Below, one piece after another: positions 1 through 45,943 of a stretch of 45,943 bases of DNA. Origin of the DNA: Burkholderiales bacterium (GTDB lineage Bacteria > Pseudomonadota > Gammaproteobacteria > Burkholderiales > Burkholderiaceae_C); contig JAIXKR010000075.1 in the NCBI GenBank assembly GCA_026932235.1, positions 1 through 45,943 on the forward strand, read 5' to 3'. Within the stretch, counting starts at the first letter, position 1; each line of letters begins with the position of its first letter. The position numbers were made by a program, and so were the translations under genes. The notes beneath the pieces were generated by a model that had not been told where the DNA came from, did no database searches, and saw only the letters and a program-made list of their open reading frames with translations.

Positions 1-2
1 GG

Positions 3-374
3 CCGGCCGAGCGCGCGTACCTGATGCACTACGCGTGGAAAATCGCCAAGCAGAATCTGGATGCCAGCAAGGTCCCAGCCATGCCCGGCGTGGATATCCA
101 ATGGCAACACGCCACGCCCGCTGCCTCCAAGCTGGCGGCCAGCCAGATGGTGGCCGACTACGGCATCGTCTACGCGCCGGTATTGACGAGCCGACACTCT
201 CAGAGGCGTGCAATCGACATGACCATCAGCAACTACAGCGGCAAGACTTTTACCGGTGCCGACGGCAAGGCCACGGTCGTGAAGACGGCGGCCGACCTGC
301 ATGCGCTCGGGAGGGGATTCGGGGTCCACAAGCTGGCGTCCGACCCGCCGCACTGGTCCGATGATGGCCACTGA
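3..374 (+). CDS. Peptidase M15-like protein, C-terminal part (5' end outside window)
   Basis: The reading frame is open to the left edge, so the gene starts upstream; only about 123 C-terminal residues are visible. The segment TSRHSQRRAIDM has the SRH-x(5)-AID look of the first zinc-binding motif of M15/VanY-type D-Ala-D-Ala peptidases, and the terminal SDPPHWSDDGH could supply the last His ligand of such a site. This makes a peptidoglycan hydrolase or a related endolysin-type enzyme plausible, but the N-terminal half needed to settle it is missing. Its stop codon overlaps the start of the next gene (ATGATGGCCACTGA), so the two are probably co-transcribed. Confidence 0.6.
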   Translation, partial: PAERAYLMHYAWKIAKQNLDASKVPAMPGVDIQWQHATPAASKLAASQMVADYGIVYAPVLTSRHSQRRAIDMTISNYSGKTFTGADGKATVVKTAADLHALGRGFGVHKLASDPPHWSDDGH

Positions 375-1038
375 CCATCGACCGCGTCGGCATCGTGCGC
401 CAACAGCCGCGCGGGTCCGGCTCGCCCTGCTCGGCGTGCTGCCGCTGGCACTCGCGTCGGCGCTTGCAGCACCCGCGGCTTCGACGGCAAGTCTGCCGGG
501 CCTGGGCATCGTCGACGCGCGTACGCCACAGGTGCGGGTCCGGGTGGACGCGGTTCCGGCCTCGGGACTGGTGCCCTATCTGCGCCTGAGCGACCCCGAC
601 GCGCACCGCGTCGAATGCTGTCTGCGCGTGCTGCCCGACGCGCAAGGTGGCAGGCAGGCGGATGCACCGAGCGATACGCTGGCCGGCAGTCTCCTGCGCT
701 ACGACACGGGGACGGCAGGTGCCGATGCGGCGCCCGTGCCGACGCGCCCTGCACAACGGCTCTCGGCGGCCGAGGACAGCCCTTTCATCGGCCTCGTGCT
801 GCCGCCCGCCGCCGGTGCGCGCGTGCTGGCGCGCAGCGCGCACGAACTGCGCCTGCAGTGGTTCGACACCCTGCGCGCCAGGCCCGTGCGCGCGCTCGTG
901 CAGCACTGCCTCTCCAGCGAGGGCCTGCACATCTGGTGGCAGCGCACCGCGCCCACGCCGTCCCGACGCGTGCATCACTACCTGCCGCTGGGCCAGGAAG
1001 TCGAAGCCGATTGCCCTCGCGGCTGGCTGCAGCGCTAA
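361..1038 (+). CDS. Hypothetical exported protein
   Basis: A 225-residue protein not recognised as any family. The N-terminus has basic residues followed by a hydrophobic stretch (LALLGVLPLALASALA) ending in small residues, consistent with a Sec signal peptide. The mature part holds a CC pair (VECCLRVL), two further cysteines (VQHCL and EADCP) and aromatic residues (IWWQ). The start at 361 overlaps the preceding stop; a second ATG at 364 is equally possible. Codon use resembles the neighbours. The overlap with the M15-like gene suggests a shared transcript and perhaps an envelope role, but no function can be assigned. Confidence 0.6.
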   Translation: MMATDHRPRRHRAPTAARVRLALLGVLPLALASALAAPAASTASLPGLGIVDARTPQVRVRVDAVPASGLVPYLRLSDPDAHRVECCLRVLPDAQGGRQADAPSDTLAGSLLRYDTGTAGADAAPVPTRPAQRLSAAEDSPFIGLVLPPAAGARVLARSAHELRLQWFDTLRARPVRALVQHCLSSEGLHIWWQRTAPTPSRRVHHYLPLGQEVEADCPRGWLQR

Positions 1039-1122
1039 GCCGCAAGCCCGGTCGCCTGCCGACGCGAGGCGGCGTGCCTTCGTGCCTTCGTGCCCCGTCC
1101 GCTGCGGTCATCGGCGCCCACG

Positions 1123-1161
1123 CTGAACGGCAGCTAAACGTCGCGTTCAGGCCCGGTTCAG
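1123..1161. promoter_or_regulatory. Candidate response-regulator operator upstream of cytochrome b561 gene
   Basis: CTGAA-N6-CTAAA (1123-1138), a 7-bp spacer, then TTCAG-N6-TTCAG (1146-1161). Each half is a direct repeat with 11-bp period, and the halves are inverted. Direct repeats of about one helical turn are typical of OmpR/PhoB-family response-regulator sites. The same architecture occurs at 4206-4244. It lies 83 bp upstream of the b561 start. Confidence 0.65.
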
Positions 1162-1244
1162 GCGCACAAGGCCACAGTGCGCGGCAGCCGCAAGGGCTCC
1201 CCGCGTCGGGGAGGCCGGGCAGCAAGCACAGACCGGAACGCACG

Positions 1245-1835
1245 ATGAACACCCTTCTCCAGGACCGCCGCACCTTCTTCCACCCGCTCTCGATCGCCAC
1301 GCACTGGGCCACGCTCGTGCTGCTGGCGGCCGTCTACGCGCTGATCGAGTTCAAGGGCATCTTCCCCAAGGGCAGCGATGCACGTGAGGCCATGAAGCAC
1401 TGGCACTTCGTGCTCGGCCTGTCGGTCTTCGGCCTGGTCGCGCTGCGCCTGCTGCTGCGCGCGGCCCTGCCCACGCCGCCCATCGTGCCGGCGCCGCCGC
1501 TCTGGCAGCAGCGCCTGGCGACGACCATGCACCGCGTCCTCTACGTCTTCCTGATCGCCATGCCGCTGCTGGGCTGGCTCACGCTCAGCGCCAAGGGCCG
1601 GCCCATTCCCCTCTTCGGCTGGGAGCTGCCCGCGCTGCTGGCCGGCGACCGGGAACTGGCGCGCCGTCTCGAGGACCTCCACGAGGCGCTGGGCACGATC
1701 GGCTACGCGCTCATCGGCGTGCACGCCGCGGCCGCGCTCTTTCACCACCACGTCATGCGCGACAACACGCTCGTGCTGATGCTGCCCTGGGCCGAACGCT
1801 GGGCGCGCAAGCCCGCGTCCACGGCCGAGCGCTGA
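1245..1835 (+). CDS. Cytochrome b561
   Basis: A 196-residue inner-membrane protein of the bacterial cytochrome b561 family (di-heme, four transmembrane helices), which passes electrons between quinol and periplasmic or inner-membrane partners. Visible features are the first helix with IATHWATLVLLAAVYALIE, the second with HWHFVLGLSVFGLVALRLLLR, the third with MHRVLYVFLIAMPLLGWL, and the last with HEALGTIGYALIGVHAAAALFHHHV. The conserved His residues in these helices are expected heme ligands. The start MNTLLQDRR fits the usual family N-terminus. It is followed 75 bp later by a PepSY protein, a common pairing, and preceded by a candidate two-component operator. A quinol:oxidoreductase role in a metal or redox-stress response is inferred. 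Confidence 0.92.
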   Translation: MNTLLQDRRTFFHPLSIATHWATLVLLAAVYALIEFKGIFPKGSDAREAMKHWHFVLGLSVFGLVALRLLLRAALPTPPIVPAPPLWQQRLATTMHRVLYVFLIAMPLLGWLTLSAKGRPIPLFGWELPALLAGDRELARRLEDLHEALGTIGYALIGVHAAAALFHHHVMRDNTLVLMLPWAERWARKPASTAER

Positions 1836-1863
1836 AGCCACGCGCACGCAACGACGCGCACCG

Positions 1864-1896
1864 CCGCAAACCGCAAACCGCAAACCGCAAACCGCC
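1864..1896 (+). repeat. Tandem repeat of CCGCAAA (four copies plus partial)
   Basis: Four exact copies of CCGCAAA (1864-1891) and a partial CCGCC lie 14-47 bp upstream of the PepSY start, between the b561 and PepSY genes. A simple 7-bp repeat here could vary by slipped-strand mispairing and change spacing before the ribosome site at about 1898-1905 (AAGGAGAG). Confidence 0.9.
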
Positions 1897-1910
1897 AAGG
1901 AGAGCTGAGC

Positions 1911-2228
1911 ATGAACACCCCGCGACGCTTCGCCAAGCCCTTCGTCCGCCGCTTCGCGCTGCCCCTGATCCTGACGCTGGCCGCCGCGCCGACGCTGGCC
2001 GCAGACGACTGCGCCGTCCCCCTCGCGCAGTGGCAGCCGCGCGAGGCGGTGCGGCAGAAGGCCGCAGCGCAGGGCTGGAAGCTGGAGCGGCTGAAGGTCG
2101 ACGACGGCTGCTACGACGTGCGCGGCCGCGACGAGACGGGGCGCGCCTTCAAGGCCAAGCTCGATCCGCATACGCTCGAGATCGTGAAGATGAAGTGGCG
2201 CCAGCGCGAGCGCAGAGCAAGACGGTGA
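1911..2228 (+). CDS. Exported PepSY-domain protein
   Basis: A 105-residue protein with a Sec signal peptide (FALPLILTLAAAPTLAADD, cleavage likely after ALA) and one PepSY-type domain: QPREAVRQKAAAQGWKLERL followed by DDGCYDVRGRDETGR and KLDPHTLEIVKM. PepSY domains are small periplasmic modules often next to cytochrome b561, ferric-reductase-like proteins or two-component sensors. A good Shine-Dalgarno sequence (AAGGAGAG) precedes the ATG. With the b561 gene it forms a likely two-gene operon under the operator at 1123-1161. The downstream DNA holds decayed redox genes, suggesting the operon was once longer. Confidence 0.85.
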   Translation: MNTPRRFAKPFVRRFALPLILTLAAAPTLAADDCAVPLAQWQPREAVRQKAAAQGWKLERLKVDDGCYDVRGRDETGRAFKAKLDPHTLEIVKMKWRQRERRARR

Positions 2229-2353
2229 CGATCTCGACCACGCTCGAACCCTACGGCAGCGACGGCGCCAGCGTCGGCCAGGGCCGCACGCTGAAGGTGA
2301 GTGTCGAGCTAGCCGACGCGCTCATCGACGCCGGCTACGAGATCCGCATCGAC
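2225..2353 (+). pseudogene. Short unidentified coding remnant starting at a GTG
   Basis: A GTG overlapping the PepSY stop (GTGA) opens a frame whose first 43 codons look like real protein: TISTTLEPYGSDGASVGQGR, then a regular stretch ending LADALIDAGYEIRID. Immediately after, the sensible reading moves to a different frame that reads as a flavoprotein. I do not recognise the family. I infer the 5' end of a gene truncated by a deletion that joined it to the next remnant; it could also be a very short translated ORF. Confidence 0.35.
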
Positions 2354-3293
2354 GCCGCAGGCCTTCGCGCGCTGGGGCCAGGCGCTCGCACAAGCGCTCG
2401 GTCAGCCGCTGGCCATCATGCATCGACCCAGGCTGCCGCAGCTGAGCGAGCTGCAGCTCTTCGAGCGCAGGGACTATCCCCTGGCCGGCAGACCCGAAGG
2501 CGAACAGCCTGCCGTCATCCTGCGCTTTACCCTGCCCGCACGGAGCACCTGGGCGGGCCTGCGCGGCAGCGGGCTCGGCAACTTCGTCGCCGGCGACCTG
2601 CCGGGCGTGACGGCGCCACAGGCGAGCGCGCCGCGCCACTACTCGCTGGCCTCCGGGTGGCGCGACGGCTTCGTCGAGATCTGCATGCGCCGCATCCCCG
2701 GCGGCCTGTGCTCGGGCCATCTGCACGCCTTGCAGCCCGGCGATCGCATCCAGGCCTTCGTGCGCGGCAATACCGGCCGGCGGCCGATGCACCTCTACTT
2801 CGGCGCTCGCAATCCGCGCCACGATTTCTACTTCGCCACCGAGCTCGGACGCTGGCAGCAGGACCATCGCCTGACCAGCCTGCGGACGGCGCTCTCGCCC
2901 GTGGCCCAAGGCGGCGGCCAGCCCTGGGCGGTGGCGCTGGAAAGCCCCGAGCCCGGCCGCCGTGCGGCGCATGGCGTGATCGAACTGCAGGACCTGACGG
3001 TGGCCACCTCGGGCGATTACCGGCGCTTCGTCGAGGTCGGTGGCGTGCGCGTGACCCACACCATGGACAGCCGGCGCGGCGGCCCGCTGCGCAACGAGGT
3101 GGCCTCGGTCACCGTGCTCGCGCCCGACGCCATGGGCGCCGACGCCTGGGCGACCGCGCTGCTGGTCGCCGGTCCCGGCGAGGGGCTGGTGCTGGCGCAG
3201 CGCGCCGGTCTGGAGGCGCTGTTCCTGCTGCGCCGCCAGGCGCGTTGGATCGAACCGGGCCTGGGGCGCTTTGCCACGCCCCTCCGCGTCTGA
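2352..3293 (+). pseudogene. Mosaic remnant: CysJ-like flavoprotein fused to ApbE C-terminal part
   Basis: One open frame carries pieces of two redox proteins. The first part (from about AFARWGQALAQALG at 2361 to about 2910) matches the FAD/NADPH half of sulfite-reductase-type flavoproteins: RHYSLASG for FAD binding, GGLCSGHLHALQPGDRI, HLYFGARNPRHDF and ELGRWQQD. The NADPH-site segment with GxGTGIAP that should sit between FVRGN and RPMHLYFGARNP is absent, so about 30 residues appear deleted. The second part, from PWAVALESPEP on, matches the C-terminus of FAD:protein FMN transferase (ApbE): TVATSGDYRRF, VTHTMDSRRGGP and DAWATALLVAG. Neither enzyme could be functional as drawn. An ATG at 2418 would give 291 residues, but upstream codons also match the flavoprotein. 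Confidence is high for the two homologies and moderate for calling it dead. Confidence 0.75.
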
Positions 3294-3356
3294 ACGCAGC
3301 CGCGCTCGACACCTCTCGCCGGAATCCGGTGCTGTGCCTGGCCGCACGCATGCCGT

Positions 3357-3752
3357 TCAGGCCGGCGCCAGCGGCATCGGCGGCATCGGCGGCAGCGCGG
3401 CCTCGATCGCGGCGGCGACAGCCAGCAGTGTGCGGTCGCTGCCCGCGGCGCCGTCGAGTGCCAAGCCCACCGGCAGGCCGTCGGCGAGACCCATGGGCAG
3501 CGAGATGCCCGGCAGCCCCGCGCTGCTGCCCGGGTCGGTGTTGCGGATCAGCATGGCGAAGGTCGGGCAGGCGTGGCCGTTGAGGCTGAAGACATCGTCC
3601 TCGCCGATGCGCGGCGCGATGACCGGCGTGGTCGGCAAGAGCAGCGCCGCGAGCTCGTGTGCGGCGAAGGCCTGCGCGTACTGCGCCTGCAGGCGCTGCC
3701 GCGCCGAAGGCGCCCGGCTGTGCGCGATGCACTGCACGGCCAGATCGGCGCT
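3357..3752 (-). pseudogene. Amidase C-terminal fragment (amidase-signature / indoleacetamide-hydrolase type)
   Basis: About 131 codons match the C-terminal third of amidase-signature enzymes: ALLLPTTPVIAPRIGEDDVF, IRNTDPGSSAGLPGISLP and GLPVGLALDGAAGSD. The rest of the enzyme, including the catalytic Lys-Ser-Ser region, is absent. Upstream on the same strand the frame runs antisense to sense through an unrelated small exported protein gene that ends at 3773. This is therefore a 5'-truncated remnant joined to the 3' end of that gene by deletion. No start codon or ribosome site of its own is evident. Confidence 0.8.
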
Positions 3753-3772
3753 GCATGCCTGGCCCTGCGCGC

Positions 3773-4138
3773 TCAGGCACCCACCGACGTGCTCGCGACC
3801 CAGCGCAGACCGTGGCCGCGACTGAGGTAATACTCGCCTTCCGGGCTGATGACGACGGCGCGCTGCGCCGCAGCGTCCGAGAAGTAGCGCCAGCCGGCAC
3901 CGGGCTCGCCGGTGGCCGCGGCGTTCGTCACCGCCTGCATGTCGTCCGCCTTGGCGGCATGCCCACTGCGCTCGTGACGACGGTGCTTGCCGTCGTGCTC
4001 GTGCCGGTATTCGGCCTGGCCGACGGCGGCGGCGGCGTCTGGCGTCGCCGCGGAGCGGGTTTGGGCCCAGATGGGGCCGGCGGCGGCGGCCAGCAGGATC
4101 AGCGTGGCAAGAGAGACGCGTTGACGTTTGGCGTTCAT
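3773..4138 (-). CDS. Small exported protein with His-rich segment
   Basis: A 121-residue protein with a clear Sec signal peptide (basic MNAKRQR, then SLATLILLAAAAGPIWAQ). The mature part has a His/Lys/Arg-rich stretch (YRHEHDGKHRRHERSGH) and a C-terminal aromatic segment (GWRYFSDAAAQRAVVISPEG, then EYYLSRGHGLRWV). The family is not named here, though the second segment looks like a conserved small domain. The candidate operator at 4206-4244 sits 67 bp upstream, matching the one before the b561/PepSY genes, so joint control by one two-component system is likely. The His-rich part might bind metal (inference). The 3' end abuts the amidase remnant, so the last few residues may be altered. Confidence 0.65.
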   Translation of the reverse strand: MNAKRQRVSLATLILLAAAAGPIWAQTRSAATPDAAAAVGQAEYRHEHDGKHRRHERSGHAAKADDMQAVTNAAATGEPGAGWRYFSDAAAQRAVVISPEGEYYLSRGHGLRWVASTSVGA

Positions 4139-4205
4139 GTGGGTGGACTCCCGGGATCGGTGATGCAGTCGCCATCGACTGTGCCGGGAGTGTGCGGTGG
4201 CGGCA

Positions 4206-4244
4206 CTGAACGCAGGCTGAACGCCGTATTCAGCCTGCGTTCAG
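4206..4244. promoter_or_regulatory. Second copy of the composite response-regulator operator
   Basis: CTGAA-N6-CTGAA (4206-4221), 7-bp spacer, TTCAG-N6-TTCAG (4229-4244). The two 16-bp arms are exact reverse complements, which also permits a hairpin, but there is no T-tract as expected of an intrinsic terminator. It lies 67 bp upstream of the small exported protein gene and 30 bp past the mosA stop, and shares element sizes and spacings with 1123-1161. Confidence 0.65.
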
Positions 4245-4274
4245 CTTGCCTCTCGGCTGCCCCCAGGACCGTCG

Positions 4275-5108
4275 TCAGGCGGCATCGACGCCGCTGCGGA
4301 TGAAGGTTCCCACGTGCTCACCGCGCAGCGCGGCGGTCAGGCGTCCCGGCACGAGGCCGTTGATGAGCTGGACCTGCCTGAGGTGCTGCGCGTTGGCCAT
4401 CACCTCCGGCAGCGCGCGGTCCACCGGCAGCGGCCCGGCGTGCGCCGCCAGCTCCGTATGCCGCACGTCGCGCAGGAGCCGGGCACGCGATCCCTCGGGC
4501 CCGTTCGGGTCGTCGGTGTAGATGCCGTCGACGTCCTCGACCAGCGTCAGCCCGGCCGCGCCCAGTGCGTCGGCGATGAGGAAGGCACCGACGTCGGCGC
4601 GGTGCATCGGGATGCGCGCGTGCGGGAACTCGTGGTGGTGGTAGGGCGGGAATGCGCTGCCGACGACGGCGCGCGCGGCCGAGAGGTGGATCGCGAGCTG
4701 ATTGGCGATGGTCGGATGCTCGACGTAGGACACGCCCTCCAGCGCCAGCAGCGCGGCCAGGATGTGGCCGTTCTGGCCCGCTTCACTGGCGGCCAGCGGC
4801 GCCAGCGAGCCCGCCGGCAGGCCGAGGTCGAGGCCGACGCCGTAGAGGTGCCGCGCACGGATGCCCGCACCCGTGAGGATCAGCAGGCGGTGCTCGGGCA
4901 GCAGCCGGCGCAGTTCCTCCACGACGGGCACGATGGCGTCGCGGCCGCGGTCCATGATCGAGCGCCCGCCGATCTTCACCACCTGCAGCCAGGGCAGCAG
5001 GCGCATCGGATGCCCTCCGGCCACGGGCCGGGTGAGCGAGCCGTCGAGCAGGGTCTGGCGGGCCAGCGGCGAGGCGACGTGCTTGATGTTGCCGGACGTG
5101 CGGGTCAT
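4275..5108 (-). CDS. mosA: Molybdenum storage protein, alpha subunit
   Basis: A 277-residue member of the amino acid/UMP kinase fold, matching the alpha subunit of the Azotobacter vinelandii molybdenum storage protein (276 residues). That alpha3beta3 cage packs polyoxomolybdate clusters using ATP. Family hallmarks are [13 protein letters not shown] at the N-terminus, [15 protein letters not shown] (nucleotide loop), [36 protein letters not shown] (His cluster in the Mo-binding region), [13 protein letters not shown] and [18 protein letters not shown]. The start MTRTSGN at 5108 is preferred over an upstream in-frame ATG because a GAGGAG ribosome site lies 9 nt before it. It is the second gene of mosBA, 13 bp after mosB, indicating coupled synthesis of equal subunits. 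Confidence 0.93.
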
Positions 5109-5117
5109 GACCAGGCG

Positions 5118-5123
5118 CTCCTC
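5118..5123 (-). promoter_or_regulatory. Ribosome binding site of mosA overlapping the mosB stop
   Basis: On the minus strand GAGGAG overlaps the mosB TGA and is 9 nt before the mosA ATG. It decides the mosA start at 5108 and suggests translational coupling between the subunits. Confidence 0.75.
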
Positions 5124-5934
5124 AGTCGGCGGAAATGAGCGTTCCCACATGCTCGCCGGCGAGCGCGCGCGTGAGGTTTCCCGGCACCAGGCCGTTGATC
5201 ACCTGGACCTGGCGCACGTGCCGCGCCGCGGCCATGAGATCGAGCACCGGAAACTCGAGGATCGAGTCCTGCAGGCCCTTTGCCTTCATCTCGGCCACCG
5301 TGATGCGGGGAATGAAGTTCGGCTTCGTCGTCGTCTTGGGATTGGCGTCGTAGAGGCCGTCCTCGTCCTTCACGTAGATCATCGCCTTGCAGCCGAAATG
5401 CTCGGCAACGAGGAAGCAGCCCGCATCGGTGCGATAAGGCGGGATCACGCCTTCGGCCGGTGGGCGGATCCACAGGCCGTAGGGCGGCATGCCGCTGAAG
5501 ACGACGCCATGCACTTGCGCCAGGAAGAGCGGCACCGCCGACAGACCGGCGCGGTCGACCGCGGAGATGCCATGCCGCGCCAGCAACTGGCCCAGCATGG
5601 CCGCGTTCTGGTCCGCCACCGAGGCGCCCAGTTGCGACAGCAGGCCCGCCGGCAGGCCGAGCCCGGCGGCGATCGAGTACAGGTGCCGGGCCCGCGTTCC
5701 CGCGCCCGTGCCGATGAGCAGCGGCTGGTGCTTGCGCGCCGCCACGATCTCATCGACCAGCGGATGGACGGCGGCGCGCCCGCGGTCGATCACGCTCTGC
5801 CCGCCGATCTTGATGACGACGGCATCGGGCAGGATGCGGAAATCCGGGGCGGTCTCGGCAGCGGCCTGCAGTTGCGCGTCCGACAGCGGTCGCTGCATGA
5901 GCAACGCTTCGAGTTCGGTCGTGGGCGTGGACAT
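5122..5934 (-). CDS. mosB: Molybdenum storage protein, beta subunit
   Basis: A 270-residue protein, the same length as the A. vinelandii MoSto beta subunit and very similar throughout as I remember it. Hallmarks are [40 protein letters not shown] (phosphate loop), [73 protein letters not shown] and [19 protein letters not shown]. It partners with the alpha subunit encoded just downstream. A possible -10 element (TATGCT, complement of 5968-5973) lies 34 bp upstream in the short gap shared with the divergent ModE-like regulator, so control by that regulator is a natural inference. Confidence 0.94.
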
Positions 5935-6101
5935 GGAGGGACCCTTTCGGCAAGGCGTTCAGCGCGCAGCATAGCGCCGGCATGCCGGGCATCGCGGCGG
6001 GCATCGCGGGCGCGGAAGCCAGGGGGCTGGCCGGCCCGCGCGCCGCGGACCGTCGGCAGCGGCTATCCTGCGCCTCCTCCGTGACACTCCCCAGCAGCGC
6101 G
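5935..6101. other. Divergent promoter region between mosBA and a ModE-like gene
   Basis: 167 bp with weak -10-like elements on both strands (TATGCT on minus, complement of 5968-5973; TATCCT on plus at about 6064). I see no clear ModE-type CGTTATAT half-site here, unlike the modA/TonB-receptor gap, so the regulator may use a different site. Confidence 0.4.
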
Positions 6102-6533
6102 ATGAGCACCCCGTCCGATTCGCGCGGCCGCCGCCGCGCCGCCGCCGGGACCTCCTCCGGGACCGCTTCCAGTTCCCCGGGCCGGCGGTCGCCGCAGATG
6201 CGCTTTCGCATGCGCATCACCGACGGCGACGTGATCGCCGTCGGCCCCGGCAAGATCGCCCTGCTGGAGGCGATCCGGGAGGCGGGGTCGATCACCGCCG
6301 CGGCCAAGCGGCTGGACATGTCCTACCGGCGGGCGTGGCTGCTGATCGACGAACTGAACCGGTCGCTGCGCACGGCCGCGATCGACTCGTCCAAGGGCGG
6401 GGCGGGGCATGGCGGCAGCGTGCTGACCCCCGCCGGCGAGGAGATCATCGCGCTCTACCGCCGCATCGAGCACACCGCAGCGGCCGCCTGCCGCGAGGAC
6501 ATCCGCAAGCTGATGAACATGCTGGCGCGCTGA
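6102..6533 (+). CDS. ModE-like winged-helix regulator, DNA-binding domain only
   Basis: A 143-residue protein consisting of a Ser/Arg-rich N-terminal tail (about 30 residues) and one ModE-type LysR-like winged helix: GPGKIALLEAIREAGSITAA, AKRLDMSYRRAWLLIDELNR and GHGGSVLTPAGEEIIALYRR. It has no TOBE/Mop domains, so it should not bind molybdate the way E. coli ModE does. Single-domain ModE-like proteins are common beside molybdoenzyme and Mo-transport genes. It is divergent from mosBA and the likely regulator of Mo storage. A start at 6199 (MRFRMRITDG) would trim the odd N-terminal tail and cannot be excluded; upstream in-frame codons from 5982 look non-coding. Confidence 0.85.
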   Translation: MSTPSDSRGRRRAAAGTSSGTASSSPGRRSPQMRFRMRITDGDVIAVGPGKIALLEAIREAGSITAAAKRLDMSYRRAWLLIDELNRSLRTAAIDSSKGGAGHGGSVLTPAGEEIIALYRRIEHTAAAACREDIRKLMNMLAR

Positions 6534-6666
6534 GGGGGCTGCGGCGGGCGCAGTTCAGCCGCGGCGAAGCTGGCCACGCTGGCGCTGCGCAAAGCCAGGA
6601 AGGGGATGGACTGCCGCCGTCAGCGCCGCCGACGCACGCCTCGATCGGCGCCGGCACCGCTTCGGT

Positions 6667-7506
6667 TCAGCTCAGGCAGGCGAGGAGGACGTCGGATGCG
6701 GCCACGAGCGCGGTGACGGCGCGGCCCGGCGCGAGCCCCAGGTGCTCGATCGAGCCCTGCGTCACGGTGGCGACGACGCACAGGCCGGCGCCGGTCTCGA
6801 TCGTCACCTCGGCATTCACCGCGCCGGGGCGCACGGAGCGCACGACGCCGTCGAGCCGATTGCGGGTCGACACCCGGGCGTCGCCCAGGTCGGTGGCCAG
6901 CATCACCGCCGGCGCCTTGACCATCGCGATCACCGGCTGCGTGACGCGCAGGCCCAGTGCGTCGCTGCTCTCGCGCGTCACGATGGCGTTGATGCGGGCG
7001 CCGCCGGGCATCAGCACCTCCACCTCGTCGTTGACGGCGCCGGCGCGGATGGCGCTCACCGTGCCCGCCCACTGGTTGCGCGCGCTGGTCTTCAGGTTCA
7101 CGACTTTCATCAGCGAGAAGGCCTGGTCGAGGTCCAGGCCGTGGGTGGTGAGCAGGCCGACGAAGCGTTCGTGGGCCGCGCTCAGTTGCTCGAAGCGCGC
7201 GACGAGGCGCTGCCCGTGCTCGGTGAGACGCGTCCCGCCGCCGCCGCGGCCGCCGGTCGAGCGCTCGACCAGCGGCGTTCCGGCCGCCTCGTTCATCGCG
7301 TCGATGGCGTCCCAGGCCGTCTTGTAGCTGACGCCGACCGCCCGCGCGCCATGCGTGATCGAGCCCTGGCGGGCGACCGCGCTCAGCAAGGCCATGCGGT
7401 CCGGGCCGCCCAGCGACTGGCCGTCGATCTCCAGCCACAGCGCAGCCTGCAGTTGCATCCCGGACTTGCGGCGTGGCGAAGGCTTGTGCGGTCGGGGTCT
7501 GGACAT
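6667..7506 (-). CDS. modE: Molybdate-responsive regulator ModE, full length
   Basis: A 279-residue protein (E. coli ModE has 262). Residues about 20-125 form the winged helix (GPDRMALLSAVARQGSITHG, ARAVGVSYKTAWDAIDAMNE, GGGGTRLTEHGQRL). Two TOBE/Mop molybdate-binding domains follow: LKTSARNQWAGTVSAIRAGA with VTRESSDALGL, and RVSTRNRLDGVVRSVRPGA with VTQGSIEHLGLAPG. The dimer with bound molybdate normally represses mod genes. The start MSRPRPHKP at 7506 is chosen because codons upstream look non-coding. It sits 91 bp downstream of modC on the same strand, so it is probably in the modABC transcript or has its own promoter. Candidate target sites are in the 9803-9971 gap. Confidence 0.93.
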   Translation of the reverse strand: MSRPRPHKPSPRRKSGMQLQAALWLEIDGQSLGGPDRMALLSAVARQGSITHGARAVGVSYKTAWDAIDAMNEAAGTPLVERSTGGRGGGGTRLTEHGQRLVARFEQLSAAHERFVGLLTTHGLDLDQAFSLMKVVNLKTSARNQWAGTVSAIRAGAVNDEVEVLMPGGARINAIVTRESSDALGLRVTQPVIAMVKAPAVMLATDLGDARVSTRNRLDGVVRSVRPGAVNAEVTIETGAGLCVVATVTQGSIEHLGLAPGRAVTALVAASDVLLACLS

Positions 7507-7597
7507 GCGGCCCCGGCAGCCGCCATCGATGCAGCCGTCGGATGAACCGAGGATAGCGCGCGCGCACCCCCGCGGCCTGGAACAGGGCCGCGCCGGC

Positions 7598-8326
7598 TCA
7601 GATCGCCACGGGCTCGCCGGCCTGAGCCGGCCGCCGCAGGCCACCCTCGGCATCACCGGCCACCACGCGGCCGCCATCGAGGTGGATCACCTGCTCGCCC
7701 AGCAGGCGCACGTCGTCGTCGTCGTGCGTGATCAGCAGCAGCGGCAGCGCGAGCGTCGACTGCAGTTCCAGCAGTTCCTCGCGCAGCCGCTGCCGCAGGC
7801 TCCGGTCGAGCGCGGCAAAGGGCTCGTCCAGCAGCAGCGCCGCAGGCTCGCCGACGAGTGCGCGCGCAAGCGCGGTGCGCTGGCGTTGCCCGCCCGAAAC
7901 CTGGTGCGGGTAGTGCTCGGCCACCGGCTGCAGGTGCAGCCGCTCGAGCCACTGCAGGACGCGCGGCTCCGCGGCACGGCGTGCCGGGTTGCGCCAGCCG
8001 TGCTGCAGCGCGAAGGCGACGTTCTGTCGCACGGTCAGGTGCGGGAACAGCGCGTAGTCCTGGAAGACGAAGCCCAGGCGGCGCTCGGACGGCGGCAGCG
8101 ACACGCCGCCGTCGCTGTCGAACAGGGTGCGACCGGCGACGCGCACGATCCCGGCATCGGGCGCCGTGATGCCGGCGATCATGCGCAGCGTCTGCGTCTT
8201 GCCGGTACCCGAGGGCCCGAAGAGGACGACCCGGCGCGCCGGGCTGCTGAAGTCCACGTCGAGCTCGAAGCGGCTGGCACCGTGGCGGTACTTCTTGCGC
8301 AGCGAAACCTGCCAGACGGCCGTCAC
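7598..8326 (-). CDS. modC: Molybdate ABC transporter ATP-binding protein
   Basis: A 242-residue ATPase: Walker A FGPSGTGKTQ, Q-loop FVFQDYALFPHLT, signature VSGGQRQR, Walker B ALLLDEPFAALD, and H-loop LLITHDDDD. It starts with GTG, placed by a perfect AAGGAGGT Shine-Dalgarno. E. coli ModC is about 350 residues and ends in a Mop/TOBE domain; this protein ends soon after the H-loop and D-loop region, so it lacks that regulatory molybdate-binding domain. It energises uptake through ModB with ModA delivering molybdate or tungstate. Gene order modA-modB-modC with 32- and 13-bp gaps indicates one operon. Confidence 0.93.
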   Translation of the reverse strand: MTAVWQVSLRKKYRHGASRFELDVDFSSPARRVVLFGPSGTGKTQTLRMIAGITAPDAGIVRVAGRTLFDSDGGVSLPPSERRLGFVFQDYALFPHLTVRQNVAFALQHGWRNPARRAAEPRVLQWLERLHLQPVAEHYPHQVSGGQRQRTALARALVGEPAALLLDEPFAALDRSLRQRLREELLELQSTLALPLLLITHDDDDVRLLGEQVIHLDGGRVVAGDAEGGLRRPAQAGEPVAI

Positions 8327-8332
8327 GGTCCC

Positions 8333-8340
8333 ACCTCCTT
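8333..8340 (-). promoter_or_regulatory. Perfect Shine-Dalgarno of modC (AAGGAGGT)
   Basis: AAGGAGGT on the minus strand precedes the GTG start of modC by 6 nt and touches the modB stop codon. Full complementarity to the 16S tail may compensate for the weaker GTG start. Confidence 0.8.
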
Positions 8341-9014
8341 CAGGCGCGCGCCGGCACGCGCCCGGGCGCGAGGCGGCCGGCGCTCAGCAGCACCGCGATG
8401 CAGGTGATCGAGGTCACCGCGACGAGGAAGTTGGCGGTGTCGTCCTGCCCCGCCTGCACCGCCTCGTAGACGGCGATGGACAGGGTCTGCGTCTTGCTGG
8501 CAATGCTGCCGGCCACCATCAGCGTGGCGCCGAACTCGCCCAGCGCGCGCGCGAACGCCAGCAGCAGGCCCGCGAGGATGCCCCGCCACGCCAGCGGCAG
8601 CGTGACGCGGAAGAAGATCCCCCACTCGCCGATGCCCAGCGTGCGCGCCGCGTCCTCGAATTCCGGGTCCACGTTCTCGAACGCGGCGCGCGCCGACTTG
8701 AAGACCAGCGGGAACGCGACGACGGTGGCCGCGATCACCGCGGCCTGCCAGGTGAAGATGAGCCGGATGCCGAAGTGCTGCAGCAGCCACGCGCCCAGCG
8801 GCCCCTGGCTGCCGATCAGCACGAGGAGGTAGTAGCCGAGCACCGTGGGGGGCATCACCATCGGCAGCGTCAGGGCCGCGTCGAGCAGGTCGCGCCCGGG
8901 AAAGCGCCGGCGCGCGAGGGTGAAGCCCACGGCCACGCCGAGCACGAGGTTCAGCGCCGTCGCCCATCCGGCGACCTTCAGCGACAGCGCAAGGGCGACC
9001 CAGGCCTCGGACAT
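8340..9014 (-). CDS. modB: Molybdate ABC transporter permease
   Basis: A 224-residue inner-membrane permease with about five transmembrane segments (ALALSLKVAGWATALNLVLG at the N-terminus; LLDAALTLPMVMPPTVLGYY; AAVIAATVVAFPLVF; ILAGLLLAFARALGEFGATL; FLVAVTSITCIAVLLSAG). The EAA loop that docks the ATPase is visible as EFEDAARTLGIGEWGIFFRV. The sequence LPMVMPPTVLGYYLLVLIG and GEFGATLMVAGSI are typical of ModB. The start MSEAWVALA is chosen because it gives the usual family N-terminus; the frame is open upstream but overlaps modA. It is the middle gene of modABC. Confidence 0.94.
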   Translation of the reverse strand: MSEAWVALALSLKVAGWATALNLVLGVAVGFTLARRRFPGRDLLDAALTLPMVMPPTVLGYYLLVLIGSQGPLGAWLLQHFGIRLIFTWQAAVIAATVVAFPLVFKSARAAFENVDPEFEDAARTLGIGEWGIFFRVTLPLAWRGILAGLLLAFARALGEFGATLMVAGSIASKTQTLSIAVYEAVQAGQDDTANFLVAVTSITCIAVLLSAGRLAPGRVPARA

Positions 9015-9046
9015 GGGACGCCACGCGCTTGCTGCCCGGGACCGGG

Positions 9047-9802
9047 TCAGGGCTTGCCGAAGCCGAACTTGGCCAGCACCGCCTGGGCCGGCGGCGTGAA
9101 CAGGAAGTCGACGAAGGCCGCGCCTTCGGCACGGTTGGGCGCACCCGCGAGCACCGCGACGGGGTACAGGATGGGCTCGCTCGTCGGCACCGCGAAGGCA
9201 ACCTTGACCTTGTCCGCCATGATGGCCGCGTCGGTGGCGTAGACGAAGCCCGCATCGACCTCGGCGCGAGCGACGTAGTCCAGCGCCTGGCGCACGTTGT
9301 TGGCGCCGATCATCTTCGGCTCGATCGCGCCCCAGAGCTGCGCCGCCTCGAGCACGCGCTTGGTGTAGCGCCCCACCGGCACGCTCGCCGGCAGGCCGAT
9401 GGCGATGCGCGCAAAGCCAGCCTCGTTCAGGTCGCCCAGGGCCGTCGGCAGCCGGGCGGCCGTCGCCGGCACGATGACCACGAGCGCGTTGGAGACGACG
9501 TTGCGACGCTGCGCCGCCTGCACCAGGCCCTGCGCCTGGGCCTGGTTCATCGTCTCCTGGTCGGCGCTGGCGAACACGTCGGCCGGCGCGCCCTTGGCGA
9601 TCTGCGCCAGCAGCGCGCCCGAGGCGCCGAAGTTGAGGTGCAGCTTGGTCCCCGGATGGGCGGCCTCGAACAGCGGCGCGATCTCGCGGAAGGCGTTGGT
9701 GAGGCTCGCCGCGGCCGAGACGGTGATTTCGCCGGCGTGGGCGGCGAGGCTGAGCAGCCAAGCCGCGGCCAGCACGAACGGGCGGAAGGGGCGGAAGTTC
9801 AT
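9047..9802 (-). CDS. modA: Molybdate-binding periplasmic protein
   Basis: A 251-residue precursor with a Sec signal peptide (FRPFVLAAAWLLSLAAHAGE, cleavage likely after AHA). The mature protein begins ITVSAAASLTNAFREIAPLF, where the SAAASL serine helps bind the oxyanion, followed by NFGASGALLAQIAKGAPADV and FASADQETMNQA. Later motifs are NVRQALDYVARAEVDAGFVY and ILYPVAVLAGAPN. All are characteristic of ModA. An ATG at 9850 is in frame, but 9802 gives a proper signal peptide. It is the first gene of modABC; the upstream gap carries candidate ModE sites shared with the divergent TonB receptor. Confidence 0.95.
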   Translation of the reverse strand: MNFRPFRPFVLAAAWLLSLAAHAGEITVSAAASLTNAFREIAPLFEAAHPGTKLHLNFGASGALLAQIAKGAPADVFASADQETMNQAQAQGLVQAAQRRNVVSNALVVIVPATAARLPTALGDLNEAGFARIAIGLPASVPVGRYTKRVLEAAQLWGAIEPKMIGANNVRQALDYVARAEVDAGFVYATDAAIMADKVKVAFAVPTSEPILYPVAVLAGAPNRAEGAAFVDFLFTPPAQAVLAKFGFGKP

Positions 9803-9831
9803 GGCGGATTCAGGATGAGCGACATGGTGAA

Positions 9832-9847
9832 GTATATATATCGCATG
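9832..9847. promoter_or_regulatory. AT-rich candidate ModE half-site / modA promoter element
   Basis: The minus strand reads GCGATATATATAC about 30 bp upstream of modA. An uninterrupted TATATATA in DNA this GC-rich stands out, and CGNTATATA resembles the half-site described for proteobacterial Mo-boxes. It could equally be the -10 region of modA. Confidence 0.4.
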
Positions 9848-9878
9848 CATGGCGGACCGCGCACGCCCCTGGGAACGG

Positions 9879-9897
9879 TTGACTCAGTACAAGTCAA
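9879..9897. promoter_or_regulatory. Inverted repeat TTGACT-N7-AGTCAA
   Basis: Perfect 6-bp arms (9879-9884 and 9892-9897) with 7-bp spacer in the gap between modA and the TonB receptor gene. Each arm also resembles a -35 hexamer facing outward, but I see no well-placed -10 partner for either, so an operator is as likely. Confidence 0.35.
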
Positions 9898-9910
9898 AGC
9901 TCCGCACACA

Positions 9911-9934
9911 CGTTATATTCCGTTGGATACGTCG
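9911..9934 (+). promoter_or_regulatory. Candidate ModE box upstream of the TonB receptor gene
   Basis: CGTTATATT at 9911-9919 equals the left half of the E. coli modA operator as I recall it; after 8 bp the right half reads ATACGTCG, a weaker match to ACATAACG. It lies 38 bp before the receptor start and contains a possible -10 hexamer (TATATT), so Mo-loaded ModE bound here would repress the receptor operon. Confidence 0.5.
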
Positions 9935-9971
9935 CCGTCATGACTTTTTCTACCCAACGGAGTCCCGTTCG

Positions 9972-11975
9972 ATGATCCCTGCCTTCCTCCGCCTCACCGG
10001 AGTCGCCCTGGCCTGCGCCGCGGCATTGCCAGCCGCGCGAGCCGCCGACGAATCGTTCGCCTTGGGAACGATCTCCGTCACGGGCAAGCGCGCGCAGGTC
10101 GGGGAGATGCCCACCGACCAGGCCGGGTCGCTCGTCACCCGCGATGACCTGCGACAGTTCAACCGCGACACCGTGGCCACTGCCGTGACCCTGCTGCCGG
10201 GGGTGACGCTCTCCTTCAACTCGCGCAACGAGTCGCTGGTCTACGTGCGCGGCTTCGACGCGCGTCAGGTGCCCTTGTTCATCGACGGCGTGCCGGTGTA
10301 CGTGCCCTACGACGGCTACGTCGATTTCGCCCGCTTCGGCACCGCCGACATCGCGGCGATCCAGGTCGCCAAGGGCTTCAGTTCGATCGCCTACGGCCCC
10401 AATGCGCTGGGCGGCGCGATCAACCTCGTCTCGCGCAAGCCGGTCAAGGCCTTCGAGGGTGACGCCTTCGTCGGCGCCGCGGCCGGCGGCGACCGCAAGG
10501 CCGGCATCAACCTCGGCATGCGGCAGGCGCTGTGGTACGCGCAGGCGGGCCTCTCGCACCGCGAGGCCGACGGCTTTCGCCTTTCCTCGGACTTCGAGCC
10601 CACCGCCACCGAGGACGGCGGGCTGCGCGAGAACGCCGACCGCAGCGACCGCAAGCTCTCGTTCAAGATCGGCCTGACGCCCAACGCCCAGGACGAGTAC
10701 GCGCTGTCGTACTACAGGCAGGACGGCGAGAAGGGCCAGCCGCCGACGACGGGGACGAGCGGCGTGCGCTACTGGCGCTGGCCGTACTGGGACAAGGAGA
10801 GCCTGTACTTCGTCTCCAGCACCGCGCTCGGGGCCTCCGAGACCCTCAAGCTGCGCCTCTACCACGACCGCTTCGACAACGAGGTCGACAGCTTCACCGA
10901 CGCCACCTACTCGACGCTCAAGAAGAGCGGCCAGGGCAGCGTCTCGACGGGCCAAAGCATCTACCACGACCGCACCACCGGCGGCGCGATCGAGCTCGAG
11001 TCGCGCCGCCTGGCCCATCACCTGCTGCGCGCGGTGCTGCAGCGCAAGGCCGACGAACACAAGGAAGTCGACGGCAACGCCCTGCTGAACACCCGCTACG
11101 AGGACACGCTGAGCTCGTTCGGCGTCGAGGACCTGATCACGCTCGCGCCGGCCTGGCAGCTTTCGCTGGGCGTGGCGCGGCACCGGCTCCATCCCGACAG
11201 CGTGTTCGGCCTCAGCAGCAGCTACGCGCTGCCGCCGGCCTCGTCGGCCACCAACCTGCAGGCCGGGCTGTTCCACGACCTCGGCCCCGCCAGCCGCGCC
11301 TACCTGACGCTGGCGCGCAAGACGCGGCTGCCGACGCTGAAGGACCGCTACTCGCAGCGCCTGGGCAACTACGTCGAGAACCCGGACCTCGGGCCCGAGA
11401 CCTCGCTCAACGTCGAGCTCGGCTTCCAGGGCCGGCCCTTCCCCGCGCTGCCGGAACTCACGCTGGAGGCGGCCGTCTTCCAGAGCCGCGCGGACGACAA
11501 GATCCAGTCGGTGTTCGTCGGCACCGGAACCTCCTGCAGCCCGGCCACGCCCTGCCAGATGCGCAACGTCGGCGAGGCGCGCGTGCGCGGGCTGGAGCTG
11601 GGCGCGCGCGGCACCGTGTTGCCGTGGCTGGACCTGGGGGCAAACCTCACCGTGCTCGACCAGAAGAACGTCTCCAACCCGGACACGCGCATGACGGGCG
11701 TGCCCGACCGCAAGTTCTTCGGCTACGCCGTCGTCCGCCCGGCGGCAGGGGTGTCGCTGCAGGCCACGGTCGAGCACAACAGCCGGCGCTGGGTGAACAA
11801 CACCGCGTCGCTGGGCGAATTCACGCTGCTGGGCCTGAAGGCCGGCTGGAAGCCGCTGCCCGCGATCACGCTGGAGGCCGGCGTGGACAATGCGCTGGAC
11901 AAGAATCACGAACTCGACGCCGGATACCCCGCCCCGGGCCGCACCTGGTTCGCCCAGGCGCGCTGGACGTTCTGA
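9972..11975 (+). CDS. TonB-dependent outer-membrane receptor, probably Mo-related
   Basis: A 667-residue precursor with a signal peptide (RLTGVALACAAALPAARAAD), a TonB-box-like GTISVTGKRA, and a plug domain (DDLRQFNRDTVATAVTLLPG, VYVRGFDARQVPLFIDGVPV, FSSIAYGPNALGGAINLVSR). A 22-strand-type barrel follows, ending GRTWFAQARWTF with terminal Phe. The substrate cannot be read from the sequence. Context suggests molybdate, tungstate or a Mo chelate: it is divergent from modABC, preceded by a ModE-like box, and followed by a DUF2478 gene and a FecBCD/MolBCA-type ABC transporter. Most relatives carry iron or cobalamin compounds, so an iron-siderophore role remains the alternative. Start 9972 gives the signal peptide; upstream in-frame ATG codons lie across the ModE box. 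Confidence 0.9.
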   Translation: MIPAFLRLTGVALACAAALPAARAADESFALGTISVTGKRAQVGEMPTDQAGSLVTRDDLRQFNRDTVATAVTLLPGVTLSFNSRNESLVYVRGFDARQVPLFIDGVPVYVPYDGYVDFARFGTADIAAIQVAKGFSSIAYGPNALGGAINLVSRKPVKAFEGDAFVGAAAGGDRKAGINLGMRQALWYAQAGLSHREADGFRLSSDFEPTATEDGGLRENADRSDRKLSFKIGLTPNAQDEYALSYYRQDGEKGQPPTTGTSGVRYWRWPYWDKESLYFVSSTALGASETLKLRLYHDRFDNEVDSFTDATYSTLKKSGQGSVSTGQSIYHDRTTGGAIELESRRLAHHLLRAVLQRKADEHKEVDGNALLNTRYEDTLSSFGVEDLITLAPAWQLSLGVARHRLHPDSVFGLSSSYALPPASSATNLQAGLFHDLGPASRAYLTLARKTRLPTLKDRYSQRLGNYVENPDLGPETSLNVELGFQGRPFPALPELTLEAAVFQSRADDKIQSVFVGTGTSCSPATPCQMRNVGEARVRGLELGARGTVLPWLDLGANLTVLDQKNVSNPDTRMTGVPDRKFFGYAVVRPAAGVSLQATVEHNSRRWVNNTASLGEFTLLGLKAGWKPLPAITLEAGVDNALDKNHELDAGYPAPGRTWFAQARWTF

Positions 11976-12038
11976 CCCGATGCGGCGCACCGGCCCCGAG
12001 TCCGCCACGCCCCGCCACCGCACGAAGAGGACCACACC

Positions 12039-12602
12039 ATGACAGCGGACGACACCGGCGCCCCGCGCGCCGCCGCGATCGAGGACGACGACAGCGGTGA
12101 CGTCGACGCCCTGCTGGCGCTGATGGCCGAGCAGCAGCAGCGTGCCGGGCGCCGCGTGCGCGGACTGATCATGACGCACCCGAACGTCGGCGAGGGCTGC
12201 TCGCGCCCGATGGTGTTGGTCGACCTCGACACGCGGCAGGAGTTCCTGGTCTCGCAGCCGCTGGGCCAGCTTTCGAATTCGTGCCGCGCCGACCCGCAGG
12301 GCTTCGCCCGCGCCAGCGAGGTGCTGCGCCGCGCCTGCGACGAATCGCCCGAGCTCGTGGTGTGCAACCGCTTCGGCGGCCTCGAGGCCGAAGGCGGCGG
12401 CTTCCGCGCCGAGCTGCTCGAGATCATGACGCAGGATCTGCCGCTGCTGACCGTCGTCGCCACGCGCCATCTCGCGGACTGGGCCGCGTTCACCGGCGGC
12501 GCCGAAGTCCTGCCGGCACGCGCCGAGGCAGTGACAGGCTGGCTGGAGCGGACGCTCGCACCCGCGCCGCAGGCCCATCGTCGCGAGACGATCGGCGCCT
12601 GA
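12039..12602 (+). CDS. DUF2478-type protein
   Basis: A 187-residue cytoplasmic protein resembling the DUF2478 family, which recurs beside molybdenum transport genes and is of unknown function. Recognisable segments are RRVRGLIMTHPN, MVLVDLDTRQEFLVSQPLG, CRADPQGFARASEVLRRACD, LVVCNRFGGLEAEGGGFRAE and LPLLTVVATRHLADWAAFTG. The NRFGGLEAEGGGFR part has the look of a nucleotide-binding fold shared with NTPase-like proteins, but no P-loop is present. Its position between the receptor and the binding-protein gene (63 and 13 bp gaps, ribosome site GAAGAGG) suggests a role in metal handling or in control of this uptake operon. Confidence 0.75.
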   Translation: MTADDTGAPRAAAIEDDDSGDVDALLALMAEQQQRAGRRVRGLIMTHPNVGEGCSRPMVLVDLDTRQEFLVSQPLGQLSNSCRADPQGFARASEVLRRACDESPELVVCNRFGGLEAEGGGFRAELLEIMTQDLPLLTVVATRHLADWAAFTGGAEVLPARAEAVTGWLERTLAPAPQAHRRETIGA

Positions 12603-12615
12603 ACCCACGGCGCCG

Positions 12616-13713
12616 ATGGTCCGCAGCGGCCGCACCTTCACCCGCCGCGAGTGGGTGCTGCGGATGGCGGCATCCGTGCCGATCGCAGGCGCGATCGCGC
12701 GCCTGGATGCGCCCGCCCAGGCGCGGACGCCGGGGCCGAACGCAGGCGTCGCAACCGACTCCCTGATCCACCTGTTCGGCCAGGCGGCGGCCGCGCCCGC
12801 ACGCCTTTTCGCCGCGGGGCCGCCGGCCGGGGTGCTGCTGGCGTGCCTCGCGCCCGAGCGCCTGCTCGGCTGGCCGATGAGCCTGAGCGACGCCGCCCGG
12901 TCCTGGCTGCCTGCCGCCGCGCGCGACAAGCCCCTGCTCGGGCGCCTCGCCGGCCGCGGCAGCACCGTGAGTCTGGAAACCTTGCTGCGCCTGAAGCCGG
13001 ACCTCGTCATCGACGCCGGCACCGTGGACGAGACCCATGCGTCGACCGCGCGCCGCGTCGCCGAGCAGACCGGCCTGCCCTACGCGCTGGTGGACGGGCG
13101 CCTCGCCGACAGCGCGGCGCAACTGCGCCAGGTCGGTCGCCTGCTCGGGCTGGACGCCCGCGGCGAGGCGCTGGCCGCGTTTGCCGACGAGGCGCTGGCC
13201 GACGCCGCACGGCTCGCCCCGGCCGACGGCGGCCGCCCCTCGGTCTACCTGGCGCGCGGCGCCGACGGCCTGGAGACGGCCAGCGCGGGCGCGATCAATG
13301 CCGAGATCATCGAGGCCGCGGGCGGGCGCAACGTCGCCGTCGGCGGCCGGCCCGGCGTCGCGCGCGTGTCGATGGAACAGGTGCTCGGCTGGGCGCCCGA
13401 CTGGGTGCTGACCCAGGACCGCAACTTCCACCGCCTGGCACAGACCGACGCAGTCTGGCGCACGCTGCGCGCGGTGCGTGAGGGTCGGCTGCTGCTGGCG
13501 CCCGCGCTGCCCTTCGGCTGGCTCGACGGCCCGCCCTCCGTCAACCGCCTCCCCGGCGTGAAGTGGCTGGCCGCCAGCCTGCGCCGCGGGCAGGGCGGCG
13601 CGCGCGACGCGCTGCAGCAGATGTCGGGCGACGCGCGGCGCTTCTACCGCCTCTTCTACGACGTGACGCCTTCCCCGGAAACGATCCAGGGCTGGCTGGA
13701 CGGCCGTGGCTGA
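12616..13713 (+). CDS. ABC transporter binding protein (BtuF/FecB/MolA type), Tat-like signal
   Basis: A 365-residue periplasmic binding protein of the helical-backbone class (cluster A-II: vitamin B12, siderophores, or molybdate as in Haemophilus MolA). The N-terminus TRREWVLRMAASVPIAGAIA has a twin-arginine pattern, suggesting export in folded form. The mature part includes LLACLAPERLLGWPMSLSDA, VSLETLLRLKPDLVIDAGTV, AGAINAEIIEAAGGRNVA and FGWLDGPPSVNRLPGVKWLA, the last being characteristic of a subgroup annotated as iron-type transporters. Its stop overlaps the GTG start of the permease gene. Substrate assignment to Mo oxyanion rests on context. Confidence 0.88.
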   Translation: MVRSGRTFTRREWVLRMAASVPIAGAIARLDAPAQARTPGPNAGVATDSLIHLFGQAAAAPARLFAAGPPAGVLLACLAPERLLGWPMSLSDAARSWLPAAARDKPLLGRLAGRGSTVSLETLLRLKPDLVIDAGTVDETHASTARRVAEQTGLPYALVDGRLADSAAQLRQVGRLLGLDARGEALAAFADEALADAARLAPADGGRPSVYLARGADGLETASAGAINAEIIEAAGGRNVAVGGRPGVARVSMEQVLGWAPDWVLTQDRNFHRLAQTDAVWRTLRAVREGRLLLAPALPFGWLDGPPSVNRLPGVKWLAASLRRGQGGARDALQQMSGDARRFYRLFYDVTPSPETIQGWLDGRG

Positions 13714-14773
13714 GGTGTCCGCCGCGCGCTGCCGCTCCGACGCCGCCCCGGGCGCGGCGGGCACGACGCCGCGCCACGCCTTCGGCCTGTCGCTGGCGCT
13801 GCTGCTGCTCCTGGTACTGACGCTGGCCGCCTTCGCGACCGGCAAGTTCGCGCTCTCGCCCAGCGAGCTGCTGGCCTCGCTGTGGGCGCGGCTGTGGGGT
13901 GAGCCGCCGGCGCTGCCGGCCGCGGCCGAGGCCGTCGTCTGGAACGTGCGCGGGCCGCGCGTGCTGGCGGCAGCGCTGGTCGGCGCCGCGCTGGGCGCTG
14001 CCGGCGCCGCGTACCAGGCGATGTTCCGCAACCCGCTGGTCTCGCCCGACATCCTGGGCGTCTCCTCGGGCTGCGGGCTCGGCGCCTCGGTCGCCATCCT
14101 GCTCGGGCTGCCGGTCGCGCTCATCTCGGGTGCGGCGTTCATCGGCGGGCTCGCTGCGGTCGCGGTCGTGATGCTGGTGGCGCGCCGCGTCGGCGAGCAC
14201 GACCCGGTGCTCGTGCTCGTGCTGGCCGGCGTCGCGGTGGGCGCGCTGCTGGGCGCAGGCATCTCGCTCGTGAAGCTGCTCGCCGATCCGAGCGTGCAGT
14301 TGCCGGCGATCACCTTCTGGCTGCTGGGCGGACTGAACGCCGTCACGCGCTCCGACCTCGGCTTCGCCTGGCCCTGGCTCGCCGCCGGAACGCTGCTGCT
14401 CGTGCTCTGGCGCTGGCGCATCAACCTGCTGTCGCTGCCCGACGACGAGGCCGCAGCGCTCGGCGTGCGCGTTGGCCGCTTGCGCGCCGGGGTGGTGGTC
14501 GGCGCCACGCTGGTGACCGCCGCCGCGGTGTCGATGTCGGGCATCGTCGGCTGGGTCGGGCTGGTCGTGCCTCATGTCGCGCGCCTGATCGCGGGGCCGG
14601 AGTTCAGCCGCCTGCTGCCCTTGGCGATGGCGCTCGGTGCGGGCTTCGTCGTCGCCGCCGACACGCTGGCGCGCACGCTGGCGGCGATCGAACTGCCCTT
14701 GTCGGTGCTCACCGCCGCCGTCGGTGCGCCCTTCTTCCTCTGGCTGCTGGGGCGGCGCCGGAGCCCGGCGTGA
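13706..14773 (+). CDS. FecCD/BtuC-family ABC permease
   Basis: A 355-residue permease with the ten-helix FecCD/BtuC architecture. Typical motifs are WNVRGPRVLAAALVGAALGA, AYQAMFRNPLVSPDILGVSS (substrate gate and first conserved loop), PSVQLPAITFWLLGGLN, LSLPDDEAAALGVRVGRLR (docking loop for the ATPase) and GIVGWVGLVVPHVARLIAGP. It begins at a GTG that overlaps the binding-protein stop by 8 nt, and its own stop overlaps the next GTG, so three genes are translationally coupled. MolB of Haemophilus influenzae, a molybdate permease, belongs to this family; siderophore permeases do as well. Confidence 0.93.
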   Translation: MAEVSAARCRSDAAPGAAGTTPRHAFGLSLALLLLLVLTLAAFATGKFALSPSELLASLWARLWGEPPALPAAAEAVVWNVRGPRVLAAALVGAALGAAGAAYQAMFRNPLVSPDILGVSSGCGLGASVAILLGLPVALISGAAFIGGLAAVAVVMLVARRVGEHDPVLVLVLAGVAVGALLGAGISLVKLLADPSVQLPAITFWLLGGLNAVTRSDLGFAWPWLAAGTLLLVLWRWRINLLSLPDDEAAALGVRVGRLRAGVVVGATLVTAAAVSMSGIVGWVGLVVPHVARLIAGPEFSRLLPLAMALGAGFVVAADTLARTLAAIELPLSVLTAAVGAPFFLWLLGRRRSPA

Positions 14774-15597
14774 CCCTCGGCACGCCGATGCTGGCGCTGC
14801 AGGCGCTGCGGTTCGGCCACCGCGGCCGCGCGCTATGCGAAGCCGTCTCGCTCGGACTGGCCCGGGGCGAGATCTTGGCCTTGCTCGGGCCCAACGGCTG
14901 TGGCAAGACGACGCTGTTCCGCACCGTGCTGGGCCTGATCCCGGCGCTGGGCGGGCAGGTGCGGGTAGCCGGCGAAGCCTGCGTCGGCACCGGCATCGCG
15001 CCCGATCGCGCGGCGATGGCGCGCCGCATCGCCTACGTGCCGCAGGCGCACGCGGGCGCGTTCGCCTACGCCGCGCTCGACGTCGTGCTGATGGGCCGCG
15101 CCACGCACGTGGGAAGCTTCTCGATGCCCTCCGCGGCCGACCGTGCGCTCGCGTTCGAACTGCTCGAGCGCCTGGGCGTGGCGCACCTGGCCGCGCGCTC
15201 CTACCTCGAGATCAGCGGGGGCGAGCGTCAGCTCGTGCTGATCGCGCGCGCGCTGGCGCAGCAGGCCCCGGTGCTGGTGATGGACGAGCCGACCGCGAGC
15301 CTGGACTTCGGCAACCAGCGCCTCGTGCTGCGCGAGATCGAGTCCTTGAAGGCGCGCGGCGTGGCGGTCCTGCTGTCGACGCACCAGCCCGAGCACGCGC
15401 TGCGCGTCGCCGACCGCGCGGTGCTGCTGGGCGGCGGCCGCGTGCACGCGCTCGGGCCGACGCACACCGTGCTGACGTCGCAGGCGCTGGCCGCGCTCTA
15501 CGGCGTTCCACGCGCCGAGGTCGAGCGCAGCGTCCCCGGCCTCGCCGACGCACCGGAACGAGCCGCCGCGTCGCGGGCTACTTCAGCGACTCGATGA
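14770..15597 (+). CDS. FecE/BtuD-family ABC ATPase
   Basis: A 275-residue ATPase with Walker A LLGPNGCGKTTLF, signature ISGGERQLVLIARAL, Walker B VLVMDEPTASLDFG and H-loop LLSTHQPEHAL. It pairs with the upstream FecCD permease. The start is a GTG overlapping the permease stop (GTGA); an ATG at 14788 would lose only six residues. The 3' end overlaps the convergent acyl-CoA-binding protein gene by 20 nt. This closes the five-gene receptor-DUF2478-binding protein-permease-ATPase unit. Confidence 0.93.
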   Translation: MTLGTPMLALQALRFGHRGRALCEAVSLGLARGEILALLGPNGCGKTTLFRTVLGLIPALGGQVRVAGEACVGTGIAPDRAAMARRIAYVPQAHAGAFAYAALDVVLMGRATHVGSFSMPSAADRALAFELLERLGVAHLAARSYLEISGGERQLVLIARALAQQAPVLVMDEPTASLDFGNQRLVLREIESLKARGVAVLLSTHQPEHALRVADRAVLLGGGRVHALGPTHTVLTSQALAALYGVPRAEVERSVPGLADAPERAAASRATSATR

Positions 15598-15838
15598 GAT
15601 CGACGTATTCCTGCATCGCCTCGTCGGCCGACTTGCCGGCCAGCGCCGCCCAGGCGTCGTGCTTGGCGCGTCCGACCATGTCGGTGAAACCGGGGCGCTT
15701 GCCTCCGTTGTCGCCCTCGGTGGCCTGCTTGTAGAGCGCATAGATCTGCAGCAGGGTCTTGTTGTCCGGGCGCTCGGGCAGCTGCTTGCTCTCGGCGACG
15801 GCCTTCTCGAACGCGGTCTTCAGCTTGGACTTGGCCAT
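15578..15838 (-). CDS. Acyl-CoA-binding protein
   Basis: An 86-residue four-helix acyl-CoA-binding protein: LKTAFEKAVAESKQLPERPD, NKTLLQIYALYKQATEGDN and KAKHDAW-like RAKHDAWAALAGKSADEAMQ. The Y-x-L-Y-K-Q-A-T-x-G and K-x-D-A-W motifs are the ligand-contacting hallmarks. It binds long-chain acyl-CoA in the cytoplasm. It is divergent from the WS/DGAT gene 141 bp away, a sensible partner as that enzyme consumes acyl-CoA. The start follows a ribosome site (the minus strand reads CAGGAGTGCC just before the ATG). Confidence 0.95.
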   Translation of the reverse strand: MAKSKLKTAFEKAVAESKQLPERPDNKTLLQIYALYKQATEGDNGGKRPGFTDMVGRAKHDAWAALAGKSADEAMQEYVDLIESLK

Positions 15839-15979
15839 GTACGGCACTCCTGGCAGGGGTTGGAGTCGAAGGTCGGGGCATGCCGCGGAGTCGGCGCGCG
15901 GGGCGCTGCGCATCGCGGCATCATCGCAGTCTAGGATCGTAACCGGCCGCGAACGCCGCAAATCCGGAGGAGAAGCCCG

Positions 15980-17614
15980 ATGCCCGAACCCCGATCGCAG
16001 CGCATGGCGCGCGTGGACACCGCCTGGCTGCGCATGGACAACGACGTCAACCTGATGATGATCGTCGGCGTCTGGATGCTCGCCACTCCCGTCACGCTGC
16101 AGGCGGTGCGCGCGCGCGTGGCCGAGAAGCTGCTGCAGTACGAGCGCTTTCGCCAGCGCATCGAGCACGACGCGATCGGCTGCCGCTGGGTCGAGGATGC
16201 GGCCTTCGAGATCGAGCACCACGTGGCGCCGATGACGCTTTCGCCCGGCCCGGGAGAAACCCAGCGCCAGGCGCTGCAGCGCCTGTGCGGCGAAATGGCC
16301 TGCACGCCGCTGGACGAGGACCGCCCGCCGTGGCAGTTCCACGTCGTCGAGGACTACGAAGGCGGCTCGGCGCTGGTGGCGCGAATCCACCACTGCGTCG
16401 CCGACGGCATCGCGCTGATTTCGGTGATGCACTCGATCACCGACGGCGGCAGCGATCCGCCGCAGCGCGCGCGTGCGGCGGCGGATGCCGGCGACGACGG
16501 CGACGACGGCGACTGGCTCTCCGAGTTCGTGATGCGCCCTCTCGCGGGTGTCGCCGCGCAAGCGCTGGACCTCTCCGGCCAGGGCATCGCGCGCACGCTG
16601 CAGGCGCTGTCCGACCCCGAGGCCTCGCTGGCGGGCGCGCTCGAGCTGGCGCGCAGCGGCGCGCGCGTGCTCGGCGACGCCGCCGCGCTGGCCCTGCTCA
16701 GCGACGATTCGCCGACGCGCCTCAAGGGCATTCCCGAGGGCCGCAAGCTCGCGACCTGGAGCGAGCCGCTGCCCCTCGTCGAGGTGAAGGCGATCGGCAA
16801 GGCGCTGGGCTGCTCGGTCAACGACGTGCTGCTGAGTTGTGCGGCCGGCGCCATCGGCGGCTACCTGCGCGCGCTCGGAGACGACCCGACGGGGCAGGAG
16901 ATCCGTGCCATGGTTCCGGTGAACCTGCGCCCGCTGGAAGAAGCCTGGAAGCTCGGAAACCGCTTCGGCCTGGCGCCGCTGGTGCTGCCGATCGGCATCG
17001 AGAACCCGATCGAGCGCGTGTTCGCGGTCCGCCGCCGCATGGCCGAACTCAAGGGCAGCTACCAGCCGCTGCTCGCCTACGGCGTGCTGGCGCTTGCCGG
17101 GCTGCTGGCGAAACCCGTGCAGGACGCCATCCTCGACCTGTTCGCGCGCAAGACGACGGCGGTGATGACCAACGTTCCGGGGCCGTCGCAGCCGCTGTCC
17201 TTCTGCGGTGCGCCTTTGCGACAGAACATGTTCTGGGTGCCGACCACCGGCAACCTCGGGCTCGGGCTGTCGATCCTCTCCTATGCGGGCGGAGTGCAGT
17301 TCGGCCTCATGACCGACCGCGCGCTGTGCCCCGACCCTCGGCAGATCAGCGAGCGCTTCGCGACGGAGTTCGAGCAACTGCTGCTGGTGACGATGATGCT
17401 GCCTTGGGACGACGCCCTGCGCCCCGCGGCGGCAGCGTCGTCGGTGGCGGCACCGGCAACGGCTGCGACAGCGGCGGCGGGATCGGGGCCACGGGCGGCG
17501 CCGCGGGCGGGCCCGCGGGCGGCGCGTCCAGCCGCATCGCCGCGGCGTGGGCCCGCAGCCAGCGGTGCCCGGGGTCGTGCGCCGAGCGCCAGGTCCAGAC
17601 CATCGCCACCGTGA
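15980..17614 (+). CDS. Wax ester synthase / diacylglycerol acyltransferase (WS/DGAT)
   Basis: A 544-residue acyltransferase that joins acyl-CoA to long-chain alcohols or diacylglycerol for storage lipid. The catalytic HHxxxDG motif is HHCVADG (His137, His138, Asp142). Other family segments are MARVDTAWLRMDNDVNLMMI at the start, CSVNDVLLSCAAGAIGGYLR, VPVNLRPLEEAWKLGNRFG and VMTNVPGPSQPLSFCGAPLR. The usual family ends near MMLPWDDAL at about residue 480; the last 65 or so residues are Ala/Pro/Arg-rich and lie antisense to the LysR gene, so the ancestral stop seems lost. A GGAGGAG ribosome site precedes the ATG. Confidence 0.92.
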   Translation: MPEPRSQRMARVDTAWLRMDNDVNLMMIVGVWMLATPVTLQAVRARVAEKLLQYERFRQRIEHDAIGCRWVEDAAFEIEHHVAPMTLSPGPGETQRQALQRLCGEMACTPLDEDRPPWQFHVVEDYEGGSALVARIHHCVADGIALISVMHSITDGGSDPPQRARAAADAGDDGDDGDWLSEFVMRPLAGVAAQALDLSGQGIARTLQALSDPEASLAGALELARSGARVLGDAAALALLSDDSPTRLKGIPEGRKLATWSEPLPLVEVKAIGKALGCSVNDVLLSCAAGAIGGYLRALGDDPTGQEIRAMVPVNLRPLEEAWKLGNRFGLAPLVLPIGIENPIERVFAVRRRMAELKGSYQPLLAYGVLALAGLLAKPVQDAILDLFARKTTAVMTNVPGPSQPLSFCGAPLRQNMFWVPTTGNLGLGLSILSYAGGVQFGLMTDRALCPDPRQISERFATEFEQLLLVTMMLPWDDALRPAAAASSVAAPATAATAAAGSGPRAAPRAGPRAARPAASPRRGPAASGARGRAPSARSRPSPP

Positions 17615-18410
17615 AGGGCGGCAGCCCGAGGTCGACCTCGACGATCTGCAGCGCGTGCGTCGCCGCAAAGCGCAGCGCCGGCCGCCGCGGCAGGATCACC
17701 GCCAGGTCGGTGGCGGCGAGGATCGCCGGCACGACCATAAAATGCGGCAGCGTGAGGCGGATGCGCGGCTCCAGGCCGAGCAGGTGCAGCACGCGCGCGG
17801 GCTCGGCGTGGCTGTCGACGAGCACGAACTCGAGCCGCTCGAGTGCGCTGCGGTCGCGCAGTCGCGCCGCCTGCGGGTGGCCCTGGCGCAGCAGCACGAC
17901 GTAGCGCTCCTGCAGGATGGCCTGGCTCTCGGTGCCGGCCAGCGCCGGCAGGTAGCCGAAGGCGAGGTCCAGGCGCCCGTCCTCGAGCGCCGGCGCCACT
18001 GCGTCGGCGGCGAGTTGCACCGCGTCGACGCGCACCCCGGGCGCCTCGCGCCCGATCGCCGCCATGAGCGGCGGCAGGAATTCGTCGGCGCCGATGTCGC
18101 TCATGTGCACGACGAAGCGTCGCTGCGAGCGCGCGGCGTCGAAGCGCGCGCTCTCGCTCAAGGCCAGATCGATCTGGCGCAGCGCCGCCTCGACCTGGCG
18201 CGCGAACTGGTCGGCGCGCGGAGTCGGCGCGACGCCGCCGCTGCGCCGGATGAAGAGCGGGTCGCGCAGCGCCAGGCGCAGCCGCGTGAGCGCATGGCTC
18301 ACCGCCGGCTGGCTCAGACCGAGGGCCTCGGCGGCGCGGCTGACGCTGCGCGCGGCGTGCACCGCCGCGAAGACGTGCAGCAGGTTGAGGTCGAAGTCCT
18401 TGATATGCAT
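17346..18410 (-). CDS. LysR-family regulator (likely of iorAB)
   Basis: A 354-residue LysR protein. The helix-turn-helix is at residues 1-65 (FDLNLLHVFAAVHAARSVSR, AAEALGLSQPAVSHALTRLR, DPLFIRRSGGVAPTPRA), of the NodD/NahR-like subtype. The effector domain follows (FVVHMSDIGADEFLPPLMAA, LDLAFGYLPALAG). A normal end would be near HRWLRAHAAAMRL at about 285; the remaining Pro/Ala-rich tail is antisense to the WS/DGAT gene and probably not functional. Start MHIKDFDL at 18410 is chosen; an ATG at 18419 is 3 codons upstream. It is divergent from iorAB by 131 bp, the classic arrangement for a LysR activator and its target. Confidence 0.9.
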   Translation of the reverse strand: MHIKDFDLNLLHVFAAVHAARSVSRAAEALGLSQPAVSHALTRLRLALRDPLFIRRSGGVAPTPRADQFARQVEAALRQIDLALSESARFDAARSQRRFVVHMSDIGADEFLPPLMAAIGREAPGVRVDAVQLAADAVAPALEDGRLDLAFGYLPALAGTESQAILQERYVVLLRQGHPQAARLRDRSALERLEFVLVDSHAEPARVLHLLGLEPRIRLTLPHFMVVPAILAATDLAVILPRRPALRFAATHALQIVEVDLGLPPFTVAMVWTWRSAHDPGHRWLRAHAAAMRLDAPPAGPPAAPPVAPIPPPLSQPLPVPPPTTLPPRGAGRRPKAASSSPAAVARTPSRSAR

Positions 18411-18456
18411 TTCATGCATGTTACTTAGAAAGACCATTGCATGGACGAATGGAATA

Positions 18457-18479
18457 GCTGCCCCTAGAGTCGGGGCAGC
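18457..18479 (+). promoter_or_regulatory. Stem-loop in the iorA leader
   Basis: GCTGCCCC-TAGAGTC-GGGGCAGC: perfect 8-bp arms with 7-nt loop, 62 bp upstream of the iorA start, between it and the divergent LysR gene. There is no T-tract, so it is not an intrinsic terminator. An operator or mRNA leader hairpin is possible. Confidence 0.5.
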
Positions 18480-18541
18480 CGCGCAAGCCGGCACCCGCCG
18501 GGCATTCCCGGACACCGACCCACGAGACGAGGGCGCACGCG

Positions 18542-20710
18542 ATGGAAGTCCAGTTCACCGAAGAGATCAGACACCTGCAGCTCGGCGCGGGCGCGACCTT
18601 CCACGGCGAAGGCATCATGGCGATCACCAAGGCCATCCTGCAGTCCGGCGTGGCCTACGTCGGCGGCTACCAGGGCGCGCCGGTGTCGCACCTGATGGAC
18701 GTGCTGGTGCAGTCCAAGGACTACCTCGACACGCTGGGCGTGCACGTCGAGGCCTGCAGCAACGAGGCCTCGGCGGCGGCCATGCTGGGCGCCAGCATCC
18801 ACTACCCGCTGCGCGGCTGCGTCACCTGGAAGAGCATCGTCGGCACCAACGTCGCCGCCGACGCGCTCTCCAACCTCGCCAGCCCCGGCGTCGTCGGCGG
18901 CGCGCTGATCGTCGTCGGCGAGGACTACGGCGAGGGCGCAAGCGTGGTGCAGGAGCGAACCCACGCCTTCGCGATGAAGAGCACTGTTGCGCTCTTCGAC
19001 CCGCGCCCGGAGCTGCAGCGCATGGTCGACCTCGTCGAGCACGCCTTCGCGCTCAGCGAGGCCAGCAACATGCCGGCGATGATGGGCCTGCGCATCCGCG
19101 CCTGCCACGTGCGCGGCGCCTTCACCGCCCGCGACAACGTCGCGCCGCGCGTGTCCACGCGCGACCTCATGGAGGAGCCGGCGAACTTCGACTACGGCCG
19201 CCTCTCGCATCCCCCGGTGACCTTCGGCCACGAGAAGCTGAAGATCGAGCAGCGCATCCCGGCGGCGCAGGCCTACATCGAGCAGCACCGGCTCAACGAG
19301 CACTTCGAGGGCGGGGACGCCGACATGAAGCGCCTGGGCATCATCGTGCAGGGCGGGCTGCATCCGGCGCTCATCCGCGCGCTGCAGCGCGTGGGCATGG
19401 CCGACGCCTTCGGCGCCAGCCGCATCCCGCTGCTCGTGCTCAACGTCACCTTCCCGCTCGTGCCGCGCGAGCTCTCGGCCTTCTGCGCCGGCAAGGACGC
19501 GGTGCTGGTGCTCGAGGAGGGCTACCCCGAGTACATCGAGAAGGATCTCGTCACCGCGCTGCGCCGCCTGGACGTGCAGACCGCGGTGCACGGCAAGGAC
19601 ATGATCAGCGCCGCGGGCGAGTACACGGTCGAGGCCATCGCCGGCGGCCTGCTGGCCTTCCTCGCGCGCAGGGCGCCCGAGGTCGACACCCGCGACGCGC
19701 AGGCCTGGCTGGCCGGCAACGCCGAGCGCCGCGCCGACGTGGCCAGGACGCTGGGGCCGATCCCGGCGCGGCCGCCGGGCTTCTGCATCGGCTGCCCGGA
19801 GCGTCCGGTGTTCGCCGCGCTCAAGCTGGCGCAGGAGCAGGTCGGCAAGGCGCACATCGCCGCCGACATCGGCTGCCACTCCTTCGCCACCTTCGAGCCC
19901 TTCAGCTCGGGCCACTCCATCCTCGGCTACGGCATGAGCCTGGCCAGCCGCGCCGGCGTGAGCCCGATGATGCAGCGGCGCAGCATCGCCATCATGGGCG
20001 ACGGCGGCTTCTGGCACAACGGCCTGCTCACCGGCGTCGAGGCCGCGCTCTTCAACCGCGACGACGCGGTGCTCATCATCCTGAAGAACGGCTACACCTC
20101 GGCCACCGGCACGCAGGACATCATCAGCACGCCCGACGACGAGGTGAAGGCCGACGCCGAGCGCCGCGTCGCGCTCAACCAGAGCCTGGTCGACAAGAAC
20201 AAGACCATCGAGGGCACGCTCAAGGGCATGGGCGTGGACTGGCTGCGCGTCGTCAACAGCTACGACGTGAGCGCCATGCGCCGCACCGTGCAGGAGGCGC
20301 TGACCACCACCTACGAGGGCCTGAAGGTCATCGTCGCCGAAGGCGAGTGCATGCTCGAGCGCCAGCGCCGCATCAAGCCCTGGAACGCCGCGCGCCTCAA
20401 GCGCGGCGAGCGCGTCGAGCGCGTCAAGTACGGCGTCGACGAGGACGTCTGCACCGGCGACCACGCCTGCATCCGCCTCTCGGGCTGCCCGACGCTGACC
20501 ATCCGCGACAACCCCGATCCGCTGCGCGTCGATCCGATCGCCACCGTCATCGACGGCTGCGTGGGCTGCGGCCTGTGCGGCTCCAACGCGCACGCGGCCA
20601 CGCTCTGCCCGAGCTTCTACCGCGCCGAGGTCATCGCCAACCCGCGCTGGGGCGAGCGCTTCGTGGCCGCGCTGCGGCAGACCATCACCGGCTGGCTGCG
20701 CCCGGCCTGA
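18542..20710 (+). CDS. iorA: Indolepyruvate ferredoxin oxidoreductase, alpha subunit (TPP enzyme)
   Basis: A 722-residue thiamine-diphosphate enzyme that oxidatively decarboxylates aryl pyruvates (indolepyruvate, phenylpyruvate) to acyl-CoA with ferredoxin as acceptor. The N-terminal pyrimidine-binding part has YVGGYQGAPVSHLMDVL and VEACSNEASAAAMLGAS. The thiamine site is IMGDGGFWHNGLLTG with LKNGYTSATGTQD, preceded by FCIGCPERPVF. The C-terminus carries ferredoxin-like cysteines: DVCTGDHACIRLSGCP and GCVGCGLCGSNAHAATLCPS, enough for one or two 4Fe-4S clusters. It forms an operon with iorB 21 bp downstream. Use in amino-acid or aromatic catabolism is inferred. Confidence 0.9.
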   Translation: MEVQFTEEIRHLQLGAGATFHGEGIMAITKAILQSGVAYVGGYQGAPVSHLMDVLVQSKDYLDTLGVHVEACSNEASAAAMLGASIHYPLRGCVTWKSIVGTNVAADALSNLASPGVVGGALIVVGEDYGEGASVVQERTHAFAMKSTVALFDPRPELQRMVDLVEHAFALSEASNMPAMMGLRIRACHVRGAFTARDNVAPRVSTRDLMEEPANFDYGRLSHPPVTFGHEKLKIEQRIPAAQAYIEQHRLNEHFEGGDADMKRLGIIVQGGLHPALIRALQRVGMADAFGASRIPLLVLNVTFPLVPRELSAFCAGKDAVLVLEEGYPEYIEKDLVTALRRLDVQTAVHGKDMISAAGEYTVEAIAGGLLAFLARRAPEVDTRDAQAWLAGNAERRADVARTLGPIPARPPGFCIGCPERPVFAALKLAQEQVGKAHIAADIGCHSFATFEPFSSGHSILGYGMSLASRAGVSPMMQRRSIAIMGDGGFWHNGLLTGVEAALFNRDDAVLIILKNGYTSATGTQDIISTPDDEVKADAERRVALNQSLVDKNKTIEGTLKGMGVDWLRVVNSYDVSAMRRTVQEALTTTYEGLKVIVAEGECMLERQRRIKPWNAARLKRGERVERVKYGVDEDVCTGDHACIRLSGCPTLTIRDNPDPLRVDPIATVIDGCVGCGLCGSNAHAATLCPSFYRAEVIANPRWGERFVAALRQTITGWLRPA

Positions 20711-20731
20711 GCGGCAAGCGCACGAGACGAC

Positions 20732-22258
20732 ATGAACACACCCCACTCCCCGCACGCGGCGAACCGCCCGATCACCATCCTCGTCTGCGCCCTGGGCGGC
20801 GAGGGCGGCGGCGTGCTCGCCGAATGGCTTTACCTGACCGCGATGCGCGCGGGCTACGCCGCGCAGTCGACCTCCATCCCCGGCGTGGCGCAGCGCACCG
20901 GCGCCACCACCTACTACGTCGAGGTGCACCCGCAGCCGCTGGCCGAGCTCGGCGGGCGGCGGCCGATCTTCAGCCTCAACCCGGTCGCCGGCGAGATCGA
21001 CCTGCTGCTGTCCTCGGAGCTGCTGGAGACGGCGCGCCACGTCGGCAACGGCATGGCCAGCCCCGACCGCACGCTGGTCATCAGCTCGACCTCGCGCACG
21101 CTGACCACGAACGAGAAGATGAAGCTCGGCGACGGCCGCAGCGACGACGCGGCCATGCTCAGCGTGCTGCAGCGCCACGCGCGCGCCACCGAGCTGCTGG
21201 ACTTCAACCTCATGGCGCGCCAGAGCGGCACCGTCATCAGCGCCGTGCTGCTGGGCGCGGTCGCCGCCAGCGGCGCCCTGCCCTTCCCGCGCGCGCTCTA
21301 CGAGGAGACGATCCGCGAAGGGGGCCTGGGCGTGGCCGCCAGCCTGCGCGGCTTTGCCGCCGCCTTCGACGCCATCACGACGCGACGGCAGCAGCAAAGC
21401 CTCGTCGAGAAGGTGCTCGCCGCGGCGCCGCCCACCGACCTGCGCACGATCGCGCGCGAGCGCGTCGTCAAGTACCAGGACGAGGCCTACGGCCGCCTCT
21501 ACGACCAGCGCCTGGCGCGCATCGAAGCCGCCGAGGGTGGCCGCGCCGGCCCGGTGACGCAGGAGATGGTGCGCTGGCTGGCGCTGTGGATGGCCTTCGA
21601 CGACATTGTCAACGTCGCCGGGCTCAAGCTTGCCGCCAGCCGCATGGCGCGCGTCAAGCGCGAGGTCGGCGTGAAGGAGGGCGAGCTGCTGGTGGGCGTC
21701 TACGACCACTTCAAGCCCGGCGTGCCCGAGTTCGCCGCGCTGCTGCCCGAGGGCCCGGCCAACCGCCTCATCGCCTGGGACCGCCGCCGCATGGCCCGGG
21801 GCGAGGAGCCCTGGGCGCTGCCGCTCAAGCTCGGCGCGCACACCATCCACGGGGCGCTCGCGCTGCGCATGCTCATGCTGCTCAAGGGCCAGCGCCGGCG
21901 CGGCCACCGCTTCGCGCAGGAGCAGAAACTCATCGAGCAGTGGCTGACGGCGGTCGAGCGCGGCACGCGCGAGAACCCGGCGCTGGGCCTGGCGCTGGCG
22001 CGCTGCGGACGCCTCATCAAGGGCTACGGCACGACCAACGAGCGCGGCAAGGACAATCTGCTGCACATCATCGAGCACCTGGCCATCGGCACGCGTCCCG
22101 CCGCCGACCGCGCCCGACTCATCGACAGCGCGCGCGAGGCGGCACTGGCCGACGACGCCGCGCGCAAGCTCAACGAGACCCTGGCCGGCGCCGGCGTGCC
22201 GCTGAAGGCGCCGCGCCCGCAGCCGATCCGTTTCCACCGGCGCAAGCCCACGACCTAG
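20732..22258 (+). CDS. iorB: Indolepyruvate ferredoxin oxidoreductase, beta subunit with C-terminal extension
   Basis: A 508-residue protein. Residues about 10-200 are the gamma-type domain of 2-oxoacid oxidoreductases (ITILVCALGGEGGGVLAEWL, STSIPGVAQRTGATTYYVEV, DLLLSSELLETARHV). The remaining 300 residues match the DUF6537-type domain fused to IorB in many proteobacteria (DEAYGRLYDQRLARIEAAEG, YDHFKPGVPEFAALLPEG, LMLLKGQRRRGHRFAQEQKL, LIKGYGTTNERGKDNLLHII). Archaeal IorB is only about 200 residues. It completes the enzyme with IorA. Confidence 0.9.
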   Translation: MNTPHSPHAANRPITILVCALGGEGGGVLAEWLYLTAMRAGYAAQSTSIPGVAQRTGATTYYVEVHPQPLAELGGRRPIFSLNPVAGEIDLLLSSELLETARHVGNGMASPDRTLVISSTSRTLTTNEKMKLGDGRSDDAAMLSVLQRHARATELLDFNLMARQSGTVISAVLLGAVAASGALPFPRALYEETIREGGLGVAASLRGFAAAFDAITTRRQQQSLVEKVLAAAPPTDLRTIARERVVKYQDEAYGRLYDQRLARIEAAEGGRAGPVTQEMVRWLALWMAFDDIVNVAGLKLAASRMARVKREVGVKEGELLVGVYDHFKPGVPEFAALLPEGPANRLIAWDRRRMARGEEPWALPLKLGAHTIHGALALRMLMLLKGQRRRGHRFAQEQKLIEQWLTAVERGTRENPALGLALARCGRLIKGYGTTNERGKDNLLHIIEHLAIGTRPAADRARLIDSAREAALADDAARKLNETLAGAGVPLKAPRPQPIRFHRRKPTT

Positions 22259-22309
22259 GAAACCCGACGCCTCGGGGACGAATCGCAACCGCCCCCGCAG
22301 CGCGCCGCG

Positions 22310-23170
22310 TCAGGCTTCGCCGAGCGCCACCGGCGCGCCGGGCCAGGTGCTCCATTCACTCCAGCTCCCGGGGTACAGCGCTGCGCCCGGCAAGCCGGCC
22401 ACTTCGAGTGCGAGCAGGTTGTGGCAGGCGGTGACGCCGCTGCCGCAGGACATCACGAGATTCGCCACCGGGTGGCGGTCCGTCAGCGCGTCGAACTCCG
22501 CGCGCAGTTGCGCGCCGGGCTTGAAGCAGCCCTGGGCATCCAGGTTGTCGCGGAAGAAGCGGTTGCGCGAACCGGGAATGTGACCGACGACCTTCTCGAT
22601 GGTGTCGTTCGCGCCGGTGAAGCGCTCGTGCGGGCGCCCGTCCAGCACCAGCCGCGGCCCGCCGTCGAGGTTGGCGAGCAGGACCTCGCGGTCGACCGTG
22701 GCGACCTCCGCCGGCCGCAGGCTCAAGCGCCGTGCAGCGGCGCGCGGCGTCACCCCCTGCGCCAGCGGCAGCCCCGCGGCCTTCCAGGCGTTCAGGCCAC
22801 CGTCGAGAACGGCGACGTCGGCATGCCCGATCCAGCGCAGCATCCACCACGCGCGCGCGGCGTAGGCGTTGCCGACACCGTCGTAGACGATGACGTGGCT
22901 GTCCTCGCCGACGCCGCGCGCACCCATCGCAGCGGCGAACGCTTCGCGCGCGGGCAGCGGGTGGCGCCCGTTGCGCCCCGTCGGCACGGCGCTCAGGTCC
23001 TCGTCGAGATGAAGGTAGTGCGCCCCCGGCAGGTGGCCGGCCGCGTACATCGCGCGCCCGGCCTGCGGGTCGGTCAGCTCGAAGCTGCAGTCGAAGACGA
23101 TGGTGCGTTGCGACTCGCGCTGCAGCAAGCGATCGAGCGCGGCGGCCTGGATCAAGGGCGTGTGCTTCAT
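22310..23170 (-). CDS. sseA: Sulfurtransferase (3-mercaptopyruvate/thiosulfate type)
   Basis: A 286-residue tandem rhodanese. The inactive N-terminal domain has VFDCSFELTDPQAGRAMYAA and HLPGAHYLHLDEDLS; the linker and C-terminal domain hold VIVYDGVGNAYAARAWWMLR, LVLDGRPHERFTGA, GHIPGSRNRFF, and the active-site loop MSCGSGVTACHNLLAL. CGSGVT is the form found in 3-mercaptopyruvate sulfurtransferases rather than CRKGVT of thiosulfate enzymes, so a mercaptopyruvate preference is likely. Start MKHTPLIQA at 23170 is preferred; MRR is 9 nt upstream. It has no obvious functional link to its neighbours. Confidence 0.9.
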   Translation of the reverse strand: MKHTPLIQAAALDRLLQRESQRTIVFDCSFELTDPQAGRAMYAAGHLPGAHYLHLDEDLSAVPTGRNGRHPLPAREAFAAAMGARGVGEDSHVIVYDGVGNAYAARAWWMLRWIGHADVAVLDGGLNAWKAAGLPLAQGVTPRAAARRLSLRPAEVATVDREVLLANLDGGPRLVLDGRPHERFTGANDTIEKVVGHIPGSRNRFFRDNLDAQGCFKPGAQLRAEFDALTDRHPVANLVMSCGSGVTACHNLLALEVAGLPGAALYPGSWSEWSTWPGAPVALGEA

Positions 23171-23231
23171 GCGGCGCATTCTCGCGCCGTCGCGCGCCCG
23201 ATGCAGCGATGGCGCGTCGAGGGCGGACCGT

Positions 23232-24359
23232 TCAACCCGCCTGCACGGCCTCGACGCGCCCGAGGCAGCGCCTGTGGCGCTCGTCGACGCGGCGCGCGAA
23301 CCACTCGGTGGTGAGCTTGCGCGTGAACTTCGGGCTCTGCAGGTCGATGCGCGGCAGCACTGCACGCGCCAGCGCGCGCCCGCCCTGCTTCTCGGCCTGC
23401 GCGAACACGCGCCGGTAGAGCTCGCTGCGTTCGAAATCGGGGCCGCTGCCCCGCTCCAGCTCGCGCCGCACCGCCGCGGGCGTCATCTCCAGCCGCGCCG
23501 CCACCGCCAGCGCCGCAGCTTCGGTCCGGCCGACGATGCCCGAGCCCGGCGGCGGCAGCAGGTCGCCATCCAGCGCCAGCGGCCGTCCGGCGAGCAGCGC
23601 CAGCGCCTGCTGGAAGGCGGCGTTGCGGCTCGCCCAGCGCCCGGCGTTGAAGTCGGCGAAGCGGTGGATCATGTGCTCGTAGGGCGCACGATAGGCGAGC
23701 AGGTGCGCGCTGCCGAAGTAGAGGCCGCCGCGGCGCGTGAAGACTTCGGCGCGCACCGATCCGCGCATCGGATAGGGATACGGCTGCGCGCGCACCTGTT
23801 CCTGCGCGAAGGCGACGCCGACCTGCATCGGCCCGCCGGTGCGAACGGGGTTGCGGTCGGCGAGAAAGCTGCGCCCGAGCGGCACGCTCTCGATGAACTC
23901 CTCGTAGAGATCGCTCAGCTCGCGTTCGGTCTGCACGCCCTCGAGCCGCTCGCCCCAGCTGCGGCCATCACTCGACGACAGCGCGAGCGCCGCACGCACG
24001 GCGAGTGCCGGCACGCCGGCGCGCTCCGCGCGGCGGTCGAGCTCCTTGCGCGCGATCGCCGCCAATCCCGGTACCGGCGGGTCGACCTGGTAGCCCGATT
24101 CCTGCTCCGTCACCGCGAGCACGGCGCACAGGTTGTCGGGCGTCAGCGCCAGATCGAGCGCGCCCAGCGCCGCGGTGAGATCGGCGGCCCAGCCGGCGCG
24201 GTCACGCAGGCGCTCGGGCAGCAAGGCGACGACGAGAGCGCGCGCCGGCGCGGGCTCGAGCCCCGCCTCGGCCGGCCCCACGCCGGGCGTACCGCAGCCC
24301 GAGAGACCCAAGAGGCCCAGCAGCACCGGCGCGGCGCGGAGCAAGACGGGCAGTCGCAT
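23232..24359 (-). CDS. DUF1615-family lipoprotein
   Basis: A 375-residue predicted lipoprotein: signal peptide RLPVLLRAAPVLLGLLGL with lipobox LSGC, so Cys22 or nearby would be acylated. It matches the DUF1615 family. Segments such as AVLAVTEQESGYQVDPPVPG and NPVRTGGPMQVGVAFAQEQV resemble the ES and GxMQV motifs of lytic transglycosylases, so a lysozyme-like fold is possible (inference). Other segments are GLYFGSAHLLAYRAPYEHMI, FADFNAGRWASRNAAFQ and SPKFTRKLTTEWFARRVDER. Start 24359 is set by the lipobox. It is divergent, by 141 bp, from the large multi-domain hydrolase gene. Confidence 0.85.
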   Translation of the reverse strand: MRLPVLLRAAPVLLGLLGLSGCGTPGVGPAEAGLEPAPARALVVALLPERLRDRAGWAADLTAALGALDLALTPDNLCAVLAVTEQESGYQVDPPVPGLAAIARKELDRRAERAGVPALAVRAALALSSSDGRSWGERLEGVQTERELSDLYEEFIESVPLGRSFLADRNPVRTGGPMQVGVAFAQEQVRAQPYPYPMRGSVRAEVFTRRGGLYFGSAHLLAYRAPYEHMIHRFADFNAGRWASRNAAFQQALALLAGRPLALDGDLLPPPGSGIVGRTEAAALAVAARLEMTPAAVRRELERGSGPDFERSELYRRVFAQAEKQGGRALARAVLPRIDLQSPKFTRKLTTEWFARRVDERHRRCLGRVEAVQAG

Positions 24360-24500
24360 GGTCGCATTGTCACTGCCGCGGCGGGGCAGCCGGCATCCCC
24401 TCGACGCACGAGACGCACGCAGCTTCACTGCGCCACACTCGGCCACGCCGCGCACGCAAGCCACAGGGGGCGTGACGTGACGCCAGACGAGGGGAAGGCC

Positions 24501-27419
24501 ATGGGCGAACTGCTGGTACGCGATCAACGGGGTCAAGCGATACGGGCGCTGCGGCGCGCGCTGGCGCGGCAGCTGGGTGCGGACGCGGCCGCGTTCGGCG
24601 ATCTGGCCGCGGGCGACACGCTCGACGCCGCCTGCGAAGCCGCCGCGCGACGCTGGCAGTCCGGCGTAGGGCTGGTGGCCGATGGCGTCGTCGGACCGCG
24701 CTGCCGGCACCTGCTCGAGCTGTGCGCGTACCCGCCGCCGGCCGTCGAGCTGAGCCTGGCCACGGTGCGCCCCCTCTTCCCGGCCACCAAGCCGGCGAAC
24801 ATCGAGCGCTACCTGCCCTACGTGGTGGCGGCGCTGCAGGCCTTGGGCCTGGTCGACCGGCCGATGATCCTCGCCGCGCTCGGAACCATCCGCGCCGAGA
24901 GCGAGGGCTTCGTGCCGATCTCCGAGATGCCCTCATCGCTGAACACCCGGCCCGGGCAGGCGCCGTTCAGCGCCTACGAAGACCGGCGCAATCTCGGCAA
25001 CACGCAGCCCGGCGACGGCGCGCGCTTCAAGGGCCGCGGCTTCGTGCAGCTCACCGGGCGCGCCAACTACAGCCGCTACGGCGAACGCCTGGGCGTCGAC
25101 CTCTTGCGCGATCCGGACCTCGCCAACGCGCCCGAGATCGCGGCGCTGCTGCTGGCGCAGTTCCTCGCCGACAAGGCCGAACCGATGCGCCGCGCGCTCG
25201 CCGCGGCCGACTACGCCGCGGCGCGGCGCCTCGTCAACGGCGGGCGCCACGGCCTGGAGCGCTTTCGCAGCGTGTTCGAGCTCGCGCTGCTCGCCTGGCC
25301 CGAGGACCGGCCGGCGGCGGCGACGGCACCCTCGACCGGTGCCGCACGCAAGCGGCGTGCTGCGGCTCGGGTCGGCGCCGCGGCAGCGCCTGCGGACACC
25401 GGCACGCGCACGAAAGCCGGCCGGCCGCTGACGGCGCGCAAGGACGCCATCGACCTGCGCGACCGCCCCTACGTGCCACCGGCCACCAGCCTCGAGGAGG
25501 TCTTCCCGAGCGACGAGGACGTGCGCCGCTGGCTGCCGCGCTACACGCGCGCCGGACTCGTTCTCGACCAGGGACAGGAAGGCGCGTGCACCGGCTTCGG
25601 CCTGGCCTGCGTCATCAACTACCTGCGCTGGCGCAAGGCCGGGCGGCCGACGCGGCTGGAGTCGGTGAGCGCGCGCATGCTGTACACCTTCGCGCGCCGC
25701 TACGACGAGTACAGCGGCGAGGACTACGAGGGCTCGAGCTGCCGCGGCGCGCTCAAGGGCTGGTTCCACCGCGGCGTCTGCCTCGAGTCCGACTGGCCGT
25801 ACGGGGACCCCGCGCTGCGTCCACGCTACGGCTACGCCGATCGCGCGACCGAGATCCCGCTGGGCGTGTACTACCGCGTCGACCTGCGCTCGATCACCGA
25901 CCTGCAGGCGGCGATCCAGGACGTCGGCGCCGTTTTCGCCTCGGCCTTCACCCACGAGGGCTGGACGCAGCTGCCCGCGCGCAGGCGGGCGCCGGGCGGA
26001 CACGCGCAACTGCCGCTGATTCCCTTCGACGGCCAGCGCTCGCAGGTCGACGGCCATGCCTTCGCGCTCGTCGGCTTCAACCGCCAGGGCTTCATCGTGC
26101 AGAACAGCTGGGGCAGGAACTGGGGTCAGGGCGGCTTTGCCGTGCTCGGCTATGCCGACTGGCTGGCCAATGGGATGGACGCCTGGGTTGCGGCGCTGGG
26201 CGTTCCCGGCGTCGTCGTCGGCCGCATGCTCGGCGGCGCGGCGCGCGCGCAGGCGCGCGCGGCCGGCGCCGACACGCGCTTGTGGTGGGACGAGGCGCAA
26301 GCCTACCGCCACAGCGTCGTGCTCGGCAACGACGGGCGCGTCGACCGCTATCTCGCCGAGGACGAGGTCAGCCGCACGCTGCTGCACCAGGTCGCCGACC
26401 TGCCCGACCAGTGGTTCCGCAGCCAGGGCGGCGGCGGCCCCAAGCGACTCGTCATCTACGCGCACGGCGGCCTCAACAGCGAGGCCGCGGGGATCGCACG
26501 TGCGCGGGCGATGGGCCGGCACTTCGCTGCCAACGGCTGCTGGCCGCTGTTCCTGGTGTGGAAGACCGGCCTGCTGGAGACCATCGGTCACCAGATCGAG
26601 GACGCCTGGCGCAAGCAAGCGGTCGCGCCGGCGGCCGGCGTCGGCGAATGGCTGAGCGAGCGCACCGATCGGCTGATCGAGCACAGGATCGCGCGCCCGC
26701 TGGCGCGCCCGGTATGGAGCGAGATGAAGGAGAACGCCGCCTTCGGCTTCGACTCCGGCCGCGGCGGCGACCTGCTCATCACCGCGCTGCACAAGCTCGC
26801 GGACACCTGGGGCGACGCGCTCGAGGTGCACCTCGTGGGCCACTCCGCGGGCGCGATCCTCCTCGGACGGCTGCTTTCGGCGCTGGCGGCGCGCGGCAGC
26901 GTCGGGCTGCCGAAGTCGGTGCATCTGTACGCCCCGGCGTGCACGCTGGCCTTTGCCAACCGCCACTACGCGGCGCAGCCCGAGGTCATGAAACGGCTCC
27001 ACCTGGACCTGCTCTCGGATCGCGTCGAGCGCGCCGACGCGGTCGCTGCGGTCTACCGCAAGTCGCTGCTCTACCTCGTCTCCAACGCACTCGAGATCGA
27101 CCTGCGCACACCGCTGCTGGGAATGGCGCGCATCTTCGATCCCGACGACAGCGGCTGGGACGGAACCTCGGCCACCGGCGACACGCTGCGCGCCTGGCGC
27201 GCCGCCGCCGCGAGCGCCGGACTCGGCGTCGGCGCACGCAGCAACGGCCGCGTGCAGATCCTCGACGCCGACAAGGTGCTCACCTGCCGCCAGCCCGAGC
27301 AGCGCATTCGCGCCGCGCACGGCAGCTTCGACAACGACATCGCCGTGTTCACGCGCACGCTGGAGCGCATCACCGGCGGCGCGCTGGCCGCACCGGTGGA
27401 CGATCTTCGCGGATACTGA
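24501..27419 (+). CDS. Multi-domain hydrolase: PG-binding, GH19-like, papain-like and alpha/beta-hydrolase domains
   Basis: A 972-residue protein with four modules. Residues about 5-75 are a peptidoglycan-binding-1-like domain (RDQRGQAIRALRRALARQLG, SGVGLVADGVVGPRC). About 95-265 match GH19/phage-lysin folds: LAALGTIRAESEGFVPISEM with Glu133 as likely acid, and FKGRGFVQLTGRANYSRYG. A basic, Ala-rich linker follows. About 310-565 are a papain-like C1 peptidase: LDQGQEGACTGFGLA with Cys363, GHAFALVGF with His519 and QNSWGRNWGQGGFAV with Asn535. About 645-850 are a serine hydrolase: VIYAHGGLNSEAAG, LFLVWKTGLLETIG and VHLVGHSAGAILLG with Ser782. No signal peptide or membrane helix is seen. The C1 plus HGGL-hydrolase pair is a recurring combination; the N-terminal wall-lytic half is unusual. 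The start has a GAGGGGAAGG ribosome site. It may share a transcript with the TPS genes 79 bp downstream. Confidence 0.88.
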   Translation: MGELLVRDQRGQAIRALRRALARQLGADAAAFGDLAAGDTLDAACEAAARRWQSGVGLVADGVVGPRCRHLLELCAYPPPAVELSLATVRPLFPATKPANIERYLPYVVAALQALGLVDRPMILAALGTIRAESEGFVPISEMPSSLNTRPGQAPFSAYEDRRNLGNTQPGDGARFKGRGFVQLTGRANYSRYGERLGVDLLRDPDLANAPEIAALLLAQFLADKAEPMRRALAAADYAAARRLVNGGRHGLERFRSVFELALLAWPEDRPAAATAPSTGAARKRRAAARVGAAAAPADTGTRTKAGRPLTARKDAIDLRDRPYVPPATSLEEVFPSDEDVRRWLPRYTRAGLVLDQGQEGACTGFGLACVINYLRWRKAGRPTRLESVSARMLYTFARRYDEYSGEDYEGSSCRGALKGWFHRGVCLESDWPYGDPALRPRYGYADRATEIPLGVYYRVDLRSITDLQAAIQDVGAVFASAFTHEGWTQLPARRRAPGGHAQLPLIPFDGQRSQVDGHAFALVGFNRQGFIVQNSWGRNWGQGGFAVLGYADWLANGMDAWVAALGVPGVVVGRMLGGAARAQARAAGADTRLWWDEAQAYRHSVVLGNDGRVDRYLAEDEVSRTLLHQVADLPDQWFRSQGGGGPKRLVIYAHGGLNSEAAGIARARAMGRHFAANGCWPLFLVWKTGLLETIGHQIEDAWRKQAVAPAAGVGEWLSERTDRLIEHRIARPLARPVWSEMKENAAFGFDSGRGGDLLITALHKLADTWGDALEVHLVGHSAGAILLGRLLSALAARGSVGLPKSVHLYAPACTLAFANRHYAAQPEVMKRLHLDLLSDRVERADAVAAVYRKSLLYLVSNALEIDLRTPLLGMARIFDPDDSGWDGTSATGDTLRAWRAAAASAGLGVGARSNGRVQILDADKVLTCRQPEQRIRAAHGSFDNDIAVFTRTLERITGGALAAPVDDLRGY

Positions 27420-27498
27420 GCCGCCCCGGGTGCGGGGTGGACTCGGCCGCTGCACTGTGGCGAGAATGTCCCCCGTCTTCCGGAGAGCCGAGAACCCG

Positions 27499-29169
27499 AT
27501 GCCTTGCGGTGCCTGCGTTGCGCGCGTGCTGATGGTCGCTGCCCTCGCGCTCGCGATCGCAGGCACCGTATCCGCCCCCTCCACCGCCGCGGAAGCCGGA
27601 CCCGAACGCGCGCAGGCGGGCGCGGCAGGGGGCGCGGACGGCGCGGCTTTCACGCTGCCGCCGGCCTCGGCCAGCCTGCCGGCAGCGACGCCGGCCGCGC
27701 CCTTCGTCCTGCGCGCATTTCGCTTCCACGGCGCGAGCGTGATCGACGACGCGGCGCTGCAGCGGCTGGCGGCCCCGTGGCTGGGGAGGCCGCTGCGCGC
27801 GCTGGACCTCGAGGACCTGCGCCAGACGCTGACGCGCGCCTACGTCGAGCGCGGCTACGTCAACTCCGGCGCCGTGCTCGACGACGATGCGCTGCAGGAC
27901 GGCGTGCTCACGCTGCGCCTCGTCGAAGGGCGCATCACCGGCGTGCGACAGACGGGGCTGCAAGGCCTCTCCGAAACCTATCTCGCGTCGCGCCTGGTGC
28001 GCCGCGACGAGGTGCTCGACGTGCCGCGGCTGCAGGAGCGCTTCGAACTGCTGCTCGCCGACCCGCTGTTCGCGCGCATCCAGGCGCGTCTGCTTCCGGG
28101 CGCGGCGCCGGGCCAGGCGCTGCTGGACCTGGAAGTCGAACGCGCACGCCCCTGGCAGCTCGCGCTCTTCGCCAACAACCACCTCGCACCGGCGGTGGGC
28201 GCGGCGCAGGCCGGCGTCGAGGGCGGCGCGCACAACCTGCTCGGCTGGGGCGATGCGCTCGGCGCCATCGTCGGCGCCAGCGAGGGCAGCGTCAACGGCG
28301 ACGCGAGCTGGCAGATCCCGCTGGGCGGAACGCGCACGCTGCTGGCGCTGCGCCTGGCGCGCGGCAACTCGGCGCTGATCGAGGAGCCGGTGGCGGCGCT
28401 GGACATCGACAGCCGCGTCGACACCCGCGAGATCACGCTCTCGCACCCCTTCGTCGATGCGCCGCGCAGGCGCTGGCTGCTGGGCCTCACGCACGCGCGG
28501 CGCAGCAGCCGCACCACGCTGGCCGGCGAGCCCTTCTCCTTCGTCAGCGGCGAGGACAGCGGCACCACGCGCATCGAATCCTGGCGCCTGTTCCAGGAAC
28601 TCACGCTGCGTCGGGCCCGCCACGTCTTCGCCCTGCGCGCGAGCCTCATCCTGGGGCGCAACAACCTCGCGGCCGACTCCGAGCTGCCCGGCGTGGCGCC
28701 GCGCCGCTACCGGCTGTGGCAGTTGCAGGGGCAGGCGGTGCTGGCGCAGGACGAGGGCGGGCGCCGCATCGTGCTGCGCGGCCAGGCACAGCATGCCGCC
28801 GACCGCCTGGTGCCGCTCGAGCAGATGGCGCTGGGCGGGCGCTACACCGTGCGCGGCTACCGCGAGAACCAGTTCGTGCGCGACAACGGCTTCGCCCTCG
28901 GCGCCGAATGGCACTGGCCGCTGTGGCGCGACGAGGCGCGGCGCGCGAGCCTCACGCTGATCCCCTTCGCCGAGGGGGGGCGCGCCTGGAACCGTGACGA
29001 ACCGCGCGCGCGACTGGCTTCGCTCGGCCTGGGCCTGGCCTGGACCTTCGCCGAGCTCGAGGGTGAGCTGAACTTCGCCCGGCGTCTCGAACGCCGGCCC
29101 ATCGACACCCATGGAAACCTGCAGGACCATGGCATCCACCTCATGCTGCGCTGGCGGCCTTCGTTCTGA
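27499..29169 (+). CDS. TpsB outer-membrane transporter (ShlB/FhaC/HecB family)
   Basis: A 556-residue precursor. After a signal peptide (VARVLMVAALALAIAGTVSA) comes a Pro/Ala linker, a POTRA module (LRAFRFHGASVIDDAALQRL, DLRQTLTRAYVERGYVNSGA, LTLRLVEGRITGVRQTG) and a second POTRA (RLQERFELLLADPLFARIQA). A 16-strand-type barrel follows, with the family motif GGRYTVRGYRENQFVRDNG (the VRGY loop that folds into the pore) and terminal RWRPSF ending in Phe. It exports the TpsA protein encoded two genes downstream. ATG 27499 with upstream GGAGAG is preferred; 27466 would add eleven residues. The 3' end overlaps the CHAT gene by 41 nt. Confidence 0.93.
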   Translation: MPCGACVARVLMVAALALAIAGTVSAPSTAAEAGPERAQAGAAGGADGAAFTLPPASASLPAATPAAPFVLRAFRFHGASVIDDAALQRLAAPWLGRPLRALDLEDLRQTLTRAYVERGYVNSGAVLDDDALQDGVLTLRLVEGRITGVRQTGLQGLSETYLASRLVRRDEVLDVPRLQERFELLLADPLFARIQARLLPGAAPGQALLDLEVERARPWQLALFANNHLAPAVGAAQAGVEGGAHNLLGWGDALGAIVGASEGSVNGDASWQIPLGGTRTLLALRLARGNSALIEEPVAALDIDSRVDTREITLSHPFVDAPRRRWLLGLTHARRSSRTTLAGEPFSFVSGEDSGTTRIESWRLFQELTLRRARHVFALRASLILGRNNLAADSELPGVAPRRYRLWQLQGQAVLAQDEGGRRIVLRGQAQHAADRLVPLEQMALGGRYTVRGYRENQFVRDNGFALGAEWHWPLWRDEARRASLTLIPFAEGGRAWNRDEPRARLASLGLGLAWTFAELEGELNFARRLERRPIDTHGNLQDHGIHLMLRWRPSF

Positions 29170-31414
29170 GGCACGCGCGCCCGGCCTGCGGCGGCTCGCC
29201 CTGGCCGCCGCCGCGGTTGCCGCCATGGCCGTCGTCCTTGCGCTGGCGGCCGGCAGCGCGCAGGCCGCCGGCGCGAGCTGTGACGCGGACCAGGGCCCCT
29301 TGCGCCTGCGCGTGCAGGCGATGCAGGCGGCGCACGCGCGCCTCACCGACGGCCTGGAGCGCGCGCGCAGCGCGGGCCGGCTCGGCGCGGCCTGGCTTGC
29401 GCTCGGGCGCGACGACGAGGCCGAACCGCTGCTGCGCGAGGCTGCCGCGGCGCCGCTGCCCGCGCCCGAGCGTGCCGCCGCGGCGATGGACCTCGGCAAC
29501 CTGCTCTACACACGCGGTGCGGGCGCACAGGCGGCGACGCACTGGGCCGCCGCTGCCGCCCTCGTCGCGGACGACGCCGAACTCGGCTTGCGCGCCCGGC
29601 TCAACGCGCTGCGCCTGCAGCCCGAGGCCGAGCGCCTGCTCGCGTTACAGGAGACCTTGCCGCGCGTCGCGGCGCTGCCCGCGCCGCCGGCTCGCGCGCG
29701 CCTGGCGCTGAACCTTGCGGCGCAGGCGCAGGAGTTGGGCGATGCGCGGGCCAGCGACGCCGCAGCGGCGCTGGCCTGGCGCGCGCTCGAGCTCGGGCGC
29801 ACGCAGGCGCTGGCCGCAGGCGACCCGCGCCTGGCCGCCGAGGCGCTCGAGGGTCTTGCCGCACTCTACGAAGCGCAGCAGCGCCCGGAGCAGGCGCTGG
29901 CGCTGGTCGAGCAAGGCATCGCGCAGGCGCGGCGCGTCGACGCGCGCGAGCGCCTGATGACGCTCGAAGGCCGCGCCGGGCGTCTGAGCGCGGCCAGCGG
30001 TGACGCCGCGCGCGCGCTGGCGGCGTACCGGCGCGCGGTCGAGCACGCGCAGGCGGTGCGCAGCGACATCCCGGTGCGCTATCGCGACGGGCGCTCGTCC
30101 TTCCGCGAGACGCTGGCGCCGCTCTACCTCGGCCTCACCGACCAGTTGCTGCGCCGCGCCGACGCGATGCCGGCGACCGAACAGCAGCCGCTGCTGCGGC
30201 AGGCGCGCGACACGGTCGAGCTGATCAAGCAGACCGAGCTCGCCGACTACCTGCGCGACCGCTGCAGCGTCGAGGCCGCGGCGCGCCGCGTCGCGGCGCC
30301 GCCGCCGGCCGGCACCGCGATCTACTACCCGATCCTGCTGCCCGACCGCCTCGAACTGCTGCTCGAGACGCAAGCCGGGCTCGAGCGCCGCCGCGTGCCC
30401 ATCGGCGACGAGCGCCTGCGAGACGAGGTGCTGGCCTTCGTCGCCGCGCTGCGCGACGGCGAGCCGCTCATGGCGCGCGCGCAGGCGCTCTACCGCGTCC
30501 TCGTCGCGCCGCTGGAGCCGCTGCTGTCCCAGGCGCGCATCGACACCCTGGTCGTCGTCCCCGACGGCGTGCTGCGCCTGCTGCCGCTGGCCGCGCTGCA
30601 CGACGGACGCGGCTGGCTGCTGCAGCGCCTGGCGGTGGCCACGGTGCCGGCGCTCAGCCTGACGGCGCCGCCGCGCAGCGAGCGCCGCCCGCTGCGCGCG
30701 CTGCTCGCCGGCCTCAGCGACCCGGGGCCGGTGGTCGACAAGCTGCCACCGGACGTCGTCGACGCCGTGCTCGAACCGCAGGACCCGACGCGCCGACCGG
30801 GCGCCGCCGCCGCGCGCAGCGCGCCGCTGGACGCGCGCGAGCGCAGCGCGCTGCGCGAAGCGCTGGCGCTGCCCGGCGTGAAGGCGGAGATCGAGTCGCT
30901 GTCGGCCATGCTGCCGGGCAAGGTGCTGCTGGACGAGGCCTTCACGCTGGACGCGCTGCAGCAGCAGTTGCGCGGCGAGGCCTATCCGGTGGTGCACATC
31001 GCCTCGCACGGGCTGTTCGGGCACGACATCGATTCGACCTTCATCATGACCTACGACGAGCTGCTCACGCTCGACGGCCTGCAGGCGCTGCTGCGCAGCA
31101 GCCGGCCGCACGGCCAGGGGATCGAACTGCTCACGCTCTCGGCCTGCCAGACTGCCGAGGGCGACGACCGCGCGCCGCTGGGCATGAGCGGCAGCGCGCT
31201 CAAGGCGCGCGCGCGCAGCGCGCTGGGCACGCTGTGGCCGGTGGCCGACGAGTCCGCGCGCCTGGTGATGGACGGCTTCTACCAGCGTCTGGCGCGCGGC
31301 GAGCTGGCGCGCGTGCAGGCCTTGCGCCAGGCGCAGCTCGCGCTGCTGCAGCAGCGCGAGCGCAGCCACCCCTTCCACTGGGCACCATTCGTCCTGATCG
31401 GAGACTGGCAATGA
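29129..31414 (+). CDS. TPR and CHAT-domain (caspase-like) protein
   Basis: A 761-residue protein. A hydrophobic segment near the N-terminus (LALAAAAVAAMAVVLALAAG, then SAQAAG) is a signal peptide or anchor, so the rest should be periplasmic or exported. Residues about 60-330 are Ala/Leu-rich helical repeats of TPR type (GRLGAAWLALGRDDEAEPLL, LYEAQQRPEQALALVEQGIA). The C-terminal half is a CHAT domain with IYYPILLPDRLELLLE, DTLVVVPDGVLRLLPLAALH and the catalytic pair: His627 in VVHIASHGLFG and Cys673 in LTLSACQTAEG, both intact. GTLWPVADESARLVM and HPFHWAPFVLIGDW close the domain. It overlaps tpsB by 41 nt and tpsA by 4 nt (ATGA). A start at 29111 is also possible. It is probably a peptidase acting on the secreted partner or on envelope targets. 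Confidence 0.9.
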   Translation: MASTSCCAGGLRSEARAPGLRRLALAAAAVAAMAVVLALAAGSAQAAGASCDADQGPLRLRVQAMQAAHARLTDGLERARSAGRLGAAWLALGRDDEAEPLLREAAAAPLPAPERAAAAMDLGNLLYTRGAGAQAATHWAAAAALVADDAELGLRARLNALRLQPEAERLLALQETLPRVAALPAPPARARLALNLAAQAQELGDARASDAAAALAWRALELGRTQALAAGDPRLAAEALEGLAALYEAQQRPEQALALVEQGIAQARRVDARERLMTLEGRAGRLSAASGDAARALAAYRRAVEHAQAVRSDIPVRYRDGRSSFRETLAPLYLGLTDQLLRRADAMPATEQQPLLRQARDTVELIKQTELADYLRDRCSVEAAARRVAAPPPAGTAIYYPILLPDRLELLLETQAGLERRRVPIGDERLRDEVLAFVAALRDGEPLMARAQALYRVLVAPLEPLLSQARIDTLVVVPDGVLRLLPLAALHDGRGWLLQRLAVATVPALSLTAPPRSERRPLRALLAGLSDPGPVVDKLPPDVVDAVLEPQDPTRRPGAAAARSAPLDARERSALREALALPGVKAEIESLSAMLPGKVLLDEAFTLDALQQQLRGEAYPVVHIASHGLFGHDIDSTFIMTYDELLTLDGLQALLRSSRPHGQGIELLTLSACQTAEGDDRAPLGMSGSALKARARSALGTLWPVADESARLVMDGFYQRLARGELARVQALRQAQLALLQQRERSHPFHWAPFVLIGDWQ

Positions 31415-34400
31415 GGACTCCGCCTGTGCGGCCGACGCGAATCGCGCGCACCGCCCTGGCCGCGCTCACGGGCCCGGCCCTGCTGATCCTGTTGCTGGCG
31501 GCACCCGGGCCGACGCGGGCCGCGGCGACGACCGACGGCAGCGCCGGCGCGGTGCAGACGCTCTCGGGCCGCTTCACGGTGCCGCAGTCGCTGGGCACCG
31601 TGCGCGGCGCCAACCTGCTGCACAGCTTCGCGCGCTTCGGCATCGCCAGGGGCGAGGCCGCGACCTTCACGACGCAGGACGCGGGGCTGCGCCACGTCAT
31701 CGCGCGCGTCACCGGCGGGCAGGCCAGCGTGCTCGAAGGCCCGCTGCAGCTGCAGGCCGCGGGCGGCGCCAGCCCCGACTTCTGGCTCCTCAACCCGAGC
31801 GGCGTGCTCGTCGGCGCGGGCGCGAGCTTCGACGTTCCGGCCGGGCTGCACCTGGGGGCGGCGAGCACGATCCGCTTCGCCGACGGCAGCCGCCTCGACG
31901 CCGACGCGAGCAGCGCCAGCAGCCTGAGCGTGGCCGCGCCCGAGGCCTTCGGCTTCCTCGCCGCGCCGGCGGCGGGGCTGCTCTCGGTGCGCGACGCCGC
32001 GCTGCAGCCAGGCCTGGGCGCGGCGCTCACGCTGGCCGGCGGCACGATGCAGGTCGAGCGCGCGCAGATCGCCACGCTCGCCGCGCCGCTGCACCTGCAC
32101 ACCACCGGGGCGCTCGTCCTCGGGGCGGGCGCCGAACTGTCCGCCAGCGGCGTCGGCCCCGGCGCGCTGTTGCACCTCGAAGCGGGACAGATGGCGGCCG
32201 CCCAGGGGGCGATGGCGTCGGCCTGGAACTACGGCAGCGCCACCGGCTCGGGGCTGCAGGTCGACGTCGCCGCGGCCCTGGTGCTGGCCGAGGGGGCCAA
32301 CCTGGCGAGCTACGCGGTGGCCGACGGCATGGCCGGGCCGCTGCAGGTGAACGCAGGTTCGTTGATGCTGTCGGGCCGCGGCGCGGCGGGGCCGACCTCG
32401 CTTCTCTCGATGGGACAGGCCGGACCGCCGGGAGCCGTGACGCTGCGCGTCGCCGAGACGATCGAGATGTTCGACGGCGCGAGCATCGGCTCGTCCAACC
32501 GCAGCGGCGCCGTGCCGGGCGTGGTCTCCGTGCAGGCGCGGCGCATCGCGCTCGACGGCCAGGGCGTGGCGACGACGATCAACAGCCTTTCCACCGGTGA
32601 CGGCCCGGCCGCCGCCGTCGAGGTGCGGGCCGGCGAACAGCTCGCGCTGCGCGATGGCGGACAGGTCTTCGGCGCCACGCTCGGCGGCGTCGACGCCGGC
32701 AGCGTCCACATCGCCAGCCCGCGCATCGAGATGCAGGGCGGCAGCGGCGACGTCACCGGCATCTACGCCAATGCGCTCGGCGCCGGACGCGGCGGCGCGA
32801 TCACGGTCGACGCCGATGCGCTCTCGCTGCGGGACGGCGCGCGCATCTCGACTTCGACCAACCACGCACTCGGCTCGGCCGGGAGCATCGCCGTCAACGC
32901 AAGGCAGCTGCGCATCGAGGGCCGCGGCCAGTCCACCAGCATCGACTCCTACGCCTACGGAACCGGCGGCGACGCCGGCCGCATCGAGCTGCAGGTGCAG
33001 GACGAACTCGCACTGCAGAGCGGCGCCACGGTCGCCGCCGGCACCTTCGGCAGCGGCAACCCCGGCCTCGTGAAGGTGCGCGCAGGCACGCTGCTCATCG
33101 ACGGCCGCGGCGGCGGCCAGGGCATCACCGCCATCGCCGGGGATGCCCTCTTCAGCGGCGCAGGCGCCGAAGTCGACGTGCAGGCCGCGCGCATCGACAT
33201 CCTGGAAGGCGGCGCCATCGCCACCTCGACGGCATCGGCGCGCGACGGCCAGCCGCTGCGCGTCGCCGCCGACACGCTGCGCATCGACGGCGGTGCGAAC
33301 CCAGGCACCGCCACCGGCATCTTCGCCGACACCCAGGGCAGCGGCAACGCCGGCAGCCTGCGGATCGAGGTCGGCGAGCTGCAGGTGCTGAACGAAGGCA
33401 TGGTGTCGACGAGCACGATTGCCGCGGGCCAGGGCGGCAGCCTCGAGGTGCGCGCCGCGCGCGTGCTGCTCTCGGGCGCGGGCGGCCTGGTCTCGGTGGC
33501 GGCCGACCAGGGCGACGCCGGGCGCATCAGCATCCAGTCCAGCGGGAGCGTCGAGCTGCGCCAGGGCGGCTACATCGTCGCCAACAGCGGCGGCGCCGGC
33601 GCCTCGGGCGACATCGAGATCCGCACCGCCCGCTTCACGGCCGAGGGCAGCGACCCCGCCGGCGGCCAGCGCAGCCGCATCGCCGGCCGCGCGCTGCCCG
33701 ATTCCTCCGGCCGCGCCGGGCGCATCACGCTCGTCGCCGACGGCGAGATCGTGCTCGGCACCGACGCGCTCCTGAGCATCGCCAACGACGCGCACACGCC
33801 CGCGGCCGCACAGGGCGACTCGCGCATCCGCGTGCAGGGTGGGCGCATCGTGCTCGATGGCGCGGAGATCACCGCCGCGGCCGGCGCCGCCGCCGATGCC
33901 GGCGCGATCGAGCTGGCGAGCACGGGCGCCATCGGCCTCTCCGGCGCCGGCCTGCACACCTCGGCGGCCAGCGGCCGCGGCGGCCCGATCACGATCGACG
34001 CCGGCGGCGCGCTGGTGCTGCGCAACAGCCTGGTGACGACCTCGGTGCTCGCGCGCGACGGCGGCGACGGCGGCGACATCCGCATCACGACGCCGGCGCT
34101 GGCGCTGGCCTCGGGCTTCGTGCAGGCCAACACCGCGGCCGCACGCGCCAGCGGCGGCACGGTGACGATCGACGCCGCGCGGCTCGTGCCCGACGGCAAC
34201 CACGTCTTCGTCGGCGGCCAGCGCATCGCCGACTTCCGCCCCGACGCGCCGGGCCACAACGTCATCCAGGCTGCCGCGCCGGACGGTGTCGCGGGGCGCC
34301 TGGACGTGACACAGCCCGAGCTCAACCTCTCGGGCAGTCTGGCCGCGCTGATCGCGCAGCCGGTCGACTTCGGGCTCCTGCGGCCCGACATCTGCGACGC

Positions 34401-34479
34401 CGGCACCGACAGCAGCTTCACCATCCTCGGCCGCGGCGCCCTGCCCGCACCGGCGAGCGCGCCGCTGCGCAGCCGTTGA
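31411..34479 (+). CDS. TpsA exoprotein (filamentous-haemagglutinin type, TPS domain)
   Basis: A 1022-residue secreted protein: signal peptide with a basic start and LALTGPALLILLLAAP-type core, then a TPS/haemagglutination-activity domain (about 40-270): GRFTVPQSLGTVRGANLLHS, FARFGIARGEAATFTT, FWLLNPSGVLVGAGASFDVP (NPSG in place of the usual NPNG). The rest is Gly/Ala/Asp-rich repetitive beta-helix sequence (GGAITVDADALSLRDGARIS; SSGSVELRQGGYIVANSGGA). It lacks the long repeats or toxin tail of contact-dependent inhibition effectors. The C-terminus RPDICDAGTDSSFTILGRGA with LPAP resembles a conserved tail (SSF..GRGxLP) on many non-toxin TpsA proteins. It starts within the CHAT stop (ATGA) and is last in the operon. 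Confidence 0.92.
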   Translation: MRTPPVRPTRIARTALAALTGPALLILLLAAPGPTRAAATTDGSAGAVQTLSGRFTVPQSLGTVRGANLLHSFARFGIARGEAATFTTQDAGLRHVIARVTGGQASVLEGPLQLQAAGGASPDFWLLNPSGVLVGAGASFDVPAGLHLGAASTIRFADGSRLDADASSASSLSVAAPEAFGFLAAPAAGLLSVRDAALQPGLGAALTLAGGTMQVERAQIATLAAPLHLHTTGALVLGAGAELSASGVGPGALLHLEAGQMAAAQGAMASAWNYGSATGSGLQVDVAAALVLAEGANLASYAVADGMAGPLQVNAGSLMLSGRGAAGPTSLLSMGQAGPPGAVTLRVAETIEMFDGASIGSSNRSGAVPGVVSVQARRIALDGQGVATTINSLSTGDGPAAAVEVRAGEQLALRDGGQVFGATLGGVDAGSVHIASPRIEMQGGSGDVTGIYANALGAGRGGAITVDADALSLRDGARISTSTNHALGSAGSIAVNARQLRIEGRGQSTSIDSYAYGTGGDAGRIELQVQDELALQSGATVAAGTFGSGNPGLVKVRAGTLLIDGRGGGQGITAIAGDALFSGAGAEVDVQAARIDILEGGAIATSTASARDGQPLRVAADTLRIDGGANPGTATGIFADTQGSGNAGSLRIEVGELQVLNEGMVSTSTIAAGQGGSLEVRAARVLLSGAGGLVSVAADQGDAGRISIQSSGSVELRQGGYIVANSGGAGASGDIEIRTARFTAEGSDPAGGQRSRIAGRALPDSSGRAGRITLVADGEIVLGTDALLSIANDAHTPAAAQGDSRIRVQGGRIVLDGAEITAAAGAAADAGAIELASTGAIGLSGAGLHTSAASGRGGPITIDAGGALVLRNSLVTTSVLARDGGDGGDIRITTPALALASGFVQANTAAARASGGTVTIDAARLVPDGNHVFVGGQRIADFRPDAPGHNVIQAAAPDGVAGRLDVTQPELNLSGSLAALIAQPVDFGLLRPDICDAGTDSSFTILGRGALPAPASAPLRSR

Positions 34480-34506
34480 GGCCCCGGCGGCGCGCTCACG
34501 AGCGGC

Positions 34507-35403
34507 TCAAGCCGGAGCCGACCGCAGCAATTCCTGCACGATCGCCGCGCCGCGCTCGAGCAGCGGTCCGCGCGGTCGCTGCGCCGAGGTCGCGAGCCAG
34601 AGCGTCGCCACCAGCGGCGGCTTCAACGGCCGCAGCGTGAACGCTTCTGGCTGGCCGCTGCCGCGGATCGCGTTCTCGGTCAGCAGCGCATGCGCGCCCC
34701 CCTGTTGCACGAGGTCGAGGATCGCCGGCACGCTGTCGATCTCGAGCGCGACGCGGGCGCGTCGGCCTTCGGTGGCCAGCGCCGCCTCGAGCAGCATGCG
34801 CATCGCGTGCGGACGGCTCGGGATCACGAGCGACTGCTCGGCCAGCGTCGCCAGCGCAACCGCCGTACCCCGGCGGCGCTCCCCCGGTGCGCGCGCCGAG
34901 ACCAGGAAGAGCGGCTCGTCCCGCAGCGGCTGCAGCTCGATCGCGGGCGCGGGCGTGACGTTGTAGGCCAGGGCGGCATCGACGCGACCGATCACCAGCC
35001 ATTCGAGCGCGTAGGCCGACAAGCCTTCGACGATCGACAGGCTCGCGTGCGGCAACTGCGCCCTGAAGGCCTGCACCAAGGGGCCGGTGAGCGTGCGGCT
35101 GACGCTGGGCGGCAGCGCGATCGCGAGGCGCCCGCTGGCGGCGCCGCGCTGGTCCTCGAGGTCGTCGCGCGCGCGCTGCACCTGCTGCAGGATGCCGCGC
35201 GCGTGCGCCAGCAGCCGCTTACCGCCCTCGGTGGGCGTGACGCCGCGGCCGTTGCGCTGCAGCAGCGTCTGGCGCAGCTCGACCTCGAGCGCACGCACCT
35301 GGCGCGAGAGCGCGGGCTGCGCGATCTGCAGGAAGGCCGAGGCGCGCGTGAAGCTGCCCATCTCGGCGACGTGCACGAAGTATTCGAGCTGCTTCAGATC
35401 CAT
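34507..35403 (-). CDS. LysR-family regulator (likely of the lig operon)
   Basis: A 298-residue LysR protein of normal length. The N-terminal helix-turn-helix is MDLKQLEYFVHVAEMGSFTR, ASAFLQIAQPALSRQVRALE; the effector domain begins about residue 90 (GRLAIALPPSVSRTLTGPLV) and includes VDAALAYNVTPAPAIELQPL and AILDLVQQGGAHALLTENAI. It resembles the Nac/CbbR-like subgroup used for many aromatic pathways. It is divergent from ligJ with an 87-bp gap holding a strong dyad at 35426-35455, so it most likely activates the protocatechuate operon in response to a pathway compound. Confidence 0.93.
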   Translation of the reverse strand: MDLKQLEYFVHVAEMGSFTRASAFLQIAQPALSRQVRALEVELRQTLLQRNGRGVTPTEGGKRLLAHARGILQQVQRARDDLEDQRGAASGRLAIALPPSVSRTLTGPLVQAFRAQLPHASLSIVEGLSAYALEWLVIGRVDAALAYNVTPAPAIELQPLRDEPLFLVSARAPGERRRGTAVALATLAEQSLVIPSRPHAMRMLLEAALATEGRRARVALEIDSVPAILDLVQQGGAHALLTENAIRGSGQPEAFTLRPLKPPLVATLWLATSAQRPRGPLLERGAAIVQELLRSAPA

Positions 35404-35425
35404 GCCGGGATGCTATAGCTGCTAG

Positions 35426-35455
35426 TCCCGTTATCGCATTGATGCGAAGTCGGGA
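35426..35455. promoter_or_regulatory. Dyad-symmetric candidate operator between LysR and ligJ
   Basis: TCCCG-N3-TCGCAT-TG-ATGCGA-N3-CGGGA: both outer 5-bp and inner 6-bp arms are exact inverted repeats around one centre. It sits 35 bp from ligJ and 22 bp from the LysR gene. This is a good candidate for the LysR dimer recognition site. Confidence 0.6.
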
Positions 35456-35490
35456 TCGGCCAACAATGCCGGCCCAAGGAGAGCGCGCCC

Positions 35491-36519
35491 ATGATCATCG
35501 ACATCCACGGCCACTACACGACGGCGCCCGCGGCACTGGGCCACTGGCGCGACGCGCAGATCGCCGGCATCGGCGACCCGGGCAAGCGCCCGCGCGTCGC
35601 GGACCTGAAGATCAGCGACGACGACATCCGCGAGACGATCGAGAACAACCAGCTCAAGCTGATGCGCGCGCGCGGCTCGGACCTCACCGTCTTCAGCCCG
35701 CGCGCCAGCTTCATGGCGCACCACATCGGCGACTTCGAGGTCAGCAGCACCTGGGCGGCGATCTGCAACGAGCTCTGCTTCCGCGTCAGCCGGCTCTTTC
35801 CGGATCACTTCGTCCCCGCGGCCATGCTGCCGCAGAGCCCGGGCGTGGACCCCAGGACCTGCATCCCGGAGCTGGTGAAGTGCGTCGAGCAGTACGGCAA
35901 CGTCGCCGTCAACCTCAACCCCGACCCCTCCGGCGGCCACTGGAAGGAGCCGCCGCTCACCGACCGCCACTGGTACCCGATCTACGAGAAGCTGGTCGAG
36001 TACGAGATCCCGGCCATGATCCACGTCAGCACCAGCTGCAACGCCTGCTTTCACACCACCGGCGCGCACTACATCAACGCCGACACCACGGCCTTCATGC
36101 AGCTCATCCAGGGCGACCTGTTCAAGGACTTCCCGACGCTGAAGTTCATCATCCCGCACGGCGGCGGCGCCGCGCCCTACCACTGGGGGCGCTACCGCGG
36201 CCTGGCGCAGGAGCTGAAGAAGCCGCTGCTGCAGGAGCATCTGCTGAACAACGTCTTCTTCGACACCTGCGTCTACCACCAGCCGGGCATCGACCTGCTG
36301 ACCAAGGTGGTGCCGGTCGAGAACATCCTCTTCGCCAGCGAGATGATCGGCGCCGTGCGCGGCGTCGACCCCGAGACCGGCTTCAACTACGACGACACCA
36401 AGCGCTACATCGAGGCCAGCACCCAGCTCACGCCGGCGCAGAAGCACGCCATCTACGAAGGCAACGCGCGACGCGTCTACCCGCGCCTGGACGCCGCGCT
36501 GAAGAAGAAGGGGAAGTGA
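35491..36519 (+). CDS. ligJ: 4-oxalomesaconate hydratase
   Basis: A 342-residue amidohydrolase-superfamily enzyme matching Sphingobium LigJ and Comamonas PmdE, including [20 protein letters not shown] at the N-terminus (HGH metal ligands), GRLS-equivalent [70 protein letters not shown] and [17 protein letters not shown]. It hydrates the isomer of 4-oxalomesaconate to 4-carboxy-4-hydroxy-2-oxoadipate. It is the first gene of the operon with ribosome site AAGGAGAG, and ligK follows after 1 bp. Confidence 0.94.
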
Positions 36520-36520
36520 G

Positions 36521-37204
36521 ATGTTCGAACTCGGAGTCGTCTACCGCAACATCGAGCGCACCGACGCCGCCACCGCCGACGCACTGGCGCGCCTGGGCAG
36601 CGCCACCGTGCACGAGGCCATGGGCCGGGTCGGCCTGATGAAGCCCTACATGCGCCCGATCTACGCCGGCGCGCAGGTCTCGGGCACCGCCGTCACCGTG
36701 CTGCTGCATCCGGGCGACAACTGGATGATGCACGTCGTCGCCGAGCAGATCCGCCCCGGCGACATCGTCGTCGCCGCCGTCACCGCCGAGTGCAGCGACG
36801 GCTACTTCGGCGACCTGCTGGCCACCAGCTTCCAGGCCCGCGGTGCGCGCGCCCTGGTCATCGACGCCGGCGTGCGCGACGTGAAGACGCTGCACGAGAT
36901 GGGCTTCCCGGTCTGGAGCAAGGCCATCAGCGCCAAGGGCACGATCAAGGCCACGCTCGGCTCGGTCAACATCCCCGTGGTCTGTGCCGGCGCCTGGGTG
37001 ACGCCCGGCGATGTCATCGTCGCCGACGACGACGGCGTCGTCTGCGTGCCGCGCGCGCTGGCCGGCAAGACGCTCGAGGCCGCCACGCGACGCGAGGCGC
37101 TGGAAGGCGAGAAGCGCGCCAAGCTCGCCAGCGGCGTGCTCGGCCTGGACATGTACCAGATGCGCGAACCGCTGGCCAAGGCCGGCCTGCGCTACATCGA
37201 CTGA
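36521..37204 (+). CDS. ligK: 4-carboxy-4-hydroxy-2-oxoadipate aldolase / oxaloacetate decarboxylase
   Basis: A 227-residue class II aldolase of the RraA-like fold, as LigK/PmdF/GalC. Motifs are [60 protein letters not shown] with [40 protein letters not shown] (R-D of the active site) and [16 protein letters not shown]. It cleaves the product of LigJ to pyruvate and oxaloacetate in the cytoplasm. The start is 1 nt after the ligJ stop, with AAGGGGAAG upstream. Confidence 0.95.
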
Positions 37205-37228
37205 AGACGGCAGCGCCCGCGACCGAGC

Positions 37229-37584
37229 ATGCGCATCACGCTCATCGGCTACGGCGAGGTCGGCCGCATCCTGGCCGAGGATCTGCGCGCGCAGGATCAT
37301 GCGCTGTGCGCCTTCGACCTCGCGCTGCAGGGCGAACAGGGCGAGCCCATGCTCGACGCCGAGCTGGTGATCTCCGCCGGTGACCGCGAATCAGGCCGTG
37401 CCGGTGGCGCAGGCCTGCGCGCCGGGCCTGGGTCGCCGACCTCGCCGACGCCGGCGCCTTCGGCGTGCGCGGCAGCCCGGGCTTTGCGCGCAGCAGCGAC
37501 TGGCGCACCGAGGCCGATCGCCTGCTGGCGGCCGACGGCCGGCCCGCAGCGAACCTGGATGCGACGACGAGAAAGGACGGCTGA
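37229..37584 (+). pseudogene. NAD(P)-dependent oxidoreductase, internally deleted and frameshifted
   Basis: Three pieces of one Rossmann oxidoreductase (6-phosphogluconate-dehydrogenase-like/DUF1932 type) lie in three frames. First is ITLIGYGEVGRILAEDLRAQ to AELVISA (frame of 37229). From the GTG at 37380 it continues as VTANQAVPVAQACAPGL. From 37426 the C-terminal part reads WVADLADAGAFGVRGSPGFA, then RSSDWRTEADRLLAADG. Full relatives are about 300 residues; here only about 115 remain, so the substrate-binding middle is gone. An intact homologue in other lig/pmd clusters is expected from memory. The operon continues 3 bp later with ligI, so the deletion did not disturb downstream genes. Confidence 0.8.
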
Positions 37585-37587
37585 GCG

Positions 37588-38505
37588 ATGAGCTTCGAGA
37601 AGACCCCCGGCTGGCTGGACTGGTACGCCGGCCCGAGCACGCCGCGCTTTCGCCTGCCGCCGGGCAGCGTGGACGCGCACTGCCACGTCTTCGGCCCCGG
37701 CGCCGAGTTTCCATTCGCCCCCGAGCGCAAGTACACGCCTTGCGACGCGAGCAAGGCGCAGCTCTTCGCGCTGCGCGACCACCTGGGCTTTGCGCGCAAC
37801 GTCATCGTGCAGGCCACCTGCCACGGCGCCGACAACCGGGCCCTGGTCGACGCCTGCCGCGCCAGCCAGGGCCGCGCGCGCGGCGTGGCCACGGTCCGGC
37901 GCAGCGTCAGCGACGCCGAGCTGCACAGCCTGCACGAGGCCGGCGTGCGCGGCGTGCGCTTCAACTTCGTCAAGCGCCTGGTCGACTTCACGCCCAAGGA
38001 CGAACTGCTCGAGATCGCCGCGCGCATCAAGGCGCTGGGCTGGCACGTCGTCATCTACTTCGAGGCCCAGGACCTGCCCGAGCTGTGGGACTTCTTCACC
38101 GCGCTGCCGACCACCGTCGTCGTCGACCACATGGGCCGCCCCGACGTGCGCCAGCCCCTGGACGGCCCCGAGTTCGCGCTCTTCCTGAAGTTCATGCGCG
38201 AGCACGAGAACGTGTGGAGCAAGGTCAGCTGCCCCGAGCGCCTGAGCCACAGCGGCCCACCGGCCTTGCACGGCGAGCAGGCCGCCTACCGCGACGTCGT
38301 GCCCTTCGCGCGCAAGGTCGTCGAATCCTTCCCCGAGCGCGTGCTCTGGGGCACCGACTGGCCGCATCCCAACCTGAAGGACCACATGCCCGACGACGGC
38401 CTGCTGGTCGACTTCATCCCCCACATCGCTCCCACCCCCGAACTGCAGCGCAAGCTGCTGGTCGACAATCCGATGCGTCTCTACTGGCCCGACGAAGTTC
38501 GATGA
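37588..38505 (+). CDS. ligI: 2-pyrone-4,6-dicarboxylate hydrolase
   Basis: A 305-residue amidohydrolase matching LigI/PmdD, which opens the lactone of 2-pyrone-4,6-dicarboxylate to 4-oxalomesaconate. Visible motifs are SVDAHCHVFGPGAEFPFAPE (active-site His pair), RKYTPCDASKAQLFALRDHL, VQATCHGADNRALVDACR, GVRGVRFNFVKRLVDFTPKD, VVVDHMGRPDV and RVLWGTDWPHPNLKDHMPDD (catalytic Asp). The start ATGAGCTTCGAG lies 3 nt after the pseudogene stop. Its stop overlaps the ATG of the tannase-like gene. Confidence 0.95.
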   Translation: MSFEKTPGWLDWYAGPSTPRFRLPPGSVDAHCHVFGPGAEFPFAPERKYTPCDASKAQLFALRDHLGFARNVIVQATCHGADNRALVDACRASQGRARGVATVRRSVSDAELHSLHEAGVRGVRFNFVKRLVDFTPKDELLEIAARIKALGWHVVIYFEAQDLPELWDFFTALPTTVVVDHMGRPDVRQPLDGPEFALFLKFMREHENVWSKVSCPERLSHSGPPALHGEQAAYRDVVPFARKVVESFPERVLWGTDWPHPNLKDHMPDDGLLVDFIPHIAPTPELQRKLLVDNPMRLYWPDEVR

Positions 38506-40199
38506 AGCTGACCTTCGCCTCACTCCTCCTTCCCGTCCTGGCCCTGGCCTTGTCCGGCTGCGGCACGACAAGCCCTCGTCTTGCTGCAGGCGCCGACCTG
38601 CAGGCCGGATGCAAGTCCTTCGAGGGCTACACGATCGACGCCGAGCGCATCGTCTGGCCTGGCCTTGCCAGCGGCAAGGCGCGCATCGAGAGCGCCGCCT
38701 GGAAGCCGGCCACGCCGCTGTCGACGGACGGGCGTGGACCGACGCCGGAGTACACGATCCGGCCGGCCACGCCGGCGCATTGCCAGGTCATCGGCAGCAT
38801 CGCGCCGGTCGACCCAAAGGCCGATCCGATCCGCTTTCAGGTCAACCTTCCCGCGAACTGGAACGGGCGCTCGCTGCAGTACGGTGGCGGCGGCTTCAAC
38901 GGTACGCTCGTCGATGGCCTTGGCCTGCTCCCGGCGCAGCGTTTCGACAGCGCCTCGCCGCTTGCCAAGGGCTATGTCACCGTGGGTACGGACTCGGGGC
39001 ACTCGAGCCGGCCCGGCGAGTCGCCGATGCGCTTCGCCCTCAACGACGAGATGCTCGCCAACTTCGCGCACGCCGCGTATCCCAAAGTGCGCAACGTCTC
39101 GCTCGAGCTGATGAAGGCAGCCTACGGTCGTGCCCCGAGCAAGTTCTACTTCTTCGGCAGCAGCGAAGGCGGGCGCGAGGGCCTCATGATGGCACAGCGC
39201 TACCCGCAGGCTTTCAACGGCATCTTCAGCCGCGTTCCCGTCATCAACTGGACGGGCCTGCAGTTCGCGGGCGTGCGCAACGGCATGTCGCTGATGAACG
39301 AGGGCTGGATCGCGCCCGCGCAGGTCAACCTGGTTCAGGAGAGGACGCTCGCCGCATGCGACGCCGCCGACGGCCTCGCCGACGGCGTGGTCAGCGACCC
39401 TGTCGGATGCCTGAAGCGCTTCGACCCCGCCTCGCTGCGTTGCGCGCCAGGGGCCGCCGGGACGGACTGCCTGAGCGAAGCCCAGATCAAGGCAGTGCAG
39501 ACCCTGCGCTCACCCTATCGCTTCCCCTATGCGCTGGCGAACGGCTTCTCCGAGTACCCCGGCTGGAGCATCGGCGGTGAGGCGGCCCCCCCCGCCGGGC
39601 CAGGCGGTGGATGGCTTGCCTGGTGGAGCGGGCGCGCAGCACCTTCGCTGCCGCCGACGCCGGACAATGGCATCGCCTGGATCTTCGGCAGCGGGGCGCT
39701 GCAGCATTTTTTCGCGCGCGATCCGAACGCCGATCCACGCCAGATCACACCCGAGCGCGTCGCGACCCGCGTGGCCGAGGTCTCCGCGCTGATGGATGCC
39801 ACCTCGCCCGACCTGAGCACCTTCCAGCGCCTGGGCGGAAAGCTGATCATCCTCGAGTACATGAGCGACTACGCGCAGAGCCCGTTCGCGGGAGCTCAGT
39901 ACTTGAGGGCCGTGCAGCAGAGACTCGGCCCACGTCAACCGGACGAGTTCATGAGGCTCTACACGGCACCCGGCGTCGATCACATGGGTGGTGGGGCGCC
40001 GGCACGGGTGGACTTCCTCGACGCGCTGGCCGAATGGACCGAGACCGGGAGACGACTGCTTCCGGACGAGGTGGTCGAGCAGCGGTCGAGTCCACCGTTC
40101 GCCATCATCCGCAGTCGCCCGCTCTGCGAATGGCCGTTCTGGCCCAAGTATCTCGGCGGCGATGTCAACGACGCCCGCAGTTTCGTCTGCTCTTTCTGA
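38502..40199 (+). CDS. Tannase/feruloyl esterase-family lipoprotein
   Basis: A 565-residue protein with a lipoprotein signal (FASLLLPVLALALSGCG, Cys20). It matches the tannase/feruloyl esterase family: GRSLQYGGGGFNGTLVDG, YVTVGTDSGHSSRPGESP, FFGSSEGGREGLMMAQRYPQ with Ser221 as nucleophile, EYMSDYAQSPFAG with Asp456 and APGVDHMGGGAPARVDFLDA with His494. Canonical members have a CS-D-HC motif whose two Cys residues form a disulfide beside the active site; here both are replaced (Ser220 and Met495). Position between ligI and ligA suggests it frees gallate or protocatechuate from esters at the cell envelope. It overlaps ligI by 4 nt. Confidence 0.88.
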   Translation: MKLTFASLLLPVLALALSGCGTTSPRLAAGADLQAGCKSFEGYTIDAERIVWPGLASGKARIESAAWKPATPLSTDGRGPTPEYTIRPATPAHCQVIGSIAPVDPKADPIRFQVNLPANWNGRSLQYGGGGFNGTLVDGLGLLPAQRFDSASPLAKGYVTVGTDSGHSSRPGESPMRFALNDEMLANFAHAAYPKVRNVSLELMKAAYGRAPSKFYFFGSSEGGREGLMMAQRYPQAFNGIFSRVPVINWTGLQFAGVRNGMSLMNEGWIAPAQVNLVQERTLAACDAADGLADGVVSDPVGCLKRFDPASLRCAPGAAGTDCLSEAQIKAVQTLRSPYRFPYALANGFSEYPGWSIGGEAAPPAGPGGGWLAWWSGRAAPSLPPTPDNGIAWIFGSGALQHFFARDPNADPRQITPERVATRVAEVSALMDATSPDLSTFQRLGGKLIILEYMSDYAQSPFAGAQYLRAVQQRLGPRQPDEFMRLYTAPGVDHMGGGAPARVDFLDALAEWTETGRRLLPDEVVEQRSSPPFAIIRSRPLCEWPFWPKYLGGDVNDARSFVCSF

Positions 40200-40212
40200 A
40201 CAGGAGGCCAGC

Positions 40213-42468
<2,256 letters not shown>

Positions 42469-42492
42469 CGAGGCGGCGGCGATGACACGGCG

Positions 42493-43158
42493 ATGAGCCC
42501 CTGGCTCGAATGGGGCAGCCTCGCGGCCAGCGTCGCCGTCGTCGCCGCCTACGAGTACTACGCGCACGTCGCCGGGCGCCGCCAGTCGCTGCGCCAGGCG
42601 CGCTTCATCAACGCGCGCATGCGCGAGGCGTGGGCGCAGGCCGTCGCGACGCAGGCGGGCTTCGAGGTCGTCGCCGTGCAGGCGCTGCGCAACACGCTGA
42701 TGGCGGCAACGGTCGCGGCCTCCACCGCGGCGCTGGCGCTGATGGCCGCGCTCACCATCGGCGGCGCGTCGATCTACGCCGGGCTCTCGCACTGGCCGCA
42801 GAGCGGCCTCGGGCCGCTGCACGTCGTGCTCGGCACCCTGGTCGTCGTGCTGCTGTTCGCCAGCTACACCTGCGCGGCGATGTCGATGCGCTTCTTCGGC
42901 CACACGACGATGATCGTCTCGATGCCGATCGCCAGCCCCGAGCGCCAGCGCTTCAACCCCGTCGCCGCGCACTGGGTGCAGCGCGCCGGAACGCTTTACA
43001 GCTGGTCGCTGCGCCTGTTCATGATGGTGGTGCCGGCGGTCGCCGGCGTCGTCCACCCGATGGCACTGATGCCGGCGACGCTGGCGCTTCTGGTCGCGCT
43101 GCACTTCTTCGACCAGCCGCCGCCGGACGCGGCGGGACCGCATCCGGTAGCGCCATGA
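42493..43158 (+). CDS. DUF599-family membrane protein
   Basis: A 221-residue protein matching DUF599. It has about four hydrophobic segments: LEWGSLAASVAVVAAYEYYA, LMAATVAASTAALALMAALT, LHVVLGTLVVVLLFASYTCA and MVVPAVAGVVHPMALMPATL. Between them are polar parts typical of the family, ARFINARMREAWAQAVATQA and NPVAAHWVQRAGTLYSWSLR. Function is unknown. It lies 24 bp after ligC and its stop overlaps the aldo/keto reductase start, so it is likely read through from the lig operon without an evident pathway role. Confidence 0.85.
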   Translation: MSPWLEWGSLAASVAVVAAYEYYAHVAGRRQSLRQARFINARMREAWAQAVATQAGFEVVAVQALRNTLMAATVAASTAALALMAALTIGGASIYAGLSHWPQSGLGPLHVVLGTLVVVLLFASYTCAAMSMRFFGHTTMIVSMPIASPERQRFNPVAAHWVQRAGTLYSWSLRLFMMVVPAVAGVVHPMALMPATLALLVALHFFDQPPPDAAGPHPVAP

Positions 43159-44168
43159 AGACGCGCACGCTGGCCGGACGCGAGGTCAAGCCGATCGGCC
43201 TGGGCTGCATGAACCTGAGCCACGCCTACGGCACGCCGCCCGCGCCCGCGCAGGCCGAGGCCTTGCTGCGCCGCGCGCTGGAGCTGGGCGTGGACTGCTT
43301 CGACAGCGCCGCGCTCTACGGCGGCGGTGCCAACGAGGAACTCGTCGGCCGCGTGCTCGCACCCGCGCGCCAGCGCATCACGCTGTGCAGCAAGGGCGGC
43401 CTGGTGATGCAGCCGCAGGCCGACGGCACGAAGAAGCGCGTCATCGACGGCCGCCCCGAGGCGCTGCGCCGCCACGTCGACGAGAGCCTCGCGCGGCTGC
43501 GGTCCGAGCGCATCGATCTGTACTACCTGCACCGCTGGGACAAGACGGTTCCGATCGAGGAATCGGTCGGCGAGCTCGGGCGCCTGGTGCAGGCGGGCAA
43601 GCTGGGGGCGCTCGGCTTGTCCGAGGTGTCGGCGGCGACGCTGCGCCGCGCACACGCGGTGCACCCGATCGCCGCGGTGCAGACCGAGTATTCGCTCTGG
43701 ACGCGCAACCCCGAGATCGCGGTCCTCGCCGCGTGCCGCGAGCTGGGCGCCGCGTTCGTCGCCTTCAGCCCGCTGGCGCGCGCCTTCCTCACGAACACGC
43801 TGCACGACGTGTCGCGGCTGCCCGAGAACGACATCCGCCGCGGCATGCCGCGCTTCGCGCCCGCGGCATACGCGGCGAACCTCGAACTGCTGCCGCCTTA
43901 CGTGGCCCTGGCCGAAGAGATCGGCTGCACGCCCGGGCAACTGGCGCTGGCCTGGGTGTTGGCGCAGGGCGAGCACGTCATCGCCATCCCCGGCACGACG
44001 AACCCCGCGCACCTCGAAGAGAACATGGGCGCGCTGCGCGTGCGACCGAGCGCCGATCATCTGCGCCGGCTGGACACCATGATCGACCACGCCCGCGTCG
44101 TCGGCCCGCGCTACAGCGCGGCCGCGCAGGCCGACGTCGACACCGAGGTCTTCGCCGACGGGCGTTGA
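43155..44168 (+). CDS. Aldo/keto reductase
   Basis: A 337-residue (beta/alpha)8 NADPH-dependent reductase. The catalytic tetrad is visible: Asp and Tyr in DCFDSAALYGGGANEELV, Lys in ITLCSKGGLV and His in IDLYYLHRWDKTVPIEES. Other motifs are IGLGCMNLSHAYG, GLSEVSAATLRRAHAVHPI, AVQTEYSLWTRNPE, VAFSPLARAFLT and AIPGTTNPAHLEENMGAL (NADPH phosphate site). It fits the AKR13-like bacterial group. Substrate is unknown. It starts in the DUF599 stop (ATGA) and is the last gene of this run. Confidence 0.93.
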   Translation: MKTRTLAGREVKPIGLGCMNLSHAYGTPPAPAQAEALLRRALELGVDCFDSAALYGGGANEELVGRVLAPARQRITLCSKGGLVMQPQADGTKKRVIDGRPEALRRHVDESLARLRSERIDLYYLHRWDKTVPIEESVGELGRLVQAGKLGALGLSEVSAATLRRAHAVHPIAAVQTEYSLWTRNPEIAVLAACRELGAAFVAFSPLARAFLTNTLHDVSRLPENDIRRGMPRFAPAAYAANLELLPPYVALAEEIGCTPGQLALAWVLAQGEHVIAIPGTTNPAHLEENMGALRVRPSADHLRRLDTMIDHARVVGPRYSAAAQADVDTEVFADGR

Positions 44169-44204
44169 GCCGGCGCCTGCACGGCCGGCGGTCGGGCGCG
44201 GCGC

Positions 44205-44669
44205 TCAGGTCGGCGGCGGCGCGTCGCGCGCGTGGCAGACCATCACCGGCACGTCGGCGCGGGTGATGAGGCCCGAAACCGCGCTTCCCGTGAGCAGCCG
44301 CACGAGCGCGTTGCCGCCTTCGGAGCCGACGATGATGAGGTCGCAGCCGTGCTCGCGCGCCAGCGTCGCCAGACCGCTGACGCCGTTGACCGCGTCGAGC
44401 ACCAGCGCGCTCGCCTTGACGCCCGCGCCGAGCGCCTGCTCGCGCGCCTCCTTCAGCAGCCGTGCACCGAGCTCCGCGGCCTGGCGCGCGAACTCGTCGG
44501 GCGCGATCGTCACCACGGGCGCGACATCGGCGACGGCCAGCGGATAGCTGTGCAGCGCGTGCGCGAACAGGAGCTCGGCGCCGAGCGCCCTTGCAAGGCC
44601 CAGGCCATGCGCGATCGCAACCTGGCTCGAGGGATGGTCGGCGACGACGACGAGGATGCGGTGGTACAT
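44205..44669 (-). CDS. Universal stress protein (UspA family)
   Basis: A 154-residue USP domain: YHRILVVVADHPSSQVAIAH at the start, AGVKASALVLDAVNGVSGLA, and the nucleotide-site segment DLIIVGSEGGNALVRLLTGS followed by AVSGLITRADVPVMVCHAR. The usual G-x2-G-x9-G-S/T pattern is partly kept (GSEGGNALVRLLTGSA), so ATP binding is possible. It is a small single gene between the convergent aldo/keto reductase and the TetR gene. Start MYHRILVV at 44669 is chosen because it gives the family N-terminus. Confidence 0.9.
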   Translation of the reverse strand: MYHRILVVVADHPSSQVAIAHGLGLARALGAELLFAHALHSYPLAVADVAPVVTIAPDEFARQAAELGARLLKEAREQALGAGVKASALVLDAVNGVSGLATLAREHGCDLIIVGSEGGNALVRLLTGSAVSGLITRADVPVMVCHARDAPPPT

Positions 44670-44765
44670 GCTCGGGCTCCTGCGGGCGTGGCGTCCGGGC
44701 TCATCCTGACGGCAGCGATGCCAAGCCGTCAATCCTGCATCTCCAGCACCCGCCGCCGCACGCGC

Positions 44766-45452
44766 TCAAGCGGCTTCGCGGTAAGCCTCGGCGAGCCCCC
44801 GCAGGTGGCCGCGCGAGGCGGGCTCGAGATAGGGCAGCAGCAGGCCCAGCACATGCCAGGCGCCGCGCTGCAGGGCCTGCGCCTCCCGTCCGGGCTCGAG
44901 CGCACGCCGCGGATCACGCACGTACTCGTAGCTCAGCCAGTAGGTCGCGAGCACCAGCATCGCGGTGGCCAGCGGCGCCGTGTCCGCGTCGTCGGCCCGC
45001 AGCACGTCGGCTCGGCGCAGGCCGCCGACGAGCCCCGCAAAGGCCTGCTCGCGCGCACCGAGCATCGCCGCCATGCGCGTCTCGAGGTGGCGGTTCTTGC
45101 TCAGCAGATCGTTCAGGTCGCGGTAGAGGAAGCGGTACTCCCAGGTGCGCTCGAACAGCAGGTGCAGGAACAGCCAGGCGTCCTCGACGTCGCGCACTTC
45201 CTCAGCCGCGGGCAGGATCTGCCCGAGCGCGCGCTCATGGCGGTCGACGAGCGCGTTGATGAGTTCGTCCTTGGCCGGATAGTGGTAGTACAGGTTGCCC
45301 GGGCTGATGCGCAGCTCGGCCGAGATCAGCGTCGTGCTGACGTTGGGCTCGCCGAAGCGGTTGAAGAGCGCGAGCGTCACCTCGAGGATGCGCTCGGCGG
45401 TACGGCGGGGCTTCTTCGGCGGCGGCATGGCATCGAGGGCAAGGGCATTCAT
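44766..45452 (-). CDS. TetR/AcrR-family regulator
   Basis: A 228-residue repressor. The N-terminal helix-turn-helix is TAERILEVTLALFNRFGEPN, VSTTLISAELRISPGNLYYH, YPAKDELINALVDRHERAL. The C-terminal part (DAWLFLHLLFERTWEYRFLY, NDLLSKNRHLETRMAAMLG) resembles the dedicated C-terminal domain of TetR proteins found beside ABC exporters and lipid genes. It is divergent, 47 bp, from the ABC ATPase gene and likely controls it. The start at 45452 is favoured by length; MPPPKKPRR at 45428 is an alternative. Confidence 0.92.
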   Translation of the reverse strand: MNALALDAMPPPKKPRRTAERILEVTLALFNRFGEPNVSTTLISAELRISPGNLYYHYPAKDELINALVDRHERALGQILPAAEEVRDVEDAWLFLHLLFERTWEYRFLYRDLNDLLSKNRHLETRMAAMLGAREQAFAGLVGGLRRADVLRADDADTAPLATAMLVLATYWLSYEYVRDPRRALEPGREAQALQRGAWHVLGLLLPYLEPASRGHLRGLAEAYREAA

Positions 45453-45499
45453 TCTGTCATCGGCAGCGTCGCACGGCGCTTCCTAGAATCCCCGGCTTC

Positions 45500-45943
45500 A
45501 TGTCTACCGCCATCGCCGTCCGTTTCGACGACGTCGCCAAGACCTATCGCAGTGCCGAAGGCGCACTGCGGGCGCTGGACGGGGTCAGCTTCGACATCCG
45601 CGAAGGCGAGTTCTTCGGGCTGCTCGGCCCCAACGGTGCCGGCAAGACGACGCTGATCTCGGTGCTCGCGGGCCTCACGCGCGCCAGCAGCGGCCGCGTC
45701 AGCGTGCACGGCCACGACGTCGTCAGCGACTACGCCGCCGCACGCCGCCGGCTCGGCATCGTGCCGCAGGAACTGGTCTTCGACCCCTTCTTCAGCGTGC
45801 GCGAGACGCTGCGCATCCAGAGCGGTTACTTCGGCGTGCGCGGCAACGAGGCCTGGATCGACGAGCTGTTGCACGAGCTCGACCTCGGCGACAAGGCCGA
45901 CGCCAACATGCGCCAGCTCTCCGGCGGCATGAAGCGCCGCGTG
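45500..45943 (+). CDS. ABC transporter ATP-binding protein (3' end outside window)
   Basis: The first 148 residues of an ATPase of the DRA/CcmA-like export type: VRFDDVAKTYRSAEGALRAL, Walker A LLGPNGAGKTTLISVLAGLT, Q-loop LGIVPQELVFDPFFSVRETL and signature MRQLSGGMKRRV at the window edge. Walker B lies beyond the end. Single-subunit ATPases of this kind usually pair with a membrane protein encoded just downstream and act as exporters. The gene faces the TetR gene. Confidence 0.93.
   Translation, partial: MSTAIAVRFDDVAKTYRSAEGALRALDGVSFDIREGEFFGLLGPNGAGKTTLISVLAGLTRASSGRVSVHGHDVVSDYAAARRRLGIVPQELVFDPFFSVRETLRIQSGYFGVRGNEAWIDELLHELDLGDKADANMRQLSGGMKRRV

What the first reader, a model, noticed from the sequence alone, without database searches (positions are those of the whole stretch)
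24501..34479. Four-gene unit: multi-hydrolase, TpsB, CHAT caspase-like protein and TpsA
The CHAT gene lies between tpsB and tpsA and overlaps both (41 and 4 nt), so it is built into the two-partner secretion operon. It has a hydrophobic export segment, TPR-like repeats and an intact His627/Cys673 pair. TPS systems normally need only TpsB and TpsA. I infer that CHAT processes TpsA or a target it meets at the cell surface. A 972-residue four-domain hydrolase 79 bp upstream on the same strand may belong to the same unit.
Basis: partly seen in the sequence, partly recalled or inferred. Interest (0 to 1): 0.78.

Follow-up and report, generated by a model that had tools for sequence, protein, structure and literature searches.

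The report
Built-in protease for a secreted protein
A bacterial secretion operon carries its own caspase-like protease gene between the exporter gene and the exported-protein gene, and the exported protein ends in a conserved tail that travels with this protease from Rubrivivax-type bacteria to cyanobacteria, which suggests that the protease acts on that tail.

Summary
Observation confirmed: tpsB, CHAT and tpsA overlap by 41 and 4 nt, with His627/Cys673 intact. The order holds in 8 of 8 readable orthologues, the overlaps in 10 of 10 and 9 of 9 loci. The hydrolase is not part of the unit (2 of 8).

New: a C-terminal TpsA module (Cys, then SS[F/L], then GxG[G/A][L/M]P; 13 of 37 tails deviate in the last part). 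In 61 related genomes (own included) 7 of 83 TPS places carry it, all with CHAT within 10 kb. In 398 Pseudomonadota 10 genomes carry it, all with CHAT. A profile of cyanobacterial tails alone finds the tails of the window and all eight orthologues, and none of 26 complete control tails. The partner CHATs fall in one clade. One Acaryochloris protein fuses TpsA, module, TPR and CHAT. In 24 of 37 tails a second Cys lies within 20 residues of the end, like the hook described for HMW1, HxuA and CdrA; the window's tail has one.

Best explanation: a periplasmic TPR-CHAT protease that processes the retained TpsA C-terminus, an operon-encoded counterpart of LapG acting on CdrA. Partnership is well supported; cleavage is inferred. 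New variant of a known kind.

The parts
27499..29169 (+). tpsB: outer-membrane TPS transporter, 556 aa (POTRA_2 residues 69-144, ShlB 206-513)
   Evidence: Pfam; present in 9 of 9 orthologous loci
29129..31414 (+). TPR-CHAT cysteine protease gene, 761 aa, overlapping tpsB by 41 nt
   Evidence: Pfam CHAT 6.7e-56; overlap of 41 or 38 nt in 10 of 10 loci
29129..29269 (+). Sec-type signal peptide region of CHAT (residues 1-47); cleavage site guessed at SAQA|A
   Evidence: hydrophobic stretch in window and orthologues; no signal-peptide program was available
29300..30067 (+). TPR-type helical array of CHAT protein (about residues 58-313)
   Evidence: AlphaFold2 helices, mostly pLDDT above 90; TPR_12 weak
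30476..31405 (+). CHAT protease domain; His627 codon 31007-31009, Cys673 codon 31145-31147
   Evidence: H and C in 29 of 29 TPS-linked rows
31411..34479 (+). tpsA: exoprotein, 1022 aa, ATGA overlap with CHAT
   Evidence: Pfam TPS 1.5e-18, NPXG domain; ATGA in 9 of 9 loci
31525..32076 (+). TPS secretion domain of TpsA (residues 39-222)
   Evidence: Pfam PF05860
34378..34446 (+). C-terminal module core of TpsA (residues 990-1012; lone Cys995 at 34393-34395, GRGALP at 34429-34446), 10 residues before the stop
   Evidence: found by a profile from five cyanobacterial tails only, E=1e-7
24501..27419 (+). 972-aa hydrolase (papain C1 over cut-off, GH19 just under): neighbour, not judged part of the unit
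   Evidence: upstream in only 2 of 8 testable orthologous loci

Best explanation
The locus is a two-partner secretion system with a third, operon-encoded partner: an exported TPR-CHAT cysteine protease dedicated to the C-terminal tail of TpsA. Steps with sequence support: TpsB, CHAT and TpsA have conserved overlapping frames; CHAT has a Sec-type signal and an intact His-Cys pair; TpsA is modelled as a beta-helix followed by a conserved tail, and that tail module co-occurs with this CHAT clade. Steps inferred: TpsA threads through TpsB N-terminus first, so its tail stays in the periplasm at the pore. In most lineages seen, a Cys pair spanning the tail forms a hook that holds TpsA in TpsB. The TPR part of CHAT binds the module and the caspase-like part cuts in or next to it, deciding whether TpsA is released, kept or matured. 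It would work like LapG acting on CdrA, but with an unrelated protease encoded inside the operon. In the window's own lineage the second Cys is missing, so the tail is short and cleavage may mature or release TpsA without a hook.
For: Order in 8 of 8 readable orthologues, conserved 41/38-nt and ATGA overlaps. Module at 7 of 83 TPS places in 61 genomes (own included), all 7 among the 9 places with a CHAT match within 10 kb; p about 9e-9, not corrected for relatedness. In 398 Pseudomonadota (own included) all 10 module genomes have CHAT, against 112 of 398 overall. Cyanobacteria-only profile: 9 of 9 tails of the window and the eight orthologues that were found through CHAT, 28 of 28 proteobacterial module rows in all, E 1e-5 or better; best other frame 0.03; nothing better than 8 among 26 complete control tails. 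All 28 rows labelled TPS-linked lie in one 32-row CHAT group, support 100/99. Linkage kept through several gene orders and one TpsA-module-TPR-CHAT fusion. Second Cys within 20 residues of the end in 24 of 37 tails. Tail more conserved than the beta-helix in the orthologues. A Craspase paper says CHAT substrates are commonly encoded nearby (PMC9729208, passage).
Against: No cleavage is shown. The GxG[GA][LM]P part is missing or altered in 13 of 37 tails, and 3 of the other 24 lack Arg/Lys (L035, L036, L105), so an Arg-specific cut cannot be general; only the Cys is in all 37. The window's tail has one Cys, not two. Eight fetched module pieces show no CHAT; four lie on short contigs or at contig ends, and on one more contig (G216:C66) a CHAT end lies at the contig edge. 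Four CHAT-TPS neighbourhoods have a TpsA without the module (L158, L112, G009:C85, and a weak CHAT at G022:C17). Two members of the CHAT group (L013, L021) have no TPS gene in the DNA fetched. The reciprocal profile from Rubrivivax-type tails finds only 17 of 24 other module rows at E 1e-3. The tail is below pLDDT 50, but so is the TPS domain, so this does not show disorder. The CHAT domain is modelled poorly. Sec-type starts are also common in unlinked CHATs.
Confidence: 0.55

Rival explanations
1. CHAT is tied to TpsA but does not cut it: the tail docks on the TPR part as a sensor or activator, and the protease cuts another envelope protein when the exoprotein is engaged, jammed or missing.
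For: The Craspase CHAT is switched on by a bound partner (PMC9729208, passages). The module letters that would fix a cleavage site vary while the Cys persists. Four of 13 cyanobacterial regions add a CHASE2 sensor gene.
Against: In the nine Rubrivivax-type loci no other window gene tested (hydrolase, LysR, amidohydrolase) travels with CHAT as TpsB and TpsA do; genes absent from the window were not searched for.
Confidence: 0.21
2. CHAT is a sorting transpeptidase: it cuts the TpsA tail and joins the exoprotein to a surface acceptor, as PorU does in type IX secretion.
For: The motif lies close to the C-terminus, after the modelled beta-helix; a caspase-fold protease can do this (PorU, recalled).
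Against: No acceptor or ligation partner was identified; no C25 match; nothing distinguishes transfer from hydrolysis.
Confidence: 0.1
3. The link is inheritance only: one TPS lineage acquired CHAT by chance and spread with it; the tail is just the end cap of that TpsA lineage.
For: TpsB, CHAT and TpsA tail each look like one lineage, so co-occurrence counts are not independent events.
Against: Linkage survives several gene arrangements and one fusion, with conserved overlaps in the Rubrivivax-type loci; the catalytic pair is intact in 29 of 29 TPS-linked rows.
Confidence: 0.08
4. First reader's four-gene unit, with the 972-aa hydrolase as a working member.
For: Same strand, 79 nt upstream; also upstream in L031 and L032.
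Against: Absent in 6 of 8 testable orthologous loci; gaps differ (79, about 900 and about 120 nt).
Confidence: 0.04

Closest known systems
CdrA/CdrB with LapG (Pseudomonas aeruginosa)
   Same: TPS exoprotein thought to be held at its transporter by a C-terminal cysteine hook and released by a periplasmic protease that cuts near the C-terminus (PMC5422565 and PMC11898600, passages)
   Different: LapG is of the Peptidase_C93 family (recalled), not CHAT, and c-di-GMP controlled; here the protease is TPR-CHAT and encoded inside the operon. No C93 match in the window's 81%-complete genome.
HMW1 and HxuA C-terminal anchor
   Same: TpsA C-terminus with a disulfide loop expected to stay in the periplasm (PMC5422565, passage); 24 of 37 module tails have a second Cys near the end
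   Different: The SS[F/L]...GxGGLP motif inside the span and the CHAT partner; the window's tail has a single Cys.
FhaB processing by DegP, CtpA and SphB1 (Bordetella)
   Same: Periplasmic processing of a TpsA C-terminus controls release (PMC8263021, abstract)
   Different: These proteases are not CHAT; the TPS review says maturation-protease genes appear not to be part of TPS operons (PMC5422565, passage).
TPR-CHAT (Csx29) of Craspase
   Same: TPR array plus CHAT with a His-Cys pair; substrate encoded nearby (PMC9729208, passages)
   Different: RNA-activated CRISPR protease; here an exported protein in a secretion operon.
Cyanobacterial CHAT genes beside filamentous-haemagglutinin-type genes
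   Same: Five tested ones lie in the same CHAT group; the same TpsA tail module is in 9 of 13 regions looked at; the genes are annotated singly in public records
   Different: DUF928 and CHASE2 genes often nearby, longer tail after the motif, other gene orders; no description of the pair seen.

Membership tests
Two-partner secretion (type Vb) | TpsB with ShlB-type POTRA and barrel | tested here: met
Two-partner secretion (type Vb) | TpsA with N-terminal TPS/NPXG domain and beta-helix | tested here: met
   (46.1 bits against cut-off 29.1); beta-helix over about residues 190-970; Foldseek's best matches are TPS exoproteins but weak: EtpA E 0.02, haemopexin-binding protein complex 0.29
Two-partner secretion (type Vb) | TpsA is actually secreted through TpsB | not testable with these tools
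   needs experiment
CHAT protease family | CHAT domain with His-Cys pair | tested here: met
CHAT protease family | TPR array | tested here: met
   helical array; TPR_12 below its cut-off
CHAT protease family | Proteolytic activity | not testable with these tools
   needs experiment
CdrA/LapG-type release system | Peptidase_C93 protease | tested here: not met
   no C93 match in G000, though the assembly is 81% complete; CHAT is a different family
CdrA/LapG-type release system | Cysteine pair at the TpsA C-terminus | tested here: not met
   one Cys in the window's TpsA; 24 of 37 related tails have two
HMW1/HxuA anchor | Disulfide loop at the C-terminus | tested here: not met
   single Cys995 in the window's TpsA
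PorU-type (C25) sortase of type IX secretion | Peptidase_C25 domain | tested here: not met
   only CHAT and TPR_12 reported for the protein at E 0.01
Craspase (type III-E CRISPR) | gRAMP/Cas7-11 gene and CRISPR array nearby | not tested
   no dedicated search was run

The most novel reading that the evidence does not exclude
CHAT is the sorting enzyme of a widespread type Vb branch. It recognises a C-terminal TpsA signal (Cys, SS[F/L], GxGGLP), cuts there, and transfers the exoprotein to a surface acceptor or frees it from a cysteine hook: a caspase-fold counterpart of sortase or PorU shared by proteobacteria and cyanobacteria.
Probability: 0.12. Interest if true: 0.87.

Novelty: new variant of a known kind. 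Interest (0 to 1): 0.72.

Why it matters
A TPS review (PMC5422565, passage) states that maturation-protease genes appear not to be part of TPS operons. Here a protease gene is tied into the operon by overlapping frames and travels with a defined tail of the exported protein in several lineages. If true, it gives CHAT proteases an envelope role, gives some TPS systems a dedicated release or sorting enzyme with a readable substrate signal, and makes the question testable with one active-site mutant. It also lets one predict which cyanobacterial and proteobacterial surface proteins are under such control.

Tried and rejected
Hydrolase as fourth member: rejected, 2 of 8 testable loci. Strict Arg-specific cleavage at GRGALP: not kept as a general rule; of 37 distinct tails 24 have the full Cys...GxG[GA][LM]P, 21 of these with Arg or Lys, and 13 deviate (L094, L095, L097, L100, L104, L107-L111, L161, L177, L181). 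'Every CHAT next to a TPS has the module': rejected; L158 and L112 carry CHATs outside the main group and a TpsA without the module, and G009:C85 and G022:C17 also lack it. L161, first labelled as lacking the module, has a degenerate version that I read by eye; neither profile finds it there. Structural reading of the CHAT active site: failed, mean pLDDT 58 and low over the CHAT domain, so no fold search was run on it. Sequence search of solved structures gave matches to the TPR part only. Foldseek with TpsA gave none under 0.001. Promoter/terminator scan: no promoter-like site and one terminator-like site, fewer than in shuffles; uninformative. LapG family survey: absent in 6 of 7 module genomes but also in 49 of 61 genomes overall, so no weight is put on it. 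Paper searches returned nothing; the listed rows of 25, 36, 53 and 92 showed nothing on the pair; the spelling 'haemagglutinin' was not searched.

Limits on the counts. Profile A1 was built from 7 Rubrivivax-type and 5 cyanobacterial tails, all CHAT-linked, so searches are partly circular; the independent part is the window and eight orthologues (found through CHAT) plus L093 and L094 (found as CHAT-TPS neighbours), the other 17 rows having been found with A1. The p values ignore relatedness. Of the 40 control regions, chosen by me from TPS places without CHAT nearby (one, L122 at G022:C17, proved to have the weak CHAT 4.6 kb away), 26 hold the complete tail and 14 run off the piece; whole genomes were covered. 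Match lists were cut by the tool, so adjacency in the 398-genome sample was not counted exhaustively. In one search, 7 of 68 CHAT rows were dropped for short domains, leaving 61; the root is a midpoint. Of its 28 TPS-linked rows 25 have a module TpsA on the same piece; L034, L153 and L154 have TpsB only. Two pairs of rows are the same sequence (L038/L093; L105/L106). 'Unlinked' for L002-L029 means no TPS match within 10 kb, except L012 (6.5 kb, opposite strand) and L015 (the CHAT of L095, 8 kb, kept under that second label; its row is a long branch and probably misread). Among the 13 tails without a second Cys near the end, L104 is cut by the contig end, L073's second copy is a fragment and L071 is the fusion. 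Cyanobacterial plasmids: 13 of 90 matching records looked at (hits 1-10 and 13-15); L072 and L176 are near duplicates.
Full report
1. Observation. The window is one whole contig of a 3.86-Mb, 81%-complete draft genome; most of its named relatives are Rubrivivax or Burkholderiales MAGs. TpsB (27499-29169) overlaps CHAT (29129-31414) by 41 nt, and CHAT overlaps TpsA (31411-34479) by the 4-nt ATGA. His627 and Cys673 are present. The genome has one CHAT match and one TPS match, and they are neighbours.

2. Conservation. tpsB precedes CHAT in 9 of 9, and tpsA follows in 8 of 8 where the contig continues. The tpsB-CHAT overlap is 41 or 38 nt in 10 of 10 loci including the window, and the CHAT-tpsA overlap is ATGA in 9 of 9. 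The hydrolase is upstream in 2 of 8 testable loci, with gaps of about 900 and about 120 nt against 79 in the window, so I leave it out of the unit.

3. The proteins. CHAT begins with a Sec-type hydrophobic stretch, as do all TPS-linked CHATs scanned except L094, where none was seen in the first 150 residues of the frame; unlinked CHATs mostly have one too. It continues with a TPR-type helical array, mostly pLDDT above 90 over about residues 58-313, and ends with the CHAT domain, which the shallow alignment of 10 rows did not model well. The TpsA model is a beta-helix from about residue 190 to 970; the TPS domain (5-188) and the tail (974-1022) are both below pLDDT 50. In nine orthologous TpsAs the tail is well conserved: mean majority-residue fraction 0.78 for 974-1022 and 0.81 for 990-1012, against 0.62-0.71 for three stretches of the helix and 0.81 for the TPS domain. 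TpsA has a single Cys, Cys995, inside the tail.

4. The tail module. The tail reads C-DAGTD-SSFTIL-GRGALP, ten residues before the stop. Tails of cyanobacterial TpsAs that lie beside CHAT genes share it. A profile of 12 tails (A1) was run on genomes. In 61 genomes, own included, it matched 7 places, each a TPS place; of 83 TPS places 9 have a CHAT match within 10 kb, and the 7 are all among these (p about 9e-9, uncorrected). In 398 Pseudomonadota, own included, it matched 17 places in 10 genomes; all 10 have CHAT, against 112 of 398, or 53 of the 141 genomes with TPS. Since A1 was trained on CHAT-linked tails, I made a profile from the five cyanobacterial tails only. Among 5470 open frames it found 28 of 28 proteobacterial module rows (26 distinct) at E 1e-5 or better, including the window (1e-7) and the eight orthologues that had been found through CHAT; the best other frame had E 0.03. 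None of 26 complete control tails scored better than 8. The reverse profile, from Rubrivivax-type tails, is weaker: 17 of 24 other module rows at E 1e-3; it misses L071, L100, L105, L106, L107, L110 and L111; its best non-module frame has 2.2. Of 37 distinct tails all have the Cys, 24 the full Cys...GxG[GA][LM]P, 21 of these with Arg or Lys.

5. Arrangement. Besides the window type tpsB-CHAT-tpsA (also L093, L094, L099, L102, L105, L106), fetched regions show tpsA-tpsB-CHAT (L100, L101), tpsB-CHAT diverging from tpsA (L108), mixed strands (L109), tpsA-tpsB with CHAT 3.4 kb away on the other strand (L095), and CHAT-tpsA-tpsB (L161). In Acaryochloris marina one annotated protein of 1756 aa joins TPS domain, beta-helix-type region, the module (SQFIVTGRGGLP), TPR and CHAT. 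Eight fetched module pieces show no CHAT (L096, L097, L098, L103, L104, L107, L110, L111); L097, L103, L104 and L111 lie on short contigs or at contig ends, and the contig of L096 has the end of a CHAT at its edge. Their genomes all have CHAT, two of them as a tpsB-CHAT pair on another contig (L153, L154). Of 13 cyanobacterial plasmid regions looked at, from 90 records with a match, 9 hold a module TpsA near or fused to CHAT; three (L175, L178, L179) show no TPS frame and in L180 the TpsA is cut by the piece. DUF928 and CHASE2 genes recur there.

6. Phylogeny. In a tree of 61 CHAT rows, all 28 rows labelled TPS-linked fall in one 32-row group (support 100/99; midpoint root) that holds Rubrivivax-type, other proteobacterial and cyanobacterial members. 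The other four are L161 (TPS-linked; its TpsA has a degenerate tail, CRAARASGGASQLSIAAIGPYGL, read by eye), L157 (6-kb contig), and L013 and L021 (no TPS gene in the fetched DNA). CHATs beside other TPS types (L158, L112) lie outside, and their TpsA lacks the module. TpsB follows the same split: my TpsB profile, built mostly from Rubrivivax-type sequences, scores complete module-linked TpsBs outside the genus at about 1e-89 to 1e-108 in proteobacteria (L161 1e-58), but unlinked TpsBs of the same genus at 2e-40 or weaker; one module-type TpsB (L150, 3e-102) stands on a piece without CHAT.

7. Cysteines. Of 37 distinct module tails, 24 have a second Cys downstream of the motif within 20 residues of the C-terminus; the ten Rubrivivax-type tails, the window's included, have one. 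The TPS review describes a C-terminal disulfide loop that locks the TpsA end in the TpsB pore, for HMW1 and as expected for HxuA (PMC5422565, passages). CdrA is thought to be held by a cysteine hook and is released by the periplasmic protease LapG (PMC11898600, passages). The module therefore sits where known TPS exoproteins are anchored and cut. Some control TpsAs also end with Cys residues, so a hook is not special to this group; the motif inside it is.

8. Mechanism. Shown by sequence: overlapping frames, export-type start, intact protease residues, co-occurrence of one CHAT group with one TpsA tail, a fusion. Inferred: meeting in the periplasm at the TpsB pore, binding by TPR, cleavage in or near the module, and release, retention or maturation as outcome. 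A Craspase paper notes that CHAT substrates are commonly encoded near the protease (PMC9729208, passage). Against a simple Arg-specific cut: GGGALP in L035 and L036, GPGGLP in L105, and more divergent tails elsewhere.

9. Known or new. CHAT beside haemagglutinin-type genes is visible in public cyanobacterial annotation, but no paper holding both 'CHAT domain' and 'two-partner secretion' or 'filamentous hemagglutinin', nor the string GRGGLP, was found in this open-licence library. The TPS review says maturation-protease genes appear not to be part of TPS operons. I file it as a new variant of two-partner secretion, not as a member of the LapG or PorU systems.

Noticed in passing
window 34507-41521: LysR-type regulator on the minus strand, divergent from genes for two amidohydrolases, an RraA-like aldolase and a LigB-type ring-cleavage dioxygenase: looks like an aromatic degradation cluster (4,5-cleavage type, recalled), unrelated to the TPS unit.
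   Followed up: partly
window 23232-24461: DUF1615 protein (E 2e-130) on the minus strand, diverging from the hydrolase gene.
   Followed up: no
window 24501-27419: Multi-domain hydrolase: papain C1 domain over cut-off, GH19-like stretch just under; no other Pfam domain at E 0.01.
   Followed up: partly
L071 6152-11422: Acaryochloris marina plasmid gene fusing TpsA, tail module, TPR and CHAT, with a DUF928 gene upstream and two toxin-activating lysine-acyltransferase genes downstream.
   Followed up: partly
L158 and L112: CHAT genes outside the main group beside TPS genes whose TpsA lacks the module: other CHAT-TPS pairings may exist.
   Followed up: partly
L105 and L106 (G082:C51): Two tpsB-CHAT-tpsA units with identical frame lengths and CHAT rows, in opposite orientation near the two ends of one 92-kb contig; may be a real inverted repeat or an assembly artefact.
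   Followed up: no
genomes of the window's genus: A further CHAT match in an open frame of 1837-2307 aa occurs in at least 19 of the 36 other same-genus genomes searched; its partner is unknown.
   Followed up: no
L073 15648-17573: Brasilonema plasmid: 642-aa frame with a second copy of the tail module but no TPS domain, beside a full TpsA; looks like part of a broken tpsA.
   Followed up: no
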